Source of the DNA: Lutibacter sp.
GTDB taxonomy: Bacteria > Bacteroidota > Bacteroidia > Flavobacteriales > Flavobacteriaceae
NCBI RefSeq assembly: GCF_016342705.1
Contig: NZ_JAEINV010000001.1
Location: 248,001-312,000 of the forward strand
Direction of reading: 5' to 3'
DNA length: 64,000 nucleotides
Shown here: piece after piece, positions 1-64,000 of the stretch
Layout: each line of letters begins with the position of its first letter
Position numbering within the stretch: position 1 is the stretch's first letter
Made by a program: the position numbers and the translations under genes
Notes under the pieces: generated by a model
Told to the model about the DNA's origin: nothing
The model's input: only the letters and a program-made list of their open reading frames with translations
The model's database searches: none

Positions 1-1
1 T

Positions 2-1006
2 ATGGGAATTGAAGTTGCTAGAGAACGTCATGGATTTGATTATAATGATGAGGTAGCTGTTAAAGAACAATTAGAACGTATTAAAAAAGAGGTAATTGCG
101 TTAAAAGATCATCCTGCATTACTAATTTGGGCTATTGGAAATGAATTGAATTTAAGAGCTACCAATCCAAAAGTATGGGATGCAGTAAATGATATTTCAA
201 AAATGATTCATGAAATAGATCCAAATCATTTAACAACTACAACCCTAGCTGGTATTTCTCAACAAGAAATAGACAATATTAAAGAACGATGCACAGATAT
301 TGATGTGCTTTCTGTTCAGATGTATGGCAAAATTATTGAATTGCCTAAAATGATTAAAGATTATGGTTGGGAAGGTCCATATATAGTTACCGAATGGGGC
401 GCAACTGGGCATTGGGAGGTACCAAAAACTTCTTGGAATGTTCCAATTGAAGAAAATAGCACTGTAAAAGCTTCAAATTATTTAAAAAGATATCAAGTTG
501 CTATTGAAGCAGACTCTCTAAAATGCATTGGCTCATATGTGTTTTTATGGGGACAAAAGCAAGAACGTACACCAACTTGGTATGGTGTTTTTTTAGAAGA
601 TGGAAGCGAAACGGAATCGGTTGATGTGATGCACTATATTTGGAGTGGAACATGGCCACACAATAGAGCTCCAAAAGTTGAATCATTTACTTTAAATAGT
701 AAAACAGCCTATGAAAATGTGATTTTAAAAGAAAATCAAGAAGTTGTAGCCCTATTTACAGTAAAAGATATTGAAAATGATAGTATTAATTATAAATGGG
801 AATTATTACCAGAAAGCACAGATTTAGGTGACGGAGGTGATTTTGAAAAAAGACCAAAAGCTATTGATATGAAAGTAATTAATTCAACAAATGGTGAATT
901 AAAATTTAAAGCGCCAGAAGTTAAAGGAGCTTATAGATTATTTGGATATGCAGATGACGGACATTCAAAAGCTGCAACAGCAAATATTCCTTTTAAAGTA
1001 AATTAA
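2..1006 (+). CDS. Clan GH-A glycoside hydrolase (GH2-like TIM barrel), 3' part only
   Basis: This is the C-terminal part of a retaining glycosidase whose 5' end lies before the window; the ATG at base 2 is probably internal because the frame is open to the edge. The visible barrel half has the acid/base strand 'LIWAIGNELN' (Glu48 of the visible part) and the nucleophile strand 'YIVTEWGATGHW' (Glu131), the two-glutamate arrangement of clan GH-A and closest in feel to GH2 catalytic domains. From about residue 225 an Ig/PKD-like beta-sandwich follows ('NRAPKVESFTL' to the end). It is the first visible gene of a co-directional beta-1,3-glucan cluster, so a beta-glucanase or beta-glucosidase role is inferred. 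The CAZy family cannot be fixed from a fragment; GH2 or GH158-like are both possible. Confidence 0.75.
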   Translation: MGIEVARERHGFDYNDEVAVKEQLERIKKEVIALKDHPALLIWAIGNELNLRATNPKVWDAVNDISKMIHEIDPNHLTTTTLAGISQQEIDNIKERCTDIDVLSVQMYGKIIELPKMIKDYGWEGPYIVTEWGATGHWEVPKTSWNVPIEENSTVKASNYLKRYQVAIEADSLKCIGSYVFLWGQKQERTPTWYGVFLEDGSETESVDVMHYIWSGTWPHNRAPKVESFTLNSKTAYENVILKENQEVVALFTVKDIENDSINYKWELLPESTDLGDGGDFEKRPKAIDMKVINSTNGELKFKAPEVKGAYRLFGYADDGHSKAATANIPFKVN

Positions 1007-1088
1007 GCAGATAAATATAAAAAATAGAGAATGGATAAACCTCTTTATAAAATTTCACAGGAGGGACTAGAATAAAATTGAATAAAAA

Positions 1089-4000
1089 ATGAATAAGCAA
1101 CAAACAATGTATATAGGAAATAAGGAAGCTTCATTTGGAGCAAATGAGGTAAAAGGTAAATTAGTAATGGTAGGGGATGAAAGTTATTACAAAATTTCGA
1201 ATGTTGAAGGAATGAGACCTTTTTTTATGAGTATTGTTAGTAACTCAAACCATTGGATGTTTTTGTCTAGCAATGGAGGATTATCTGCTGGTAGAAAAAA
1301 CAGTGAAAATGCACTATTTCCTTACTATACAGATGATAAAATAACCGAATCGGCTGAAATTACTGGAAGTAAAACAATTATTCAGGTTCATCTAGAGGGT
1401 AAAACATATTTATGGGAACCATTTTCAAAAAGGTACGAAGGTGTTTATAAAATTAGTAGAAATTTATACAAGAATAACTATGGTAACAAAGTAATTTTTG
1501 AAGAAATAAATCACGATTTAGGTGTTACTTATAAGTACCATTGGAATTCAAGTGACAAATTTGGTTTTGTAAAAAAATCAACATTGGTTAATATCACAAA
1601 CAAATCGATTCAACTTAAAGTATTAGACGGAATTCAAAACATATTGCCTTATGGTGTTTCTGCTGACTTACAAAATGCGAGTAGTAATTTAGTTGATGCG
1701 TATAAAAAATGCGAGTTAGAAACTGATACTGGATTAGGAATTTTTGCTTTAAGCGCTATTATTGTCGATAAAGCGGAACCAAGTGAAGCATTAAAAGCAA
1801 ACATAGTTTGGTCTTTTGGAATTGAAAATCCAACCTATTTGTTGTCATCATTACAATTAGATAATTTCAGAAAAGGGAAAGAAATTAAACAAGAGGTTGA
1901 TATTAAGGCTGAAAAAGGAGCTTATTTTATTTGTGCAGACTTAACTATAGCGGCTGAATCTGAAAAAAGCTGGAAAATTATTGCCGATGTAAATCAGTCC
2001 ATAGTGTCCATAGCTCAAATTAAAGAAATCATTAAAAACGAACCTAATTTAGATGTTTTGGTTCAAGACGATATCCAATTAGGTTCAAAACAATTATTGG
2101 AACTTAACGGCGCTTCTGATGCAATGCAATTAACTGCAGATAAGCAACGAAATACACGTCATTTTGCAAACACTCTTTTTAATATTATGCGTGGTGGTAT
2201 TTTTGATGACAATTATCAAATTGAAAAAGGTGATTTTATAAAATACATTGCTAATGCAAATAAAAAAGTTAGCAAGAAAAAAGAAGATTTATTAGCACAA
2301 CTTCCAGAAGTATTTACACTAAGTTATTTAAAAGAATTGGCAGAAAAAGATGTCGATAAAAATTTAAAACGACTTTGTTTTGAATATATGCCTTTGAAAT
2401 TTAGTCGCCGTCATGGAGACCCAAGCAGACCTTGGAATAAATTCTCTATAAATACAAGAAGTGAAGTTGATGGCTCAAAAATATTAGATTATGAAGGAAA
2501 CTGGAGAGATATTTTTCAAAACTGGGAAGCTTTAGCACATTCATATCCTGAGTTTATTGAAAGTATGATTCATAAGTTTTTAAACGCCACAACATTTGAC
2601 GGTTACAATCCTTATCGTGTTACAAAAGATGGTTTTGATTGGGAAACAATTGAGCCAGACAATCCTTGGTCTTATATTGGTTATTGGGGAGATCATCAAA
2701 TTATTTATTTGTTGAAATTTTTAGAATTTATTGAAAAGCATTATCCAGCAAAATTAGCAAGCTACTTCAATCAGGAATTGTTTGTATATGCAAATGTGCC
2801 ATACAAAATAAAAAGTTACGATGCTATTTTATCAAATCCGAAAGACACTATTGTTTTTGATGCTGAATTGGATGAAGAAATTAACCGAAAAAAGAAAGAA
2901 TTAGGTGCTGACGGAGCTTTATTGAGAGATGAAAATTACTTTATTTATAAAGTAAATTTAGTTGAAAAATTATTAGCAACAGTATTAGCAAAAGTATCAA
3001 ACTTTATTCCTGAAGCTGGAATTTGGATGAGTACCCAAAGACCTGAATGGAATGATGCCAACAATGCTTTGGTTGGAAATGGAGTCTCAATGGTAACCTT
3101 GTATTATTTAAGACGTTTCTTAAAATTCTTTGAAGGAATTGTTTCAAATACTACTTTTGAAACAGTGGAGATATCAGAAGAACTAGTATTGTTCTTTAGT
3201 GAAACTGTAACAACTTTTAGTAAAAATAAAAATTTATTAGCTGGAAAAATTTCAGATAAGGATAGGAAAGTAGTACTTGATGGTTTAGGAAATGCAGGAA
3301 GCAATTTTAGAAATAGTGTTTATGAAAACGGATTTTCTAGTAATAAAGGAACTATTTCAAAAGAAGACTTGTTAAACTTCACTAAAATTACGCTTCAATT
3401 TATTGATCATTCTATAGAAGCCAATAAAAGAGCGGATAAATTGTATCACGCATACAATTTAATGACTGTTAAGAACAAACAGGAAATAGTTATCTCCTAT
3501 TTACCAGAAATGTTAGAAGGACAAGTAGCTGTTTTAAGTTCAGGATTTATTTCTGGAGAAACTTCTTTAGAACTGTTAAATGCATTAAAATCTAGTGCAT
3601 TATTCAGACCAGATCAGTACAGCTATATATTGTATCCAAACAAGGAACTTCCAAGATTTAATGATAAAAATAACATTGCTTCTGATAAAGTTGAAAAATC
3701 CGCATTACTTCAACAACTTTTAAAAGATGGAAACACACAAATTATTGTAAAAGATATTGTAGGAAACTATCATTTTAATGGAAATTTCAATAATGAGAAT
3801 AGCCTTAAAACTGCACTTTCTCAATTGCCAGAAGAAAAATATCAGGTATTAATTGAAAAGGATACACCACTGGTATTGGCCATTTTTGAAGAAATTTTTG
3901 ATCATAAATCTTTTACAGGAAGATCAGGAACTTTCTTTGGATACGAAGGGTTAGGTTCCATTTATTGGCATATGGTTTCCAAATTGTTATTAAGTGTTCA

Positions 4001-4553
4001 GGAAACCTGCTTAATAGCTGTTTCAAACAAAGAAAGCGAAGTTACTATTGGAAAATTGTTAGAGCATTATTATGAAATTAATGAAGGAATTGGTGTGCAT
4101 AAATCACCTAAATTGTATGGTGCATTTCCAACCGACCCATATTCACATACGCCAGGAGGGAAAGGAGCGCAACAGCCAGGAATGACAGGACAAGTAAAAG
4201 AGGATATTTTAAGTCGTTTTGGTGAATTAGGAGTTTTTGTTGAAGATGGAAAATTGTTATTCAATCCAAGATTGCTTAGAAGGGACGAATTTTTAAAAGA
4301 ACCAAAAGTTTTTAAATATACTAATATTAATAAAGAAGTTAAAGAAATTGAATTACAAAAAGATTCACTTTGTTTTACTTATTGTCAAATTCCAATTATT
4401 TATAAATTGGCTGAAAACCACGGTTTAAAAGTAGTGTTTAATGAGGATGCTATTGTTGAATTTGAAAGCTTATGTCTTGATTCACAAACAAGTAAAAAAG
4501 TATTTAAAAGAACCGGTGAAATTAATAGAATTGAAGTGTTTTTGAAAAAATAA
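1089..4553 (+). CDS. GH149-type beta-1,3-glucan (oligosaccharide) phosphorylase
   Basis: Large (1154 aa) enzyme with no signal peptide, so cytosolic. The layout matches the GH94-like inverting phosphorylases: an N-terminal beta-sandwich (about 1-330), then an alpha/alpha barrel with blocks 'YEGNWRDIFQNWEAL', 'WSYIGYWGDHQIIYLLKFLE' and 'TQRPEWNDANNALVGNG'. Length and these blocks fit GH149, which cleaves beta-1,3-linked glucose chains with phosphate to give glucose 1-phosphate, better than the shorter GH94 or GH161 enzymes. It lies 82 bp after the truncated hydrolase and 39 bp before a GH17 lipoprotein gene. Next to an MFS sugar symporter and two other cytosolic glucanases it points to energy-saving intracellular phosphorolysis of imported laminarin oligosaccharides. 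The family call rests on remembered sequence features, not a search. Confidence 0.8.
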   Translation: MNKQQTMYIGNKEASFGANEVKGKLVMVGDESYYKISNVEGMRPFFMSIVSNSNHWMFLSSNGGLSAGRKNSENALFPYYTDDKITESAEITGSKTIIQVHLEGKTYLWEPFSKRYEGVYKISRNLYKNNYGNKVIFEEINHDLGVTYKYHWNSSDKFGFVKKSTLVNITNKSIQLKVLDGIQNILPYGVSADLQNASSNLVDAYKKCELETDTGLGIFALSAIIVDKAEPSEALKANIVWSFGIENPTYLLSSLQLDNFRKGKEIKQEVDIKAEKGAYFICADLTIAAESEKSWKIIADVNQSIVSIAQIKEIIKNEPNLDVLVQDDIQLGSKQLLELNGASDAMQLTADKQRNTRHFANTLFNIMRGGIFDDNYQIEKGDFIKYIANANKKVSKKKEDLLAQLPEVFTLSYLKELAEKDVDKNLKRLCFEYMPLKFSRRHGDPSRPWNKFSINTRSEVDGSKILDYEGNWRDIFQNWEALAHSYPEFIESMIHKFLNATTFDGYNPYRVTKDGFDWETIEPDNPWSYIGYWGDHQIIYLLKFLEFIEKHYPAKLASYFNQELFVYANVPYKIKSYDAILSNPKDTIVFDAELDEEINRKKKELGADGALLRDENYFIYKVNLVEKLLATVLAKVSNFIPEAGIWMSTQRPEWNDANNALVGNGVSMVTLYYLRRFLKFFEGIVSNTTFETVEISEELVLFFSETVTTFSKNKNLLAGKISDKDRKVVLDGLGNAGSNFRNSVYENGFSSNKGTISKEDLLNFTKITLQFIDHSIEANKRADKLYHAYNLMTVKNKQEIVISYLPEMLEGQVAVLSSGFISGETSLELLNALKSSALFRPDQYSYILYPNKELPRFNDKNNIASDKVEKSALLQQLLKDGNTQIIVKDIVGNYHFNGNFNNENSLKTALSQLPEEKYQVLIEKDTPLVLAIFEEIFDHKSFTGRSGTFFGYEGLGSIYWHMVSKLLLSVQETCLIAVSNKESEVTIGKLLEHYYEINEGIGVHKSPKLYGAFPTDPYSHTPGGKGAQQPGMTGQVKEDILSRFGELGVFVEDGKLLFNPRLLRRDEFLKEPKVFKYTNINKEVKEIELQKDSLCFTYCQIPIIYKLAENHGLKVVFNEDAIVEFESLCLDSQTSKKVFKRTGEINRIEVFLKK

Positions 4554-4592
4554 AAAATAAAACTTAAAATTTATAAATTATACATAAGTGAG

Positions 4593-5870
4593 ATGGTAAA
4601 AATGATAAAATATTTTTTAGGTCTATCAATCCTAATTTTTTTTGTAGGATGCGGACAAACGGTTAAAAAAATGGAAAACGCGGAAAAAGTGGAAAAAACA
4701 GCAGCGAATATTTTAGGAAACCCTGAGTATTTAGCAATTTCTTACGGAGGTTATCGCGGAAAAACGCGTGATACAGTTCCTACAATTCAACAAATTAAAG
4801 AAGATTTGAAAATTTTAGCAGTGATGAATGTTAAAATAGTTAGGACATATAATGTTCATTTAGAAGAGGCTTCAAACTTGTTAAAGGCAATTTCAGAACT
4901 AAAAAAAGAGGATGAAACTTTTGAAATGTATGTGATGTTAGGTGCTTGGATCGATTGTAAAAATGCTTGGACAGAGTTAGAGCCAGATCACAATTTAGAA
5001 AGTGAAAGAAATGCTGTTGAAATTGAAACTGCCGCAGCATTAGCTAAAAAGTATGCAGATATTGTAAAAATTATAGCAGTTGGAAATGAAGCTATGGTGC
5101 GTTGGGCAGCAAGTTATTATGTGCAGCCATCTGTAATTTTAAAATGGGTAAATCACTTGCAAGAATTAAAAAAGAAAGGAGAACTTTCTGCTGATTTATG
5201 GATCACCAGCTCTGATGATTTTGCATCATGGGGAGGAGGAGATCCTAGCTATCGAACAAAAGATTTAGAAGAACTAATTAAAGCGGTAGACTATGTTTCA
5301 ATGCATACCTACCCAATGCATAATACGTATTACAATCCACAATTTTGGGAAGTTCCAGATACTGAAAAAGATTTTACTGAAACTGAAAAAGTGGATGCCG
5401 CTATGTTACGCGCATTGGATTTTGCTAAAAAACAATACCAGGATGTTTCAAGCTATGTAAAAAGTATAGATTCAACTAAAACAATTCATATAGGTGAATC
5501 TGGTTGGACAACAATCTCAGATGGGCATTATGGTAAAAAAAGTTCTAGGGCTGCGGATGAATACAAAGCTGGGTCTTATTATAAAATGATGCGTGAATGG
5601 ACGAACAAAGAAAAAATTTCATTATTCTATTTTGAAGCTTTTGATGAACAATGGAAAGATGCTAAAAATCCAATTGGTTCAGAAAATCATTTTGGTTTAA
5701 TCAATTTAAAAGGACAAGCAAAGTATGCAATTTGGGATTTGGTGGATGTGGGTCTTTTTAATGGTTTAACACGCGATGGAATGTCAATTGAAAAAACCTA
5801 TAATGGAGATAAGGACGCTCTATTAAAAGAGGTGTTGGCTCCTCCATTAGCTAATGAAATTAAAAAATAA
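4593..5870 (+). CDS. GH17 family lipoprotein (endo-beta-1,3-glucanase or glucanosyltransferase)
   Basis: A 425-aa lipoprotein: basic start, hydrophobic stretch and lipobox 'FFVGC' (Cys20) send it to the cell envelope. The mature part is a GH17 TIM barrel with the acid/base motif 'AVGNEAMVR' (Glu166), the nucleophile motif 'HIGESGWTT' (Glu302), 'VSMHTYPMHN' and the closing strand 'LFYFEAFDEQWK', all hallmarks of GH17. GH17 enzymes hydrolyse or transglycosylate beta-1,3-glucan. It follows the GH149 gene closely and precedes the symporter gene, so it probably trims glucan oligosaccharides in the periplasm before import. It is the only GH17 of the three here with an export signal. Confidence 0.88.
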   Translation: MVKMIKYFLGLSILIFFVGCGQTVKKMENAEKVEKTAANILGNPEYLAISYGGYRGKTRDTVPTIQQIKEDLKILAVMNVKIVRTYNVHLEEASNLLKAISELKKEDETFEMYVMLGAWIDCKNAWTELEPDHNLESERNAVEIETAAALAKKYADIVKIIAVGNEAMVRWAASYYVQPSVILKWVNHLQELKKKGELSADLWITSSDDFASWGGGDPSYRTKDLEELIKAVDYVSMHTYPMHNTYYNPQFWEVPDTEKDFTETEKVDAAMLRALDFAKKQYQDVSSYVKSIDSTKTIHIGESGWTTISDGHYGKKSSRAADEYKAGSYYKMMREWTNKEKISLFYFEAFDEQWKDAKNPIGSENHFGLINLKGQAKYAIWDLVDVGLFNGLTRDGMSIEKTYNGDKDALLKEVLAPPLANEIKK

Positions 5871-5921
5871 TAGGAGGTGAAAATCATCGAACATAAATTA
5901 AAAAATATATAAACCAAACTT

Positions 5922-5936
5922 AATAACGTTACTAAA
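5922..5936. promoter_or_regulatory. Palindromic candidate operator (TAACGTTA core)
   Basis: The core TAACGTTA at 5924-5931 is a perfect 8-bp palindrome centred on CG, set in 'taataacgttactaaa', 17 bp before the MFS transporter start. CG-centred palindromes of this form are typical LacI-family operators. No LacI-type regulator gene is visible in the window, so the assignment is inference. Confidence 0.35.
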
Positions 5937-5947
5937 ACCAAATAATT

Positions 5948-7405
5948 ATGACACATCACAAAACAGCGCCTAGGGATATTGTTCCTTTTGGTCAGAAATT
6001 AGCATTTGGATCAGGCCATTTGGCTAATCAGTTATTTCCTGCAGCTCTAGGTGTTTTTATGGTTGTATTAGTGATGTCTTTAGGAATGAATCCAATTTTG
6101 GCGGGTTTATTAGGCGCATTACCTAGATTTATGGACGCGCTTACAGATCCTATAATGGGTTTTATATCAGACAATACAAAATCTAAATGGGGACGCAGAA
6201 AACCTTATATTTTGTTGGGAAGTGTAATTTCTGGAATTGCATTTATGATCATGTGGCAGTTAAATCCAGAAGACTCTGAAATGTACAATTTTTGGTATTT
6301 TTTAGTAGTATCCATATTCTTTTATATTGGGTATACAATATTTGCAACACCTTTAATTGGTTTAGGGTATGAAATGACACCTGATTATAATGAACGTACA
6401 CGTTTAATGGCTGTGTCGCAATTTATGGGGCAAATGGCTTGGGTAATTGCACCTTGGTTTTGGGTTATTATTTACGATCAAACATTATTTGAAAGTGCTC
6501 CGAAAGGAGCTAAAATAATGGCAATTTGGGTTGGAGGATTGTGTATGGTTTTAGGAATTTTACCGGCTCTTTTTAATAAAGAAATGGAAGTTGATAAAAG
6601 TAAATTAAAAAATCTTTCAAAAGGAGAGTTGGCTGCAAATACAAAAGAATTCATTAGAGGAATTGTATTAACTGTTCAAAATAAGCAGTTTATGAAATTA
6701 TGTGGAGCTACGTTCTTTATTTTCAATGGTTTTCAAACAATTGCCCAGTTTTCGTTTTTTATCATTGTTTATTATTTATTTCAAGGAGATACAGTTTTAG
6801 CAGGTTCTTGGCCAGCTTGGTTTGGAACTGCAAGTGCATTGGCTACTATGTTTTTAGTAATTCCCGTTGTTACCAAAATTTCGGAAAAAATAGGGAAACG
6901 CAAAGCTTTTGTTGTGGCAACCTTACTTTCAATTGTTGGTTATGTTTTAAAATGGTGGGGATTTGACCCTAGTAATCCGTGGTTAATGTTTATGCCTATT
7001 CCTTTTCTTTCTTTTGGAATTGGAGGTTTGTTTACCTTAATGATGTCAATGACAGCTGATGTTTGCGATTTAGATGAATTGAACAATGGAGAACGTCGTG
7101 AGGGAATGTTTGGCGCCGTTTACTGGTGGATGGTAAAATTAGGAACAGCCTTAGCAATGCTAACGAGTGGAATTGTTTTAAAAATGGTTGGTTTTGATGA
7201 AAGTATTTCTGTTCAAGCTCATGATACGCTTATTAATTTACGTTTGGCAGATATTATAATTCCAATAATTGCAGCTCTTATTGCCATTCTGTTAATCTGG
7301 CGATACAATATAACAGAGGACAGAGCGAATGAAATTAAAGAAGCATTAGTTAAGCGCCGCGCTGAAATTAAGCTAGAAGAGAATAGAAATAAACAAAAGT
7401 ATTAA
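5948..7405 (+). CDS. MFS sugar:cation symporter (GPH/MelB-like family)
   Basis: A 485-aa polytopic membrane protein with about 12 hydrophobic segments. The loop 'DALTDPIMGFISDNTKSKWGRRKPY' region (Asp-rich helix 2 followed by the SKWGRRKP loop) is the signature of glycoside-pentoside-hexuronide:cation symporters such as MelB. The C-terminus is charged and cytoplasmic. It sits between the GH17 lipoprotein and a GH3 beta-glucosidase gene, so it is the likely inner-membrane importer for beta-1,3-gluco-oligosaccharides or glucose released in the periplasm, feeding the cytosolic phosphorylase and GH17 enzymes. Substrate is inferred from context only. A candidate operator precedes it. Confidence 0.88.
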   Translation: MTHHKTAPRDIVPFGQKLAFGSGHLANQLFPAALGVFMVVLVMSLGMNPILAGLLGALPRFMDALTDPIMGFISDNTKSKWGRRKPYILLGSVISGIAFMIMWQLNPEDSEMYNFWYFLVVSIFFYIGYTIFATPLIGLGYEMTPDYNERTRLMAVSQFMGQMAWVIAPWFWVIIYDQTLFESAPKGAKIMAIWVGGLCMVLGILPALFNKEMEVDKSKLKNLSKGELAANTKEFIRGIVLTVQNKQFMKLCGATFFIFNGFQTIAQFSFFIIVYYLFQGDTVLAGSWPAWFGTASALATMFLVIPVVTKISEKIGKRKAFVVATLLSIVGYVLKWWGFDPSNPWLMFMPIPFLSFGIGGLFTLMMSMTADVCDLDELNNGERREGMFGAVYWWMVKLGTALAMLTSGIVLKMVGFDESISVQAHDTLINLRLADIIIPIIAALIAILLIWRYNITEDRANEIKEALVKRRAEIKLEENRNKQKY

Positions 7406-7420
7406 CCTTAATAAGGTTTT
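7404..7420 (+). terminator. Small hairpin at the end of the MFS gene
   Basis: AACCTT-aat-AAGGTT followed by TT forms a 6-bp stem with a 3-nt loop that begins inside the MFS stop codon. It could be a weak terminator or an mRNA-stabilising structure that lowers read-through into the GH3 gene. A second inverted repeat, CATCAAAA at 7440-7447 and TTTTGATG at 7469-7476, lies in the same gap. Confidence 0.35.
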
Positions 7421-7496
7421 GGCTAAATTCAATTAATAACATCAAAATTTAAAATACAGGGCATTTATTTTTGATGATGTACCAAAACATATAATC

Positions 7497-9854
7497 ATGA
7501 AAAAAGTTTTATTAATAGCATTCCTAGTTTTAATTACTATGAATTTAAAAGCTCAAACTCCAGAAGAAAATAAGCTTCAAAATAAAATTACTCAACTTAT
7601 TTCTCAATTAACTATTGAAGAGAAAGTGGCACTTTGTTCCGGTAGAGATGATTGGAGTACAATGCCTATTGAACGATTAGATATTCCTTGGATTTGGCTA
7701 TCTGATGGACCTCACGGTTTGCGTCGTGCCCCAGAAACAAACAAGGCAGGTTATGGAGATCAATTGCCAGCAACTTGTTTTCCAACTGCATCTGCACTTG
7801 CCGCTAGTTGGGACTTAGATTTAATTTATAAAGTGGGACAAACATTAGGTGAAGAAAGTCAAGCTTTAGGTGTAAATGTTTTATTAGGTCCTGGAGTAAA
7901 TATAAAAAGATCTGTTTTAGGTGGAAGAAATTTTGAATACTTTTCCGAAGATCCAATTTTATCAGGAGAAATGGGAGCAGCTTTTATTAATGGTGTTCAA
8001 AGTAAAGGTGTTGGAACTTCTCTAAAGCATTTTGCAGCAAATAATGTTGAAACTATGCGTATGTATAATAGTTCCAATATGGACAATAGAACTTTAAATG
8101 AACTTTATTTAACACCGTTTGAAATTGCTGTAAAAAAAGCACAACCTTGGACAGTTATGGCATGTTATAACAGAGTGCAAGGAGTATACGGAACTCAAAA
8201 TCCATATTTATTAATTGAAAAGCTAAAAAATGAATGGGGTTTTAAAGGAATTGTAGTTTCAGATTGGTTTGCAGTTATAAATAGGGTTGAGGCAATGAAA
8301 GCTGGAATGCATATAGAAATGCCAAAAGTAAGTGGTGTTAATAATGCTATTGCGGTTGAAGCTGTTAACAATGGTAGTTTAAACATTGAAGTTGTTGATA
8401 ATCTTGTCAGAGAAATTTTAACCGTGGTTTTTAAAGCAAAATCATTGGAAGATAGAACTACAAAATTGAATATTGAAAAAGACCATGCATTTGCAAGAAA
8501 AGTAGCTTCTGAAGTTGCTACTTTATTAAAAAATGACGGTCAGGTTTTACCAATTAATAATCAAAAATATAAGAAAGTCGCTATTATTGGAGAATTTGCT
8601 ATGAACCCACGTTACCAAGGTAATGGTAGTTCACAAGTGAAGCCAACTAAACTTGATAACGTATTAGATATTATTAAGCAAGAATATGGAAAGGATATTG
8701 AAATTAGCTATGCTCAAGGTTACAACTTAGCTGATGATAATGATATGTCTTTAATTGAACAAGCGAAGGAAGTAGCATCAAAAGCAGATGTAGTTTTAAT
8801 ATTTGCAGGGTTACCTTTACAATATGAATCCGAAGGAATTGATAGAACTCATATCAATATGCCTCCATCTCACAATACATTAATCAACGAAATTTCAGCA
8901 GTTCAGAAAAATACAGTTGTAGTTCTTACAAATGGAAGTGCAGTTACCATGCCTTGGATTAACAATGTTTCGTCTGTTTTAGAAACTTGGTTAGGCGGTC
9001 AAGCTGGAGCAGGAGGAATTGCAGATGTGTTATTTGGTAAAGTAAATCCTTCAGGAAAATTGGCGGAAACTTTCCCAATGCAATTAGAAGATACGCCAGC
9101 ATTTTTTAACTTTCCAGGCGAACAAGGAGATGTGTTATATGGAGAACGATTTTTTGTGGGATATCGTTATTATGATGAAAAGAAAATTGAACCTTTATTT
9201 CCATTTGGATTTGGATTGTCTTACACCAATTTTGAATACAGTAATCTAAAATTGTCATCAAAAAACACCACAGATAAAGAAGGACTGACAGCTAGTTTAA
9301 CTATAAAAAATACTGGAAAAGTAAAAGGAAAAGAAATAGTACAATTGTATGTTTCTGACAAAGAAAGCACATTGCAAAGGCCAGAAAAAGAGTTAAAGAA
9401 ATTTGTAAAGGTAGAATTAAATCCTGGAGAAGAAAAAACCGTTACTTTTAAATTGGAGAGCAGAGATTTTTCTTATTTTGATGGTAAAAGAAATATGTGG
9501 ATTGCAGAAAGCGGTGAGTACGTTATTTCTGCAGCAGCTTCTTCAAGAGATATTAGAGTATCTGAAACTATCAATTTACAATCAACCCAAGTTGTTCCAT
9601 TAGCTTTTGATGAATATACATTTTTTCTTGAATATTGGAATAATAAACAAACGCGAGAAATTGTATTAGAATACATGCCAAATTGGATAAGAGGAATTGT
9701 AACAGAAGGTGATGAGGCTGAAATAAGGGAATATCAAGGTTTTATGGTAGAACATCCATTAATTAAATATCCTTATATAACAAGTGGCGAAATTACTCAT
9801 GAACAAGTAATGGAAATAGTTGAAAAGTGTAAAAACTTAACATATACACCATAA
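7497..9854 (+). CDS. GH3 family beta-glucosidase, exported
   Basis: A 785-aa enzyme with a signal peptide ending near 'NLKAQT', so periplasmic. The order is a GH3 N-terminal barrel with 'LSDGPHG', 'GRNFEYFSEDP' and the KH motif 'SLKHFAANN', nucleophile 'VVSDWFAV' (Asp256), then the GH3 C-terminal alpha/beta domain from about 340, then a fibronectin-III-like domain around 600-680. GH3 enzymes release glucose from the non-reducing end of beta-glucans. After the FnIII-like domain there is an extra tail of roughly 95 residues without an obvious match. It lies between the symporter and a clan GH-A lipoprotein gene; hydrolysis of laminarin-derived oligosaccharides is the inferred role. Confidence 0.9.
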   Translation: MKKVLLIAFLVLITMNLKAQTPEENKLQNKITQLISQLTIEEKVALCSGRDDWSTMPIERLDIPWIWLSDGPHGLRRAPETNKAGYGDQLPATCFPTASALAASWDLDLIYKVGQTLGEESQALGVNVLLGPGVNIKRSVLGGRNFEYFSEDPILSGEMGAAFINGVQSKGVGTSLKHFAANNVETMRMYNSSNMDNRTLNELYLTPFEIAVKKAQPWTVMACYNRVQGVYGTQNPYLLIEKLKNEWGFKGIVVSDWFAVINRVEAMKAGMHIEMPKVSGVNNAIAVEAVNNGSLNIEVVDNLVREILTVVFKAKSLEDRTTKLNIEKDHAFARKVASEVATLLKNDGQVLPINNQKYKKVAIIGEFAMNPRYQGNGSSQVKPTKLDNVLDIIKQEYGKDIEISYAQGYNLADDNDMSLIEQAKEVASKADVVLIFAGLPLQYESEGIDRTHINMPPSHNTLINEISAVQKNTVVVLTNGSAVTMPWINNVSSVLETWLGGQAGAGGIADVLFGKVNPSGKLAETFPMQLEDTPAFFNFPGEQGDVLYGERFFVGYRYYDEKKIEPLFPFGFGLSYTNFEYSNLKLSSKNTTDKEGLTASLTIKNTGKVKGKEIVQLYVSDKESTLQRPEKELKKFVKVELNPGEEKTVTFKLESRDFSYFDGKRNMWIAESGEYVISAAASSRDIRVSETINLQSTQVVPLAFDEYTFFLEYWNNKQTREIVLEYMPNWIRGIVTEGDEAEIREYQGFMVEHPLIKYPYITSGEITHEQVMEIVEKCKNLTYTP

Positions 9855-9911
9855 TTTTTATTTGGCACAAAGTTTAGCTGTAATCACATTAAAAAAAAAT
9901 CAATTCTAAAA

Positions 9912-10943
9912 ATGATTAATAAATTTAAAATAACAATTATTATCAGTTTTATTGTGATGTTTAATTGTACACTTGTTTCTTGTCAAGATAAAAACATTGT
10001 TGATTTAGTGAAAGTTTCAGGCCAAAAAATACTATTAAACAATAAAAATTATCAAATAAAGGGAGTTTGCTATAATCCAGTTTCAAAAGGAAGTAATGAC
10101 CGAAGCTTTGAGAATTTAACGCAAGATTTAGCTTTAATGGTTGAAGCAGGTATAAATACTATACGCGTGTATTCACCAATTGATGATATAGCTGTTTTAA
10201 ATGAAATAGACAAAGCAGGTTTAAAGTTAATAGTTGGCTTTGGATACAATCAAAATGGCAATTATGATATTCTTTCTGGATCATTTATTAAGTATGTTAA
10301 TAAGTATAAAAACCATAATTCCATTCTTTTTTGGGAATTAGGAAACGAATACAATTATCACCCAGAATGGTTTAATAATGATATTAAAAATTGGTATTCA
10401 GCAATGAATAATGCTGCAAAATTAATTCATCAGAATGATATAAATCATCCTGTAGCAACTGCACATGGAGAACTTCCTGATTCATTAGCACTTGAATTAA
10501 GTCCTAATATTGATGTATGGGGATTAAATGTATATCGATGGGACAATCCTAAAAGTATTTTTAATCAATGGAAAAATCTAAGTAACAAACCAATGTATTT
10601 GTCTGAAGCTGGAGCAGATAGTTATATGACAATTTCAAAAGATGGTTACGAACAAGGAGTCAATGAGAAAGCACAGGCTGATGCAACAAGAAATATTTTA
10701 AGCAGTGTTTTCAAAAATCAAAACACTTGTTCAGGAGTTGCATTATTTGCTTTTAATGATGAATTATGGAAGGCTGGAAATAATGACCAATATGATGCCG
10801 GTGGCTGGGCGCCAAATAGTAGCGGGGTTCCTTATGACGGTACACCAAATGAAGAATATTGGGGAATTGTAGATATTGATAGAAATAAAAAAGAAGCTTT
10901 TTTTATTGTAAAAGAAAAATATCTTCAAGATATTGAAAAATAA
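9912..10943 (+). CDS. Clan GH-A glycoside hydrolase lipoprotein (family uncertain)
   Basis: A 343-aa lipoprotein (lipobox 'TLVSC', Cys24). The body is a compact TIM barrel without accessory domains: 'INTIRVYSPIDD' (strand 2), acid/base strand 'ILFWELGNEYNY' (Glu146), 'VWGLNVYRWD' and nucleophile strand 'PMYLSEAGADSY' (Glu232). These two glutamates place it in clan GH-A with retaining chemistry. The nucleophile context resembles GH2 and GH72-like glucanosyltransferase barrels, and it lacks the GH2 N-terminal sandwich domains. Within the beta-1,3-glucan cluster an exo-glucanase or transglycosylase role is plausible. The exact family is not recognised with certainty. Confidence 0.7.
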   Translation: MINKFKITIIISFIVMFNCTLVSCQDKNIVDLVKVSGQKILLNNKNYQIKGVCYNPVSKGSNDRSFENLTQDLALMVEAGINTIRVYSPIDDIAVLNEIDKAGLKLIVGFGYNQNGNYDILSGSFIKYVNKYKNHNSILFWELGNEYNYHPEWFNNDIKNWYSAMNNAAKLIHQNDINHPVATAHGELPDSLALELSPNIDVWGLNVYRWDNPKSIFNQWKNLSNKPMYLSEAGADSYMTISKDGYEQGVNEKAQADATRNILSSVFKNQNTCSGVALFAFNDELWKAGNNDQYDAGGWAPNSSGVPYDGTPNEEYWGIVDIDRNKKEAFFIVKEKYLQDIEK

Positions 10944-10982
10944 GGATTTTTAAATAATTATATATTTTAAATTATACAAAAC

Positions 10983-11867
10983 ATGTCAATTAGAACAGAA
11001 AAAATATTATCCTTGGCTGGTATAAACCACGATAATAAATCTAAAGAAGAGCTTCAAGAATTATTTTCAAAGGCTTTAAACAATGGAATGCACGGATTAT
11101 GTTTTAGTCCTTATGAAGAAGGTCAAAAGCCTGGTGATATTATTACAGAAGAACAAGTTAGAAGAAGAATGGAAATTATTAAGCCATATACAAAATGGGT
11201 ACGTTCTTTTTCTTGTACAGATGGTAATGAATTAATTCCAAAAATTGCACATGAGTATGGTATTAAAACAATGGTTGGTGCTTGGTTAGGAGATAATGAT
11301 GAAACTAATAAAAAAGAAATAGCCAACCTTATTAAAATTGCTAAAGAAGGCCATGTAGATATTGCTGCAGTGGGTAATGAAGTAATGTATAGAGGTGATT
11401 TAACAGAAGAAGAATTGTTGACTTTTTTAAATGAAGTTAAAAAAGAGATTCCAAATATTCCTGTGGGATATGTTGATGCTTATTATGAGTTTGAGAAACG
11501 TCCAAAAATTACAGAAGCTTGCGATATAATTCTTGCCAATTGCTACCCGTATTGGGAAGGTTGTAGGTTAGAGTATTCCTTATTATATATGAAAGATATG
11601 TACAGAAGAGCCTTACAAGCTGGAAAAGGGAAACAGGTAATTATTTCTGAAACTGGATGGACTAATAAAGGGCAGGTTTTTTATGGAGCAGTTCCATCAT
11701 TTGAAAATGCTATGAAATATTTTATAAATGCACAACAATGGTCAGAAGCAGAAGATATTAAATTATTCTATTTCTCGTCATTTGATGAATCATGGAAAAC
11801 AGGAGCTGAAGGTGATGTTGGTGCTTATTGGGGAATTTGGGATAAAGATGAAAAACTTAAATATTAA
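10983..11867 (+). CDS. Cytosolic GH17 family enzyme (short form)
   Basis: A 294-aa protein with no signal peptide or lipobox ('MSIRTEKILSLAG'), so cytosolic. The GH17 signatures are complete: 'AAVGNEVMYR' (acid/base Glu133), 'IISETGWTN' (nucleophile Glu223) and 'LFYFSSFDESWK' near the C-terminus. It is a single minimal barrel. It is followed after 37 bp by another unexported GH17 gene. Two cytosolic GH17 enzymes with a cytosolic GH149 phosphorylase imply that sizeable beta-1,3-gluco-oligosaccharides enter the cell. Hydrolysis is the default call; transglycosylation is also known in the family. Confidence 0.85.
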   Translation: MSIRTEKILSLAGINHDNKSKEELQELFSKALNNGMHGLCFSPYEEGQKPGDIITEEQVRRRMEIIKPYTKWVRSFSCTDGNELIPKIAHEYGIKTMVGAWLGDNDETNKKEIANLIKIAKEGHVDIAAVGNEVMYRGDLTEEELLTFLNEVKKEIPNIPVGYVDAYYEFEKRPKITEACDIILANCYPYWEGCRLEYSLLYMKDMYRRALQAGKGKQVIISETGWTNKGQVFYGAVPSFENAMKYFINAQQWSEAEDIKLFYFSSFDESWKTGAEGDVGAYWGIWDKDEKLKY

Positions 11868-11904
11868 AACATCAATCCCAAATAATTTAAATGAATATTA
11901 ATAA

Positions 11905-12843
11905 ATGGATTACACAAAAGAATTAAACATATTAAAAGGAAAAGCAGTTTGTTATTCAGGATTCAGAAATGGTCAAAGTCCAGATTTGGGTGTTTTTCCA
12001 AGTTATGATGAGGTAAAGGAAGATTTGTACATTATAAAAGATCACTGGAATTATATAAGAATGTACGATTGTGATATGCATGCTGAAATGGTATTGCAAA
12101 TTATAAGAAAAGAAAAGCTGCCTATTAAGGTACTGTTGGGAGCCTATATTCATGCTGAAAAAAATAATTTTGGTTGTCCGTGGGGAGGTGTATATCCTGA
12201 AGAAACGCTTGAGAAGAATAAAAAAATTAACTTAATTCAAATAAAAAAGTTAATTTCTTGGGCAAATGAGTATTACGATGTAGTATTTGCATTATCAGCC
12301 GGTAATGAGGCTACAGTAGATTGGTCTGGGAATTTTGTGCCAGTGAATCAGGTTATTGAATATGTAAAAATGATAAAAGAAGGCGCACAGCAACCTGTAA
12401 CTTTTTGTGAAAATTATGCTCCTTGGGCTAATAAATTAGAACCATTGATTAAAGAACTTGATTTTATATCCATTCATACATACCCAGTTTGGGAGTATAA
12501 AAATATTCATGAGGCAATTGAATATACTAAAGAAAATTATAATTCAATTGCAAATAAATATCTAGATAAATTAGTAGTGATTACTGAGGCTGGTTGGGCA
12601 ACAAACTCAAATGGAAGAGGTATTAACCCTAGTAATGTAAGTGAAGAACACCAAGAAATTTATTACAAAGATTTGGTAAATTGGAGTGATGAAGCAGGAG
12701 TTCTAACTTTTGTATTTGAAGCTTTTGATGAACCTTGGAAAGGCTCAGATGAGCCACTTGAACCAGAAAAACATTGGGGATTATTTACAGTAAATCGTAC
12801 TCCAAAATTAGCTATGAAAGAGCATTTTTCAGAATTAAAATAA
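11905..12843 (+). CDS. Cytosolic GH17 family enzyme (second copy)
   Basis: A 312-aa protein without an export signal. GH17 motifs: 'LSAGNEATVDW' (acid/base Glu135), 'ISIHTYPVWEYKN', 'VVITEAGWAT' (nucleophile Glu228) and 'FVFEAFDEPWKG'. It is clearly divergent from the preceding 294-aa GH17 and closer in its C-terminal strand to the GH17 lipoprotein at 4.6 kb, so the three probably have different chain-length or branch preferences. The insertion 'NNFGCPWGGVYPEE' around residues 87-100 is specific to this copy. Role inferred: intracellular processing of beta-1,3-glucan oligosaccharides. Confidence 0.85.
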   Translation: MDYTKELNILKGKAVCYSGFRNGQSPDLGVFPSYDEVKEDLYIIKDHWNYIRMYDCDMHAEMVLQIIRKEKLPIKVLLGAYIHAEKNNFGCPWGGVYPEETLEKNKKINLIQIKKLISWANEYYDVVFALSAGNEATVDWSGNFVPVNQVIEYVKMIKEGAQQPVTFCENYAPWANKLEPLIKELDFISIHTYPVWEYKNIHEAIEYTKENYNSIANKYLDKLVVITEAGWATNSNGRGINPSNVSEEHQEIYYKDLVNWSDEAGVLTFVFEAFDEPWKGSDEPLEPEKHWGLFTVNRTPKLAMKEHFSELK

Positions 12844-12958
12844 TTCTTGTTTGGTATTTTCATTTTTAAAAGTGAAAACCTAACAATGACCTAAGATTAG
12901 AAACTGATATAAAATAAAAAGTAATGAAGTTGAAAACTATTAATTTTAAATGTTGTAA

Positions 12959-14356
12959 ATGAAAAAAATAGTTGAATTAGTTTTAATTTTTATTTTATTA
13001 ATATCGTGTAAAGAACAAAGTAAAAAGATGGAGGTGTTTAATCGTAACCTATTATCAGATAGTTCTTTAGTTTATAAATATTACAAACCTAAGTTTAGTG
13101 ATATAAAAATTTCACGGGTAAATTATAAGGAAAAGTTATATGGTTTTTGGCTAGGTCAATGTATTGCGAATTGGACAGGTTTAGTGACCGAAATGGACAA
13201 AATTGGTGATATTGGAGCTGTTAAAACGGGTAATTTTTATACTAGAAATGATTGGGGTAAACCAGATCAGCCTAGTATATGGGGAGAAGGACTTCCGAGC
13301 AATTTATCACCAGTCATTGATTTTGTATTTGCAAAAGAGGATAGTATTTGGGGTGCAGATGATGATACGGACATTGAGTTTATGTATCAACATTTATTAT
13401 ATGCCAATAAAACATCAATTTTAACTGGAGAGCAAATAAGAGATGGCTGGTTAAAATACATAAAAAAGGAAGAAGAAAATTATTTATGGGTAGCAAATCA
13501 AAAAGCGTTGGACTTGATGGTAAAAGGTTTCGTTCCTCCTGATACAAGTGATCCAAAATTCACTTCAGATAGTATATACGATAATTATTATGAAATGATT
13601 GATGCGCAGCTAACCACAGAAATATTTGGTTTTTTTGCACCTTCACGGCCTGATATAGCTTTAAAAATGGCTAAGCTACCTATTAATGCAACAGCTCGTG
13701 AAAATGCCGCTTGGGCTTCTGAATTCTATGTAACAATGTATTCTTTAGCCTCGTCAGTGGATGAAAATTCAAAAATGAAAGAGAAAATTAACTGGATGGC
13801 AAATGAGGCGCGTAAAAGATTACCAAACCATTCATATACTGCAAAAATGTTTGATTTTGTGAAAGAAAAATATGATGCTAATATACCTTGGGAGGAAACA
13901 AGGGATGGACTTTATAAAAGGTATCAATTAGAACAAGGTGATGGATATAATTTAACTTCAAAAAAAATGTATTGTAATGGTTGTTTTGCTTCAGGAATAA
14001 ATTTTGGATCAAGTATTATTAGCCTGTTGTATGGTGAAGGTGATTTTAAAGAAACAATAAAAATTGGAGTATTAACAGGTTGGGATTCAGATAATCCAAC
14101 AGCAACTTGGGGTGGATTGTTAGGGTTTATGATTGGAAAAGAAGGAATTGAAAAAGCTTTTAATAGAAAATTTTCGGATAAATTTAATATTCATAGAACT
14201 AGAAGAAATTTCCCCAATAACGGATTGTTTACTTTTAATGAAATGGCCGAAAAAGGAATTTATATTATTGATAGAGTTGTTCAAGAAGAGATGAAAGGTG
14301 GTGTAGATTTAAATAAAGGGGATTGGTACATTCCAATAAATAAGATTGAATATTAA
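12959..14356 (+). CDS. ADP-ribosylglycohydrolase (DraG/ARH)-fold lipoprotein
   Basis: A 465-aa lipoprotein (lipobox 'LLISC', Cys17). The mature part shows the dinuclear-metal motifs of the ADP-ribosylglycohydrolase fold: 'WGADDDTDIEF' (Asp134-136) in the first half and 'LTGWDSDNPTATWGGLLG' (Asp376, Asp378) in the second, with an N-terminal helix block 'YGFWLGQCIANWTG' in place of the usual GDALG segment. Classical members remove ADP-ribose from proteins in the cytosol. Here the protein is exported, anchored and embedded between GH17 and GH128 glucanase genes, so a carbohydrate-related hydrolytic role is more likely than ADP-ribose metabolism. The true substrate is unknown. Confidence 0.78.
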   Translation: MKKIVELVLIFILLISCKEQSKKMEVFNRNLLSDSSLVYKYYKPKFSDIKISRVNYKEKLYGFWLGQCIANWTGLVTEMDKIGDIGAVKTGNFYTRNDWGKPDQPSIWGEGLPSNLSPVIDFVFAKEDSIWGADDDTDIEFMYQHLLYANKTSILTGEQIRDGWLKYIKKEEENYLWVANQKALDLMVKGFVPPDTSDPKFTSDSIYDNYYEMIDAQLTTEIFGFFAPSRPDIALKMAKLPINATARENAAWASEFYVTMYSLASSVDENSKMKEKINWMANEARKRLPNHSYTAKMFDFVKEKYDANIPWEETRDGLYKRYQLEQGDGYNLTSKKMYCNGCFASGINFGSSIISLLYGEGDFKETIKIGVLTGWDSDNPTATWGGLLGFMIGKEGIEKAFNRKFSDKFNIHRTRRNFPNNGLFTFNEMAEKGIYIIDRVVQEEMKGGVDLNKGDWYIPINKIEY

Positions 14357-14378
14357 ATAAAAATAAAAACAACAAATA

Positions 14379-16304
14379 ATGAGTAATAAAAAGGTACTAT
14401 ACGCAATAGTTTTATTGTTCATATGTTCACAAAATTATGCTCAAAATAAAAGTTATAAAAGAGGTGTAGCCTATGGATATCATTCTGTAAATGATATGCA
14501 AAAAGTTTCTGAAAATATTTCTTGGTGGTACAATTGGGGAGCACAACCAGATAATGCAATTAGATCAACATATCAAAACTACAATGTAGATTTCACTCCA
14601 ATGGCTTGGAATGGGACTGGAATTTCAGCTGTGAATAATTGGGTAAATCAAGATTCTAAGGTGAAATATATTTTAGGATTTAATGAGCCAAACTTTAAAG
14701 ACCAGGCAAATATGACTCCCTCACAAGCAGCTACTGCTTGGCCTGCGTTTCAATCAATTGCTAAAAGTCATAATTTAAAAACTGTTGGACCCGCAGTGAA
14801 TTATTGTGGAAATTGTGTTTCTGAAAACGGCACAACGTATACGAATGCTTTTAAATATTTAGATGATTTTTTTGCTGCATGTACAGATTGTGAAGTGGAT
14901 TATATAGCATTGCATTGGTATGGTAGTGGAAATTCCATAGTTGGTTATATTAATGATGCCAGAAAATACAATAAACCAATTTGGGTGACAGAATTTGCAT
15001 CGTGGGATTATTCAAACCCAGTGCAAAGTGTCGAGGAACAAAAAAAATATTTGGCAGGAACTGTTAATTTTTTAGAAAGAGATCCTGATGTATATAGATA
15101 TTCATGGTTTATTGGAAGAACGAATGCTGGCGCAACCTCCTATCCATATATTGATTTGTATGGTTCCGATGGAAAATTAACTGAATTAGGAGAAATATAT
15201 ATGAAAATACCAGTGTATGATCCTAATTATAAATTTCAAATTCCAGGTAAAATTGAGGCAGAAGAATATAATTTAATGTCTGGGTTATTTGCTGAAATAA
15301 CTGAAGATACTGATGGTTTTTTAAACTTAGGATGGACAGAAAATAATGATTGGGCAACCTATAAAATAAATGTTGCAACAACAGGCACGTATACTATTTC
15401 TGCAAGAGTAGCTGGTTCAGATACTGGAGTAATTGATTTTTTAGTGGACAATCAATTGAAAGTAGCTTTAAATACTCCAAATACTGGTGGTTGGCAAAAA
15501 TGGGAAACGGTATCATCAACAATTGATTTAATAGTGGGAGAACATGTACTAAAAATGTTGGTGAAAGATGCAGGTTTTAATATTAATTGGATTTCAATCT
15601 CAAATAATAATGCACCTTCAACTAGTTTTGATATAAAAACAGTAGGTGAAACGTGTCCAAATAAAAAAAACGGACAAATTGTTGTTTCAGCCAAAGAGCA
15701 AGGTGTTTATAAAGCTAAACTAAACGGAGTAACATCAACATTTGCACTTACGAAAGTTTATAATAATTTAGCGTCAGGAAGCTATAATTTATGTGTTTCA
15801 GTTGTGGGTGAATCTTCCGAGCAATGTTATACTTTTGAAATTTTAGAAGGAAAAAATGTTTCTGGAAAAGCTTCAATAATAAATTCTAAAACTGTTGAAA
15901 TAACCTTAGATAACGGAACACCACCTTTTTCCATTTTGGTTAATAATCAGCAAGCATTTGAAACATTAGCATCACAATTTAATGTAACCATTAAGCAAGG
16001 AGATGTTGTAGAGGTTAAAACGGCCAAACCTTGTGAAGGCGTTGTGACAAAAAAAATAGATTTTTTTAATGAAATAGAAGCATACCCAAATCCTACAAGT
16101 GGAATTTTTGAAATTACCTTACCCTTAATTCAAGATGAAGTGCAAATTGCAATTTATAACATGCAATCAAGCTTAATTTCTAATCGTAATTATACTAGTA
16201 TTAATGGTAAGGTAAAAATTTCTTTAGAAGAAAACCCTTCAGGAATTTACATGGCAAAAATAGGTGAAGGAAATTCTAAAACTTTAAAGATTATTAAAAT
16301 TTAA
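14379..16304 (+). CDS. Secreted GH128 endo-beta-1,3-glucanase with CBM6 and T9SS sorting domain
   Basis: A 641-aa protein with signal peptide ('ICSQNYAQ'). Residues about 25-280 form a GH128 barrel: 'KRGVAYGYHS', 'YILGFNEPNF' (acid/base Glu103), 'IALHWYG' and 'PIWVTEFASWD' (nucleophile Glu205). GH128 enzymes are endo-beta-1,3-glucanases. Residues about 288-415 are a CBM6-like module ('GKIEAEEYN', 'NLGWTENNDWATYKINV'). The last ~75 residues ('AYPNPTSGIFEITLP' to 'KTLKIIKI') are a type A type IX secretion C-terminal domain, so it is exported to the surface or released. It is the clearest extracellular polymer-cleaving enzyme here and fixes beta-1,3-glucan as the target. Confidence 0.9.
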   Translation: MSNKKVLYAIVLLFICSQNYAQNKSYKRGVAYGYHSVNDMQKVSENISWWYNWGAQPDNAIRSTYQNYNVDFTPMAWNGTGISAVNNWVNQDSKVKYILGFNEPNFKDQANMTPSQAATAWPAFQSIAKSHNLKTVGPAVNYCGNCVSENGTTYTNAFKYLDDFFAACTDCEVDYIALHWYGSGNSIVGYINDARKYNKPIWVTEFASWDYSNPVQSVEEQKKYLAGTVNFLERDPDVYRYSWFIGRTNAGATSYPYIDLYGSDGKLTELGEIYMKIPVYDPNYKFQIPGKIEAEEYNLMSGLFAEITEDTDGFLNLGWTENNDWATYKINVATTGTYTISARVAGSDTGVIDFLVDNQLKVALNTPNTGGWQKWETVSSTIDLIVGEHVLKMLVKDAGFNINWISISNNNAPSTSFDIKTVGETCPNKKNGQIVVSAKEQGVYKAKLNGVTSTFALTKVYNNLASGSYNLCVSVVGESSEQCYTFEILEGKNVSGKASIINSKTVEITLDNGTPPFSILVNNQQAFETLASQFNVTIKQGDVVEVKTAKPCEGVVTKKIDFFNEIEAYPNPTSGIFEITLPLIQDEVQIAIYNMQSSLISNRNYTSINGKVKISLEENPSGIYMAKIGEGNSKTLKIIKI

Positions 16305-16315
16305 ATAAATAAAAA

Positions 16316-17140
16316 ATGAAACGTATTATAGTAATTTTAGTAATTAGTTTATGGAATTTAACAGTTTTTAGCCAGCAAACAGCATATGAACTAGAACAAA
16401 ATATTCATTATTACAGTGATTCTATAAATCAATCAGATGCGTATATAAATGAGCGTTGTGTGTTGGATGTCTATTATCCAAAAAACAGCAAAAATTTTGC
16501 AACCATTGTTTGGATTCATGGTGGAGGTTTAACAAGTTTTCAAAAAGAAATTCCTGAAGAATTAAAAAATAAAGGAGTTGCTATTATTGGTATAAATTAT
16601 AGGTTGTATCCAAAAGTAAAAGCCCCGGCATATATTGAAGATACTGCTGCTGCAGTAGCTTGGACTTTTAAGAACATTCAAAAATATGGGGGAAATAATC
16701 AATTAATTTTTGTTTCTGGGCATTCAGCAGGGGGTTACTTGGCAAGCATGGTTGGATTGGATAAAAAATGGTTAGCTGTTCATAATATTGATGCGAATGC
16801 TATAGCAGGATTAATCCCTTTTAGTGGTCATGCAATTACACATTTTACAGTTCGCGAAGAACGTGGAATTGCAGGAACTCAGCCAATTATTGATGATTTA
16901 GCTCCGTTGTATTATGTGCGTGCAGATGCACCGCCATTACTTTTAATAACTGGAGATCGTGAGTTAGAATTGTTGGGTAGATATGAAGAAAATGCATATT
17001 TAATGCGAATGATGAAAATTGTTGGTCATACCAAAACAGTTCTTTATGAATTAGAAGGATACGGACATAATATGACGCAACCAGCATTTCCGTTGTTGTT
17101 AAATGAAGTTGAAAGAATTAGTAAAGAAAAAAATAATTAA
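16316..17140 (+). CDS. Alpha/beta-hydrolase esterase (HSL/BD-FAE-like), exported
   Basis: A 274-aa protein with a signal peptide ('LTVFSQQ'). It carries the oxyanion motif 'WIHGGGL', the nucleophile elbow 'VSGHSAGGYL' (Ser137), an acid candidate Asp214 in 'LLLITGDREL' and His251 in 'YGHNMTQ', giving a complete catalytic triad. The HGG plus GHSAGG combination is that of hormone-sensitive-lipase-like carboxylesterases often found in polysaccharide loci. Located 11 bp after the GH128 gene and 2 bp before the GH5 gene, it is surely co-transcribed. It may remove acyl or other ester groups from a decorated glucan; the substrate is not deducible. Confidence 0.82.
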   Translation: MKRIIVILVISLWNLTVFSQQTAYELEQNIHYYSDSINQSDAYINERCVLDVYYPKNSKNFATIVWIHGGGLTSFQKEIPEELKNKGVAIIGINYRLYPKVKAPAYIEDTAAAVAWTFKNIQKYGGNNQLIFVSGHSAGGYLASMVGLDKKWLAVHNIDANAIAGLIPFSGHAITHFTVREERGIAGTQPIIDDLAPLYYVRADAPPLLLITGDRELELLGRYEENAYLMRMMKIVGHTKTVLYELEGYGHNMTQPAFPLLLNEVERISKEKNN

Positions 17141-17142
17141 AA

Positions 17143-18408
17143 ATGAAACACTATTTAATAACACTTGCTGCAATCTTATTAATTACAATAAGTTATTCGT
17201 GCAAGGAAAAAACAGCTAAAACTCTTGAAGAAAAATCAACAAATACACTCAGTTTTATAAAAACCAATGGAACAAAATTAGTTGATGGTCAAGGAACTGA
17301 AATTATTTTAAAAGGAACTAATTTGGGAAACTGGTTAGTACCTGAAGGATATATGTTTAAAATGGAACAGGTAAATGCTCCTCGTAAAATAGATGAACTG
17401 TTATATGAATTAGTGGGTCCTGATAGCTTGCAAGTTTTTTGGAATGGTTTTTTAAAAAACTACATTACTCATGATGATATAAGGTATTTAAAAAGTATTG
17501 GTGTTAATCATATCCGTTTACCTTTTCATTATAAAATGTTTACAGACGATTTGTATATGGGTCAAAGAAACGCTGGTTTTAAATATGTTGATAAATTAAT
17601 AGATTGGTGCAGAGAAGAACAATTGTATGTTTTATTAGATATGCATTGTGCTCCAGGTGGACAAACTGGTGATAATATAGATGATAGTTATGGCTATCCT
17701 TATTTGTTTAAAAGTAAGTCATCACAAGATTTAATGACTAAGATTTGGGTAGATATAGCAAAAAAATACAAAGATGAACCCGTAATAATTGGCTACGATA
17801 TAGTAAACGAGCCTATTGCACATTATTTTAATGATGAATTAGATCAGTTGAATCATCAATTATATTTGTTGTACAACCGTATTATTAAAGAAGTTCGTGA
17901 GGTTGATAAAGAACATATGATTTTTTTAAACGGCTCCAATTGGAGTGGCAATTTTGATGTTTTTGAAGAACTAGTTGATGATAATGTAGTGTACGAATTT
18001 CATAAATATTGGTTTGATGTAAATCAGGAAGCTATACAATCGTATATAGATTTCAGTGAAAAACATAAAGTCCCAATTTACATTGGTGAAACTGGTGAAA
18101 ATACTGATGAATGGGTAAATGATTTTAGAATATTGTTAGATAAAAACGCCGTTAATTGGTGTTTTTGGCCTTATAAAAAAATGAATAATCCACGTGGAAT
18201 TATGAACTTTAATGAGCCAGAGGACTATCATTTAATTACTGAATATGCTAAAAGTGATCGTTCAACTTATGCAAAAGTGAGAGAAAATAGACCAGATATT
18301 TTAAAAGTTCAAAAAGCATTAAATCAATATTTAGAAAACAGTTTGTATAAAAATAACTTTGTAAACAAAGGCTATACAAAAGCCTTAAACTTTAAAATAG
18401 AAGAATAA
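17143..18408 (+). CDS. GH5 family glucanase lipoprotein
   Basis: A 421-aa lipoprotein (lipobox 'ISYSC', Cys20). The barrel has typical GH5 features: 'LKGTNLGNWLVPEG', 'VNHIRLPFHY', 'LYVLLDMHCAPGGQ', acid/base strand 'GYDIVNEPIA' (Glu223) and nucleophile strand 'PIYIGETGEN' (Glu316). The NLGNWL...G start resembles fungal exo-beta-1,3-glucanase-type GH5 enzymes. It follows the esterase gene by 2 bp and precedes a GH3 lipoprotein gene. In this locus an exo-beta-1,3- or beta-1,6-glucanase role, for example on laminarin side branches, is a reasonable inference. The subfamily is not assigned. Confidence 0.85.
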   Translation: MKHYLITLAAILLITISYSCKEKTAKTLEEKSTNTLSFIKTNGTKLVDGQGTEIILKGTNLGNWLVPEGYMFKMEQVNAPRKIDELLYELVGPDSLQVFWNGFLKNYITHDDIRYLKSIGVNHIRLPFHYKMFTDDLYMGQRNAGFKYVDKLIDWCREEQLYVLLDMHCAPGGQTGDNIDDSYGYPYLFKSKSSQDLMTKIWVDIAKKYKDEPVIIGYDIVNEPIAHYFNDELDQLNHQLYLLYNRIIKEVREVDKEHMIFLNGSNWSGNFDVFEELVDDNVVYEFHKYWFDVNQEAIQSYIDFSEKHKVPIYIGETGENTDEWVNDFRILLDKNAVNWCFWPYKKMNNPRGIMNFNEPEDYHLITEYAKSDRSTYAKVRENRPDILKVQKALNQYLENSLYKNNFVNKGYTKALNFKIEE

Positions 18409-18434
18409 TAGATAAAAAATATAATCAACTAAAA

Positions 18435-20735
18435 ATGAGTAAAATACATCAAATAATTTTAATAGCCATGGTTGTTATGAGTTGTTCCAAAAATGAAAAG
18501 CAAGTTAATTTGGATTTTAAAGTAAGCGATTTGCAAACGGAAGAGACTGAAGCTAAAATACAAGAATTAGTTGCTAAAATGACCTTAAAAGAAAAAGCAG
18601 GTCAAATGTTAAATATTGGGTTGCCTGCAGTTTTAAAAGGTGAATATTGGGACGCAAGAGACAGTGTTAATTTTGATGGGAAAAAATTCAAAAAATTTAT
18701 TGTTGATTATGCTGTTGGCTCTATACACAACACACCACAATATCCTGCAACTAGAGAAGAGTGGTTTAAAATTGTTAAAGAAATTCAAGATTCAGCAATG
18801 CAAAAAACCCGTTTAGGAATACCTGTATTGTACGGAATTGATAATATTCACGGTGCTAATTATGTAAATGGTTCTGTAATATTTCCGCATCAAATTGCAG
18901 TTGCAGCAACTTGGAATAAGGAACTTTCAAGGCTTGGAGGTGAAATTACTTCTTATGAATCCAGAGCAGCGTCACTACCATGGAATTTTAATCCAAATGC
19001 CGATGTTGCTATGAACCCACTTTGGGGAAGAATTGCAGAAAGTTTTGGAGAAGATCCGTATTTAATTTCTGAAATGACCAACGCCTATATGCAAGGTTCC
19101 CAAGAAAAAGGATTACAAAACCCAACAAGCACAGCTGTTTGTTTAAAGCATTTTGTTGGTTATGGAGTTGGAAGAAATGGAAAAGACCGAGCAAATGCAA
19201 TAATCCCAGAAAATAGTTTACGTCAATATTTTTTACCTCCTTTTGAAAAAGCAATTGAAAATGGTGCTATGGGAATTATGATTAGCTCTAATGCTGTAAA
19301 CGGAATTCCTTGCCATTTAAACAAGTATTATATTACGGATATTTTAAAAGGCGAATTAAAGTTTAAAGGAGTTGTTATTTCAGATTTTAGTGATGTGGAA
19401 TTTTTAGTTGCCGCTCATGAATCAGCAAAAGATATGCGTGAAGCTACCAAATTTGCCGTAAATGCTGGAATTGATCTATTAATGAATCCGTATGATGCTG
19501 ATGTAGTTGATATTATTGTGGATTTAGTTGAGAAAGGTGAAATTTCAAAAGAAAGAATTAATGATGCTGTTACACGTGTTTTACGTTTAAAATTTTATTT
19601 AAATCTTTTTGAAAAGCCCTATAATAATCCAGGAGAATATCCAGATTTTGGAAGTGAAAAACATATTGCTGCTAATTACCAAACAGCTAGTGAAGCCATC
19701 ACTTTATTAAAAAATAAAAATGCAGTTTTACCACTTTCTTCTAATAAAAAAATACTAGTAACTGGTTACGCTTCAAATTCCATAAATAATTTAAATGGTG
19801 CTTGGTCTCGCTCTTTTTTGGGAAGAGATACTACCTATAACGATCCAAGTAAATTAACAATTCTACAGGCTATAAAAAAACAAGTGGGTGCGCAACATGT
19901 AGATTTTATTGAGGGAACTGATTATTTAGAAGATATAAATTCTGATAAAGCCGTTTTAAAAGCTAAAAATGCCGATTATATTGTGGTGTGTGTTGGAGAA
20001 ATTCCCGCATCAGAAAAACCCTCTGATATTAACGAATTAGAATTGCCAAAAGTGCAACAAGATTTAGTGAAAAAATTAGCAAAAACAGGAAAGCCAATTA
20101 TTTTAGTAATGGTACAAGGCAGACCAAGAATTATTAAGGAAATTGAACCATTGGTTGATGGAATTATTATGGCATATTTACCTGGTCAAGAAGGTGGAAG
20201 AGCGATTTCGGATATAATTTTCGGAAACATAAATCCAAGTGGTAAACTGCCATATACGTATCCAATGTATTCAGGAAACGCTGTGACATACTATCATAAA
20301 AAAACCGATATCAGAGATATAAATTGGGGTTATGATGGTTTTTATCCCCAATATGAATTTGGATTTGGACTTTCATTTACCACTTTTGAGTACAGTAATT
20401 TAAAGGTTAGTAAAGATACTTTGGTTGGAAAAGAAGATGTAAAAATTTCAATTGATGTAAAAAACACAGGGAAAAGAGAAGGTAAAGAAACGGTACAAGT
20501 GTACTTAAAAGATCTTGTAGCAACAGTTTCTCCAGATTCAAAAAAATTGGTTCGTTTTAATAAAATTCAGTTGCAACCGAATGAAACTAAAACTATTGAA
20601 TTTGTTTTAGTTACTAAAGATTTTGAAAATGTAGGTATCGAAAATAAATGGATTGTTGAGGACGGAGATTTTGAAGTGCAAATTGGTGGCAATTCAAAAG
20701 ATGTTTTAAAACAACAAGTGTATTTCAAAAATTAA
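18435..20735 (+). CDS. GH3 family beta-glucosidase lipoprotein
   Basis: A 766-aa lipoprotein (lipobox 'VVMSC', Cys17). N-terminal GH3 barrel with 'GIPVLYGIDNIHGANYV', 'ESFGEDPYL', 'CLKHFVGYG' and nucleophile 'VVISDFSDV' (Asp317); then the alpha/beta sandwich domain from about 410 and a C-terminal FnIII-like domain ('FGFGLSFTTFEYSNLKV' onward). The 'DNIHGANY' block is shared with exo-beta-1,3/1,4-glucanase type GH3 proteins. It differs from the 7.5-kb GH3 in anchoring and sequence, so the pair probably splits beta-1,3 and beta-1,6 or long and short substrates. Confidence 0.9.
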   Translation: MSKIHQIILIAMVVMSCSKNEKQVNLDFKVSDLQTEETEAKIQELVAKMTLKEKAGQMLNIGLPAVLKGEYWDARDSVNFDGKKFKKFIVDYAVGSIHNTPQYPATREEWFKIVKEIQDSAMQKTRLGIPVLYGIDNIHGANYVNGSVIFPHQIAVAATWNKELSRLGGEITSYESRAASLPWNFNPNADVAMNPLWGRIAESFGEDPYLISEMTNAYMQGSQEKGLQNPTSTAVCLKHFVGYGVGRNGKDRANAIIPENSLRQYFLPPFEKAIENGAMGIMISSNAVNGIPCHLNKYYITDILKGELKFKGVVISDFSDVEFLVAAHESAKDMREATKFAVNAGIDLLMNPYDADVVDIIVDLVEKGEISKERINDAVTRVLRLKFYLNLFEKPYNNPGEYPDFGSEKHIAANYQTASEAITLLKNKNAVLPLSSNKKILVTGYASNSINNLNGAWSRSFLGRDTTYNDPSKLTILQAIKKQVGAQHVDFIEGTDYLEDINSDKAVLKAKNADYIVVCVGEIPASEKPSDINELELPKVQQDLVKKLAKTGKPIILVMVQGRPRIIKEIEPLVDGIIMAYLPGQEGGRAISDIIFGNINPSGKLPYTYPMYSGNAVTYYHKKTDIRDINWGYDGFYPQYEFGFGLSFTTFEYSNLKVSKDTLVGKEDVKISIDVKNTGKREGKETVQVYLKDLVATVSPDSKKLVRFNKIQLQPNETKTIEFVLVTKDFENVGIENKWIVEDGDFEVQIGGNSKDVLKQQVYFKN

Positions 20736-20752
20736 ATAGTAAAACAACTAAA

Positions 20753-20766
20753 ATCCTTTAAAGGAT
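20753..20766. promoter_or_regulatory. Perfect 14-bp palindrome before the CotH-like gene
   Basis: ATCCTTTAAAGGAT is a perfect palindrome ending 6 bp before the ATG of the CotH-like gene. It could be an operator or an mRNA structure covering the ribosome binding region. No regulator is known for it. Confidence 0.3.
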
Positions 20767-20772
20767 CAAATT

Positions 20773-22305
20773 ATGATAAATTTTAAAATTAAATTTTTAG
20801 TAAAACCATTTCAAGTACTGGTTTTATTTACAGTATTATTTTTTATATCGTGTAATGATGATAGTCCAACCGTTCAACCTATTGTTGAAGGAACCGAATT
20901 AATAGATGTTGCTTTTCTAAAAGTGAATAATCCTAGCCTTGCTAACGATATTTATTTAAACAAAGAAGGAAATACTTTTAATGGAAGAGTTTCATACAGC
21001 GCAGATATTAAAAATTTGGTGGCAACATACATTCATAATGGATTAAAAGTTGAAGTGAATAATGTGGCACAAGAAGTAGGATCTTCGATAAATGATTTTA
21101 CAAATCCAGTAACTTTTAAAGTAAAAACAACCGATGGAAGGGAACAAAGTTATAATGTTGATGTCACCTATTTTACGGGTTTACCTCTTGTTTATGTGAA
21201 TACTGTTGGAAATGTTCCAATTGATTCTAAAGATGTTGAGGTGAATGGATTTTTCGAAATAAATGGTGGGCGTAATTTTAGTCCGATGGCATCATCGGAA
21301 ATGGAAATTAGAGGAAGAGGAAATTCAACTTGGTGGTTGCACCCAAAAAAGCCATATCAAATGAAGCTGAGTGATAAAGCCGAAGTATTAGGAATGCCAA
21401 AAGATAAAAAATGGATTTTTTTAGCAGAGCATTCAGATAAAACATTGATGCGAAATAAAATTGCTTTTGAAATGGGCTATTTAAGCAAGTTAGATTGGAC
21501 GCCAAAATCTGAATATGCAGAAGTTTTTGTGAATAATCAATATTCAGGAACCTACAATATTTCACAGAAAGTTGAAGAAAGTAGCAATAGAGTAAATTTG
21601 GGTGATACTGGTTATTTATTAGAAATTGATCAGTTGGAGAGATTAGATCCTGATGATGTATATTTTAGAACAAATGATTTTTTAATAAATATAAAAGAAC
21701 CAGATTTAGAGTATAATAGTAGTGAATATAATTATGTAAAAGATTTAGTTAATGAATTTGAAACTGTTTTAAAAAGCGCAACATTTAAAGACCCTATTTC
21801 GGGGTACGCAAAATACATAGATGAAGATTGTTTTATTGATTGGTATTTAATTAGTGAAATTACTAAAAATCAAGATTCAAGAGATTTTTCAAGTATTTTT
21901 TTAAATGTTATTCCTGGTGAAAAAATAAAAATGGGGCCACTTTGGGATTTTGATTTAGCTTTTGGAAACGTAGATTATTCAGACGCTACAAACGCTTCGG
22001 GTTTTTGGGTAAAAGATCATAAATGGTTTGCACGTCTTTTTCAAGATCCAGCTTTTGTAAACAAAGTAAAGTCTCGTTTTGTTTATTTTAAAAACAATCA
22101 AAGCCTTATTTTAAATAAAATGGATTTTTATGCTAATTATTTAAAATATGCCCAAGACGAAAATGATTTAAAATGGAATGTATTAGGTAATTATGTGTGG
22201 CCAAATCCGGTAGTTTATGATACCTATCAAGAGGAAGTAAACCACTTAAAAAATTGGTACATAGAAAGAATGAATTGGTTATCAACAGCATATAATAGTC
22301 TGTAA
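20773..22305 (+). CDS. CotH-kinase-family lipoprotein
   Basis: A 510-aa lipoprotein (lipobox 'FISC' followed by NDD). Residues about 35-135 form a beta-rich N-terminal domain ('LIDVAFLKVNNPSLANDIYL', 'DGREQSYNVDVTYF'). The rest is a CotH-type kinase-like domain with 'EIRGRGNSTWWLHPKKPYQ', 'SDKTLMRNKIA', 'GTYNISQKVEES' and the metal-binding signature 'GPLWDFDLAFGN'. CotH proteins in Bacillus phosphorylate spore coat proteins with ATP; exported bacterial homologues have unknown substrates. Genes of this family are often found in Bacteroidota polysaccharide loci. In this cluster it may bind or modify glycan or partner proteins; function unproven. Confidence 0.82.
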   Translation: MINFKIKFLVKPFQVLVLFTVLFFISCNDDSPTVQPIVEGTELIDVAFLKVNNPSLANDIYLNKEGNTFNGRVSYSADIKNLVATYIHNGLKVEVNNVAQEVGSSINDFTNPVTFKVKTTDGREQSYNVDVTYFTGLPLVYVNTVGNVPIDSKDVEVNGFFEINGGRNFSPMASSEMEIRGRGNSTWWLHPKKPYQMKLSDKAEVLGMPKDKKWIFLAEHSDKTLMRNKIAFEMGYLSKLDWTPKSEYAEVFVNNQYSGTYNISQKVEESSNRVNLGDTGYLLEIDQLERLDPDDVYFRTNDFLINIKEPDLEYNSSEYNYVKDLVNEFETVLKSATFKDPISGYAKYIDEDCFIDWYLISEITKNQDSRDFSSIFLNVIPGEKIKMGPLWDFDLAFGNVDYSDATNASGFWVKDHKWFARLFQDPAFVNKVKSRFVYFKNNQSLILNKMDFYANYLKYAQDENDLKWNVLGNYVWPNPVVYDTYQEEVNHLKNWYIERMNWLSTAYNSL

Positions 22306-22330
22306 ATTAATATAGTAAAATAAATATAAA

Positions 22331-24166
22331 ATGTTTAAAATTAATAGAATAGCACTTTTTTTAATAGGTGTTTTTTCAGCATTTTTTCAATTAAATGCAC
22401 AAGAAAATTTAATTGTAAATACATATAATAGAACGGTTAAAAGTTTAAATGGACAATGGAATTATATTGTTGATCCTTATGAAAACGGTTTTTATAATTA
22501 CAGGTATGAACCTTTTGAAAATCAAGAAAACCCTGCAAGTGGTGCTTTTTTTATCAATTCTAAACCAAAAGATAAATCTGATTTAATTGAGTATGATTTT
22601 GATTTATCGGATGTAATTGAAGTGCCAAGTGATTGGAATACACAAAAAGAAAATTTATACTATTATGAAGGTACAGTATGGTATAAAAAATCGTTTGATT
22701 ATGTAAAAACCAATAAAGAGAATCGTGTTTTTGTATATTTTGAAGCAGTTAATTATGAAGCAGATGTTTATTTCAACGGAAAAAAATTAGGAAAACATAT
22801 TGGAGGTTTTACACCTTTTAATTTTGAAGTAACCAAACTTTTAAAAGAAAACGACAACTTTCTAATTGTTAAAGTTGATAACAAACGTAAAAAAGAAGGT
22901 GTTCCAACCTTAAATACAGATTGGTTTAATTATGGTGGAATTACAAGAGATGTTAAACTTATTGAAACTTCTGCAAACTTTATTCAAGATTATTTTATTC
23001 AGTTAAATCCCGAAAATAATCAGCAAATAAAAGGGTTTGTGCAGCTAAACGGAACAACTATTGCTGATAAAGAAATTCAGGTTACCATTCCTGAACTTAA
23101 AATTAAAACGAAGGTTGTAACCAATAATAAAGGAATGGCAACCATTGAGTTAAATTCAAAAAAAATAAACTATTGGTCAACTAAAAATCCTTATTTGTAT
23201 GATGTTATTTTAAAATTAGGTGATGAAGATTTAATAGATCAAATAGGTTTTAGAACCATAAAAACAAAAGGACAAGAAATTTTGCTTAACAATTCAAAAA
23301 TATTTTTAAAAGGAATTTCTATTCATGAAGAAAGCCCTATAAAAGGAGGAAGAGGTTCAAGCATAGAAGATGCGCAGCAATTATTAAATTGGGCTAAAGA
23401 ATTGGGCTGTAATTATGTACGTTTGGCTCATTATCCACATAATGAACATATGGTTAGATTGGCAGATAAAATGGGAATGTTGGTTTGGGAAGAAAATCCT
23501 GTTTATTGGACCATAGCTTGGGATAATAAAGAAACGTATAAAAATGCCGAAAATCAATTAACAGAAGTTATCAATAGAGATAAAAACAGAGCGTCTGTAA
23601 TTATTTGGTCAATGGCAAATGAAACGCCAACTAGTGAGCCTCGAAATGTTTTTCTTTCCAATTTAGCAGCGCATACAAAAGCATTAGATCCAACCAGATT
23701 AATTAGTGCAGCTTTAGAGCAATCAGATTATCAGGGTGATTCTTCCGTTAGAACAATTCACGATTCGTTTGCAGATGTAGTAGACGTGTTAAGTTTCAAT
23801 CAGTATGTTGGCTGGTATGATGGTTTACCTGAAAAATGCGGACAAATTAGCTGGAAAATAACACAAAATAAGCCAGTTTTAATTTCGGAATTTGGTGCAG
23901 GTGCAAAAATAGGTTTACACGGCGATAAATTAACGCGTTGGACAGAAGAATTCCAAGAAGATGTATACGTGCAAACTTTAAAAATGTTGGAAGGAATTGA
24001 GCAATTACAAGGTTTTTCACCTTGGATTTTAGTTGATTTTAGATCTCCAAGAAGAGTATTGCCAAAAATTCAAGATGGGTATAACAGAAAAGGCTTAATA
24101 TCTGAAGATGGACAAAAGAAAAAAGCTTTTTATGTGTTGAAAAACTTTTATGATTCCAAAAATTAA
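22331..24166 (+). CDS. GH2 family glycoside hydrolase, exported
   Basis: A 611-aa protein with signal peptide ('FFQLNAQE'). The order follows GH2: N-terminal sugar-binding sandwich (about 30-210, 'YEADVYFNGKKLGKHIGGF'), Ig-like domain (about 215-310), then a TIM barrel with 'NYVRLAHYPHNE', acid/base 'IIWSMANETP' (Glu431) and nucleophile 'PVLISEFGAGA' (Glu520). It lacks extra C-terminal domains. GH2 members include beta-galactosidases, beta-glucuronidases and exo-glucosidases; the short form resembles beta-glucuronidase architecture. It is the last gene of the cluster, bounded by a long inverted repeat. Linkage specificity cannot be read from sequence. Confidence 0.85.
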   Translation: MFKINRIALFLIGVFSAFFQLNAQENLIVNTYNRTVKSLNGQWNYIVDPYENGFYNYRYEPFENQENPASGAFFINSKPKDKSDLIEYDFDLSDVIEVPSDWNTQKENLYYYEGTVWYKKSFDYVKTNKENRVFVYFEAVNYEADVYFNGKKLGKHIGGFTPFNFEVTKLLKENDNFLIVKVDNKRKKEGVPTLNTDWFNYGGITRDVKLIETSANFIQDYFIQLNPENNQQIKGFVQLNGTTIADKEIQVTIPELKIKTKVVTNNKGMATIELNSKKINYWSTKNPYLYDVILKLGDEDLIDQIGFRTIKTKGQEILLNNSKIFLKGISIHEESPIKGGRGSSIEDAQQLLNWAKELGCNYVRLAHYPHNEHMVRLADKMGMLVWEENPVYWTIAWDNKETYKNAENQLTEVINRDKNRASVIIWSMANETPTSEPRNVFLSNLAAHTKALDPTRLISAALEQSDYQGDSSVRTIHDSFADVVDVLSFNQYVGWYDGLPEKCGQISWKITQNKPVLISEFGAGAKIGLHGDKLTRWTEEFQEDVYVQTLKMLEGIEQLQGFSPWILVDFRSPRRVLPKIQDGYNRKGLISEDGQKKKAFYVLKNFYDSKN

Positions 24167-24182
24167 AAGACTTTAAATAAAA

Positions 24183-24314
24183 AAAGAGGTTAATTAAAAA
24201 ATGAATCGTCATTCTGATCTTGTTTCAGAATCTTACCAAAATTAATATTAATTAATATGAGAACCTGAAATAAGTTCAGGTTGACGTAATTTTCACTTTT
24301 TAATTAACCTCTTT
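24183..24314. terminator. Long inverted repeat between convergent genes (probable bidirectional terminator)
   Basis: Left arm 'aaagaggttaattaaaaa' (from 24183) and right arm 'tttttaattaacctcttt' (to 24314) are complementary over about 20 bp and enclose an 80-bp repeat element. The structure lies between the end of the GH2 gene (+) and the end of the PfkB gene (-), where both transcripts should stop. Confidence 0.55.
24207..24286. repeat. 80-bp palindromic intergenic repeat, copy 1
   Basis: The left half starts CGTCATTCTGATCTTGTTTC and the right half ends TAAGTTCAGGTTGACG, so the ends are inverted CGTCA...TGACG and each half carries a CTGAxCTTGTTTCAG-like core. A second copy at 29590-29669 has the same length but the half types are swapped, meaning it is inserted in the opposite orientation. 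Such non-coding CGTCA-bounded elements are known to recur in flavobacterial intergenic regions; no transposase is present. Confidence 0.75.
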
Positions 24315-24318
24315 AAAA

Positions 24319-25323
24319 TTATCTATTAAATCTACCAGAAATATTTCCGTCTAAAATACCAATAACTTCATCTACTGAGGAGAAATTCACATCACCTTCA
24401 TAGGTGTGTTTTAAAGCACTCGAAGCACTTGCAAACTCCATAGATTTGTAATCGTCAAAATGTTGCAAGCCATATATTAAACCAGCAGCAAAAGCATCAC
24501 CCGTACCAATTCTTTCAATAATATGTGTAATATCTAAATCTTGTGTTTCTCTAAATTCTTTACCATTCCACATTCTGGCTCTAATTTTATTCCATGAGGA
24601 GTTTACGGCAGTTCTAATTTTATCAAAAACTTTTTCAATAGAAGGAAATTTAAGCATTAATTGTTTACTCGCTTCAATAAAATCCTCTTCAGAATAGCTG
24701 AAATTTGTATCTAAAACTTCGTTAATTTCATTAACGCCACCAATAAAAATAGTTGAATAATTTAATAAATCTGAAAGTACATCTTTGGGGTTTTCACCGT
24801 ATTGCCATAATCCTTTTCTATAAGTTGGGTCTGCAGAAACGGTCATTCCTTTTTTACGTGCTAAAATTAAACCTTCTTTTAAAGTTTCATAACCTCCTTT
24901 GCAAAGTGCAGGAGTAATTCCAGTCCAATGAAACCATTTACCACCTTCTAAACTTGTTTCCCAATGAACCATTGATGGTTGAATTTCAGAAAAAGAGGAG
25001 TGAGATCGGTTATAAGAAATGGTGCTCGGTCGCATAACAGCTCCTACTTCCAAAAAATAGACACCTAAAGGACGTTTAGATCTAACAATGGCAGAAGTAT
25101 CAACACCAAATTTTCTAAGATAAGAAATGGCAGTATCTCCAACAAAATCATTAGAAATACAGCTAATATGTTTTACGTCACCACCAAAGTTTGCTATTGA
25201 AATACCAACATTTACCTCAGTACCTCCAAAATAGAATTCAAGCAAGTTGGCTTGAATGAATTTTTTGTTTCCTTGGGGAGATAAACGCATTAATACTTCT
25301 CCAAAAGTTATAATCTGGCTCAT
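24319..25323 (-). CDS. kdgK: PfkB-family sugar kinase, probable 2-dehydro-3-deoxygluconokinase
   Basis: A 334-aa ribokinase/PfkB kinase. Near the N-terminus 'ITFGEVLMRLSPQG' and 'FYFGGTEVNVGISIANFGGD' form the sugar-binding part, and near the C-terminus 'IERIGTGDAFAAGLIYG' is the PfkB ATP-binding and catalytic-base signature. The GEVLMRLSP start and overall length fit KDG kinases, which make KDPG from KDG in the Entner-Doudoroff type breakdown of uronic acids. No KDPG aldolase or uronate genes are adjacent. It is convergent with the glucan cluster and so belongs to a separate unit. Another hexose or ketohexose kinase specificity is possible. Confidence 0.8.
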   Translation of the reverse strand: MSQIITFGEVLMRLSPQGNKKFIQANLLEFYFGGTEVNVGISIANFGGDVKHISCISNDFVGDTAISYLRKFGVDTSAIVRSKRPLGVYFLEVGAVMRPSTISYNRSHSSFSEIQPSMVHWETSLEGGKWFHWTGITPALCKGGYETLKEGLILARKKGMTVSADPTYRKGLWQYGENPKDVLSDLLNYSTIFIGGVNEINEVLDTNFSYSEEDFIEASKQLMLKFPSIEKVFDKIRTAVNSSWNKIRARMWNGKEFRETQDLDITHIIERIGTGDAFAAGLIYGLQHFDDYKSMEFASASSALKHTYEGDVNFSSVDEVIGILDGNISGRFNR

Positions 25324-25497
25324 AATATTTTATTTGAATGGCTAAAATTAAAAAAATGAAGTTGTAATTCAAGAACATTTATCATAGAATTCACGAATAC
25401 GTAGAAAATGTTATTTTTTTAGTGCAAATATTAAATGAAACATAAGTGTTTTTTTTTGAATATCGTAGTAGTTTCATAAATTAAAAAGACACATTTT

Positions 25498-25533
25498 ATG
25501 GTAAAAACTTCTAGTTTTAAAGCTAAATTTTAA
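25498..25533 (+). CDS. Possible short leader ORF (11 codons)
   Basis: ATG GTA AAA ACT TCT AGT TTT AAA GCT AAA TTT TAA encodes MVKTSSFKAKF. It is followed 22 bp later by a hairpin with a T-run, the arrangement of a leader peptide plus attenuator. There are no leucine or isoleucine codons, which argues against classical leucine attenuation. It may be chance. Confidence 0.3.
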   Translation: MVKTSSFKAKF

Positions 25534-25555
25534 TCTTTTATATTTTTACAGAAAT

Positions 25556-25597
25556 AAATCATTACTATCAAAAAACTAGTAAAAGTGATTTTTTTTT
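25556..25597 (+). terminator. Terminator-like hairpin upstream of leuC
   Basis: AAATCA-TTACTA pairs with TAGTAA-(aag bulge)-TGATTT across a nine-base loop and runs into nine T residues. No annotated + strand gene ends here, so it would stop only a short leader RNA beginning upstream. It could act as an attenuator of leuC or be the end of a small RNA. Confidence 0.45.
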
Positions 25598-25802
25598 AAA
25601 GTGTATTCAATTCTTAATGTGTATTAAGGTCAAAATATATTAAATAAGCAATTTGGAAAAAAATTAAAAGAGCGACTTAAAAGTAGGGATTTTAAAATAT
25701 AATAAATGTAAAAAACATGTTAGGCGGGTTGTAATAGTATTTAGTAAAATTTAAAAGCTATTAAAAGTAGTTTTGGGTATCGTATAAATTAATTATTCCT
25801 AG

Positions 25803-25831
25803 TTGGTTTTCTAAGGCTTTTTTTAATTTTG
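25803..25831 (+). promoter_or_regulatory. Bacteroidota-type promoter of leuC
   Basis: TTG at 25803-25805, an 18-bp spacer and TAATTTTG at 25824-25831 match the Bacteroidota primary sigma consensus TTG-N17-20-TAnnTTTG. The expected start of transcription is about 40 bp upstream of the leuC ATG. Confidence 0.65.
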
Positions 25832-25878
25832 CAACGTTTTAAATTTAATTAAAAAGTAAATACAATAAAAAAAGATAA

Positions 25879-27273
25879 ATGAGCACAACATTATTTGACA
25901 AAGTATGGGATTCACACGTGGTTCGTAAAATTAAAGACGGACCAGATGTGTTGTTTATTGATAGACATTTAATACATGAAGTTACAAGTCCGGTTGCTTT
26001 TTTAGGATTAAAAAGCAGAAAAAATGCTGTTTTATTTTCAGAAAGAACGTTCGCGACAGCCGATCATAATACACCAACCATTAATCAACATTTACCTGTT
26101 GAAGATCCTTTATCTGCAAATCAGTTAAAAGCTTTAGAAGAAAATTCAGCCGAATGGGGAATTTCTCACTGGGGATTAGGTCATCAACAAAATGGTATTG
26201 TGCACGTTGTAGGTCCGGAATATGGAATTACTTTGCCTGGCGCAACTATTGTATGTGGAGATTCACATACATCTACGCACGGAGCTTTTGGAGCTATTGC
26301 TTTTGGTATTGGTACTTCAGAAGTAGAAATGGTACTTTCATCGCAATGTATTATGCAGCCAAAACCTAAAAAAATGCGTATCAACGTAAATGGAACATTA
26401 GGATTTGGAGTAACACCAAAAGATGTCGCTTTATTTATTATTTCAAAATTAACAACTTCAGGAGCAACAGGTTATTTTGTTGAATATGCAGGTGATGTTT
26501 TTAGAAATATGACCATGGAAGGTCGTATGACCGTTTGTAATTTAAGTATTGAAATGGGTGCGCGTGGTGGACTTATAGCTCCAGATGAGAAAACATTTGA
26601 ATATGTAAAAGGAAGACAATTTGCGCCAAAAGGAGCTGATTGGAATACTGCAATGGATTATTGGAAAACCCTATCTACGGATGAGGATGCTACTTTTGAT
26701 AAAGAGTTAACATTTAGTGCAAGTGAAATTGAACCGATGATTACTTATGGAACAAATCCAGGTATGGGAACAGGAATTTCACAAAATATTCCAAAAGCTG
26801 AAGATGTTGAAGGTGGCGTTGCAACGTATAAAAAATCATTAGATTATATGGGCTTTGCAGAAGGTGAAACTATGATTGGAAAACCGGTTGATTATGTTTT
26901 TATTGGAAGTTGTACAAATGGTAGAATTGAAGATTTTAGAGCATTTGCATCTATTGTAAAAGGTAGAAAAAAAGCGAATAATATTACTGCTTGGTTAGTG
27001 CCAGGTTCTCATATTGTTGAGGCAAAAATAAAAGAAGAAGGTTTATTAGACATATTCCACGAAGCTGGATTTGTATTACGTGAGCCAGGTTGTTCAGCTT
27101 GTTTAGCAATGAATGATGATAAAGTTCCTGCAGGAAAAGTAGCGGTAAGTACATCAAACAGAAACTTTGAAGGTCGCCAAGGTCCAGGGTCTAGAACGCT
27201 ATTAGCAAGTCCGTTAGTTGCTGCAGCAACAGCTGTAACAGGTGTTGTAACGGATCCTAGAACGCTTTTATAA
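25879..27273 (+). CDS. leuC: 3-isopropylmalate dehydratase large subunit
   Basis: A 464-aa aconitase-superfamily protein of standard LeuC length. It begins '[12 protein letters not shown]', has '[13 protein letters not shown]' and the [4Fe-4S] cluster cysteines in '[14 protein letters not shown]' and '[12 protein letters not shown]' (CxxC). With LeuD it isomerises 2-isopropylmalate to 3-isopropylmalate and, in organisms using the citramalate route, citramalate to methylmalate. leuD follows after 77 bp. A clear promoter lies just upstream. Confidence 0.97.
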
Positions 27274-27350
27274 TTAAAAATTAATAATTAAAAATTAGGT
27301 TGTAGGTTTTTTGAACCAAATACAAATAACCAACAACCAACAACAATATT

Positions 27351-27947
27351 ATGGCTTACGATAAATTTGAAATATTAAAAAGTACAGCGGTACCATTACC
27401 AATTGAAAATGTGGATACTGATCAAATTATTCCTGCTCGTTTCTTAAAAGCAACAGAGCGTACAGGATTTGGAGATAATCTTTTTAGAGATTGGAGATAC
27501 AATTCAGACAATACACCAAAAGAACAGTTTGTCTTTAACAATCCAATTTACAAAGGGAAAATATTAGTTGGAGGAAGAAATTTTGGTTCTGGTTCATCTA
27601 GGGAACACGCAGCTTGGGCGGTTTATGACTATGGATTTAGATGTGTGGTTTCTAGCTTTTTTGCAGATATTTTTAGAGGAAATTGTTTAAATATTGGAGT
27701 ACTTCCAGTACAGGTAAGTGCGGAATTTTTAGATAAAATCTTTAAAGCTATTGAATCAAATCCAGAAACGGAATTAGAAATTGATTTACCAAAACAAACC
27801 ATTACTATTTTGGCAAGTGGAGAACAAGAATCATTTGAAATTAATAGTTATAAAAAAGACAATATGATTAATGGTTTTGATGATATTGATTACTTAACTA
27901 AAATGAAAAACGAAATAACGTCTTTTGCTGAAACAAGACCGTTTTAA
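27351..27947 (+). CDS. leuD: 3-isopropylmalate dehydratase small subunit
   Basis: A 198-aa protein of normal LeuD length with the swivelling-domain signatures 'PIENVDTDQIIPARFLK' and 'GGRNFGSGSSREHAAWA'. It completes the substrate pocket of the LeuC partner encoded just upstream. A strong hairpin terminator follows 30 bp after the stop, separating it from the next gene. Confidence 0.97.
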   Translation: MAYDKFEILKSTAVPLPIENVDTDQIIPARFLKATERTGFGDNLFRDWRYNSDNTPKEQFVFNNPIYKGKILVGGRNFGSGSSREHAAWAVYDYGFRCVVSSFFADIFRGNCLNIGVLPVQVSAEFLDKIFKAIESNPETELEIDLPKQTITILASGEQESFEINSYKKDNMINGFDDIDYLTKMKNEITSFAETRPF

Positions 27948-27977
27948 TTAATTTTGAATGTACAAACATAAAATTTA

Positions 27978-28010
27978 AAAAAGCGTTTCGAAATTAAAGA
28001 AACGCTTTTT
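27978..28010 (+). terminator. Hairpin terminator after leuD
   Basis: AAAAGCGTTTC pairs with GAAACGCTTTTT around an AT-rich loop, followed by T residues. It lies between leuD and the next leu gene, so leuCD may form one transcription unit with partial read-through. Confidence 0.75.
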
Positions 28011-28040
28011 CATCTTAAATTTTACCCAATAACTGTTTAA

Positions 28041-29558
28041 ATGGAAAAAAGAAAAATAGAAATAATGGATACCACACTTCGTGATGGTGAACAAACCTCA
28101 GGAGTCTCTTTTTCTTCTGCTGAAAAATTAACAATTGCAAAATTATTGATAGAAGAATTGCATATTGATAGGATTGAGGTTGCTTCTGCAAGAGTTTCAG
28201 AAGGAGAATTTCAAGCAGTTAAAAACATCACAGATTGGGCTTCAAAAAACGGATATATTGATAGAATTGAAATGTTAACTTTTGTGGATGGAGGACAATC
28301 TATTCAATGGATGAAAGATGCAGGAGCAAAGGTTCAGAATTTATTAACCAAAGGTTCTTTAAATCATTTAACACATCAACTTAAAAAAACTCCTGAACAA
28401 CATTTTGCTGAAATAAAGGAGGTCATAGATTTAGCGCAAAAAGAAGGAATTACAACCAATGTATATTTAGAAGATTGGAGTAATGGAATGCGAAATTCTC
28501 CTGATTATGTATTTCAATTTTTAGACTTTTTAGCCACTCAACAGGTTGCAAGAATTTTATTGCCAGATACTTTAGGCGTTTTAACTCCTGCTGAAACCAA
28601 AGAGTTTTTCTCAAAAACAACCACAAAATACCCAACTATTCATTTTGATTTTCACGCACATAATGATTACGATTTAAGTGTTGCAAACGTCATGGAATCT
28701 TTATATGCAGGGGCTAATGGAGTTCATTTAACGGTAAATGGAATGGGTGAACGCGCGGGTAATGCACCATTAGCAAGTGTTGTGGCTGTCATCAACGATT
28801 TCTTTAAAAATGAAATTGAAGTGTCCGTAAAAGAAACGTCCTTATATTCAGTAAGTAAGTTAATTGAAACATTTTCTGGTGTTAGAATTCCTTCAAACAA
28901 ACCAATTGTTGGAGATAATGTTTTTACGCAAACTGCTGGTATTCATGCAGATGGTGATAATAAAAACAATTTATATTTTAATGATTTAATGCCTGAACGT
29001 TTTGGTAGAAAACGTAAATATGCCTTAGGGAAAACTTCAGGAAAAGCAAATATTGAAAAAAATCTTCAAGAGTTAGGATTGACTTTAAATAATGAAGATT
29101 TAAAGAAAGTTACACAACGTATTATTGAGTTGGGTGATAAAAAAGAATTGGTTACAAAAGAGGATTTACCTTACATTATTTCGGATGTATTAAACAGTAA
29201 TTTGTATCAGGAACGTATAACTATTGAGTCGTATGTACTTACCCATTCAAAAGGATTAAAACCTTCAACAACTGTTTTGGTAAAAATTGATGGTGACTTA
29301 TATGAAGAACATGCGCAAGGCGATGGACAGTTTGATGCTTTTATGAATGCCTTAAAAAAATTGTATAAAAAGAAAAAAATGGTATTGCCAAAGTTAGTAG
29401 ATTATGCGGTTAGAATTCCTCCAGGAAGTACATCAGATGCATTATGCGAAACTATTATTACTTGGGAAAACGACAATAAAAGATTTATAACAAGAGGATT
29501 AGATTCAGATCAAACGGTATCTGCAATTAAAGCCACACAAAGAATGTTAAATATTTAA
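28041..29558 (+). CDS. 2-isopropylmalate/(R)-citramalate synthase family protein, citramalate-type
   Basis: A 505-aa DRE-TIM metallolyase: 'TTLRDGEQTSGVSFS' (Arg14, Asp15), metal ligands in 'FDFHAHNDYDLSVAN', linker 'GIHADGDNKNNLY', and the C-terminal LeuA regulatory domain (about 390-505). It would usually be called LeuA. However the blocks 'IEVASARVSEGE', 'NLLTKGSLNHL' and 'NVYLEDWSNGMRNSPDYV' match Leptospira interrogans citramalate synthase, whose pyruvate-pocket residues Leu81, Leu104 and Tyr144 correspond here to Leu79, Leu102 and Tyr142. It may therefore condense pyruvate and acetyl-CoA to citramalate for isoleucine synthesis. It sits between leuCD and leuB, which serve both routes. 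Confidence 0.88.
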   Translation: MEKRKIEIMDTTLRDGEQTSGVSFSSAEKLTIAKLLIEELHIDRIEVASARVSEGEFQAVKNITDWASKNGYIDRIEMLTFVDGGQSIQWMKDAGAKVQNLLTKGSLNHLTHQLKKTPEQHFAEIKEVIDLAQKEGITTNVYLEDWSNGMRNSPDYVFQFLDFLATQQVARILLPDTLGVLTPAETKEFFSKTTTKYPTIHFDFHAHNDYDLSVANVMESLYAGANGVHLTVNGMGERAGNAPLASVVAVINDFFKNEIEVSVKETSLYSVSKLIETFSGVRIPSNKPIVGDNVFTQTAGIHADGDNKNNLYFNDLMPERFGRKRKYALGKTSGKANIEKNLQELGLTLNNEDLKKVTQRIIELGDKKELVTKEDLPYIISDVLNSNLYQERITIESYVLTHSKGLKPSTTVLVKIDGDLYEEHAQGDGQFDAFMNALKKLYKKKKMVLPKLVDYAVRIPPGSTSDALCETIITWENDNKRFITRGLDSDQTVSAIKATQRMLNI

Positions 29559-29589
29559 ATAGAATTAAAAGTGATTTAAAATATACGTT

Positions 29590-29669
29590 CGTCAACCTGA
29601 ACTTGTTTCAGGTTCCTATTAATAGTAGATATATTTCTAGAGAGATTCTGCAACAAGTTCAGAATGACG
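29590..29669. repeat. 80-bp palindromic intergenic repeat, copy 2 (inverted)
   Basis: It begins CGTCAACCTGAACTTGTTTC and ends CAAGTTCAGAATGACG. The left half matches the reverse complement of copy 1's right half and the right half matches copy 1's left half, so it is the same 80-bp element in opposite orientation. It lies between the citramalate-type synthase gene and leuB. Confidence 0.75.
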
Positions 29670-29734
29670 TTTCAAATTTTAAATACAAGTACATAATAAA
29701 TTAAAGATTATACAATTAAACAATAATTAGAAAG

Positions 29735-30790
29735 ATGAAATTGAATATTGCACTTTTAGCAGGAGACGGAATAGGTCCTGAAGTAATTGATCAAGCGGTA
29801 AAAGTTTGTGATGCCATTGCTATAAAATTTAACCATGAAATTAATTGGAAACCAGCTTTAACGGGTGCAGCAGCTATTGATGCTTGCGGAGAACCATACC
29901 CAGATGAAACACATGAAATATGTGTAAATTCAGATGCTGTATTGTTTGGAGCTATTGGTCATCCCAAATATGATAATGATCCTTCAGCAAAAGTTCGTCC
30001 AGAGCAAGGATTGTTAAAAATGCGTAAAAAATTGGGCTTATTTGCTAATGTTCGTCCAACGTTTACATTTCCATCATTATTAGATAAATCACCTTTAAAA
30101 AGAGAACGTATTGAAGGAACTGACTTAGTTTTCTTACGTGAATTAACCGGAGGAATTTATTTTGGCGAAAAAGGGAGAAGAGATGGTGGAGAAACTGCTT
30201 TTGATAATTGTGTTTACACAAGGGCTGAGGTACAACGTTTGGCTAAAAAAGGGTTTGAACTAGCAATGACGCGTTCAAAAAAATTATGTTGTGTAGATAA
30301 GGCAAATGTGTTAGAAACTTCGCGTTTATGGAGAGAAACTGTACAAGCAATGGAAGAAGAGTATCCAGAAGTAACAGTTTCTTATGAATTTGTAGATGCA
30401 GTGGCTATGCGTTTAGTGCAATGGCCAAATAGTTATGACGTGTTAATTACGGAAAACTTATTTGGAGATATTTTAACGGATGAGGCATCTGTAATTTCAG
30501 GTTCAATGGGATTAATGCCTTCAGCATCTTTAGGTTCCAACATAGGTTTATTTGAACCAATTCATGGTTCATATCCACAAGCTACAGGATTAAATATAGC
30601 AAACCCAATGGCTACAGTTTTATCTGCGGCTATGATGTTTGAAAATTTTAATTTATTAGAAGAAGGTAAAGCAATTAGAGCCGTTGTAAACAAAGCTTTA
30701 AACGAAGGAATTGTGACAGAAGATTTATCTGAAAAAGGTAAGGCTTACGGAACGAAAGAAGTTGGAGATTGGTTAGCTAAAAACATTTAG
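29735..30790 (+). CDS. leuB: 3-isopropylmalate dehydrogenase
   Basis: A 351-aa NAD-dependent beta-decarboxylating dehydrogenase. It begins 'IALLAGDGIGPEVIDQAVKV', has the substrate loop 'LLKMRKKLGLFANVRP', the metal site 'NLFGDILTDEASVISGSMG' and the NAD site 'FEPIHGSYPQATG'. It oxidises 3-isopropylmalate in leucine synthesis and can serve the citramalate-derived isoleucine route. Standard length. It ends the leu cluster and is followed directly by a strong terminator. Confidence 0.97.
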   Translation: MKLNIALLAGDGIGPEVIDQAVKVCDAIAIKFNHEINWKPALTGAAAIDACGEPYPDETHEICVNSDAVLFGAIGHPKYDNDPSAKVRPEQGLLKMRKKLGLFANVRPTFTFPSLLDKSPLKRERIEGTDLVFLRELTGGIYFGEKGRRDGGETAFDNCVYTRAEVQRLAKKGFELAMTRSKKLCCVDKANVLETSRLWRETVQAMEEEYPEVTVSYEFVDAVAMRLVQWPNSYDVLITENLFGDILTDEASVISGSMGLMPSASLGSNIGLFEPIHGSYPQATGLNIANPMATVLSAAMMFENFNLLEEGKAIRAVVNKALNEGIVTEDLSEKGKAYGTKEVGDWLAKNI

Positions 30791-30807
30791 AATTATATGT
30801 AGATTAT

Positions 30808-30842
30808 AAAAAAAGCGAGTTTAAAATAAACTCGCTTTTTTT
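30808..30842 (+). terminator. Hairpin terminator after leuB
   Basis: AAAAAGCGAGTTTA pairs with TAAACTCGCTTTTT around a tiny AAA loop and is flanked by A and T runs, so it can work in both directions: after leuB on the + strand and after the convergent Cus operon on the - strand. Confidence 0.85.
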
Positions 30843-30872
30843 ATTTACTATATTGAAACTAATTCATTAAAA

Positions 30873-31388
30873 TTAATTTTTAATTCCTTGAAAATGAAAA
30901 TCTCCAGTTTCCATTTTAAAAATATAGTCAAAAGAATGATTTTTCATATTAAAGCCACCAAAATGTTCATCAGTGTTTTGGTGTTCATTGTTTAAATGTT
31001 GCATCCACGCTGAACCAGTATTTTGCATATTTCCATTCATATTAGATTGACCCATCATGTGACCATACATAGTTGAGAAATCAGTACCAGTTAAACATGT
31101 ATTTATCATGTCTCCATCTTCAAATAAATTTAACATAATTGTGATGTCAAAATTATCATTATAACAATGAACTTCAATTTTATCACCCACCATAGTTACT
31201 ACAGCTGTTGCAGCACTGTTGGATTTTGAGCTTGTTATTTTTCCAGCTACATCATTTGTTAAAGTTCCTTCATAGATACCAACAACATCATTGGAAACTA
31301 CATCATCATTTTTAGCACATCCTGAGAATAATATGGTTAGTAATAAAACTAAAATACCGGCTAATTGTTTATTTTTAATTGTTTTCAT
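30873..31388 (-). CDS. Met/His-rich lipoprotein at the end of the Cus operon
   Basis: A 171-aa lipoprotein (lipobox 'LFSGC' in 'TILFSGCAKNDD'). The first half is beta-rich ('VGIYEGTLTNDVAGKI'). Residues about 105-150 are rich in Met, His and Asn: 'MYGHMMGQSNMNGNMQ' and 'HLNNEHQNTDEHFGGFNMKNH'. Such Met/His clusters are typical of periplasmic Cu(I)/Ag(I) binding. It is the last gene of the Cu/Ag efflux operon, 109 bp after the heavy-metal-binding-domain gene. I do not recognise a named family. A copper-binding or sensing accessory role is inferred. Confidence 0.6.
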   Translation of the reverse strand: MKTIKNKQLAGILVLLLTILFSGCAKNDDVVSNDVVGIYEGTLTNDVAGKITSSKSNSAATAVVTMVGDKIEVHCYNDNFDITIMLNLFEDGDMINTCLTGTDFSTMYGHMMGQSNMNGNMQNTGSAWMQHLNNEHQNTDEHFGGFNMKNHSFDYIFKMETGDFHFQGIKN

Positions 31389-31497
31389 ATTTCACTTATT
31401 TTAAATAATTGAATTTTAAATCTTACTAAATTTTTAATTATCGAAACAGGACCAAAACTTATTACTAATGCAACAATAATTAAAGCTATTATTCAGT

Positions 31498-31872
31498 TTA
31501 ATTATGATTGTGACCTTCATGAGATGCACCTTTCTCCATATGCTCTTTTTTCATTTCCATTTTTTTCTCAGTAAGTTTCATGCCGCATTTTGAGCATTTT
31601 CCTTTTTTACCACTCACAACTTCTGGATGCATAGTACATGTGTAAACTGTCTTTACCTCCAGTTTTTTAAGATCCATTTTGCATTTTGGACAATTCCCCG
31701 GTTTTTCATATTTTTTTTCACCCTCGCATTTCATCGGACAAGCATACATATCCTTTTGTTCAACTTTTGCTGCTTCTTTTTTCATTTTTGATTGCTTCAT
31801 TTCTTGAGCATTCATGGTTGATACTGCTAATAATGCAATTACTAAAACAGTTACTAATTTTTGTGTTTTCAT
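31498..31872 (-). CDS. Exported protein with two heavy-metal-binding domains
   Basis: A 124-aa protein with a signal peptide ('VSTMNAQE'). It has two copies of the short heavy-metal-binding domain: 'YACPMKCEGEKKYEKPGNCP' followed by KCKMDL, and 'YTCTMHPEVVSGKKGKCSKC' followed by GMKL. The C-terminus is His-rich ('HEGHNHN'). These CPM/CTMHP domains are found fused to CusB and CopA-type proteins and bind Cu or Ag. It follows cusB by 20 bp and likely acts as a small periplasmic metallochaperone. Confidence 0.8.
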   Translation of the reverse strand: MKTQKLVTVLVIALLAVSTMNAQEMKQSKMKKEAAKVEQKDMYACPMKCEGEKKYEKPGNCPKCKMDLKKLEVKTVYTCTMHPEVVSGKKGKCSKCGMKLTEKKMEMKKEHMEKGASHEGHNHN

Positions 31873-31892
31873 TTTCTATTGTTTTAAATTAA

Positions 31893-33677
31893 TTATTCTA
31901 TAATTTTTTGAACGGTTCCGCAACTTAACATAGAGGCGCCAAAATATGGGTTCATAATTTTTTCATTGGAGCTCAACCAAATGGCTCCTTTATCACTATT
32001 TGCCATGGGACAAAATTGCTGATACACTTTTTTATTGATACCAAATATCTCAACACTCTTTGAAATACTTTTTGACAAGTTGATAAAGCCAATTCTTTGA
32101 GTCTCTATTTCTGATGTTGACGAAATTATTTTTGACGAATTTGAAATTTCTTTTGTAATTGCCATCCAATGAGTATGTGCTTCTTTAGTAGTCAATAAAT
32201 TCATGTCAACCTTACTAATTAATTTCAGTAATTCACTTGCCAATTTTTGTGCCTTTGTGGCGTTATCATTTACTAAGGCTTCTTTTACCGCAAGATATGT
32301 ATCAAAAACAGTATTTAATTGCTGTTGAAACTCTTTTGAAACTGAAATTCTAGCATTCATTTTTGAATGACCTTCTTCTTTTTCCATCGCGGAACTTTCT
32401 GTTGATTCAGTATTATTGTGACCTATATGTCCAGTCATTGCTTTTCCTCCGTCAGTATTCATCATACTTGGTTTCCCTGCTAATTGTGACGCTGCATCTA
32501 CAGTAAATGTGCCATTTACCACAATTTCTTCTCCGTTTTCTAAGCCGTCTTTTATACTATAAGAATCCCCTAAGGAGGTTCCTAAAGTTACTTCACGCAA
32601 TGTAAAAATTGTTGAATTTTTATTTTTAATATATACAATAGAACGTTCACCTGTCCACATAATTGCAGATTTTGGAATTACAATTTCTTGTGAAGCTGTT
32701 TTACTCAAGTGATCTTTAATAATCCCCGAGGCAAACATTTCAGGCTTTAACTTATTTCCAACATTTTTAACTTCAACACGGGCGGTTGCTACTCTTGTTT
32801 GTGCATGAATCATAGGATCTATAAAAGAAATGGTTCCTTCAAATGTTTCACCCGGAAATGATTGAAGGGTATATGAAACTTTATCACCTACTTTAACCCA
32901 AATCATGTCGCTTTCATATACATCAAAAAGAATCCAAACAGATGTTAAATCTGCTATTTCATACAATGGCATTCCTCTATTTACATAATCGCCTAACGCC
33001 ACTTTTTTTGCAGTTACTATTCCTGAAACATCGGCTGTTATTGGAAATTTTTGAATAGCTTTCCCTGAGCTCACTATTTTTGAAATGGTATTGTCACTAA
33101 TTTTCCAATTCCGTAATTTTTGTTTTGCAGCCGCAAATAAGTCGGGTTGTGCACTTTTAATTGCATTTGCTTGTAATAATTCCTCTTGAGCTGTTACCAA
33201 TTCAGGTGAATATACCATGGCCAAAGTTTGACCTCTATTTACCTTATCACCCGTAAAATTAATAGTCAATTGTTCAATTCTACCTGGAATATGAGTAGTT
33301 TGAGCATATAATTTTCGCTCATCAATCTGAACTTTTCCATTTAAACGAATTTCTTTATTCGTGTTTTTAGTTCCAACAACCATTGTTTGAATATTGGCTA
33401 ACTTCATAGCATTCTCTGTCATTTCAATGGAGTTCATATCTGTTGACTGATTTTCTAGCGGAATTAAATCCATCCCGCAAAGCGGACATTTTCCTGCTTC
33501 TGATTGTTTAATTTGTGGATGCATAGAGCAAGTCCAAATGGTGTTTTCAGCTTGTTCAGCAGAATGGTCGTGGATTTCTTCTGAAGTGTTATTTCCTCCA
33601 AAAAGTATCCATCCTAACAACAATCCTATCAATAGAATTCCTGTTGCTTTTAGTATGTTTTTAGTATTTGTTGTCAT
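31893..33677 (-). CDS. cusB: CusB-type efflux RND periplasmic adaptor with HMBD and DUF3347
   Basis: A 594-aa membrane-fusion protein. Order: N-terminal membrane anchor ('ILLIGLLLGWILFGG'), a heavy-metal-binding domain ('WTCSMHPQIKQSEAGKCPLC'), the lipoyl/hairpin adaptor core (about 100-400, 'GRIEQLTINFTGDKVNRGQT'), then a C-terminal DUF3347 domain (about 450-594) with 'YQQFCPMANSDKGAIWLSSN' and 'NPYFGASMLSCGTVQ'. It links the inner-membrane pump CusA with the TolC-like channel and hands over Cu(I)/Ag(I). It starts 2 bp after the TolC-like gene. Confidence 0.92.
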   Translation of the reverse strand: MTTNTKNILKATGILLIGLLLGWILFGGNNTSEEIHDHSAEQAENTIWTCSMHPQIKQSEAGKCPLCGMDLIPLENQSTDMNSIEMTENAMKLANIQTMVVGTKNTNKEIRLNGKVQIDERKLYAQTTHIPGRIEQLTINFTGDKVNRGQTLAMVYSPELVTAQEELLQANAIKSAQPDLFAAAKQKLRNWKISDNTISKIVSSGKAIQKFPITADVSGIVTAKKVALGDYVNRGMPLYEIADLTSVWILFDVYESDMIWVKVGDKVSYTLQSFPGETFEGTISFIDPMIHAQTRVATARVEVKNVGNKLKPEMFASGIIKDHLSKTASQEIVIPKSAIMWTGERSIVYIKNKNSTIFTLREVTLGTSLGDSYSIKDGLENGEEIVVNGTFTVDAASQLAGKPSMMNTDGGKAMTGHIGHNNTESTESSAMEKEEGHSKMNARISVSKEFQQQLNTVFDTYLAVKEALVNDNATKAQKLASELLKLISKVDMNLLTTKEAHTHWMAITKEISNSSKIISSTSEIETQRIGFINLSKSISKSVEIFGINKKVYQQFCPMANSDKGAIWLSSNEKIMNPYFGASMLSCGTVQKIIE

Positions 33678-33679
33678 AA

Positions 33680-34936
33680 TTAATTATCTTTTGAAAGTAA
33701 ATACTCCAGTTGCGCTTGTGCTGTAAATTGATTTTTATTTGCTGTAATTACAGCTGTTTTTAACATCAATAAATCTTGGTTCATCATTAAAACTTCTTCA
33801 AAATTGCTACCTGAATTACTGTAGGAGGCAAGTAATAATTTAATGGCTTGCTGGGTAGCTTCAATTTGCTTTAAGTACAATTGGTTTAATTTTTTAGCTT
33901 TTTGCACATTAAACAGTGTTATACTATAAGTAGTTCTTAACTTATTTTGAAGTGCTTCTTTTTCAAATTCAGTTCCTTTTATCATCAACTCAACTTCCTT
34001 TTGTGCTGCTTTGTATTTTTTTCTAAAAATTGGCAATGTTACTGTTAGCATAGGCATAATAGCATCTTGTCCGTTCATTTCTAAATCAGGCACATCTCTT
34101 TTTGAAATAATAGAATAATCCAACCCTATTCCTATCATTGGTAATCCTTCTTTTTTTTCTATTAGTTTTTGTGCTTCAAACGCTTGCTCTTTTTTGGCTA
34201 GAATAACTATTTTAGGGTTTGAATCAAATAAATCATTCGTATATTCTTGCATTGATTCATTATTTAAAGGCAATGAATCTAAACTATTTATCGGTTCATT
34301 TAATTCCACATTTAACATGCTATTAAACCCTATTTGAAGCGGTTTGTATTGCTCCTTTAAAAGATCAATATTAGTGCTACTTTCATTTCTTTTAATATCA
34401 ATTCTCACAACATCTACCATTGCTCCATTTCCATTTTGAAATTTACTTAAAGATAGAATTCTATAAGTATCTAATATTTGAAGGTTTTGTTCCTCCAGAA
34501 CAATCATTTGTTGAAGTTCATAAATTTCAGCATACATTTTTTTTACATTGAGCAGAACTTCATTTTTGGTATCAACATAATTCTGAAAAGCAGCTTCTGC
34601 TAATAAGTTGGCAACATTTTCTTTGGCAGCAAATGTTCCAAACCAAGGGAACATTTGCATAATACTGAAACGAGCTTCTTGCGCGCCAACTCTTGTTTCA
34701 ACCATTCTTCCAAAAGCACTCATTGTAAGCGTTGGGTCTGGCAACGATTTTACTTGAGGTGATTTTTGCATGGCAACTTCAAACTCAGTATATGCTGCTT
34801 TAATTTCTGGATTGTTTTTTGAAGCTATCAACAAATACTCCTCTAGGGTTTGACCATTTACATTCAATGAGAACAGTAAACCAATCACTATTAAATATCT
34901 CATATTTAATATTCTATATATTATTTTCGCTTTCAT
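33680..34936 (-). CDS. cusC: TolC-family outer-membrane efflux protein (CusC-like)
   Basis: A 418-aa outer-membrane factor with a signal peptide ('SLNVNGQTLEEYL') and long helical repeats typical of TolC tunnels. It supplies the outer-membrane exit of the Cus pump. Its ATG overlaps the cusA stop as ATGA (4 bp), showing translational coupling. No lipobox is visible, unlike E. coli CusC. Confidence 0.88.
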   Translation of the reverse strand: MKAKIIYRILNMRYLIVIGLLFSLNVNGQTLEEYLLIASKNNPEIKAAYTEFEVAMQKSPQVKSLPDPTLTMSAFGRMVETRVGAQEARFSIMQMFPWFGTFAAKENVANLLAEAAFQNYVDTKNEVLLNVKKMYAEIYELQQMIVLEEQNLQILDTYRILSLSKFQNGNGAMVDVVRIDIKRNESSTNIDLLKEQYKPLQIGFNSMLNVELNEPINSLDSLPLNNESMQEYTNDLFDSNPKIVILAKKEQAFEAQKLIEKKEGLPMIGIGLDYSIISKRDVPDLEMNGQDAIMPMLTVTLPIFRKKYKAAQKEVELMIKGTEFEKEALQNKLRTTYSITLFNVQKAKKLNQLYLKQIEATQQAIKLLLASYSNSGSNFEEVLMMNQDLLMLKTAVITANKNQFTAQAQLEYLLSKDN

Positions 34937-37900
34937 TTGTTACTTTTTTTAATGATTGATTCTCTCCAATGCGCCTGAAGAATTGGAACAACAAAAATGG
35001 TCATGGTTTGAATAATCATTCCTCCAAATGTTGGAATTGCCATAGGCACCATAATATCTGATCCTTTTCCCGTGGAAGTCAAAACTGGTATTAAAGCTAT
35101 AATAGTTACAGCGGTTGTCATCATGGCAGGGCGAACACGTTTTTTACCAGCATCTACTACGGCATTTCTAACTTCTTCTACACTTTGCGGATTTCTTTCT
35201 TCAAAAACCTGATGAATATAAGTTCCCATTAATACACCATCATCTGTTGCAATTCCAAAGAGAGCTATAAACCCAACCCAAACTGCCACGCTTAAATTAA
35301 TGGTATGCATTTGAAACAAATCGCGCATATTTACGCCTGAAATACTGAAGTTCATAAACCAATCTTGTCCCCAAAGCCAAATCATAATAAATCCACCGGC
35401 AAAAGCTACAAATACGCCTGAAAAGTGAATTGCCGAAGCTGTTACGGTTTTAAACTGAAAAAATAAGAGCAAGAAAATAATACCCAAGCATATAGGTATT
35501 ACAATTGACAAACGTTTTACGGCTCTCACTTGATTTTCAAAATTTCCAGAAAATTTATAATTTATATGAGCAGGGACTATTAATTCTCCAGAAGCTATTT
35601 TAGCGTCAATAATTTGTTGAGCATCCTCCACCACATCAACTTCAGCAAAACCTTCTTTTTTATCAAACAACACGTAGCCAACTAAAAAAGTATCCTCACT
35701 TTTTATCATTTGCGGTCCTTGAACATATTCTATTGAAACCAATTCACCCAAAGGAACTTGTGCCATTGTTGGAGTAGGAATCAGTATTTTCTTTAACTTT
35801 TCAGGATCATCACGTAATTCTCTAGGGTAACGAACGCGTACATTGTAGCGCTCTCTTCCTTCAACAGTTGTGGTTATTGGCATTCCTCCCACAGCTGTTT
35901 CAATGGCTTGTTGCGTTTGTTCAATACTTAAGCCATAACGTGCAATTTTAGCTCTATCAATGTTAATATTTAAATAAGGCTTTCCTACAATTCTATCTGC
36001 AAAAACAGCTTCGGATTTTACAGAAGGCACTGTCTTTAAAATGTTTTCAAGTTCAATTCCAAACTGTTGAATAGTTGTTAAATCTGGGCCATACACTTTA
36101 ATTCCCATAGGAGCTCTCATTCCTGTTTGCAACATTACCAAACGCGTTTCAATGGGCTGTAATTTAGGTGCTGAGGTGATTCCTGGAAAATTTGTAACCT
36201 TTACTATTTCTTTCCAAATATCATTTGGTGATTGAATTTCCTTTCGCCAATTTCTAAAAATTTCACCATCTTCATCTGCAATTAATTGCGTTGCTGAAAT
36301 TCTTTTTAAAATGGCATTTTCATTTGAAATAGTATCTCCTGTTGTTAAAATGAAACCATTATTTTCATCAACTTTAAAGGTTTCTTTATGTCCTTTTTCA
36401 TTTAAAATATATTCTGATTTGTAATTAATTACATTTTCATACATTGAAATGGGTGCTGGGTCTAACGCTGTTTCTGCTCTGCCTAGCTTTCCAACCACCA
36501 CCTCAACCTCAGGAATTGTGGCAACGGCCATATCTAGTAATTGAACTGTTTTGGTAGTTTCTTCAATCCCTGCATGTGGCATTGAAGTTGGCATTAACAA
36601 AAAGCTACCTTCGTTTAGTGAAGGCATAAACTCTTTCCCTATGCCGGGAAATTTATGATCTAGATAGGAATATACACCTGTACTTCTAATATTAACACCT
36701 ACTTTATCTAATCCTTTGGCCGTAAATCCAAAAATAGAATTAAATCCCATCCAAATAAATAAACCAAAAAGAATGGTGAACAACGGTAACAATAAAAATT
36801 TACCCTTATTATTTAAGCACCACCATAAAATTGTTTCATAATAGTAAATAACTGCTATTATAAAGGATAGCACTGAAATTATAATTAAAGCAACCATTAG
36901 GTAATTTGAAAACAAACTATTTTGGTGACCTAATGGATTCCAAGAGGTTGTTAATATATAGGTTGTAAATAGCAATGCTATTCCTATGGTTATTGTATTT
37001 GAATGTTTTTTTAAATAGGTTGGGTATCTATTTTCTAAAATGTTTTTCAGACCAATTAAAGTTAAAGCTACTGGTATTATGGTTGAAAACGCAAATGCCA
37101 AAACAATTCCGGCAATTATTAAGAATCCATTCCAATAGGTACTAAATTTTTGTTTAGAAAAATTAAATCCAAAAATTAAATACGCCAATGTTGGTAAAAA
37201 CATGATGCCAATTAAAAACGATGCTCCTAAAGCAAATGTTTTTGTAAAAGCTAAAGGTCTAAATAGTTTTCCTTCGGCATGTTCCATAAAAAATACAGGT
37301 AAAAAACTGACCACTGTAGTTGCTATGGCAACCGTAATGGCTGGTGCAATTTCAACGGTAGCATCATATATTACGGAGATTAGTTCTTTTCCTTTTTTAC
37401 CGATATTTTCAGGCATTTCAAAATATCGAATGTTATTTTCAACAAAAACAATTCCCACATCAACCATTACACCAATGGCAATGGCTATACCTGACAGCGC
37501 CACCACATTGGCATCAACACCTGCATAACGCATAATTATAAAAGTCATAATTACGGCCAGCGGTAATAAACTTGCTATTATAAAGGAGGCTCTTAAATTA
37601 AACAACAAAATAATAACAACAATAATACTGATGATGATTTCTTCTGAAAGGGCACTTTCTAAAGTGCCAATGGTTTCTTGGATAAGTGCCGTTCTATCGT
37701 AAAAAGGAACAATAGTTAGTTGGCTAATTGTACCATCTGCCAGCGTTTTTTTAGGCAATCCTGTTGAAATTTCATTGATTTTAGCTTTTACATTATCAAT
37801 CACTTCTAACGGATTAGAACCGTAACGTGCAATAACAGCACCTCCAACAACTTCTGCACCTTCTTTATCTAAAACGCCTCTTCTGGGTGCAGCTCCTACA

Positions 37901-38748
37901 CTTACAAAGGCAACATCTTTTATTAATATGGGTGTATTTTCATTAACTGTAACTACTGCATTTTCAATATCTTCTAGCGATTTTATGTAGCCCAATCCGC
38001 GAACCATATATTCCGCCTTATTAATTTCAATAGTATTGGCACCAATATCTCTATTGCTATTTTTTACGGCCATCATTACCATATCAAAACCAATTCCGTA
38101 GGTTTTTAAAGCATCTGGATTTACATCTACCTGGTATTCTTGCACTTGGCCGCCAATAGATGCAACTTCTGAAACTCCATGGGCAGCATTTAAACCATAT
38201 TTTACATAAAAATCTTGAACTGTACGAAGTTCATGTAAATCCCAGCCGCCAGTAACATTTCCTTTGGAATCTCTTCCTTCTAAGGTGTACCAAAAAACTT
38301 GTCCTAAGCCAGTAGCGTCAGGTCCAAGCATTGGTTTGGCATCGGTTGGTAACAAGCCACTAGGTAAAGAATTTAATTTTTCTAAGATTCTGCTTCTACT
38401 CCAATAAAATTCCACATTTTCATCAAAAATGATGTAAATACTTGAAAAACCAAACATGGAGGTACTTCTAATAGTTTTTACTCCTGGTATTCCTACTAAA
38501 GAAGTGGTTAGCGGGTACGTAATTTGATCCTCAATATCTTGAGGTGATTTACCTGGCCAATCGGTAAATACAATTTGTTGATTTTCACCAATATCAGGTA
38601 TGGCATCTACAGGAACTGCATCTTTTGGTATAAAGCCTGTTTTCCAATTAAATGGAGCAGTAGACAATCCCCATCCTATAAAAACCAATAATAAAAGGAT
38701 GGTTACAAATCTATTTTCTAAAAAATAGCGTATTATTTTATTTAACAT
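34933..38748 (-). CDS. cusA: CusA/CzcA-family heavy-metal RND efflux pump
   Basis: A 1271-aa inner-membrane proton antiporter of the HME-RND class. Key parts: 'PDIGENQQIVFTDWPGKSPQ' near the start, TM4-region 'AIAIGVMVDVGIVFVENNIR' with the acidic residues for proton relay, porter motifs 'GMRAPMGIKVYGPDL' and 'IDRAKIARYGLSIEQTQQAI', and the C-terminal TM bundle 'FGIATDDGVLMGTYIHQVFE'. It is about 200 residues longer than E. coli CusA: between TM6 and the second porter half there is an inserted stretch (about 525-690) with several hydrophobic segments. It expels Cu(I)/Ag(I) together with the CusB- and CusC-like proteins encoded downstream. Confidence 0.93.
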   Translation of the reverse strand: MLNKIIRYFLENRFVTILLLLVFIGWGLSTAPFNWKTGFIPKDAVPVDAIPDIGENQQIVFTDWPGKSPQDIEDQITYPLTTSLVGIPGVKTIRSTSMFGFSSIYIIFDENVEFYWSRSRILEKLNSLPSGLLPTDAKPMLGPDATGLGQVFWYTLEGRDSKGNVTGGWDLHELRTVQDFYVKYGLNAAHGVSEVASIGGQVQEYQVDVNPDALKTYGIGFDMVMMAVKNSNRDIGANTIEINKAEYMVRGLGYIKSLEDIENAVVTVNENTPILIKDVAFVSVGAAPRRGVLDKEGAEVVGGAVIARYGSNPLEVIDNVKAKINEISTGLPKKTLADGTISQLTIVPFYDRTALIQETIGTLESALSEEIIISIIVVIILLFNLRASFIIASLLPLAVIMTFIIMRYAGVDANVVALSGIAIAIGVMVDVGIVFVENNIRYFEMPENIGKKGKELISVIYDATVEIAPAITVAIATTVVSFLPVFFMEHAEGKLFRPLAFTKTFALGASFLIGIMFLPTLAYLIFGFNFSKQKFSTYWNGFLIIAGIVLAFAFSTIIPVALTLIGLKNILENRYPTYLKKHSNTITIGIALLFTTYILTTSWNPLGHQNSLFSNYLMVALIIISVLSFIIAVIYYYETILWWCLNNKGKFLLLPLFTILFGLFIWMGFNSIFGFTAKGLDKVGVNIRSTGVYSYLDHKFPGIGKEFMPSLNEGSFLLMPTSMPHAGIEETTKTVQLLDMAVATIPEVEVVVGKLGRAETALDPAPISMYENVINYKSEYILNEKGHKETFKVDENNGFILTTGDTISNENAILKRISATQLIADEDGEIFRNWRKEIQSPNDIWKEIVKVTNFPGITSAPKLQPIETRLVMLQTGMRAPMGIKVYGPDLTTIQQFGIELENILKTVPSVKSEAVFADRIVGKPYLNINIDRAKIARYGLSIEQTQQAIETAVGGMPITTTVEGRERYNVRVRYPRELRDDPEKLKKILIPTPTMAQVPLGELVSIEYVQGPQMIKSEDTFLVGYVLFDKKEGFAEVDVVEDAQQIIDAKIASGELIVPAHINYKFSGNFENQVRAVKRLSIVIPICLGIIFLLLFFQFKTVTASAIHFSGVFVAFAGGFIMIWLWGQDWFMNFSISGVNMRDLFQMHTINLSVAVWVGFIALFGIATDDGVLMGTYIHQVFEERNPQSVEEVRNAVVDAGKKRVRPAMMTTAVTIIALIPVLTSTGKGSDIMVPMAIPTFGGMIIQTMTIFVVPILQAHWRESIIKKSNK

Positions 38749-38809
38749 AAAAATGAAATTTAAACTTTAATGAATATTGAAACCTAAATAAATAGGTATG
38801 TAACTATTA

Positions 38810-38829
38810 TTTTGATTCAAAAATCAAAA
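38810..38829. promoter_or_regulatory. Inverted repeat TTTTGATT-caaa-AATCAAAA upstream of cusA
   Basis: Perfect 8-bp arms with a 4-bp spacer in the 111-bp gap between the HYC_CC_PP gene and cusA. It could be an operator for a metal-responsive regulator or an RNA hairpin between the two genes. No regulator gene is seen nearby. Confidence 0.35.
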
Positions 38830-38859
38830 CAATACCAATTCAACTCAAAAAGTTTAAAA

Positions 38860-39276
38860 TCAAATTCTGAAAACCTGATAAAGTACAGAAATGTCTTTAT
38901 CGACCAGAGGTGGAGAATACGCTGAAAAAGGAACATCCGTATTTTCGGTGCCTTCAAATAAATTTAAATAAGAATAGGTAAATGCAACCACAAACTCTTG
39001 CTGCGGAATAGAAAGACTTTGAAAATCTATTTTAAGATTTGATTGTCCTTCAATTTGTTTTACAATATCTGAACAACAATCTTTTTTTATGGAATTACAG
39101 TCACTATCAGCAGCTGCTGTTTCCATGGCCATTCCACAAGATTCGGCTTTAGAAAATAGCCCAACATCTACCAAGTGATCACCACAATAGTGTTCACTAA
39201 AGGAAAATGACATGGTGGAAAAAAGTACCACAATAGCCATTAAGATGGATGCTATTTTGCTAAATAATTGCTTCAT
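38860..39276 (-). CDS. HYC_CC_PP family exported protein
   Basis: A 138-aa protein with a signal peptide ('MAIVVLFSTMSFSFSEH'). It shows the three motifs that name the family: 'EHYCGD' after the signal, 'KKDCCSDI' in the middle and 'YSPPLVDKD' near the C-terminus. These proteins are known from Bacteroidota and lie beside metal transport genes. It is the first gene of the Cus unit, 111 bp before cusA. The Cys/His motifs suggest metal binding in the periplasm; the function is not established. Confidence 0.85.
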   Translation of the reverse strand: MKQLFSKIASILMAIVVLFSTMSFSFSEHYCGDHLVDVGLFSKAESCGMAMETAAADSDCNSIKKDCCSDIVKQIEGQSNLKIDFQSLSIPQQEFVVAFTYSYLNLFEGTENTDVPFSAYSPPLVDKDISVLYQVFRI

Positions 39277-39285
39277 AATGCTTTA

Positions 39286-39293
39286 CAAAGTTA
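39286..39293 (-). promoter_or_regulatory. Candidate -7 box for the Cus operon
   Basis: On the - strand TAACTTTG matches the Bacteroidota -7 consensus TAnnTTTG and lies 10 bp before the HYC_CC_PP start codon. No TTG is found at the expected distance, so an activator or alternative sigma factor may be needed. Confidence 0.35.
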
Positions 39294-39427
39294 AATAAAA
39301 TAATTTATTGTATATTAAAATGGTGTTAAATGTTTGTTTGTTTTTAATTTCTTTATATTTAATTCATTGTAATTTATTAAAAATCCGTAACTTACATATT
39401 GTATGTAATGCTGGTAAATTTAAAGGT

Positions 39428-39697
39428 ATGTTATCAATTAATTTATTTGAAGTAGAAAGTAAAGTACACATAGCTAAAATTATTCGTGAAAAAATGGAAG
39501 CGAATGGAATTAAAAAGATTGAAATTATAAACGGAACTAATTTAAGTAAAACAGCAGTAAACGGAGTTTTAAGTGCTAATTCTCCGGAAAAGGAATATCA
39601 TTTTGGCACACTTTTGAAAGTGTTGGATTTTATGAAAATTAAAATTTTTGTTGGAAAAAATGAAGAAGTACAAACCAACGTATTATCACTTTTTTGA
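39428..39697 (+). CDS. Small putative DNA-binding (HTH-like) regulator
   Basis: The ORF track starts at 39308, but the first ~40 residues look like translated AT-rich leader; the ATG at 39428 ('MLSINLFEVESKVHIAKIIR') preceded by TAAAGG is preferred, giving 89 aa. The sequence 'IIREKMEANGIKKIEIINGTNLSKTAVNGVLSANSP' resembles an XRE-type helix-turn-helix in which a recognition helix follows 'NGTNLSKTAVNGVLS'. It is divergent from the Cus operon (152 bp apart) and could regulate it. The family assignment is tentative. Confidence 0.5.
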   Translation: MLSINLFEVESKVHIAKIIREKMEANGIKKIEIINGTNLSKTAVNGVLSANSPEKEYHFGTLLKVLDFMKIKIFVGKNEEVQTNVLSLF

Positions 39698-39748
39698 AAT
39701 TTAGCAACAATTAAAATTTTCTCAATTCGTAAATTATTTTAAATAGCA

Positions 39749-39756
39749 TATATTTG
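39749..39756 (+). promoter_or_regulatory. Candidate -7 box for the PorP/SprF gene
   Basis: TATATTTG fits TAnnTTTG and lies 20 bp before the ATG of the PorP-like gene, a spacing common for leader-poor Bacteroidota transcripts. The -33 element is only TTC. Confidence 0.4.
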
Positions 39757-39776
39757 AAGGCCTATTTTTTTAAGTA

Positions 39777-40748
39777 ATGAAATTTTTTAAATTATTTGTA
39801 GTAACATTTTTTTTAGCACTTCCTTTTTTAAATGCTCAGGAAACGTTGCCTATTTATGCGGATTATTTATCAGACAATGTTTTTTTGGTACATCCATCAG
39901 CAGCAGGTATTGGAAATTGTGGTAAATTAAGACTTACTGCAAGAACACAATGGGCTGGAATAGAAGATGCGCCATCACTACAAACATTAAGCGCACATAC
40001 CAAAGTTGGAGAAAATATGGGGCTTGGTATTATTTTATTTAATGATAAAAATGGGTATCATTCACAACAAGGCGTGCAAGGAGCGTATGCGTATCATATA
40101 AATATGGGAAGTTATGATGAGGTAAATCAATTATCATTCGGACTTTCTTTTATGGTAGTAAACAATAATGTAGATGAAAGAAGTTTTACCATACCAGATC
40201 CTGTAATTTCACAAATTGTACAAAGCGAAAGTTACTTTAATGCAGATGTGAGTATGGCCTATCATAAAAGTGGTTTTTTCTCTTATGTAACAGCAAAAAA
40301 CATTTTATTAAGCGCGCGTAATTTGTATAACGACCGATATGAATCTTTAAATCTACGCCGATACCTATTTACCTTGGGTTATTATTATGGTAAAGATAAA
40401 AGTTTTCAATTAGAACCCTCTGTAATGGCGCAAGCTATAGAAAGAACAGGAGAGAAGTTTGTAGACTTTAATATAAAAGTTTATAAAGAAGTACAAGATG
40501 CTCAAATTTGGGCAGCTTTTTCATACAGAAAAGGATTTGATAATGCCAATACAGAAGAATTAAACTACCTAACACCCATTGTAGGTGTTAACTTTAATAA
40601 GTTTATGATTTCTTATACCTACACCAAACAATCTGGTGAAATTTTATTTGATGATGCTGGATATCATCAACTTTCATTAGGATTTAATTTTGGTTGCCGT
40701 TCACCAAGAAGAATTGGTGGCTGTCCAAATATCAATAGCTCTTTTTAA
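39777..40748 (+). CDS. PorP/SprF-family type IX secretion membrane protein
   Basis: A 323-aa protein with a signal peptide ('ALPFLNAQE') and the family start 'LPIYADYLSDNVFLVHPSAA', 'TARTQWAGIEDAPSLQTLSAH' and repeated beta strands ending 'HQLSLGFNFGCRSP'. PorP/SprF proteins are outer-membrane barrels that help export or anchor gliding and CTD-bearing proteins. Usually such a gene follows a very large adhesin gene; here it stands alone. Function inferred from family. Confidence 0.88.
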   Translation: MKFFKLFVVTFFLALPFLNAQETLPIYADYLSDNVFLVHPSAAGIGNCGKLRLTARTQWAGIEDAPSLQTLSAHTKVGENMGLGIILFNDKNGYHSQQGVQGAYAYHINMGSYDEVNQLSFGLSFMVVNNNVDERSFTIPDPVISQIVQSESYFNADVSMAYHKSGFFSYVTAKNILLSARNLYNDRYESLNLRRYLFTLGYYYGKDKSFQLEPSVMAQAIERTGEKFVDFNIKVYKEVQDAQIWAAFSYRKGFDNANTEELNYLTPIVGVNFNKFMISYTYTKQSGEILFDDAGYHQLSLGFNFGCRSPRRIGGCPNINSSF

Positions 40749-40804
40749 TACACTTTAAAATTTATTTAAGTAATTTTACCACTTAAACGGAAGGTGTCAT
40801 TTTA

Positions 40805-41326
40805 TTGATAAAAAACATGATAATTAAAGAATTAAACGGAAATACGCCTCAATTTGGAGACGATTGTTTTATTGCAGAAAATGCAGTAATTGTAGGAGAA
40901 GTAAGTATGGGAAACCAATGTAGTATTTGGTATAATGCTGTTTTACGTGGTGATGTACATTATATAAAACTTGGAAACAAAGTAAATGTGCAAGATGGCG
41001 CAGTTATTCACGCAACCTATCAAAAACATCCAACAAATATTGGTAATAACGTATCCATAGGGCACAATGCATTAGTACATGGTTGTACTATTCACGACAA
41101 TGTTTTAATAGGTATGGGTGCTATTGTAATGGATGATTGTGTTGTTGAAAGTAACAGCATAATTGCGGCAGGCGCTGTGGTTACTAAAGGTACACATATT
41201 GGGTCAGGAACCATTTATGCCGGTGTTCCAGCAAAAAAAGTAAAAGATATTAGTCAAGAGTTAATTTCGGGCGAAATTGATAGAATTGCCAATAACTACA
41301 TTAAATACGCTAGTTGGTATAAATAA
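40805..41326 (+). CDS. Gamma-carbonic-anhydrase-family hexapeptide-repeat protein
   Basis: A 173-aa left-handed beta-helix protein. The hexapeptide repeats ('VIVGEVSMGNQCSIWYNAVL') are followed by the metal-binding His segments 'VQDGAVIHATYQ' and 'SIGHNALVHGC', which place it with gamma-class carbonic anhydrase homologues (YrdA/CaiE type). Length is typical. ORF track start at 40805 (a TTG/ATT context) may be 5 codons too early; 'MIIKELNGNTPQFGDD' at 40817 is the more usual start. Enzymatic activity of this subgroup is variable. Confidence 0.88.
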   Translation: MIKNMIIKELNGNTPQFGDDCFIAENAVIVGEVSMGNQCSIWYNAVLRGDVHYIKLGNKVNVQDGAVIHATYQKHPTNIGNNVSIGHNALVHGCTIHDNVLIGMGAIVMDDCVVESNSIIAAGAVVTKGTHIGSGTIYAGVPAKKVKDISQELISGEIDRIANNYIKYASWYK

Positions 41327-41330
41327 TAGT

Positions 41331-41424
41331 TGGGCGTTCCCTTTCAGGTCAGGCTATTGCAACTCGCTTTTTAAAGTTTAAAAAAACTTAAAAAGAGCTC
41401 AAACAATGGCGCTATCCTTAACGC
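41331..41424. repeat. Palindromic intergenic repeat-like element
   Basis: The sequence starting GGGCGTTCCCTTTCAGGTCA and ending GGCGCTATCCTTAACGC contains an inner inverted repeat GCTTTTTAAAGTTT / AACTTAAAAAGAGC. The GGGCGTTCCC...GGTCAGGCT...GCTATCC..ACGC pattern is one I associate with REP-like elements in flavobacterial intergenic regions. Only one copy is in this window. Confidence 0.5.
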
Positions 41425-41439
41425 AAAAAATAAAATAAT

Positions 41440-41480
41440 AAAACCAACTGCGTAACTATTTAAGTTGCATTGTTGGTTTT
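41440..41480. terminator. Bidirectional hairpin terminator
   Basis: AAAACCAAC at 41440-41448 pairs with GTTGGTTTT at 41472-41480, with an inner AACT/AGTT pairing. It lies between the convergent gamma-carbonic-anhydrase and HU-like genes. Confidence 0.65.
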
Positions 41481-41500
41481 ATGTTTAGGAGAAGAAACGG

Positions 41501-41902
41501 TTATTTACTGGTGCTTCCTTCTTTATAAGTTGTCAGTCCTTTTTTAAGCCAACGTTTTATGTATACTGATGGTTGAAAATTTAAATGATACTTTACAATA
41601 CTTTTTTTAGGTGTTAAATCCTGTGCATTTTCAGCAGCAATGCTTTTAAAACCAATTTTAAACTTTCCAATATTTTCAATATCTACGGTTTTGCCTTCTT
41701 TTAAATGAAATTCTAATTTTTCACCCAAGGCAAATAATACCGCTTTTACATCTACTTTGCTAAGCGTGCATTCATTGCTAATTTCATAACTAAGCCTATC
41801 AATATTAATAGTTCCGGTAGATACCGCTTGCATAATATAATTAGATTTCTTTTCTATAGCAATGTTATTGCTTCTTTTGGTAATTCTGTAGCGGATGGAC
41901 AT
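41501..41902 (-). CDS. HU-family (HU-HIG type) DNA-binding protein
   Basis: Histone-like protein. The ORF track begins with a TTG at 41911; the ATG at 41902 ('MSIRYRITKRSN') gives 133 aa and the usual family start. The core 'GTINIDRLSYEISNECTLSKVDVKAVLFALGEKLEFHLKEGKTVDIENIGKFKIGF' is an HU fold with the characteristic N-terminal extension and the loop 'ALGEKLEFHLKEGKTVDIENIG'. HU-HIG proteins are abundant in Bacteroidota and bind DNA without strong sequence preference. Confidence 0.85.
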   Translation of the reverse strand: MSIRYRITKRSNNIAIEKKSNYIMQAVSTGTINIDRLSYEISNECTLSKVDVKAVLFALGEKLEFHLKEGKTVDIENIGKFKIGFKSIAAENAQDLTPKKSIVKYHLNFQPSVYIKRWLKKGLTTYKEGSTSK

Positions 41903-42074
41903 ATATAGCAATGTTTAAAAATTAATAATATAATGGTTGGTTTGTATACACAATGGTTGATAAAATATATTTAAAAAGAACTTTATTTACTTCGTTTTTT
42001 GTATATTTATGGTGTACTAGTTGTTTTCTTCATTTTTAGTGCTATTGTAAAAATAGTACAAATTCTTCAAATTA

Positions 42075-42129
42075 ATTGTACAATAGTTTTAAAATATATC
42101 TACATTTATTTTTATAGTAATTGTACAAT
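42075..42129. promoter_or_regulatory. Pair of ATTGTACAAT palindromes
   Basis: Two identical 10-bp palindromes whose starts are 45 bp apart (about four helical turns), with a degenerate third match (ATAGTACAAAT) near 42052. This arrangement suggests binding sites for a dimeric regulator. Confidence 0.35.
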
Positions 42130-42141
42130 ATTTTTGTAAAA

Positions 42142-42207
42142 GTCCCTAACAAAATATAAAAAAGTCTTTAATAAAAAACAAAAATGTCTTTAGTAAAAGA
42201 TAATAGT
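42142..42207. repeat. Three 22-bp tandem repeats
   Basis: GTCCCTAACAAAATATAAAA.., GTCTTTAATAAAAAACAAAA.. and GTCTTTAGTAAAAGATAATA.. start at 42142, 42164 and 42186, exactly 22 bp apart. They are degenerate but in phase, directly after the palindrome pair. Confidence 0.5.
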
Positions 42208-42464
42208 TACTGTGCCTAAATTTAATAATGTTTTAAAAAGAAAGATGTAATGTTGGGTGGTATCATAAATTTCGTGCAAAATAGTCTCTATTTTTCATTT
42301 TTTTAGTACATTTAAAGGTGAAAAAGAAACAAATTTTAAACAAGCTATAATTTATAAGCTTCCTATGTGCTGAAAATTATTGGATTGTAAAAAGTTTAGT
42401 TATTGAGGGGTATAACATAGTGAAATTAATTACTAAAAAATGAATGAAATACCACAACTAAAAA

Positions 42465-43982
42465 ATGAAAAATATAGAAGCAGAGAAAACGAACCATAGA
42501 AAACTTAAGAATTTAGGAAAACTAAATTTATCAGCCATTTTTGAGAACACAACAGATAGCGTATGGGCAATAAATAAGGACTATGAAATTCTATACGCTA
42601 ATGAGATTTTTGTTGAGGCTTTTTATGTAAATTTTGGAATTTACATGAAGCCTGGTACAAATCTTCTCTTGTCACTACCTAAACCACTTAGAGAACTTTG
42701 GAAATCAAAATACGACAGAGCACTGGGTAATGAATCATTTTCATTTATTGACAATGTTAGAGCTAACAATACTTCACTATACATTGAGGTATTTATGAAT
42801 CCTATAATTATTAAAGACAAGGTAATTGGAGCCTTGTTTTTTGGGAAAGATATCACGAAGCGCAAGTTAGATGAACAGGCATTAATTGATTCACAGTTGC
42901 TGCTAAAGTCTAGTTTAGAAAGCCAAAGAAATACCATACTTTTTTCTATTAATAAAGAATACCGCTATTTATACTTCAATTCTGCGCACGTTAAAACAAT
43001 GAAACACGCGTATGGGAAGGATGTTAAAGTTGGAATGAATATTCTAGATTGTATAACATCTGATGAAGACAGGGTAATTGCTAAAAATAATTATGACCGA
43101 GCTTTAAGCGGTGAAACTCATACAAATATTAGGGTATTCGGGAAAGAAAATTTGGCGTATTATGAAAGTTTTTTTAATCCAATATTAAATGATAGCAATG
43201 AGATTATTGGTGCAACAGGCTTAGCGAGAGATATAAGTGAAAGAAAAAAAACAGAATTGGCTTTAATAGATAGTGAAAGAAAATTAAAAGAATTGAATGC
43301 TACTAAAGACAAACTTTTTTCAATTATAGCGCATGATTTAAGAGGTCCATTTAATACCATATTAGGCTTTTCCGATTTATTAATAAATAGTACAGATACC
43401 AAGGAAATAGAAAAAATAAAAGAATTTAGCTCATTTATAAATGTAACGGCAAGAAACACGCTTAGTTTACTTGATAATTTATTGCATTGGGGAAAAGTTC
43501 AAACAGGACAGATTAATTTCAATCCTGAAAAATTAATGATATCTTCAATAATTCAAAATATATTAGAAACATCACGTTCAAATACAATAATTAAAAACAT
43601 CGCAATAAATTTTATTCCGTCAGGAGCTATTGAAGTATTTGCAGACCAAAATATGTTAGAAACGGTCTTGAGAAATCTTATTTCTAATGCTATAAAATTC
43701 ACGAATTTAAATGGTGAAATTAGTATAAATACCCTACAAGATAAAGATTTCTGCGAAATCACTATTTCAGATAATGGCGTAGGAATGAATGCTGAAAGGT
43801 GTAAACAATTATTTAGTATAGATATAAATAAAACTACAAAAGGAACTGCAAATGAAAAAGGTTCAGGTTTAGGATTAGTACTTTGTAAAGAATTTGTGGA
43901 AAAACAAGGTGGTATTATTTGGGTTGAAAGTAAAGAAGGACATGGAAGCAGTTTTAAATTTACGTTGCCTTTGTATAAGTAA
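42465..43982 (+). CDS. PAS-domain sensor histidine kinase
   Basis: A 505-aa soluble kinase with no transmembrane segment. Two PAS folds (about 22-135 and 150-262; 'FGKDITKRKLDEQ' and 'LARDISERKKTEL' are their C-terminal caps), then HisKA with the phospho-acceptor in 'SIIAHDLRGPFNTILGFS' (His290), then HATPase_c with N box 'LRNLISNAIKFTN', G1 'SDNGVGM' and G2 'GSGLGLVL'. It ends 'SSFKFTLPLYK'. No receiver is attached. A decayed homologue lies at 54.8 kb. The signal sensed by the PAS domains is unknown. Confidence 0.93.
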   Translation: MKNIEAEKTNHRKLKNLGKLNLSAIFENTTDSVWAINKDYEILYANEIFVEAFYVNFGIYMKPGTNLLLSLPKPLRELWKSKYDRALGNESFSFIDNVRANNTSLYIEVFMNPIIIKDKVIGALFFGKDITKRKLDEQALIDSQLLLKSSLESQRNTILFSINKEYRYLYFNSAHVKTMKHAYGKDVKVGMNILDCITSDEDRVIAKNNYDRALSGETHTNIRVFGKENLAYYESFFNPILNDSNEIIGATGLARDISERKKTELALIDSERKLKELNATKDKLFSIIAHDLRGPFNTILGFSDLLINSTDTKEIEKIKEFSSFINVTARNTLSLLDNLLHWGKVQTGQINFNPEKLMISSIIQNILETSRSNTIIKNIAINFIPSGAIEVFADQNMLETVLRNLISNAIKFTNLNGEISINTLQDKDFCEITISDNGVGMNAERCKQLFSIDINKTTKGTANEKGSGLGLVLCKEFVEKQGGIIWVESKEGHGSSFKFTLPLYK

Positions 43983-44302
43983 AAAATGAATAAAAACTGC
44001 GGATGATGCCTCATAATTGGTAATAAATAATAGTTACTTTACTTTTTTAATGTTGCTTTAGAAAAAGGAGTATAATGTTTATTACAATAAAAAACTTTAT
44101 ACAAAGCAGTTTCTCTTTTCTTATTTTGGATATAATAAGTTGCAAGTAATTACGTAAATTGAATTTTAAATTATAAAAGTGTTTTAAAAGTAACCATTAA
44201 ATAAAACGTTAGCAAAATATAAACAGACTAGCCTAAATATTTAATAGCATAATTTGATTTTATAGACTTCTGAGATATAAAAAATTAAAGAAAAATTAAA
44301 TA
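43983..44302. other. Intergenic region, nothing recognised
   Basis: A 320-bp AT-rich gap between the kinase and GNAT genes. I see no coding character, hairpin with T-run or RNA gene in it. Confidence 0.5.
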
Positions 44303-44818
44303 ATGATTCAAATAATAAAAGCAACTATTGAACACTCTGAACTAATCGCTGAAATAGGAAAACAATCATTTTTAGAATCTCACGGAAATAGTGCTTCAAT
44401 AAAAGATATTAATGGTTTTATTTTAAAAACATATAATAAAGAAGCTATCAGTAAAGAGTTTGAGAATCCAAAAGTTCAATACCATATTATCTATTTTAAC
44501 TATAAAGTTGCTGGATTTTCAAAAATTGAATTAAACACTCCTAACAAAGACGTTATAGATTTAAATGTAACAAAACTTGATAGACTATATCTTTTAAAAG
44601 AATATTATGGACAAAAATTAGGCTCAAAATTATTTAATTTTAATATTCAGTTATCAAAAAAACATAATCAAAAAGGCATTTGGCTAGCCGTTTGGTTGGA
44701 AAATCAAAGAGCAATAAATTTTTACACCTATAAAGGATTTAATGTTGTAGGTGCATATAATTTTAAAATATCGGAAACACACTCAAACCCAAATCATATA
44801 ATGTATCTGAAATATTAA
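44303..44818 (+). CDS. GNAT-family N-acetyltransferase
   Basis: A 171-aa protein. It starts 'IQIIKATIEHSELIAEIGKQ', has the acetyl-CoA binding region 'LDRLYLLKEYYGQKLGSKLF' (R/Q-x-x-G-x-G/S pattern 'YYGQKLGSKLF') and the closing strand 'GIWLAVWLENQRAINFYTYK'. This matches the PaiA/RimI-like GNAT type that acetylates small molecules or proteins. It is isolated between unrelated genes. Substrate unknown. Confidence 0.88.
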   Translation: MIQIIKATIEHSELIAEIGKQSFLESHGNSASIKDINGFILKTYNKEAISKEFENPKVQYHIIYFNYKVAGFSKIELNTPNKDVIDLNVTKLDRLYLLKEYYGQKLGSKLFNFNIQLSKKHNQKGIWLAVWLENQRAINFYTYKGFNVVGAYNFKISETHSNPNHIMYLKY

Positions 44819-45010
44819 TAACATTTGCCAACACCTCATGTAATTTATACTTACATTTAAACTAGTATAAATAACAAATATTTAATAAACGATTTGCTGC
44901 GGCAGAAAAATCTCCGATTTTCAGTGTAAAAATCAAATAAAATTTAGTTAGTATTAACGCAGACAGACAAAAAATTGTTAATAATTATGTTAATTTAAAA
45001 ACAGAAAAAG

Positions 45011-45232
45011 ATGATTGAACTAGGGATGATTGGACCATTTCAAATTATGGTGATATTTGGAGTTATATTTTTATTAGGAATTATTCCTACAATTATTGCT
45101 CTAATTGACATTTTAAAAAATGAATTTGAGGGAAATAATAAAATTGTTTGGGTATTAGTTGTGCTATTTCTCAATTTGATTGGAGCAATTTTATATTTCG
45201 TTATTGGCAGAAATCAGAAAATTAAAAGCTAA
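45011..45232 (+). CDS. Small PLDc_N-type membrane protein
   Basis: A 73-aa protein with two transmembrane segments ('IMVIFGVIFLLGIIPTIIAL' and 'VWVLVVLFLNLIGAILYFVI') and the PLDc_N signature 'IIALIDILKNEFEGNNKIVW' ending 'YFVIGRNQK'. This domain occurs N-terminal in cardiolipin synthases and alone as small membrane proteins of unknown role. Its 3' end overlaps by 17 bp a remnant HTH gene in another frame. Confidence 0.8.
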   Translation: MIELGMIGPFQIMVIFGVIFLLGIIPTIIALIDILKNEFEGNNKIVWVLVVLFLNLIGAILYFVIGRNQKIKS

Positions 45233-45311
45233 CAGATTTAGTACTCTTGAAGCAGTTTGCGAAGCATTAGATTGTCAACCGGGAGATTTATTAGAATACT
45301 CAAAGGAGTAA
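45216..45311 (+). pseudogene. Remnant of an XRE-family HTH regulator (C-terminal end)
   Basis: In a frame different from the PLDc_N gene the DNA reads 'RKLKANRFSTLEAVCEALD' followed by CQPGDLLEYSKE and a stop. This is the conserved C-terminus of small YozG-like Cro/C1 regulators (KAIRFSTLEAICKALDCQPGD..EY). No start codon or N-terminal HTH part is present; the upstream sequence belongs to the PLDc_N gene. It is therefore a deletion remnant fused to the end of that gene. Confidence 0.75.
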
Positions 45312-45494
45312 AAATCCAATTTAAAATTAATAAAAAGGCAGCACTTCACCGTGTAAAATTAATTGCTGGTTTTGGCTTACTTACTAAAATTCTCGCATAT
45401 TTTCTATTCTGTTTTTATTTGTTAAATTAGATGCTTAAAATCATTTTTAACCTGCAGCCATATTTTAGGACGGGTCATATTAGAAAAACTGGAA

Positions 45495-46571
45495 ATGAAC
45501 AAAAAATTAAAATTGATTTACCTAATAGTCATATTGACTCTGAACTTTTCTTGTATTGAAAAGAAATCTTCTGAAAAGGTAGTTAATTTTGAATTTGCAA
45601 AATATTCAAAAACTGACACCTTAAAATTCACTTCTGGAATACGTGCTATCTTTCAAGACAGTAAAGGCAATTATTGGATTGGAAGTCATAATGAAGGCAT
45701 AAGCTTTTATGATGGAAAAACATTTGAATACTTTACAACTAATGAAGGTATATCTGATAATCAAATCCGTTCAATACAGGAGGATAAAAATGGAAATATT
45801 TGGTTTGGAACTGCAAATGGAGTAAGTGTACATGACAGAGGGAAGTTTACTAATTACCTAACTAAAACTAACGAACCAACATTTTTTGAATGGAATAAAT
45901 CCAGTGGGGATTTGTGGTTTTATGCAGGCGAAGAAGACGGAATAAATCGTTTTGACGGAAAAAATATGAACTATTTAATTTTCCCAAAACCAAAAAATGA
46001 AAATCTTCATAATTCATACGGTGTAACTGATATATCAAAAGATAGAGGCGGTAAAATTTGGATTGCGACTTATGCAGCATTATTCAATTACGATGGTAAA
46101 ATAATACATATTTTTGATCATAAAAATTTAAAGCTTAAAGATAATGAGCTTTTGCATATTAGAAGTGTATTAGCAGATTCAAAAGGGCGAATTTGGATAG
46201 GGAATAATGGGATTGGTGTAATTCTTAAAAAAGGAAATTCAATAACTCATTTCTCGAAAGAACAAGGAAAACTTATTCCAATGAATGAGTTTGAAGCGAA
46301 CTTTAAAAAGCAACAATTTGATAAAAATACAGGATTACAATCCGTTTTTGCCATTGAAGAAGATTCAGAAGGAAATATTTGGTTTGGAGATAGAGATTCA
46401 GGAGCATGGAAATATAACGGTAAGACTTTGACAAACTATCCAATTAAGGACAAGTTATTAACACCAATGATTTGGACCATATATAAAGACAATGTTAACA
46501 ATTTACTTTTTGGAATGTCAAATGGTCGCGTTTATAAGTTTAACGGAAAATCATTTGATAAACAGTTTTGA
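45495..46571 (+). CDS. Two-component-regulator-propeller lipoprotein
   Basis: A 358-aa lipoprotein (lipobox 'LNFSC' in 'LTLNFSCIEKK'). It consists of repeats of the Reg_prop type: 'AIFQDSKGNYWIGSHNEGIS', 'SIQEDKNGNIWFGTANGVS', 'DISKDRGGKIWIATYAA', 'LADSKGRIWIGNNGI' and 'AIEEDSEGNIWFGDRDSG', forming one beta-propeller. In hybrid two-component systems such propellers sense ligands, but here there is no transmembrane helix, kinase or regulator domain. It may be a stand-alone envelope sensor or binding protein. Confidence 0.82.
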   Translation: MNKKLKLIYLIVILTLNFSCIEKKSSEKVVNFEFAKYSKTDTLKFTSGIRAIFQDSKGNYWIGSHNEGISFYDGKTFEYFTTNEGISDNQIRSIQEDKNGNIWFGTANGVSVHDRGKFTNYLTKTNEPTFFEWNKSSGDLWFYAGEEDGINRFDGKNMNYLIFPKPKNENLHNSYGVTDISKDRGGKIWIATYAALFNYDGKIIHIFDHKNLKLKDNELLHIRSVLADSKGRIWIGNNGIGVILKKGNSITHFSKEQGKLIPMNEFEANFKKQQFDKNTGLQSVFAIEEDSEGNIWFGDRDSGAWKYNGKTLTNYPIKDKLLTPMIWTIYKDNVNNLLFGMSNGRVYKFNGKSFDKQF

Positions 46572-46623
46572 AATGAAATATGAACACAAGCTTTGTATAT
46601 AAAAAATTGCTAAATCCAGAAAA

Positions 46624-46698
46624 ATAGAATGTTTCTAAAACAAAAAAAAGATTAAATTTAAACTTTAGAGAATTGCGTTTTCAAAATCCACAACTTTT
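46624..46698. repeat. Degenerate intergenic motif, instance A
   Basis: TAGAATGTTTCTAAAACAAA...TTAAATTTA...GCGTTTTCAAAATCCACAAC. It aligns with instances B to E elsewhere in this region, all within about 150 bp upstream of a gene; here the gene is the 52-aa ORF at 46749. Confidence 0.5.
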
Positions 46699-46748
46699 CA
46701 TGCGCTAACCCGTCACCCTTAATTACAGGTGCGTATAAATAAAAAAAG

Positions 46749-46907
46749 ATGAATAAAAATAGACTTTTAGGAATTTCATTATTAATTATTGGAATTGTAG
46801 TAATGAATACTATTGATAATGATTTAAGCTCTTTTATATCTGGAGTATTGGTAGGTATTGGTGGAGTGCTAACCATATCAGGAAAAACCATTTTTTCAAA
46901 AAAATAA
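46749..46907 (+). CDS. Small hydrophobic membrane protein (52 aa)
   Basis: This ORF is too short for the track: it reads 'MNKNRLLGISLLIIGIVVMN' then TIDNDLSSFISGVLVGIGGV and ends in SKK. It has two hydrophobic segments separated by an acidic NTIDNDLSS turn, the pattern of a small two-TM protein. The ATG follows an A-rich stretch typical of genes here. The antisense ORF listed over it is a shadow. Function unknown. Confidence 0.55.
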   Translation: MNKNRLLGISLLIIGIVVMNTIDNDLSSFISGVLVGIGGVLTISGKTIFSKK

Positions 46908-47060
46908 AAGTCAGAGATAGAATGCTTTTGGAAGAAATTTCATTAAAAAAACGCACAAGGATTGCCATTTGTATACTCAAAAAGCGAAAAGATTAATTCC
47001 GTTTTGTTCTAAATAAAATTTACAAGGCAAATTCTAAGTTAAAAAGTTAAAAAAAATTCT

Positions 47061-47606
47061 ATGAAAAAGACAAACATTTTAATAACCATTCTTATAATTT
47101 CACTTATTTCTGGAAGCTATTTTTTTACAAACATTCTAAATTCTAGGCATAAATTTGAAAAGGATTTTAAAGCGTTTCAAACGCCTTCAGAAACAAAAGT
47201 TGAATTAAATAATGGAATTTATGAGTTGTTTGAATTATCAACCAAATTAAAAGAAAATGAAAAACCTGCCATCAATTATTTAGTAACTGAGTATGGAGAA
47301 AACCCAACAATTATAGAAATTGATGTTGATACCACGCATGTGGTTCCTAAAATTAAAACAACAATTACGTATGCAATTTTCGATAAAGTGTATAAGAGTA
47401 TTGGTCAATTTGAAATTAAAGAAAAACAAACTGTAAAAATTATTTCAAAAATAAGTGATGATAGCATTGATCTATTAGCTTATAGACAAAAGGAAACGAG
47501 CACATCTTTCTTTGGCATATTAAAATCATCTCTTTTACTTTTTTTAAGTAGTGCTGGATTTATAATTTCAGGAATACTCCTTTTAGTGTACCGAAAAAAG
47601 AAATAA
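47061..47606 (+). CDS. Hypothetical membrane protein with two terminal TM segments
   Basis: A 181-aa protein: N-terminal TM ('ILITILIISLISGSYFFTNI'), a periplasmic domain of about 115 residues rich in beta strands, and a C-terminal TM ('LLLFLSSAGFIISGILLLVY') ending in RKKK. No family is recognised. The topology resembles DUF3592-like proteins but no signature confirms it. Confidence 0.6.
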   Translation: MKKTNILITILIISLISGSYFFTNILNSRHKFEKDFKAFQTPSETKVELNNGIYELFELSTKLKENEKPAINYLVTEYGENPTIIEIDVDTTHVVPKIKTTITYAIFDKVYKSIGQFEIKEKQTVKIISKISDDSIDLLAYRQKETSTSFFGILKSSLLLFLSSAGFIISGILLLVYRKKK

Positions 47607-47692
47607 ACATGTAACATACAAGTTGCTATCAATAAAAAATTTATAAATTTGAATTGGTACAAATTCTATAAAACACCATTTTATAAAGTAGT

Positions 47693-48733
47693 ATGACTAA
47701 GAAAAGAGCAAAACAATTACTAAGAATACTATTTATAATTGCAAGTATATCTTCCTTGTATTTTGTGCCATGGATTTTGGTGAAGGCTTGGATATTACCA
47801 CTTCCAAATACGGTTCAAGAGCAACTAAATGAAGGTATTGACCATGGATTTGATGGGATGATTGTTTACGTGGATGAATTTGGCAAACCACCTGCTTTTT
47901 ATGCGGCTGGCTGGCACGATAGGAAAAATAAAATACCAGCTAATCCAAAAGCCTTATTTAAAATTGCCAGTATTACCAAACTATATGTAGCTGTTGCAAC
48001 TACAAAATTAGTGAAAGAAGATCTGTTGTCTTTAGATAAAACACTCGCCGACTATTTTCCAGAACTTGTGGGACGCATTGAAAATGCCGACAAAATCACC
48101 TTGAGAATGATGGTGCAGCATAGAAGCGGTATTCCAAATTTTGTAGATCATCCAAATTATTGGAAAAAACCACCAAAAAACAAACAAGAAACACTTGAAT
48201 ACGCATTGGATTTGCCAGCGGACTTTGAACCGGGTAAAGATTATGGCTATTCAAATACCAATTATATGTTAATTTCTGATCTTATTGATAAAGTGCTAGG
48301 TTATCCCCATCAACAATATATCAAAGAGAAAATTTTAATTCCACTTGGACTGAAAAATACATTTGGTTCGCAGAGTGAAGTGGATTTAAATGATGTAATG
48401 AGCGGCTATTATGTTGGCGTTGATGAAGATTTTAAGTTTGAAGATACAGGTTTAATGCTGGCCACAGCTGAAGATGTGGGGATTTTTTTGAGAGCATTAA
48501 ACGATGGTTCGGTGTTTAATGAAGGAGAACAGGAAATTTATTCCTCCATTTACGTGTATGAGCATACAGGATTAATTCCTGGGTATCAGAGCATTGCCAA
48601 ATATCATAAAGATATTGATACTGTTGTTATTCAGTTTGTGAATACCACTAATTTTGATGGTTACACTTGGAATTTATCCGAAATTGTTTACAATCGAATT
48701 GTAAAAATAGTGACACATACTAAAAACTTATAA
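47693..48733 (+). CDS. Serine hydrolase of the beta-lactamase/penicillin-binding (class C) family
   Basis: A 346-aa protein with an N-terminal membrane anchor ('LLRILFIIASISSLYFVPWI'). Catalytic motifs: SxxK in 'FKIASITKLYVA', YxN in 'YGYSNTNYMLI' and the third motif as 'HTGLIPGYQS' (HTG replacing KTG). This set is typical of Bacteroidota 'serine hydrolases' related to D-Ala-D-Ala carboxypeptidases and esterases. The substrate is uncertain; HTG is common in non-beta-lactamase members. Confidence 0.9.
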   Translation: MTKKRAKQLLRILFIIASISSLYFVPWILVKAWILPLPNTVQEQLNEGIDHGFDGMIVYVDEFGKPPAFYAAGWHDRKNKIPANPKALFKIASITKLYVAVATTKLVKEDLLSLDKTLADYFPELVGRIENADKITLRMMVQHRSGIPNFVDHPNYWKKPPKNKQETLEYALDLPADFEPGKDYGYSNTNYMLISDLIDKVLGYPHQQYIKEKILIPLGLKNTFGSQSEVDLNDVMSGYYVGVDEDFKFEDTGLMLATAEDVGIFLRALNDGSVFNEGEQEIYSSIYVYEHTGLIPGYQSIAKYHKDIDTVVIQFVNTTNFDGYTWNLSEIVYNRIVKIVTHTKNL

Positions 48734-48764
48734 AGCGCTGATAAAATAGGACGTCTTTTCATAA

Positions 48765-48830
48765 AATAGTATATTTCTAAAAAAATAGTAATTTTAAGCA
48801 TCAGAAAATGACGTTTTTAACCTCGAAATT
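48765..48830. repeat. Degenerate intergenic motif, instance B
   Basis: AATAGTATATTTCTAAAAAA..TAATTTTAAG...AAAATGACGTTTTTAACCTCG. It ends 38 bp before the GNAT gene at 48869. Confidence 0.5.
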
Positions 48831-48868
48831 TCGTTAGTTTCAAAAAGTGACCTTCAATTATAAGAAAA

Positions 48869-49276
48869 ATGATAAAATATAAAGTAGAAAATACGCTTTC
48901 AGCAAAAGAGTTTAAAGAATTACTCATAAAATCAACACTTGGAGAAAGAAGGCCTATAAATGATGTTGAGAGAATAAAAGCAATGATTGAAAATGCCAAC
49001 TTAATAATAACAGCAAGAGATGGGAATAAGTTAGTAGGTGTAGCAAGATCTGTTACTGATTTTGTGTACTGCACCTATCTTTCAGATTTGGCGGTAGCGG
49101 ATGAATATCAAAAAAAAGGCATTGGAAAAGAGCTCATCCGATTCACAAAAAAAGAAACTCCAAAGGCAACATTAATTCTTTTAGCTGCACCAAAAGCCGT
49201 TGATTATTATCCGCATATAGGAATGTCAAAACATGAGGCATGCTTTTTATTAAAGGATGAAAATGATTTAAAATGA
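48869..49276 (+). CDS. GNAT-family N-acetyltransferase
   Basis: A 135-aa single-domain GNAT. The acetyl-CoA loop is 'VADEYQKKGIGKELIRFTKK' (Q-K-K-G-I-G-K), preceded by the strand 'TYLSDLAVAD' and followed by 'LILLAAPKAVDYYPHIGMSK'. Length and layout match YjdJ/PhnO-like small acetyltransferases. The substrate is unknown. It is a single gene with its own upstream motif B. Confidence 0.9.
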   Translation: MIKYKVENTLSAKEFKELLIKSTLGERRPINDVERIKAMIENANLIITARDGNKLVGVARSVTDFVYCTYLSDLAVADEYQKKGIGKELIRFTKKETPKATLILLAAPKAVDYYPHIGMSKHEACFLLKDENDLK

Positions 49277-49359
49277 TTGGTTTTGATATAAAAACTTGTT
49301 TAAATAACTTAAATTGGAAATGGTTTATCCTTTTATTTCAGAATTAAAAATCTATCAAA

Positions 49360-49770
49360 ATGGAAAATGGTAAGTTTTATATTATGCTCATTGATGATAA
49401 TACAGATGATAATTATTTTCATGAAAGAGAAATAAAGAAAGCAGCTATAAACGCTGTAGTTATTCCAAAAACTTCGGGCGAAGAGGCTTTGGAATATTTC
49501 AAATCAAAAAATGAAAAAAACAACCCAAATCCTCATCTCATATTTTTAGACATACACATGCCTAAAATGAATGGTTGGGAGTTTTTGGAAGAATACAGTC
49601 AGTTGGATGCACCATTTCGAGAACACCTAATTGTTGTAATGCTTTCCACTTTAAATGATATTGAAAGTATTAATAGGGCAAAATCATGGAGTTTTGTGGT
49701 GGATTATGCTATTAAACCATTGACAAAACAAAAGCTAGAAGAAATAAAGGATAAGTATATTAAATTATAG
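49360..49770 (+). CDS. Stand-alone response regulator receiver protein
   Basis: A 136-aa CheY-like receiver with the acidic pair in 'IMLIDDNTDDN', phospho-acceptor Asp in 'LIFLDIHMPKMNGWEFL', Thr/Ser in 'VVMLSTLND' and conserved Lys in 'VDYAIKPLTKQ'. There is no output domain, so it works through protein contact or as a phosphorelay partner. The orphan PAS kinase at 42.5 kb and the broken kinase at 54.8 kb are possible partners. Confidence 0.92.
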   Translation: MENGKFYIMLIDDNTDDNYFHEREIKKAAINAVVIPKTSGEEALEYFKSKNEKNNPNPHLIFLDIHMPKMNGWEFLEEYSQLDAPFREHLIVVMLSTLNDIESINRAKSWSFVVDYAIKPLTKQKLEEIKDKYIKL

Positions 49771-49854
49771 TTAATTAAAAATAATACTTAAAATTTCTTT
49801 TAAAATCGTAACTTTTCTTCCGCAAACACATATAAAAAAATATACTAAACAAAA

Positions 49855-50838
49855 ATGAAAAAAAGAACTCTTGGAAAAAATGGATTTAAAATAAGTGAGG
49901 TTGGTTTAGGTTGTTGGCAATTAGGAGGCAATTGGGGCGCTGAAATTAATAAGGATAAAGCGTTTAAAATTCTTGATGAAGCTGTTACAAATGGCATCAC
50001 TTTTTTTGACACTGCAGATGTGTATGGAGATGGTAGAAGTGAAGAATTAATAGGCGAGTTTTTACAAAATTCTAACGAAAATATTAAGGTGGCTACAAAA
50101 TTTGGGCGTGGCTCAGGTGTATTTCCTGCTAATTATACAGAACAAGCATTAAGAGCCGGTGTAGAAGCTTCTAGAGCGCGTTTGAATGTAGATTGTATAG
50201 ATTTATTGCAGTTACACTGCATACCAACTGAGGTATTAAAAAAAGGTGAAATTTTTGACTGGTTACGGCTTTTAAAAAAGGAAGGTAAAATTGCTCATTT
50301 TGGAGCAAGTGTAGAAACTGTTGAACAAGGTTTAATATGTATTGAACAAGATGAACTTCAGTCGCTTCAAGTGATCTATAATATTTTTAGGCAAAAATTA
50401 ACGAAAGAATTATTACCGAAGGCCTATGAAAAAGGTGTAGGTATTATTGTTCGTTTACCATTAGCAAGTGGCTTACTTACGGGTAAATTTAACAGTGAAA
50501 CACAATTTTTAGAAAATGATCACAGAAATTTTAATTGTGATGGACAAGCTTTTAATGTAGGAGAAACTTTTGCTGGACTTCCATTTAAAACAGGCGTACA
50601 ATTAACAGATGAATTAAAGGAATACTGTCCAAAAAATTTGTCTATGGTAGAAATGTCGCTTCGCTGGATTCTTGATCATAAAGCGGTATCTACCATTATT
50701 CCTGGGGCAAGTTCTCCAGCTCATATTTATGGTAATGCTAAAGTGAGTAATTTACCGCAGCTTCCGGAAAAATTAATGAATGATTTAGAAGTATTTTATA
50801 AAAATAAAGTTCACAAGCATATTAGAGGTGTTTATTAA
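49855..50838 (+). CDS. Aldo/keto reductase
   Basis: A 327-aa AKR-fold oxidoreductase: 'EVGLGCWQLGGNWG', catalytic Tyr in 'FFDTADVYGDGRSEELIGEF', Lys in 'VATKFGRG', His in 'LLQLHCIP' and the NADPH site near 'STIIPGASSPAHIYGN'. It belongs to the bacterial group similar to YakC/IolS-like reductases. Physiological substrate not deducible. Confidence 0.93.
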   Translation: MKKRTLGKNGFKISEVGLGCWQLGGNWGAEINKDKAFKILDEAVTNGITFFDTADVYGDGRSEELIGEFLQNSNENIKVATKFGRGSGVFPANYTEQALRAGVEASRARLNVDCIDLLQLHCIPTEVLKKGEIFDWLRLLKKEGKIAHFGASVETVEQGLICIEQDELQSLQVIYNIFRQKLTKELLPKAYEKGVGIIVRLPLASGLLTGKFNSETQFLENDHRNFNCDGQAFNVGETFAGLPFKTGVQLTDELKEYCPKNLSMVEMSLRWILDHKAVSTIIPGASSPAHIYGNAKVSNLPQLPEKLMNDLEVFYKNKVHKHIRGVY

Positions 50839-51040
50839 CTAAAAAATGTATGTACACAAAGTCTATCAACAGTTGTTTTCATCCGTTAAATAGCATATCT
50901 CTAAAAATGTTAATAACAATAACATTTAGAAAATATTTTCAAGAATACATAAAGAATAATCTTAAGCGAATTTTAAGAATTAATTGAGGAATTCTACACT
51001 TTTATTTATGAATATTTGCTAAATTATAAACTAAAATCAA

Positions 51041-51139
51041 ATGATTTCAGTAACGCAACTTTACGCAATAATTATTCAGTTTTCTATTGCATTAGCATAC
51101 ATTATTAAAGTAAAACATTTTAACAATGCCTGCAAATAA
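51041..51139 (+). CDS. Possible small membrane/leader peptide before the P-type ATPase
   Basis: A 32-codon ORF 'MISVTQLYAIIIQFSIALAY' then IIKVKHFNNACK overlaps the P-type ATPase start by 14 bp in another frame. It has one hydrophobic segment and a basic end, and the overlap would allow translational coupling. It could also be chance. Confidence 0.25.
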   Translation: MISVTQLYAIIIQFSIALAYIIKVKHFNNACK

Positions 51140-53639
51140 TTTTAACATATTAGGGCTAACCAATCAGCAGGTACTTCTTGCGAGAGAAAAATATGGACAA
51201 AATAAATTAAACTATAAAAAAGAAAATAGTTTAATAGATACGTTAAAAAATATTGCCAAGGAACCAATGACAATTTTATTGTTAGTAGCGGCTTCCATCT
51301 ATTTTATAAGTGGTAAAACAGGTGACGGAATTTTTCTTGTAGTTGCAATCATATTCATTACATCAATTTCATTATATCAGGATTCTAGAAGTAAAAATGC
51401 GTTGGAAAAACTGAAAGACTTTTCACAACCCGTTTGTAAAGTTATAAGGAATGGTAGTATTGAAGAAATAAAAAGCGAAGATTTAGTAGTTGGCGATAGC
51501 CTAATGGTGGAAGAAGGCGCATTTATAACAGCAGACGGCAGAATTGTCCATTCCAACGATTTTTCAGTAAATGAATCCATACTTACAGGTGAATCATTTG
51601 CCGTATTTAAAGATAAGACTAAGGAAGATAATTTTATATATAGTGGAACAACAGTTGCCAGTGGTTTAGCTATTTCAACAATAGTAGCTATTGGCAACGA
51701 AACCAAATTAGGTAAAATTGGAACGAGTTTAGAAAGTATTAGTGAAGAAAAAACACCATTAGAGCTACAAATTGCAAATTTTGTAAAAAAGATGGCCATT
51801 ATAGGTGCGGTGGTTTTTGTAATTGTTTGGGTAATAAATTATGGTATTTCTAAAAATCTGTTGAACAGTTTGTTACAGGCACTAACGTTAGCTATGAGTA
51901 TTTTACCCGAAGAAATTCCGGTAGCATTCACCACTTTTATGGCATTGGGAGCTTGGCGTTTAATGAAAATGGGGATTGTAGTAAAGCAAATGAAAACAGT
52001 TGAAACATTGGGTAGTGCTACCGTTATATGCACAGATAAAACTGGCACTATCACAGAAAACAAAATGAGTTTGTCAAAGCTATTTTTGTTAGCATCTAAT
52101 AAAATATATCAACCAAAAGATTCACTAACTGAAGACGAACAAGAATTAATCAATTTAGCGATGTGGGCAAGTGAGCCAATTCCTTTTGATCCCATGGAGT
52201 TAGCATTGCATCAAAGCTACCAACACATTTTTAAAAATGATGAACGTCCCAAATATAAGCTCATTCATGAATACCCTTTAGGTGGGAAACCCCCAATGAT
52301 GACACATATTTTTGAAGATGATAAAAACAACCGAATTATAGCCGCTAAAGGGGCGCCAGAAGCATTAATCACTATTTCAAAACTTTCAGAGACTGAAAAA
52401 CAACAGATTCATGCAGCTATTAAACTATTAGCAAATGATGGTTATAGGGTATTAGGTGTGGGTGTATCAAATTTTAAAGGAGATAATTTTCCTGAAAAGC
52501 AACAAGATTTATCATTTCAATTTATAGGAATTGTTGCTTTTTATGACCCGCCAAAAGAGAATATCCAAAAAGTATTAGAAGATTTTTATGATGCAGGTAT
52601 TTCCGTAAAAATTATAACAGGTGATAATGCAGCCACTACAACAGCTATTGCAAAACAAATAGGATTTAGGGGTTACGAGAAAAGTATTTCAGGTGATGAG
52701 TTAATGAAATTAAACGATCAGGAATTTCAAACTTGTGTAATGAACACTACTATTTTTACCCGAATGTTTCCAGAAGCTAAATTAAAAATCATCAATGCAT
52801 TAAAATCAAATAATCAAATTGTGGCAATGACAGGAGATGGTGTTAATGATGGCCCTGCCTTAAAAGCCGCTCACATTGGTATTGCCATGGGTAAAAAAGG
52901 AACAGAAATAGCTAAACAAGCAGCATCACTTATTTTGTTGGAAGATGATTTATCTAAAATGGTAGATGCAATTGCAATGGGTAGAAAGATTTATACCAAT
53001 CTTAAAAAAGCAATTCAATATATCATATCTATACATATTCCAATAATCCTAACGGTATTTATTCCATTGGCTTTGGGTTGGTTGTATCCTAACATTTTTT
53101 CACCTATTCATATTATTTTCTTAGAAATAATAATGGGTCCCACTTGTTCCATAATTTATGAAAATGAACCCATGGAACAGAACACCATGCTGCAAAAACC
53201 CAAAGCATTAACCACTACTTTTTTTAATTGGAAGGAACTATCCACAAGTATTATCCAAGGATTAGCAATAACAGTAGGAACGTTATTTATGTATCAATAT
53301 GCCGTTACGAACGGATACAATGAAGCATTAACAAGGACCATGACTTTTACAGTTTTAATAGCAGCCAATATTTTTTTAACGCTCGTAAATCGTTCATTTT
53401 ATTATTCCATAGTTACTACATTAAAGTATAAGAACAATATGGTTATATTTATCATTTTTACAACTATTGCTATTGTAGGACTTATTCTTTACATAAAACC
53501 TTTGACCTCTTTTTTTGAATTTGAAACATTAAATTTGTTACAATTATTAACTTGCATAGTAGTTGGTTTTATTTCAGTTATTTGGTTTGAAATTGTAAAA
53601 TTAATGAATAGGGCAAATGGAAGTTTAAATGGAAAATAG
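51126..53639 (+). CDS. P2-type cation-transporting ATPase
   Basis: An 837-aa P-type ATPase: N-terminal cation ATPase domain ('LTNQQVLLAREKYGQNKLNY'), actuator loop 'VNESILTGES', TM4 motif 'SILPEEIPVAFTTFMALGAW', phosphorylation site 'VICTDKTGTITENKMS' (Asp304), nucleotide domain ('YPLGGKPPMMTH', 'AAKGAPEA') and hinge 'MTGDGVNDGPALKAAHIGIA'. TM4 PEEIP replaces the PEGLP of SERCA-like pumps, so the ion is uncertain (Ca2+, Mn2+ or Mg2+). It lies near VIT and CDF metal transporters, suggesting a divalent metal homeostasis group. Confidence 0.93.
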   Translation: MPANNFNILGLTNQQVLLAREKYGQNKLNYKKENSLIDTLKNIAKEPMTILLLVAASIYFISGKTGDGIFLVVAIIFITSISLYQDSRSKNALEKLKDFSQPVCKVIRNGSIEEIKSEDLVVGDSLMVEEGAFITADGRIVHSNDFSVNESILTGESFAVFKDKTKEDNFIYSGTTVASGLAISTIVAIGNETKLGKIGTSLESISEEKTPLELQIANFVKKMAIIGAVVFVIVWVINYGISKNLLNSLLQALTLAMSILPEEIPVAFTTFMALGAWRLMKMGIVVKQMKTVETLGSATVICTDKTGTITENKMSLSKLFLLASNKIYQPKDSLTEDEQELINLAMWASEPIPFDPMELALHQSYQHIFKNDERPKYKLIHEYPLGGKPPMMTHIFEDDKNNRIIAAKGAPEALITISKLSETEKQQIHAAIKLLANDGYRVLGVGVSNFKGDNFPEKQQDLSFQFIGIVAFYDPPKENIQKVLEDFYDAGISVKIITGDNAATTTAIAKQIGFRGYEKSISGDELMKLNDQEFQTCVMNTTIFTRMFPEAKLKIINALKSNNQIVAMTGDGVNDGPALKAAHIGIAMGKKGTEIAKQAASLILLEDDLSKMVDAIAMGRKIYTNLKKAIQYIISIHIPIILTVFIPLALGWLYPNIFSPIHIIFLEIIMGPTCSIIYENEPMEQNTMLQKPKALTTTFFNWKELSTSIIQGLAITVGTLFMYQYAVTNGYNEALTRTMTFTVLIAANIFLTLVNRSFYYSIVTTLKYKNNMVIFIIFTTIAIVGLILYIKPLTSFFEFETLNLLQLLTCIVVGFISVIWFEIVKLMNRANGSLNGK

Positions 53640-53668
53640 TCACTAAAAAGGGATAGAAAACTTACTAA

Positions 53669-53736
53669 ATTAGAATGCTTCTAAAATAAAAAAGAGTAAA
53701 TTTAGTCACCCAAAATTACGTTTTCAAACTCGCAAT
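53669..53736. repeat. Degenerate intergenic motif, instance C
   Basis: TTAGAATGCTTCTAAAATAA..GAGTAAATTTAG...AAATTACGTTTTCAAACTCG. It lies 77 bp upstream of the VIT gene and is the best-preserved copy together with instance A. Confidence 0.55.
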
Positions 53737-53812
53737 AGTTTTTGTTTCATACCATTAATAGCAAAAATAACAAAATACATAGTTTACTGAATCTAAAAAT
53801 TTATACATAAAA

Positions 53813-54517
53813 ATGGAAGATCAAAAAGATGATTATTTAGACAATCATTATATTCATAGGAGTAATTGGCTAAGAGCGGCAGTTCTTGGTGCAAATGATG
53901 GAATACTTTCAACTGCCAGTTTGGCGATTGGAGTGGCAGCGGCAAGTGACAGCAGAGAATTAATTGTTTTTACAACTTTAGCAGGATTGGTTGCTGGTGC
54001 TTTATCTATGGCAGCAGGTGAATATGTATCTGTAAGTTCTCAAACAGATATTGAAAAGGCAGATATTGAAAGGGAAAAACAAGAGTTGATAGAAATGCCT
54101 GAAATTGAACTGCAACGATTAGCAGAGATCTATGAAAAAAGAGGTTTAAAAAAAGAAACTGCACTTACAGTTGCGAAAGAATTGACGGATTTTGATGCGT
54201 TGGGCGCACATATGAGAGATGAACTAGGCCTAAATGAAATTAGCCAAGCGCAACCTATTCAAGCTGCCTTTGCATCCGGAGCGGCGTTTACAGTTGGGGG
54301 TGTTTTGCCACTTTTAGTAGCGCTTTTTTTACCACTAAAAAGTATGGAGTATTCATTGTATGGATTTGCACTTTTCTTTCTTATAATTTTGGGTTCAATG
54401 GCTGCTAAAACAGGAGGATCTAGTATGGGAAAAGCAATTATTAGAATTACCTTTTGGGGAACTATTGCCATGGGATTGACAGCTTTAGTTGGGTATTTAT
54501 TTGGTGTAAATGTATAG
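53813..54517 (+). CDS. VIT1/CCC1-family Fe2+/Mn2+ transporter
   Basis: A 234-aa membrane protein. The family start 'NWLRAAVLGANDGILSTASL' and 'GLVAGALSMAAGEYVSVSSQ' form TM1-2, followed by a cytosolic acidic helical domain with metal-binding Glu residues (about 80-135) and three further TM segments. VIT/CCC1 proteins move Fe2+ or Mn2+ out of the cytosol. It is close to the P-type ATPase and CDF genes. Confidence 0.93.
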   Translation: MEDQKDDYLDNHYIHRSNWLRAAVLGANDGILSTASLAIGVAAASDSRELIVFTTLAGLVAGALSMAAGEYVSVSSQTDIEKADIEREKQELIEMPEIELQRLAEIYEKRGLKKETALTVAKELTDFDALGAHMRDELGLNEISQAQPIQAAFASGAAFTVGGVLPLLVALFLPLKSMEYSLYGFALFFLIILGSMAAKTGGSSMGKAIIRITFWGTIAMGLTALVGYLFGVNV

Positions 54518-54656
54518 CAATTAGTTTATAATGAAATTTATTTTCACCTATTGCGGACAAAAATCTTACAAATAAAAAAGATCATTTATAGTGTAAAAAT
54601 TAAAAAAATACAACGGATAATTTAAGTAAAAATTGATTAATTCAGTAAATGAGGTT

Positions 54657-54715
54657 GATTATAAGGCCAAAAAAGAGTAAATTTAAACATCTTTAAATTT
54701 TGGATCTGAAGCTGT
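54657..54715. repeat. Degenerate intergenic motif, partial instance
   Basis: AAAAAAGAGTAAATTTAAAC...GGATCTGAAGCTGTAA shares the central and right parts of the motif and lies 51 bp before the decayed histidine kinase gene. Confidence 0.35.
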
Positions 54716-54765
54716 AATTTAACTTTTTATATGTAATAGCTTGTATATTGAAAAACAAAAGCTAT

Positions 54766-56144
54766 ATGATCTTAGACTAGCCCACAATATTATTCTTTTT
54801 AGCTATAAATAATGTATTTATTGTTGCATTATTCACCTATCAATATTTTTGTCATCATAAAAAATGGTGCTTATCTGTGTTTATTATAGGTATTTTATTT
54901 CAAACAATAGCACTTATTTTTGTGGGTTACAGAACTGTTTTGCCTTTTTTGTACACGGTACAAATTAGTAATTTATTTTTAATTTCTAGTTTTGCACTAA
55001 CTTCCTTTGGTCTTATTTCGTTTGATGGTAAAATTCGAAAAAATATTTTATGGCTTTTCTTTGTTTTTACAGTGTTATTTTATGTGGCTTTTCTGGCAGT
55101 TTCATAAGACAGAACCATTCGAATTATCATTCAGATACTAGCCAGTTCCTTTTTTTATGGAATTGGTGCATATTATCTTTTTACAAATAAGAAAAATTAC
55201 AAATTTTCTTTAATTTTAAGTGTTGTCCTTTTTATATATGCAATATTTCAAGTGGTTCGTGCATACATAATATATCAATTATATGAGTCTTATGATTTTA
55301 TGAAAGGTGCTACCATTGATCATTGGTATTTAATAATTTCTATTTTTGTGATTAGTGCTTCTAGCATTGGTTTTATAATGCTTTTAAAGGAAATGGATCA
55401 AAAAACCATTCTTTTAAAAAACACAAGAATTCAACAAGATAAACTGAAACTTGAAGCGTTAAACATTACTAAAGACAAACTGTTTTCAATTATAGCGCAC
55501 GATTTAAGAAGTCCGTTTAATGGTATTTTAGGTTTTTCGGAACTATTAATTAAAAATACTCAAGATTTTGAAGTTGGTGAATCTGAAAAGTATCTAGGAA
55601 TAATTAATTCATCAGCAAAAAGCACTCTTACTTTACTAGATAACTTGTTGCATTGGGCAAAAACCCAAACGGGTTAAATTAAGTATAAACCGGAAAATAT
55701 AAATTTGGCTGCTATAATTAAAGAAGTGTTACAAGTAGCTAGTTCAATTGCAAAAGCTAAAGATATTACTTTAACATATGCCATCTTAGATGCTATTGAA
55801 GTATTTGGCGATGTGAATATGTTAAAAATAGTATTACGAAACCTTATTTCTAATGCTATAAAATTCACCAATCCAACAGGTAAAATAGAAGTGTCTGCAA
55901 TCCAAAATGAAAATTATATTGAAGTTTCCGTTTCTGATAATGGTATTGGAATGACTGAAGCAACTCGAAATAAATTATTTAAAATTGATCCTATAAACAC
56001 AATTATTGGCACAGCCGCGGAAAAAGGTTCCGGTTTGGGCTTGGTACTTTGTAAAGAATTTGTAGAAAAACAAAGAGGAAAAATTTGGGTAGAAAGTAAA
56101 TTAGGTAGGGCAGTGTTTTTAAATTTACATTACCTTTAAATTGA
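54766..56144 (+). pseudogene. Decayed membrane-bound sensor histidine kinase
   Basis: Three ORF-track fragments (54877-55107, 55252-55677, 55705-56139) lie in one reading frame and join into a single kinase. Reading from ATG 54766 ('MILD'), in-frame stops occur at 54778 (TAG), 55105 (TAA) and 55675 (TAA). The restored protein has a seven-TM-like N-terminal domain, HisKA ('SIIAHDLRSPFNGILGFS') and HATPase_c ('LRNLISNAIKFTN', 'SDNGIGM', 'GSGLGL'). Against the intact kinase at 42.5 kb, the third stop replaces the Gln of 'TGQINF'. A frameshift near 56105 changes the C-terminus; in the other frame GSVFKFTLPLN and TGA at 56142 follow, as expected. It is a clear pseudogene. Confidence 0.88.
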
Positions 56145-56217
56145 TTTTTTGCTTACAGTTAGACTAATTAAGGAGCGTAAAATCAGCTATAAAACATGCT
56201 GTCTAAAAACTATTGAT

Positions 56218-56319
56218 ATGAATTTAATTACAATAAAAAAATCACATATAGAATTTGAACTCCTGATACTGAAAAGCAAATTGGAATCAGAAGGAATACA
56301 TTGCTTTTTAAAAAAGTAA
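56218..56319 (+). pseudogene. Truncated DUF2007-like protein
   Basis: A 33-codon ORF, 'MNLITIKKSHIEFELLILKS' then KLESEGIHCFLKK, matches the N-terminal helix of DUF2007 proteins (ELLKSKLESEGI..FL), which are normally 70-plus residues. The remaining beta-strand part is missing, so this is probably a remnant. Confidence 0.6.
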
Positions 56320-56332
56320 TAAACCATACAAA

Positions 56333-56533
56333 ATGAACCTATTTCACAAAATAAATTTTAAAAATAAACAAAAGAAAAATACACTTTTATTTACATTGTT
56401 TATCTCAATTTTAGTAGGACAGCTAGTTGCGTTTATTAGTTGGTGTTTTTTTAATGAGAATTATTTTATAGCCTTGTTGTTTGGATCAATTGTTGGTTTT
56501 TTGTTTGGTTATAAAGGACTAAAGAAAACTTAA
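56333..56533 (+). CDS. Small two-TM membrane protein
   Basis: A 66-aa protein: basic start 'MNLFHKINFKNKQKKN', TM1 'TLLFTLFISILVGQLVAFIS', TM2 'YFIALLFGSIVGFLFGYKGL', ending KKT. It starts 14 bp after the DUF2007 fragment. No family is recognised. Confidence 0.55.
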   Translation: MNLFHKINFKNKQKKNTLLFTLFISILVGQLVAFISWCFFNENYFIALLFGSIVGFLFGYKGLKKT

Positions 56534-56535
56534 AT

Positions 56536-56805
56536 AATGCACCTGGAGAAAGAATGGTATTTCAACATATAATTCAGAAAAAAAAGATAGTTGCAGGATG
56601 GCTTCAAATTGATGTAACACAAGAGGCTATTTATCTTGACGAGGATTTTTTTATTGGAGTTGAGTTTATGTCAAATTTTGAAAAACCACAAGATGTTTAC
56701 ATCGGAGTAATTTTATCCAAAGGAAAAGGCTTTTCACGAAGATGTAGTCAAGGAGAATAGATGAAACTGCAAGGTGCTTCAACCATAAATGTAGAAATTG
56801 AATAG
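56536..56805 (+). pseudogene. C-terminal remnant of a carboxypeptidase-regulatory-like surface protein
   Basis: The 68-aa ORF (56554-56760) reads 'GWLQIDVTQEAIYLDEDFFI' and 'DVYIGVILSKGKGFSRRCSQ', which looks like the C-terminal end of exported CarboxypepD_reg-like flavobacterial proteins. It stops at TAG right after 'SQGE', where such proteins have Trp, and the same frame continues with MKLQGASTINVEIE and a stop at 56803. A TGG to TAG change is therefore likely. No signal peptide or N-terminal domain is present. Confidence 0.5.
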
Positions 56806-56969
56806 TAAGTAAAATTTATAAAGTGGATTATACATAAAAATTTTAGAATGTACTAAAAAGAAATGTTTTCAACGTATTAAAAAACTAAATTTGCATAATA
56901 AAAAGTACTACAATTTATTAGTAACTTTTAATTTTCAAAAGCATTGAACTGAAAACGTCCTGAAAAAAG

Positions 56970-57839
56970 ATGAATAACGAACAGAAGGCCATACGAGTTA
57001 CTTATTTTAGTATTTTAAGTAATACAACCTTAGCCATAATAAAAGGACTCGCGGGTGTTTTTGGTAATTCATATGCCTTAATTGCCGATGCAATTGAATC
57101 TACAACTGATATTTTTTCTTCACTATTAGTATTATTCGGACTTAGGTACGCAAAAAGACCTGCCGATGAAAATCATCCCTACGGACACGGAAAAATTGAA
57201 CCGTTAATTACATTTTTGGTGGTTGCGTTTCTTGTAACTTCAGCTGCAGTAATAGCTCATGAAAGTATACAGAATATTCAAACACCTCATGAAACACCCA
57301 AATCTTGGACTTTAATTGTTTTGGCCTGTATTATTATATGGAAAGAAATTTCGTTTCAAATTGTAATTAAAAAAAGTAAAGAAACAAATAGTTCTTCGCT
57401 AAAAGCAGATGCTTGGCATCATAGGAGTGATGCCATTACTTCAATTATGGCTTTTCTTGGAATTTCAATTGCACTTATTTTTGGAGAAGGTTTTGAAACT
57501 GCTGATGATTGGGCGGCATTATGTGCATCATTCTTTATTTTATACAATAGCTATTTAATTTTTAGACCGGCTTTAGGAGAAATTATGGATGAACACCTTT
57601 ACGATGATTTATTAGTTGATATTAGAAATGCATCTATTGAAGTTGCAGGAGTGATAGGAACTGAAAAATGTTTTATCCGAAAAGCAGGAATGAAATATCA
57701 TGTGGATTTACACGTAATAGTTGATGGAAAAATTACAGTGAAAGAAGGACATGATATTGCACATACATTGAAGGATTATTTAAGAACTGAAATTCCAACC
57801 ATAGGACACGTTTTGATTCATATAGAACCAAATGAGTGA
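56970..57839 (+). CDS. Cation diffusion facilitator (CDF) family transporter
   Basis: A 289-aa protein with about six TM segments. The metal-site motifs 'ALIADAIESTTDIFSSLLVL' (TM2, HD replaced by AD...ES-TTD) and 'SLKADAWHHRSDAITSIMAF' (TM5 HxxxD) and 'RPADENHPYGHGKIEPL' are hallmarks of CDF proteins. The cytosolic C-terminal domain ends 'PTIGHVLIHIEPNE'. It exports Zn2+, Fe2+ or Mn2+ by proton exchange. It lies in the same accessory block as the P-type ATPase and VIT transporter genes. Confidence 0.93.
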   Translation: MNNEQKAIRVTYFSILSNTTLAIIKGLAGVFGNSYALIADAIESTTDIFSSLLVLFGLRYAKRPADENHPYGHGKIEPLITFLVVAFLVTSAAVIAHESIQNIQTPHETPKSWTLIVLACIIIWKEISFQIVIKKSKETNSSSLKADAWHHRSDAITSIMAFLGISIALIFGEGFETADDWAALCASFFILYNSYLIFRPALGEIMDEHLYDDLLVDIRNASIEVAGVIGTEKCFIRKAGMKYHVDLHVIVDGKITVKEGHDIAHTLKDYLRTEIPTIGHVLIHIEPNE

Positions 57840-57884
57840 AATATATATGTAAAAGCATTTAAAAATACTACATGCAATGCTTTA

Positions 57885-57960
57885 TTATTGTTTCTAAAAT
57901 AAAATAACAGTAAATTTAACTTAGAAAGGGGTTTTATAGACAAAAAATTTTAAACTCTAA
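57885..57960. repeat. Degenerate intergenic motif, instance D
   Basis: TTGTTTCTAAAATAAAATAACAGTAAATTTAAC matches the left and central parts; the CGTTTTCAAA part is poorly preserved. Confidence 0.4.
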
Positions 57961-58061
57961 TCTTATGTAACCCTGGAAAACCGAGATGGATCTTAAAAAA
58001 AAATCAAAAATAAAAACGGATTATAATAGCATACAATAAACTGGCTATAACCAGTAAAATG

Positions 58062-58119
58062 GAATAGTTCTAAATCGTTCAAATACTGAATAGAGCGTTT
58101 TTAAATCTGTAACTTTCAA
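58062..58119. repeat. Degenerate intergenic motif, instance E
   Basis: AATAGTTCTAAATCG...AGAGCGTTTTTAAATCTGTAACTTTC matches the outer parts and lies 46 bp before the aminotransferase pseudogene. Confidence 0.45.
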
Positions 58120-58164
58120 TTGCTAAACTTTTGTAATGAATTAGCAAAATTATTATGTTGAATT

Positions 58165-58459
58165 ATGTATAGAAAAATAGAAGAATCTCAAACACTTTTA
58201 ATAAATATGCAATCTAAAGGATTAGAGTTGCAAAATCATAAAATTTGGATTTGGGCAATCACCTTTTATGCCTCCAAAAGTGGTTTTAGAGGCTTTAAAA
58301 AATGCTGTAAATCATAAAGAGTATTCTTCAGTTCAGGGAGATTTGGAGCTTAGAAAAAATATTTCTCAATTTCATGAAGCTCATAATGGGTTAAAAGTTA
58401 ATTGCCCAAATGTAATTCAAGGAATTGATGATATATGTGATTGTATTTCTAACCTTTAA
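58165..58459 (+). pseudogene. Frameshifted and truncated class I/II aminotransferase
   Basis: From ATG 58165 the DNA reads 'MYRKIEESQTLLINMQSKGL' ELQNHKI, and then in the next frame GFGQSPFMPPKVVLEALKNA and 'YSSVQGDLELRKNISQFHEA'. Together these are the N-terminal ~90 residues of a PLP-dependent aminotransferase (FGFGQSPFxPP...VQGxxELR). A frameshift near 58247 splits them and homology ends soon after 'CPNVIQG'. The PLP-binding lysine domain is absent, so the gene is dead. Confidence 0.75.
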
Positions 58460-58558
58460 AAATCTAAATAAAAAAAATAACTGAAATTGGAATTAATTAA
58501 AAAGTGGTTTTTAGAGGGAAAATATAAAAAAAGAGATAAGTAATATTAGTTAAAATAA

Positions 58559-58909
58559 ATGGAAAACTCTAGAGTATTTAACATGTCATTTGCAAGTGTT
58601 TATCCTCATTATATAAACAAAGCAGAGAAAAAAGGACGAACAAAGGAAGAAGTGGATACCATTATTTGTTGGTTAACTGGATATCATCAAAAATTGTTAC
58701 AACATCAAATTGATGTGAAGGCAAATTTTGAAACGTTTTTTGCAGAGGCGCCTCAAATGCATCCAAATGTTTCAAAAATTACAGGGGTAATTTGTGGGTA
58801 TCGTGTAGAGGAAATTGAAAATGAATTAATGCAAAAAATTAGATATTTAGATAAGTTGATTGATGAGTTGGCAAAAGGGAAAACAATGGAAAAAATTTTA
58901 AGAAAGTAA
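58559..58909 (+). CDS. DUF2200 family protein
   Basis: A 116-aa cytosolic protein with the near-complete family signature: '[20 protein letters not shown]', '[12 protein letters not shown]', '[20 protein letters not shown]' and '[20 protein letters not shown]', ending '[10 protein letters not shown]'. DUF2200 proteins are widespread, small and of unknown function. It is strongly conserved in contrast to the decayed genes just upstream. Confidence 0.88.
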
Positions 58910-59177
58910 GAGGGGTTTATATAAAAACGTTATACATTGTTATTTCAATACTTTGTTGTTTTGGAAAATTTTCAACCGTAATGTTAAGTTAAAATATAGG
59001 GATGAAACAAGTAAAGATTTATTAAATAGTTTGTTGTTTTATAGGCTAAAAATATCACCAACATTGAAATTATATTGCTTTCTTCCTTTAAAACGATACT
59101 ATTTATGCTTAAATTTGAATGAATTCACACAAATAGGGATTTCATTTACCTTAACTACAAACAAAAAAAAACTAAAT

Positions 59178-59987
59178 ATGATTATAGACGTACACACCCA
59201 CATTAACAATTACCATGAAGATAGAGTTGTTTCACTAGAAGATTGTCTTAATAATCTTACAGACACAATGTTAGCTAATAATGTTGATTATTCATTAGTA
59301 TTATCTTCATATAAAGTAAATGAACATAGGCCAAGTACAAGACAAGTAGTAGAAGCCATAAAAGGGCGAAAAAATTTAGGAGTAGTATCTGGTATTAGTT
59401 ATTTGCATTATGATCATAGAGATGTGCGGGAAATTAGTGAATATCTAGAAAATGGTTTTATTAAAGGATTAAAATTTTATCCTGGCTATGAGCCATTTTA
59501 CCCAAATGATATCAGATTTAAATTGATGTACGAAATGGCTGTTGAATATGATGTTCCGGTTATGTTTCATTCCGGAGACACGTATGCGCCCAATGGAAAA
59601 GTTAAATATTCACACCCTTTACACATTGATGATTTGGCAGTTGATTATCCTGATTTGAAAATAGTAATTTGCCATGTTGGGAACCCTTGGATAAAGGATT
59701 GTATGGAAGTAGTGTATAAGAATAAAAATGTATATGCAGATATTTCCGGGTTAGTTCTTGGTAATTTTTCAGATAAGTTTGAAAGATATATGAAAAATGA
59801 AATTGAAGAAATGATAACCTATGCCGGTGATCCTAATTATTTATTATATGGTACAGATTGGCCAATATCTAATATGGGATCGTATTTAAAATTTATGAAT
59901 CAATTAGAATTAGCGGAAGAAAAAAAGGAATTAATTTTATGGAAAAATGCAGCTAAGTTATTTAAAATTGATGTTGAAAACCTGTAA
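59178..59987 (+). CDS. Amidohydrolase-superfamily metal-dependent hydrolase
   Basis: The ORF track starts at 58953, but the first 75 codons look like translated intergenic DNA; the ATG at 59178 gives 'MIIDVHTHINNYHEDRVVSL', the usual start with the HxH metal motif. Further ligands: His in 'VPVMFHSGDTY', His in 'KIVICHVGNPW' and Asp in 'LLYGTDWPIS'. This is the amidohydrolase_2 type (269 aa), including decarboxylases and lactonases. The substrate is unknown. Confidence 0.87.
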   Translation: MIIDVHTHINNYHEDRVVSLEDCLNNLTDTMLANNVDYSLVLSSYKVNEHRPSTRQVVEAIKGRKNLGVVSGISYLHYDHRDVREISEYLENGFIKGLKFYPGYEPFYPNDIRFKLMYEMAVEYDVPVMFHSGDTYAPNGKVKYSHPLHIDDLAVDYPDLKIVICHVGNPWIKDCMEVVYKNKNVYADISGLVLGNFSDKFERYMKNEIEEMITYAGDPNYLLYGTDWPISNMGSYLKFMNQLELAEEKKELILWKNAAKLFKIDVENL

Positions 59988-60124
59988 TTGATTTTGGCGC
60001 TATTGCAGAAAGAATTGTGAAAAGGCTAAAACAAAATAGGAAACTAATGTAAGCAATAACATAAAAATGTTTCAATTATAAAATGTGCGAATGCAATTAC
60101 AAATAAAGTAATTAAAAAAATAAA

Positions 60125-60973
60125 ATGGAAAACAAAAACAGAGGCTGGCAAAGAGTTTTACTCATAATTTTACCCTACATTTTTATAGGAGGATTATTTC
60201 AATTTATTGGAGCACTCATTGCTGGAGCGGACTTCACTAATGTTGATTTTCAAAAAACGTCTGAACAACAAGTAATAATGTCGTTTTTCTCTTTATTGGG
60301 AACATTTATTGTGATTTGGTTTTTTTCTAAATATTTAGATAAAGAAAAATTTATAAATCTCGGATTTCAACTAAAAAATAGAGGCGTTGATTTTGGTGCT
60401 GGAATAGTGCTAGGTGCAGTTATCATGATTTTAGGATATGTATTATTGCTGAATTTAGGTGAAATAACTTACACAAAAACAATAATAGATTTTAAAGAAA
60501 TACTACTTTCTATTGTGTTATTTACCTGTGTTGCCTTTGCAGAAGAATTACTACTGAGAGGATATGTTTTAAGAAATTTAATGGTTTCATTTAATAAGTA
60601 TCTGGCGCTTATTATTTCTTCCATTATTTTTGCATTAATGCACGGATTTAATCCAAATATTGATTTATTTAGTATGACAACTATTTTTTTAGCTGGGATA
60701 TTATTAGGAATTTCATACATACACACAAAAAACTTATGGTTTCCGATAGCTCTTCATTTGAGCTGGAATTTATTTCAAACACTTTTTGGATTTAATGTAA
60801 GTGGACAAGATTCGTATTCCTTAATAGAATTTAGTATTACTAAAAACACCTTACTTAATGGTGGCGCTTTTGGGTTTGAAGGTTCTATATTGTCCGTTAT
60901 TACTATGATAATTTCAATAGTTGGAATTGGGTTTTATTACGAAAGGAAAAACACGAAACGCAATATGATATAA
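60125..60973 (+). CDS. CPBP-family intramembrane glutamic protease
   Basis: A 282-aa protein with about eight TM segments. The CPBP/Abi motifs are present: 'AFAEELLLRGYVLRNL' (EExxxR), 'IIFALMHGFNPN' (FxxxH) and 'ALHLSWNLFQ' (HxxxN). These membrane proteases are related to Rce1 CAAX endopeptidases; bacterial roles include bacteriocin self-immunity and protein maturation. It is convergent with murI. The substrate is unknown. Confidence 0.9.
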   Translation: MENKNRGWQRVLLIILPYIFIGGLFQFIGALIAGADFTNVDFQKTSEQQVIMSFFSLLGTFIVIWFFSKYLDKEKFINLGFQLKNRGVDFGAGIVLGAVIMILGYVLLLNLGEITYTKTIIDFKEILLSIVLFTCVAFAEELLLRGYVLRNLMVSFNKYLALIISSIIFALMHGFNPNIDLFSMTTIFLAGILLGISYIHTKNLWFPIALHLSWNLFQTLFGFNVSGQDSYSLIEFSITKNTLLNGGAFGFEGSILSVITMIISIVGIGFYYERKNTKRNMI

Positions 60974-61005
60974 TTTTTAAAAAAAGGATTTTTTACTTTT
61001 AAGCT

Positions 61006-61797
61006 TTAAAATTCTTGTTCAAAAATATCTTTATTGGTTGCAACAGTAGCAATAATATTTTCTAAAACAGTTTTTGAACTATTTATATAGAGTTGGTGTT
61101 TAATTTTACGAGGCATTATTTCAGCCAATAAATTATTTCTTTCTAAAACAGCCTTTGTTTGTTTTGCAACGGCTTCACCAGAGTCTATTATTTTAACTTG
61201 TTCACCCAAAATTTGTTGTATTTGAGGAATTAAATAGGGATAATGCGTACATCCTAAAACCAAGTGATCTATATTAAAATTCAACATAGGTTTTAAATAA
61301 GTTGTAAGTAAGTGAGCTAATTCTGGAGAATTTAATTTGCCAGCTTCAATTAAGGGTACTAAGCCTTCACCATCTTGCTCTATTTTAGTAATATTTTTAG
61401 TGTATTCGTTGGCTGTTTTTTCAAATAACTTACTACTTAAAGTTCCTTTGGTTGCCAATATTCCTATAGCGCCAGTTTTACTGAGTAGTGCTGCAGGTTT
61501 AATAGCCGGTTCAATACCAATAAAAGGAATGTTATAATTTGAGCGTAAATAATCTATAGCGTTTGTTGTTGCTGTATTGCAGGCAACAATAATTATTTTA
61601 CAGCCTTTAGCTATTAAATACTCCGTATTTTTTACAGATAAGGCAATTATATCTTCGGCTGTTTTTTCGCCGTAAGGAGCGTTCTTACTATCAGCTAAAT
61701 AAATAGTATTTTCATTAGGTAACAATTTAATGACCTCTTTCCAAATAGAAGTGCCACCAATACCTGAGTCAAATAAACCTATAGGTTGATTATTCAA
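61006..61797 (-). CDS. murI: Glutamate racemase
   Basis: Makes D-glutamate for peptidoglycan. Signatures: 'QPIGLFDSGIGGTSIW' (catalytic-region Asp), Cys in 'IIVACNTATTNAIDYL' and the second Cys in 'LVLGCTHYPYL'. The ORF track starts at a GTG at 61839, but that codon lies inside the terminator hairpin of the upstream gene. The TTG at 61797 ('MNNQPIGLFDSG') gives the normal family N-terminus and 264 aa, so a TTG start is preferred. Confidence 0.92.
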   Translation of the reverse strand: MNNQPIGLFDSGIGGTSIWKEVIKLLPNENTIYLADSKNAPYGEKTAEDIIALSVKNTEYLIAKGCKIIIVACNTATTNAIDYLRSNYNIPFIGIEPAIKPAALLSKTGAIGILATKGTLSSKLFEKTANEYTKNITKIEQDGEGLVPLIEAGKLNSPELAHLLTTYLKPMLNFNIDHLVLGCTHYPYLIPQIQQILGEQVKIIDSGEAVAKQTKAVLERNNLLAEIMPRKIKHQLYINSSKTVLENIIATVATNKDIFEQEF

Positions 61798-61829
61798 TTT
61801 TAATGTTTTTTTGAAATATAAATGTAAAA

Positions 61830-61855
61830 AAAATCCCACAGAAAGTGGGATTTAA
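61830..61855 (-). terminator. Hairpin terminator between the OmpH-like gene and murI
   Basis: AAATCCCAC and GTGGGATTT pair around AGAAA; on the - strand the stem is followed by a run of T (complement of AAAAAAA). It ends the bamA-skp transcript and decides against the upstream murI start. Confidence 0.8.
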
Positions 61856-61877
61856 TTAAATAAGATATTGTTTAGGT

Positions 61878-62378
61878 TTATTTAATTCCTAATTTAGTTT
61901 TTACTGCTGGCAATAAATCTGTTCCGTTAGCTACAATTAAACTTGAAGCATCTAATACATAAACAAATCCTTGATCTTTAGCAACTTCTTCAATAGCTTT
62001 TTTAGCTTTGTCTAAAATTGGTTTCAATTTTTCATCTCTGTTTTTAGAAATTTCTTCTCTAGCCACTTGTGATGCTTGGTAAAGATTTTGACGATCTTGT
62101 TCAATTTCAGCACCTCTTTGTTGGTTTACTTCATCAGTTTGTGAATTTACTTCAGCTTCGTATTTTTTTAATTTTGCTGTAAATTTATCACTTTCAGCTT
62201 TTAGTTCACTTTCGTATGTTTTGCTTAATTTTTCTAAATCAGCATTTAATGCTTTTGTTTCTGGCATTAAACTTAATAGTAAGTCAGTATTAATATGAGC
62301 AACTTTTGTTTGTGCTTGTACCGTGTTTAACCCTAAAGTTACTATTGCAATTAGTAATAAAGTTTTAAAATTTTTCAT
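61878..62378 (-). CDS. OmpH/Skp-family periplasmic chaperone
   Basis: A 166-aa protein with signal peptide ('GLNTVQAQTKVAHINTDLL'). The OmpH fold is visible: strand 'KVAHINTDLLLSLMPETK', a long coiled coil rich in Lys, Glu and Gln (about 45-115), then 'AKKAIEEVAKDQGFVYVLDA' and 'LIVANGTDLLPAVKTKLGI'. Skp-like chaperones hold unfolded outer-membrane proteins for BamA. It follows a longer homologue by 20 bp and bamA upstream. Confidence 0.9.
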   Translation of the reverse strand: MKNFKTLLLIAIVTLGLNTVQAQTKVAHINTDLLLSLMPETKALNADLEKLSKTYESELKAESDKFTAKLKKYEAEVNSQTDEVNQQRGAEIEQDRQNLYQASQVAREEISKNRDEKLKPILDKAKKAIEEVAKDQGFVYVLDASSLIVANGTDLLPAVKTKLGIK

Positions 62379-62398
62379 TTTTTTGCTTGATGTTTAAA

Positions 62399-63184
62399 TT
62401 AATTATTCTCTTTTTTTGCTTTTTTGGCTTTTTTTGCCTCTTCTATTTCTTTTATTCTTTGTAGTCTTTTATCTTCAATTGCTTTTTTTAATTCTTCTCT
62501 TTTTTTAAGTTGTTCGGCTTTTTTTTCTTCTAGTTTTAGTTGTAATTCAGCTCTTTTTTGTTCTCTTTCAGAAATTACATTATCAGTGGTGCCGTCATCA
62601 TTTATAGTTGTAACTGCTTCTTTATTGGTTAAAGCTTCTCTTTTTGCTTTTACTTCATTTAATTTTTCAGTTCTATTAATACTACTTATAACAAGTTCAC
62701 TAACATCATATTGTTGATTTGAAAATAACATGATTAAATCGCTTGATTTGTCAAAGATAAAATCATAATTACGCTTTGATGCAATATCTTGAACTGCATT
62801 ATATACTAAATCCTGAATTGGTTGTACTAACTGTTGTCTTAAAAAGAATAAATCGCCGTTGCTACCAAAATAGGTTTCTTGTAAAATTTTTAATTCAGTT
62901 TCTTTTATTTGAATGTCTTCTTCTTTTTCAACAATTAGTTCTTTTGTTAATAATGCTTTTTCGTTATTTAATTCAGCTTTTAAATCTTCTATTTCTTTTT
63001 GTTGTGACTGAATGTTACTTTGCCAAGTGATGGCTTTTGCATTTATTTTACTTTGAGCTTCAGTATAGTCTGGTATATTTTGTAAAATATATTCCATATC
63101 TATATATCCTATTCGTTGTGCTTTTTGAGCAATTGAATTTAAGCTTAAAATTAGAAAAGCAATTAAAAGAACATTTCTTGTCAT
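62399..63184 (-). CDS. OmpH/Skp-family periplasmic chaperone, long form
   Basis: A 261-aa protein with signal peptide ('LSLNSIAQKAQRIGYIDME'). After the OmpH core ('RIGYIDMEYILQNIPDYTE', coiled coil, 'IASKRNYDFIFDKSSDLIML') a highly charged C-terminal extension of about 70 residues rich in Lys, Glu and Arg follows ('AELQLKLEEKKAEQLKKREE'), ending in 'KKAKKAKKENN'. It lies between bamA and the shorter homologue, the conserved Bacteroidota arrangement. Confidence 0.9.
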   Translation of the reverse strand: MTRNVLLIAFLILSLNSIAQKAQRIGYIDMEYILQNIPDYTEAQSKINAKAITWQSNIQSQQKEIEDLKAELNNEKALLTKELIVEKEEDIQIKETELKILQETYFGSNGDLFFLRQQLVQPIQDLVYNAVQDIASKRNYDFIFDKSSDLIMLFSNQQYDVSELVISSINRTEKLNEVKAKREALTNKEAVTTINDDGTTDNVISEREQKRAELQLKLEEKKAEQLKKREELKKAIEDKRLQRIKEIEEAKKAKKAKKENN

Positions 63185-63250
63185 AACTATAATGTATTTA
63201 GAAAAAATCGTGCCAATTTATGAATCATATACAAATATAACTGTTTTACA

Positions 63251-64000
63251 TTAAAATTGTTGTCCTATTATAAAGTGTGTTTGCCATCCAGATTTTTCTG
63301 TTCCACCTGGTAATGGATCAAATCCGTGTGCAAAATCAATACCTAATAAACCAAAGGCTGGCATAAAGATTCTTAAACCAACACCTGCTGATCTTTTTAA
63401 TTGGAAAGGATTAAAGTTTTTAAACCCATCATAAGAGTTACCTGCCTCTAAAAATCCTAATGCATAAATAGATGCTGAAGGTTTTAAGGTAATTGGATAT
63501 CTTAATTCTAATTGGAATTTATTATAAATAGTACCGCCATCAATGGAAGAAAGCTGTCCATTTTCATAACCTCTTAAAGCAATGGTTTCTCTACCATCTA
63601 ATTGGTATGATGCCATTCCATCTCCACCAACAAAGTAGCGTTCAAAAGGAGAGTCGCCTAATTTTTTATTATAGTTACCTAAAAATCCAAATTCAGCATT
63701 AGACATAATTACTAAATCTTTTGTTAATGCAGTATACCATTTTCCTTTAAAGAAGGCTTTGTAGTATTCTAACCATTTAAATTTTTCAGCTAACTCCATA
63801 TTAGTATAATCTTTTTCATTTAATAAAGAATATGGAATTGTTAATTTTGCACCAATGGTAAAGTCTGAACCTGATTTTGGAAAAATTGGGTTTGGACCTG
63901 CAGAACTTCTTCCTATTGAAATGTTATACGCTAAATTATTTAAATTTCCGTTACTTAAAGTTAGGTTTCCAATTCGCATGCCGTATTCTTTTAAGTCATA
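63251..64000 (-). CDS. bamA: BamA outer-membrane assembly factor, C-terminal part
   Basis: The 3' part of a 16-strand outer-membrane barrel; the frame is open to the window end ('YDLKEYG' before the ATG of the ORF track), so the start lies beyond 64000. Barrel features: 'FERYFVGGDGMASYQLDGRE' and 'ALRGYENGQLSS' correspond to the (V/I)RG(F/Y) region of Omp85 proteins, and the C-terminus 'SGWQTHFIIGQQF' ends in Phe as outer-membrane proteins do. Followed by two skp-like genes, which supports BamA over other Omp85 members. Confidence 0.9.
   Translation of the reverse strand, partial: YDLKEYGMRIGNLTLSNGNLNNLAYNISIGRSSAGPNPIFPKSGSDFTIGAKLTIPYSLLNEKDYTNMELAEKFKWLEYYKAFFKGKWYTALTKDLVIMSNAEFGFLGNYNKKLGDSPFERYFVGGDGMASYQLDGRETIALRGYENGQLSSIDGGTIYNKFQLELRYPITLKPSASIYALGFLEAGNSYDGFKNFNPFQLKRSAGVGLRIFMPAFGLLGIDFAHGFDPLPGGTEKSGWQTHFIIGQQF

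Follow-up and report, generated by a model that had tools for sequence, protein, structure and literature searches.

In the window, the 64,000-nucleotide stretch of Lutibacter sp. DNA analyzed here, a gene for a lipoprotein with the ADP-ribosylglycohydrolase (ARH) fold lies within a co-directional run of genes belonging to a large beta-1,3-glucan utilization locus, which contains GH149, three GH17, GH128, GH3, GH16, GH30, and SusCD. The run consists of the following features:

1089..4553, + strand: GH149 beta-1,3-oligoglucan phosphorylase, 1154 aa (PDB 6hq6, 1688.7 bits)
4593..5870, + strand: GH17-like lipoprotein (PF00332 at 27.1 bits, just under the cut-off)
5948..7405, + strand: GPH/MFS sugar transporter (its 89% identical homologue in L033 is PF13347)
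7497..9854, + strand: probable GH3-type protein, judged from its sequence
9912..10943, + strand: GH2_C-type TIM barrel protein (PF02836, 37.8 bits)
10983..11867, + strand: GH17-like protein without a signal peptide (PF00332, 46.7 bits)
11905..12843, + strand: GH17-like protein without a signal peptide, upstream of the ARH gene (PF00332 at 29.2 bits, just over the cut-off)
12959..14356, + strand: ARH-fold lipoprotein gene (PF03747), 465 aa, ATG start
14379..16304, + strand: GH128-type core (PF11790) with CBM6 and a T9SS tail, 22 bp downstream of the ARH gene
16316..17140, + strand: secreted BD-FAE-type esterase (PF20434)
17143..18408, + strand: GH5 lipoprotein (PF00150)
18435..20735, + strand: probable GH3-type lipoprotein, likewise judged from its sequence
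20773..22305, + strand: CotH-kinase-like lipoprotein (PF08757)
22331..24166, + strand: GH2 glycosidase (PF02836/PF02837)

The locus extends leftward beyond the window, with a GH5, SusC, SusD, two binding-type lipoproteins, a GH16, two GH30, and a sugar porter. The CotH-kinase-like lipoprotein has an 83% identical copy in the glucan locus of L036 and a 62% identical one in L187. As a whole, the surrounding locus is of the known beta-1,3-glucan kind, with GH149, GH17, GH3, and GH16/GH30 (PMC5827456, PMC13188888). These two papers make no mention of an ADP-ribosylglycohydrolase, and our literature search found no published link between ADP-ribosylglycohydrolases and polysaccharide utilization or laminarin.

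The ARH-fold protein carries an export signal at its N-terminus, which reads MKKIVELVLIFILLISC-KEQ with C17 as the lipid-bearing residue:

12959..13009, + strand: type II signal peptide, residues 1–17, lipobox L-I-S-C17 (LLIS-C17), from the sequence

A strict lipobox pattern was present in 42 of the 64 main-clade homologues. PF03747 matched residues 62–399 (84.6 bits, E = 1.2e-23; cut-off 26.2 bits), covering profile positions 1–286 of 287, and a profile built from the exported members matched 11 canonical ARHs with E = 2.9e-12. NCBIfam yielded no match to the protein, and sequence and profile searches of the PDB linked it to no ARH; these were found by fold comparison alone. Gasdermin matches from the PDB searches (E = 0.33–1.1) were dropped as noise. 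AlphaFold2 (five models, 47 aligned homologues) predicted the structure with a mean pLDDT of 88.9 and a pTM of 0.89, and Foldseek placed the model in the all-alpha ARH fold, with ARH3, DraG, and other ARHs as its top PDB matches (best E = 2.5e-6, TM-scores mostly 0.6–0.7 by target length). The original prediction, which had read from the sequence an ARH fold with a lipobox at 12959–14356, between a GH17 gene (11905–12843) and a GH128-type gene (14379–16304), was thereby borne out both by the PF03747 search and by the fold part of the structure prediction that it had put forward as checks; the pocket was assessed from aligned residues alone.

In ARH3, Glu41 is needed for catalysis, and mutants of Glu41, D77, or D78 are severely reduced in activity (PMC8319183). 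D77 and D314 contact both metals and the ribose 2''-/3''-OH, D77 holding the 2-OH and D314 the 3-OH, while D78 and D316 are metal holders (PMC8141533). Each of these residues has an equivalent in the lipoprotein:

13190..13192, + strand: E78, equivalent of the catalytic/metal Glu41 of ARH3, from alignment to canonical ARHs
13358..13372, + strand: D134-D135-D136-T137-D138, equivalent of ARH3 T76-D77-D78-T, first metal site (kept in 64/64)
14084..14095, + strand: D376-S-D378-N379, equivalent of ARH3 D314-x-D316-T317, second metal site

The paired Asp motifs that had drawn attention in the sequence, GADDDTD and GWDSDN, are thus D134–D138 and D376, D378, and N379. Within the main clade, E78 was invariant where present (63/64 homologues, the remaining one being truncated), D376 and D378 were found in 64/64, and N379 in 63/64. 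The equivalents of E78, D135, D136, D376, and D378 were also kept in the more distant exported groups. With the catalytic Glu and every metal-coordinating acid invariant in 63–64 homologues, the protein very probably works as a di-metal glycosylhydrolase. Relative to ARH3, T76 has become D134, T317 has become N379, and D34 has become N71, and main-clade members carry these substitutions with few or no exceptions; with the changed Thr ligands and N71, geometry and specificity may differ from those of ARH3. Between the catalytic Glu and the first Asp cluster lie about 56 residues, against 35 in the Glu41-flap of ARH3; the conserved FYTRxDWGxPDxPSxW that this segment carries in the main clade suggests an extended, aromatic-rich lid.

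Adenosine in ARH3 is coordinated by F143, S148, and G150, and changes there severely reduce activity (PMC8319183). Canonical ARHs, including ARH3 and a second, cytosolic ARH of the window's own genome, carry GNGxAMR and T/SHxHP-type motifs, and a GNGxxMR-type loop is present in these two and in Lmo0067. This loop was found in 0/64 main-clade members, in which the profile alignment reads DAQLTTEIFGFFAP at the corresponding position, and the TH motif typical of many canonical ARHs is missing from the group as well. The second ARH, encoded on another contig (L068:9564-10409), has all the canonical ADP-ribose motifs, so the organism retains a standard ARH alongside its exported protein. Because the loop that holds adenosine is absent, ADP-ribose is an unlikely substrate of the lipoprotein; loss of the loop with retention of the acids points to a di-metal, ribosyl-cleaving engine that was kept without its ADP handle. 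Overall, the protein is like ARH1, ARH3, DraG, and Tri1 in fold, motif order, catalytic Glu, and four metal-coordinating Asp. Unlike them, it is an exported lipoprotein with DDDTD/DxDN in place of TDDT/DxDT, it lacks the GNGxxMR loop and the TH motif, its flap past the catalytic Glu is longer, and part of its clade has sugar-catabolic neighbors.

Homologues were found in 44 of 399 Flavobacteriaceae genomes and in other Bacteroidota families. In most loci the neighbors bear no relation to glucan, and most main-clade loci in the reference set have no sugar-related neighbor. We compared genes within three of the ARH gene with those four to nine away for 63 main-clade copies. Sugar permease and ribokinase each occurred 6 times near and 0 times far, nucleoside hydrolase 4 versus 0, and 3-keto-disaccharide hydrolase 5 versus 0 (four of the five from closely related, perhaps non-independent copies). 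EEP-type phosphoesterases (PF03372) were near the ARH in 7 of the 63 loci and in none at the greater distance. Glucan genes were counted 15 times near and 15 times far. In an unbiased Pfam tally, PfkB was the commonest family among direct neighbors (6/111) and fell outside the 25 commonest at distance five. The order permease, ribokinase, ARH recurs in loci from several families (L037, L041, L045, L071, L072, and L121); the ribokinase and ARH genes are 2–58 bp apart. A nucleoside hydrolase gene lies 12 bp past the ARH in L037 and L072 and is near it in L040 and L121. The kinase of these operons is ribokinase by the curated TIGR02152 (354.6 versus a cut-off of 299.65).

Further gene arrangements were observed around the homologues. 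The EEP-family gene shares the strand of the ARH and is the first, second, or third gene downstream in L033, L038, L053, L054, L071, L086, and L155. The 3-keto-disaccharide hydrolase gene (PF06439) is divergent beside the ARH gene in L077, L080, L081, and L083, and the first two and last of these also have DinB-type polymerase and DnaE-type genes downstream. A 1084-aa protein encoded at L073:8748-12002 carries two ARH-type domains in tandem and adjoins several sulfatases and a nucleoside hydrolase.

Genome-wide, ribokinase was over the cut-off in 29 and GH149 in 140 of the 399 Flavobacteriaceae genomes. Ribokinase was present in 19/44 genomes with an ARH homologue versus 10/355 without (odds ratio 26, p = 1e-13), in 14/39 versus 15/360 when counting the main clade only (p = 2e-8), and remained associated after collapsing to genera (p = 3e-6), whereas the odds ratio for GH149 was 2.5 (p = 0.004); in these p values phylogeny is handled by genus collapsing only and genome size is uncorrected. 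Where the ARH is unlinked, a permease-ribokinase(-nucleoside hydrolase) operon usually lies elsewhere in that genome, and 25 of the 44 ARH genomes in the family sample have no ribokinase. In G025, ribokinase and permease lie within a beta-glucan cluster (L187, with GH16, two GH17, CotH, and a GH94-like gene) and the ARH lies elsewhere, a second hint of combined ribose and glucan use. A connection with ribose is favored because the permease, ribokinase, and nucleoside hydrolase partners recur and because the co-occurrence with ribokinase exceeds that with GH149.

We take the Bacteroides rus locus (BT2803-2809) to include an ADP-ribosylglycohydrolase-type protein, RusGH. More distant exported ARH-type proteins, about 25–28% identical to that of the window, occur in rus-like loci (L065, L138, L140, L141, L143, and L144) that also hold ribokinase and permease genes and, in some cases, nucleoside hydrolase and SusCD; in Bacteroides thetaiotaomicron, BT2803-2809 is the ribose-utilization locus (PMC12596196, PMC12548429). 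The window's lipoprotein shares the export signal and the ARH catalytic core with the rus-type proteins. It differs from them in its motifs (DDDTDxE and DxDN versus YDDxYxD and DxDC) and in the position of its gene within a glucan locus, with no linked ribokinase or ribose-type permease, a linkage that is present in sister-clade loci. The L065 locus (L065:1-16137), from a genome of the window's genus, is of the ribose type and holds three different ARH-type genes, one with the DDDTD motif and two with the rus-type motif, alongside two PF00756 esterases, SusCD, ribokinase, and permease.

In the tree, the window's protein groups with those of L033 (Lutibacter agarilyticus), L036 (L. maritimus), L038, and L071 (fork support 89), and all members of this clade adjoin glucan genes. 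The sister clade contains four ribose-context loci (L037, L040, L041, and L072). One member of the window's clade, L071, combines glucan and ribose genes (GH3, GH5, permease, ribokinase, ARH, and EEP). The broad tree has long branches and many weak forks, and only the local placement of the window was used. With moderate supports, this placement would fit a ribose-linked enzyme that was drawn into a glucan locus. The ARH was kept in the differently arranged glucan loci of L. agarilyticus and L. maritimus. L036:9197-11326 encodes a BD-FAE-type esterase and an ARH domain fused in one 709-aa ORF; the two are separate genes in the window and in L033. Because L. maritimus fuses the ARH to the secreted esterase of the locus, the arrangement argues that the ARH has some role there. 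Two genomes of the window's genus, however, have a close GH149 (87% and 77%) and no close homologue of the ARH, so a glucan locus does not require it. In the 100% complete genome of the window, no ribokinase scored above the cut-off and no permease of the ribose-operon kind was found; a close ribokinase is likewise missing from the two Lutibacter genomes that share the arrangement. Released ribose would therefore be without an obvious route in these organisms.

Several activities could be housed in such a protein. It would be a true exported ADP-ribosyl hydrolase if it acted on proteins, nucleic acids, poly(ADP-ribose), alpha-NAD, or related dinucleotides from dead cells. Its Pfam family, fold, and catalytic residues are those of such enzymes, and the nucleoside hydrolases and EEP-type phosphoesterases beside its homologues could complete nucleotide breakdown, but the lack of the GNGxxMR loop and TH motif, set beside the severe effect of adenosine-site changes on ARH3, makes this unlikely. 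The glucan surroundings would instead suit an unrecognized glycoside hydrolase, or a de-branching or de-capping enzyme, that acts with the nearby esterase on a substituent or linkage of marine beta-1,3-glucan. The short gaps in the locus, the retention in L033 and L036, the esterase fusion, the lost adenosine loop, the lengthened E78-D134 segment with its conserved aromatics, and the lack of ribokinase in Lutibacter-type genomes all agree with this, as do a separate ARH-GH3-GH5-GH17-GH3-GH149 cluster in another family (L118) and GH3/GH94 neighbors in L074 and L086. Against it, the active site of ARHs is shaped to take a ribofuranosyl diol and not glucopyranose, the two genomes with a close GH149 lack the ARH, and glucan genes are not enriched near the ARH outside the window's clade (5/336 near versus 6/517 far, p = 0.45), so that we do not consider it a likely reading. 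The lack of enrichment beyond that clade was also the ground for discarding a general glucan enzyme as the default reading.

A compromise, on which the ARH fold serves as a secreted, ADP-unspecific glycoside hydrolase that in the window's lineage cleaves a furanosyl (ribosyl-like) substituent of the beta-glucan in tandem with the esterase, strikes us as quite unlikely; if true, it would imply a new metal-dependent glycoside hydrolase family and an undescribed glucan decoration. Finally, the gene could be a hitch-hiker of the glucan locus, left without a present role after ribose genes were lost. The window's genome indeed lacks ribokinase and permease, and ribose operons are found in the sister clade, but the reading frame is undamaged, all catalytic residues are conserved, and three species keep it in differently arranged glucan loci, one of them as a new fusion. 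We regard this as the least likely of the explanations.

The reading we prefer, with a probability of about 0.5, is that the protein is a secreted ribofuranosidase that depends on metal and serves ribose scavenging, and that became secondarily embedded in a glucan locus. It builds on the export signal, the fold, the conserved catalytic residues, the loss of the adenosine loop, and the linkage and co-occurrence with ribose genes. The enzyme would be a lipid-anchored, di-metal (Mg/Mn) ribosylhydrolase in which two metals, held by E78, D135/D136, and D376/D378, bind the 2,3-diol of a ribofuranosyl group, presumably alpha-configured. Hydrolysis of the C1 bond, in the periplasm or on the cell surface, would release ribose or free the aglycone, and the ADP part would not be needed. 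As part of the exported ribose-scavenging equipment of Bacteroidota, it may have been taken into a laminarin-type glucan locus in the window's lineage, where it would strip ribosyl groups met alongside algal glucan or cell debris. The glucan context is the exception, true of the window's clade and a few others. The original prediction had named a complete absence of homologues from carbohydrate loci as counting against it; glucan genes do lie within three genes of the ARH in L033, L036, L038, L074, L086, and L118 among the 63 loci, as in the window, with no enrichment beyond the window's clade. Its picture of an exported ARH-fold lipoprotein with an intact core, set in a beta-glucan locus and probably no ADP-ribose enzyme, holds. 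Its premise that the periplasm offers no obvious substrate does not: its nearest relatives beyond the glucan clade sit in permease-ribokinase-ARH-nucleoside hydrolase operons and distant ARH lipoproteins occur with SusCD, ribokinase, and permease, which makes exported ribosides the obvious candidate.

Proteins matching PF03747 are routinely annotated as ADP-ribosylglycohydrolases, exported ones included. Our analysis sets an exported branch apart as one that appears to have kept the ribose-holding metal engine and dropped the ADP handle, and ties it to ribose catabolism through gene order and genome-wide co-occurrence. If the ribofuranosidase reading is confirmed, many unexplained lipoproteins of marine Bacteroidota would be ribosidases and carbohydrate degradation would gain a metal-dependent glycosidase fold, raising the question of which ribosyl-containing material comes with laminarin in algal biomass.
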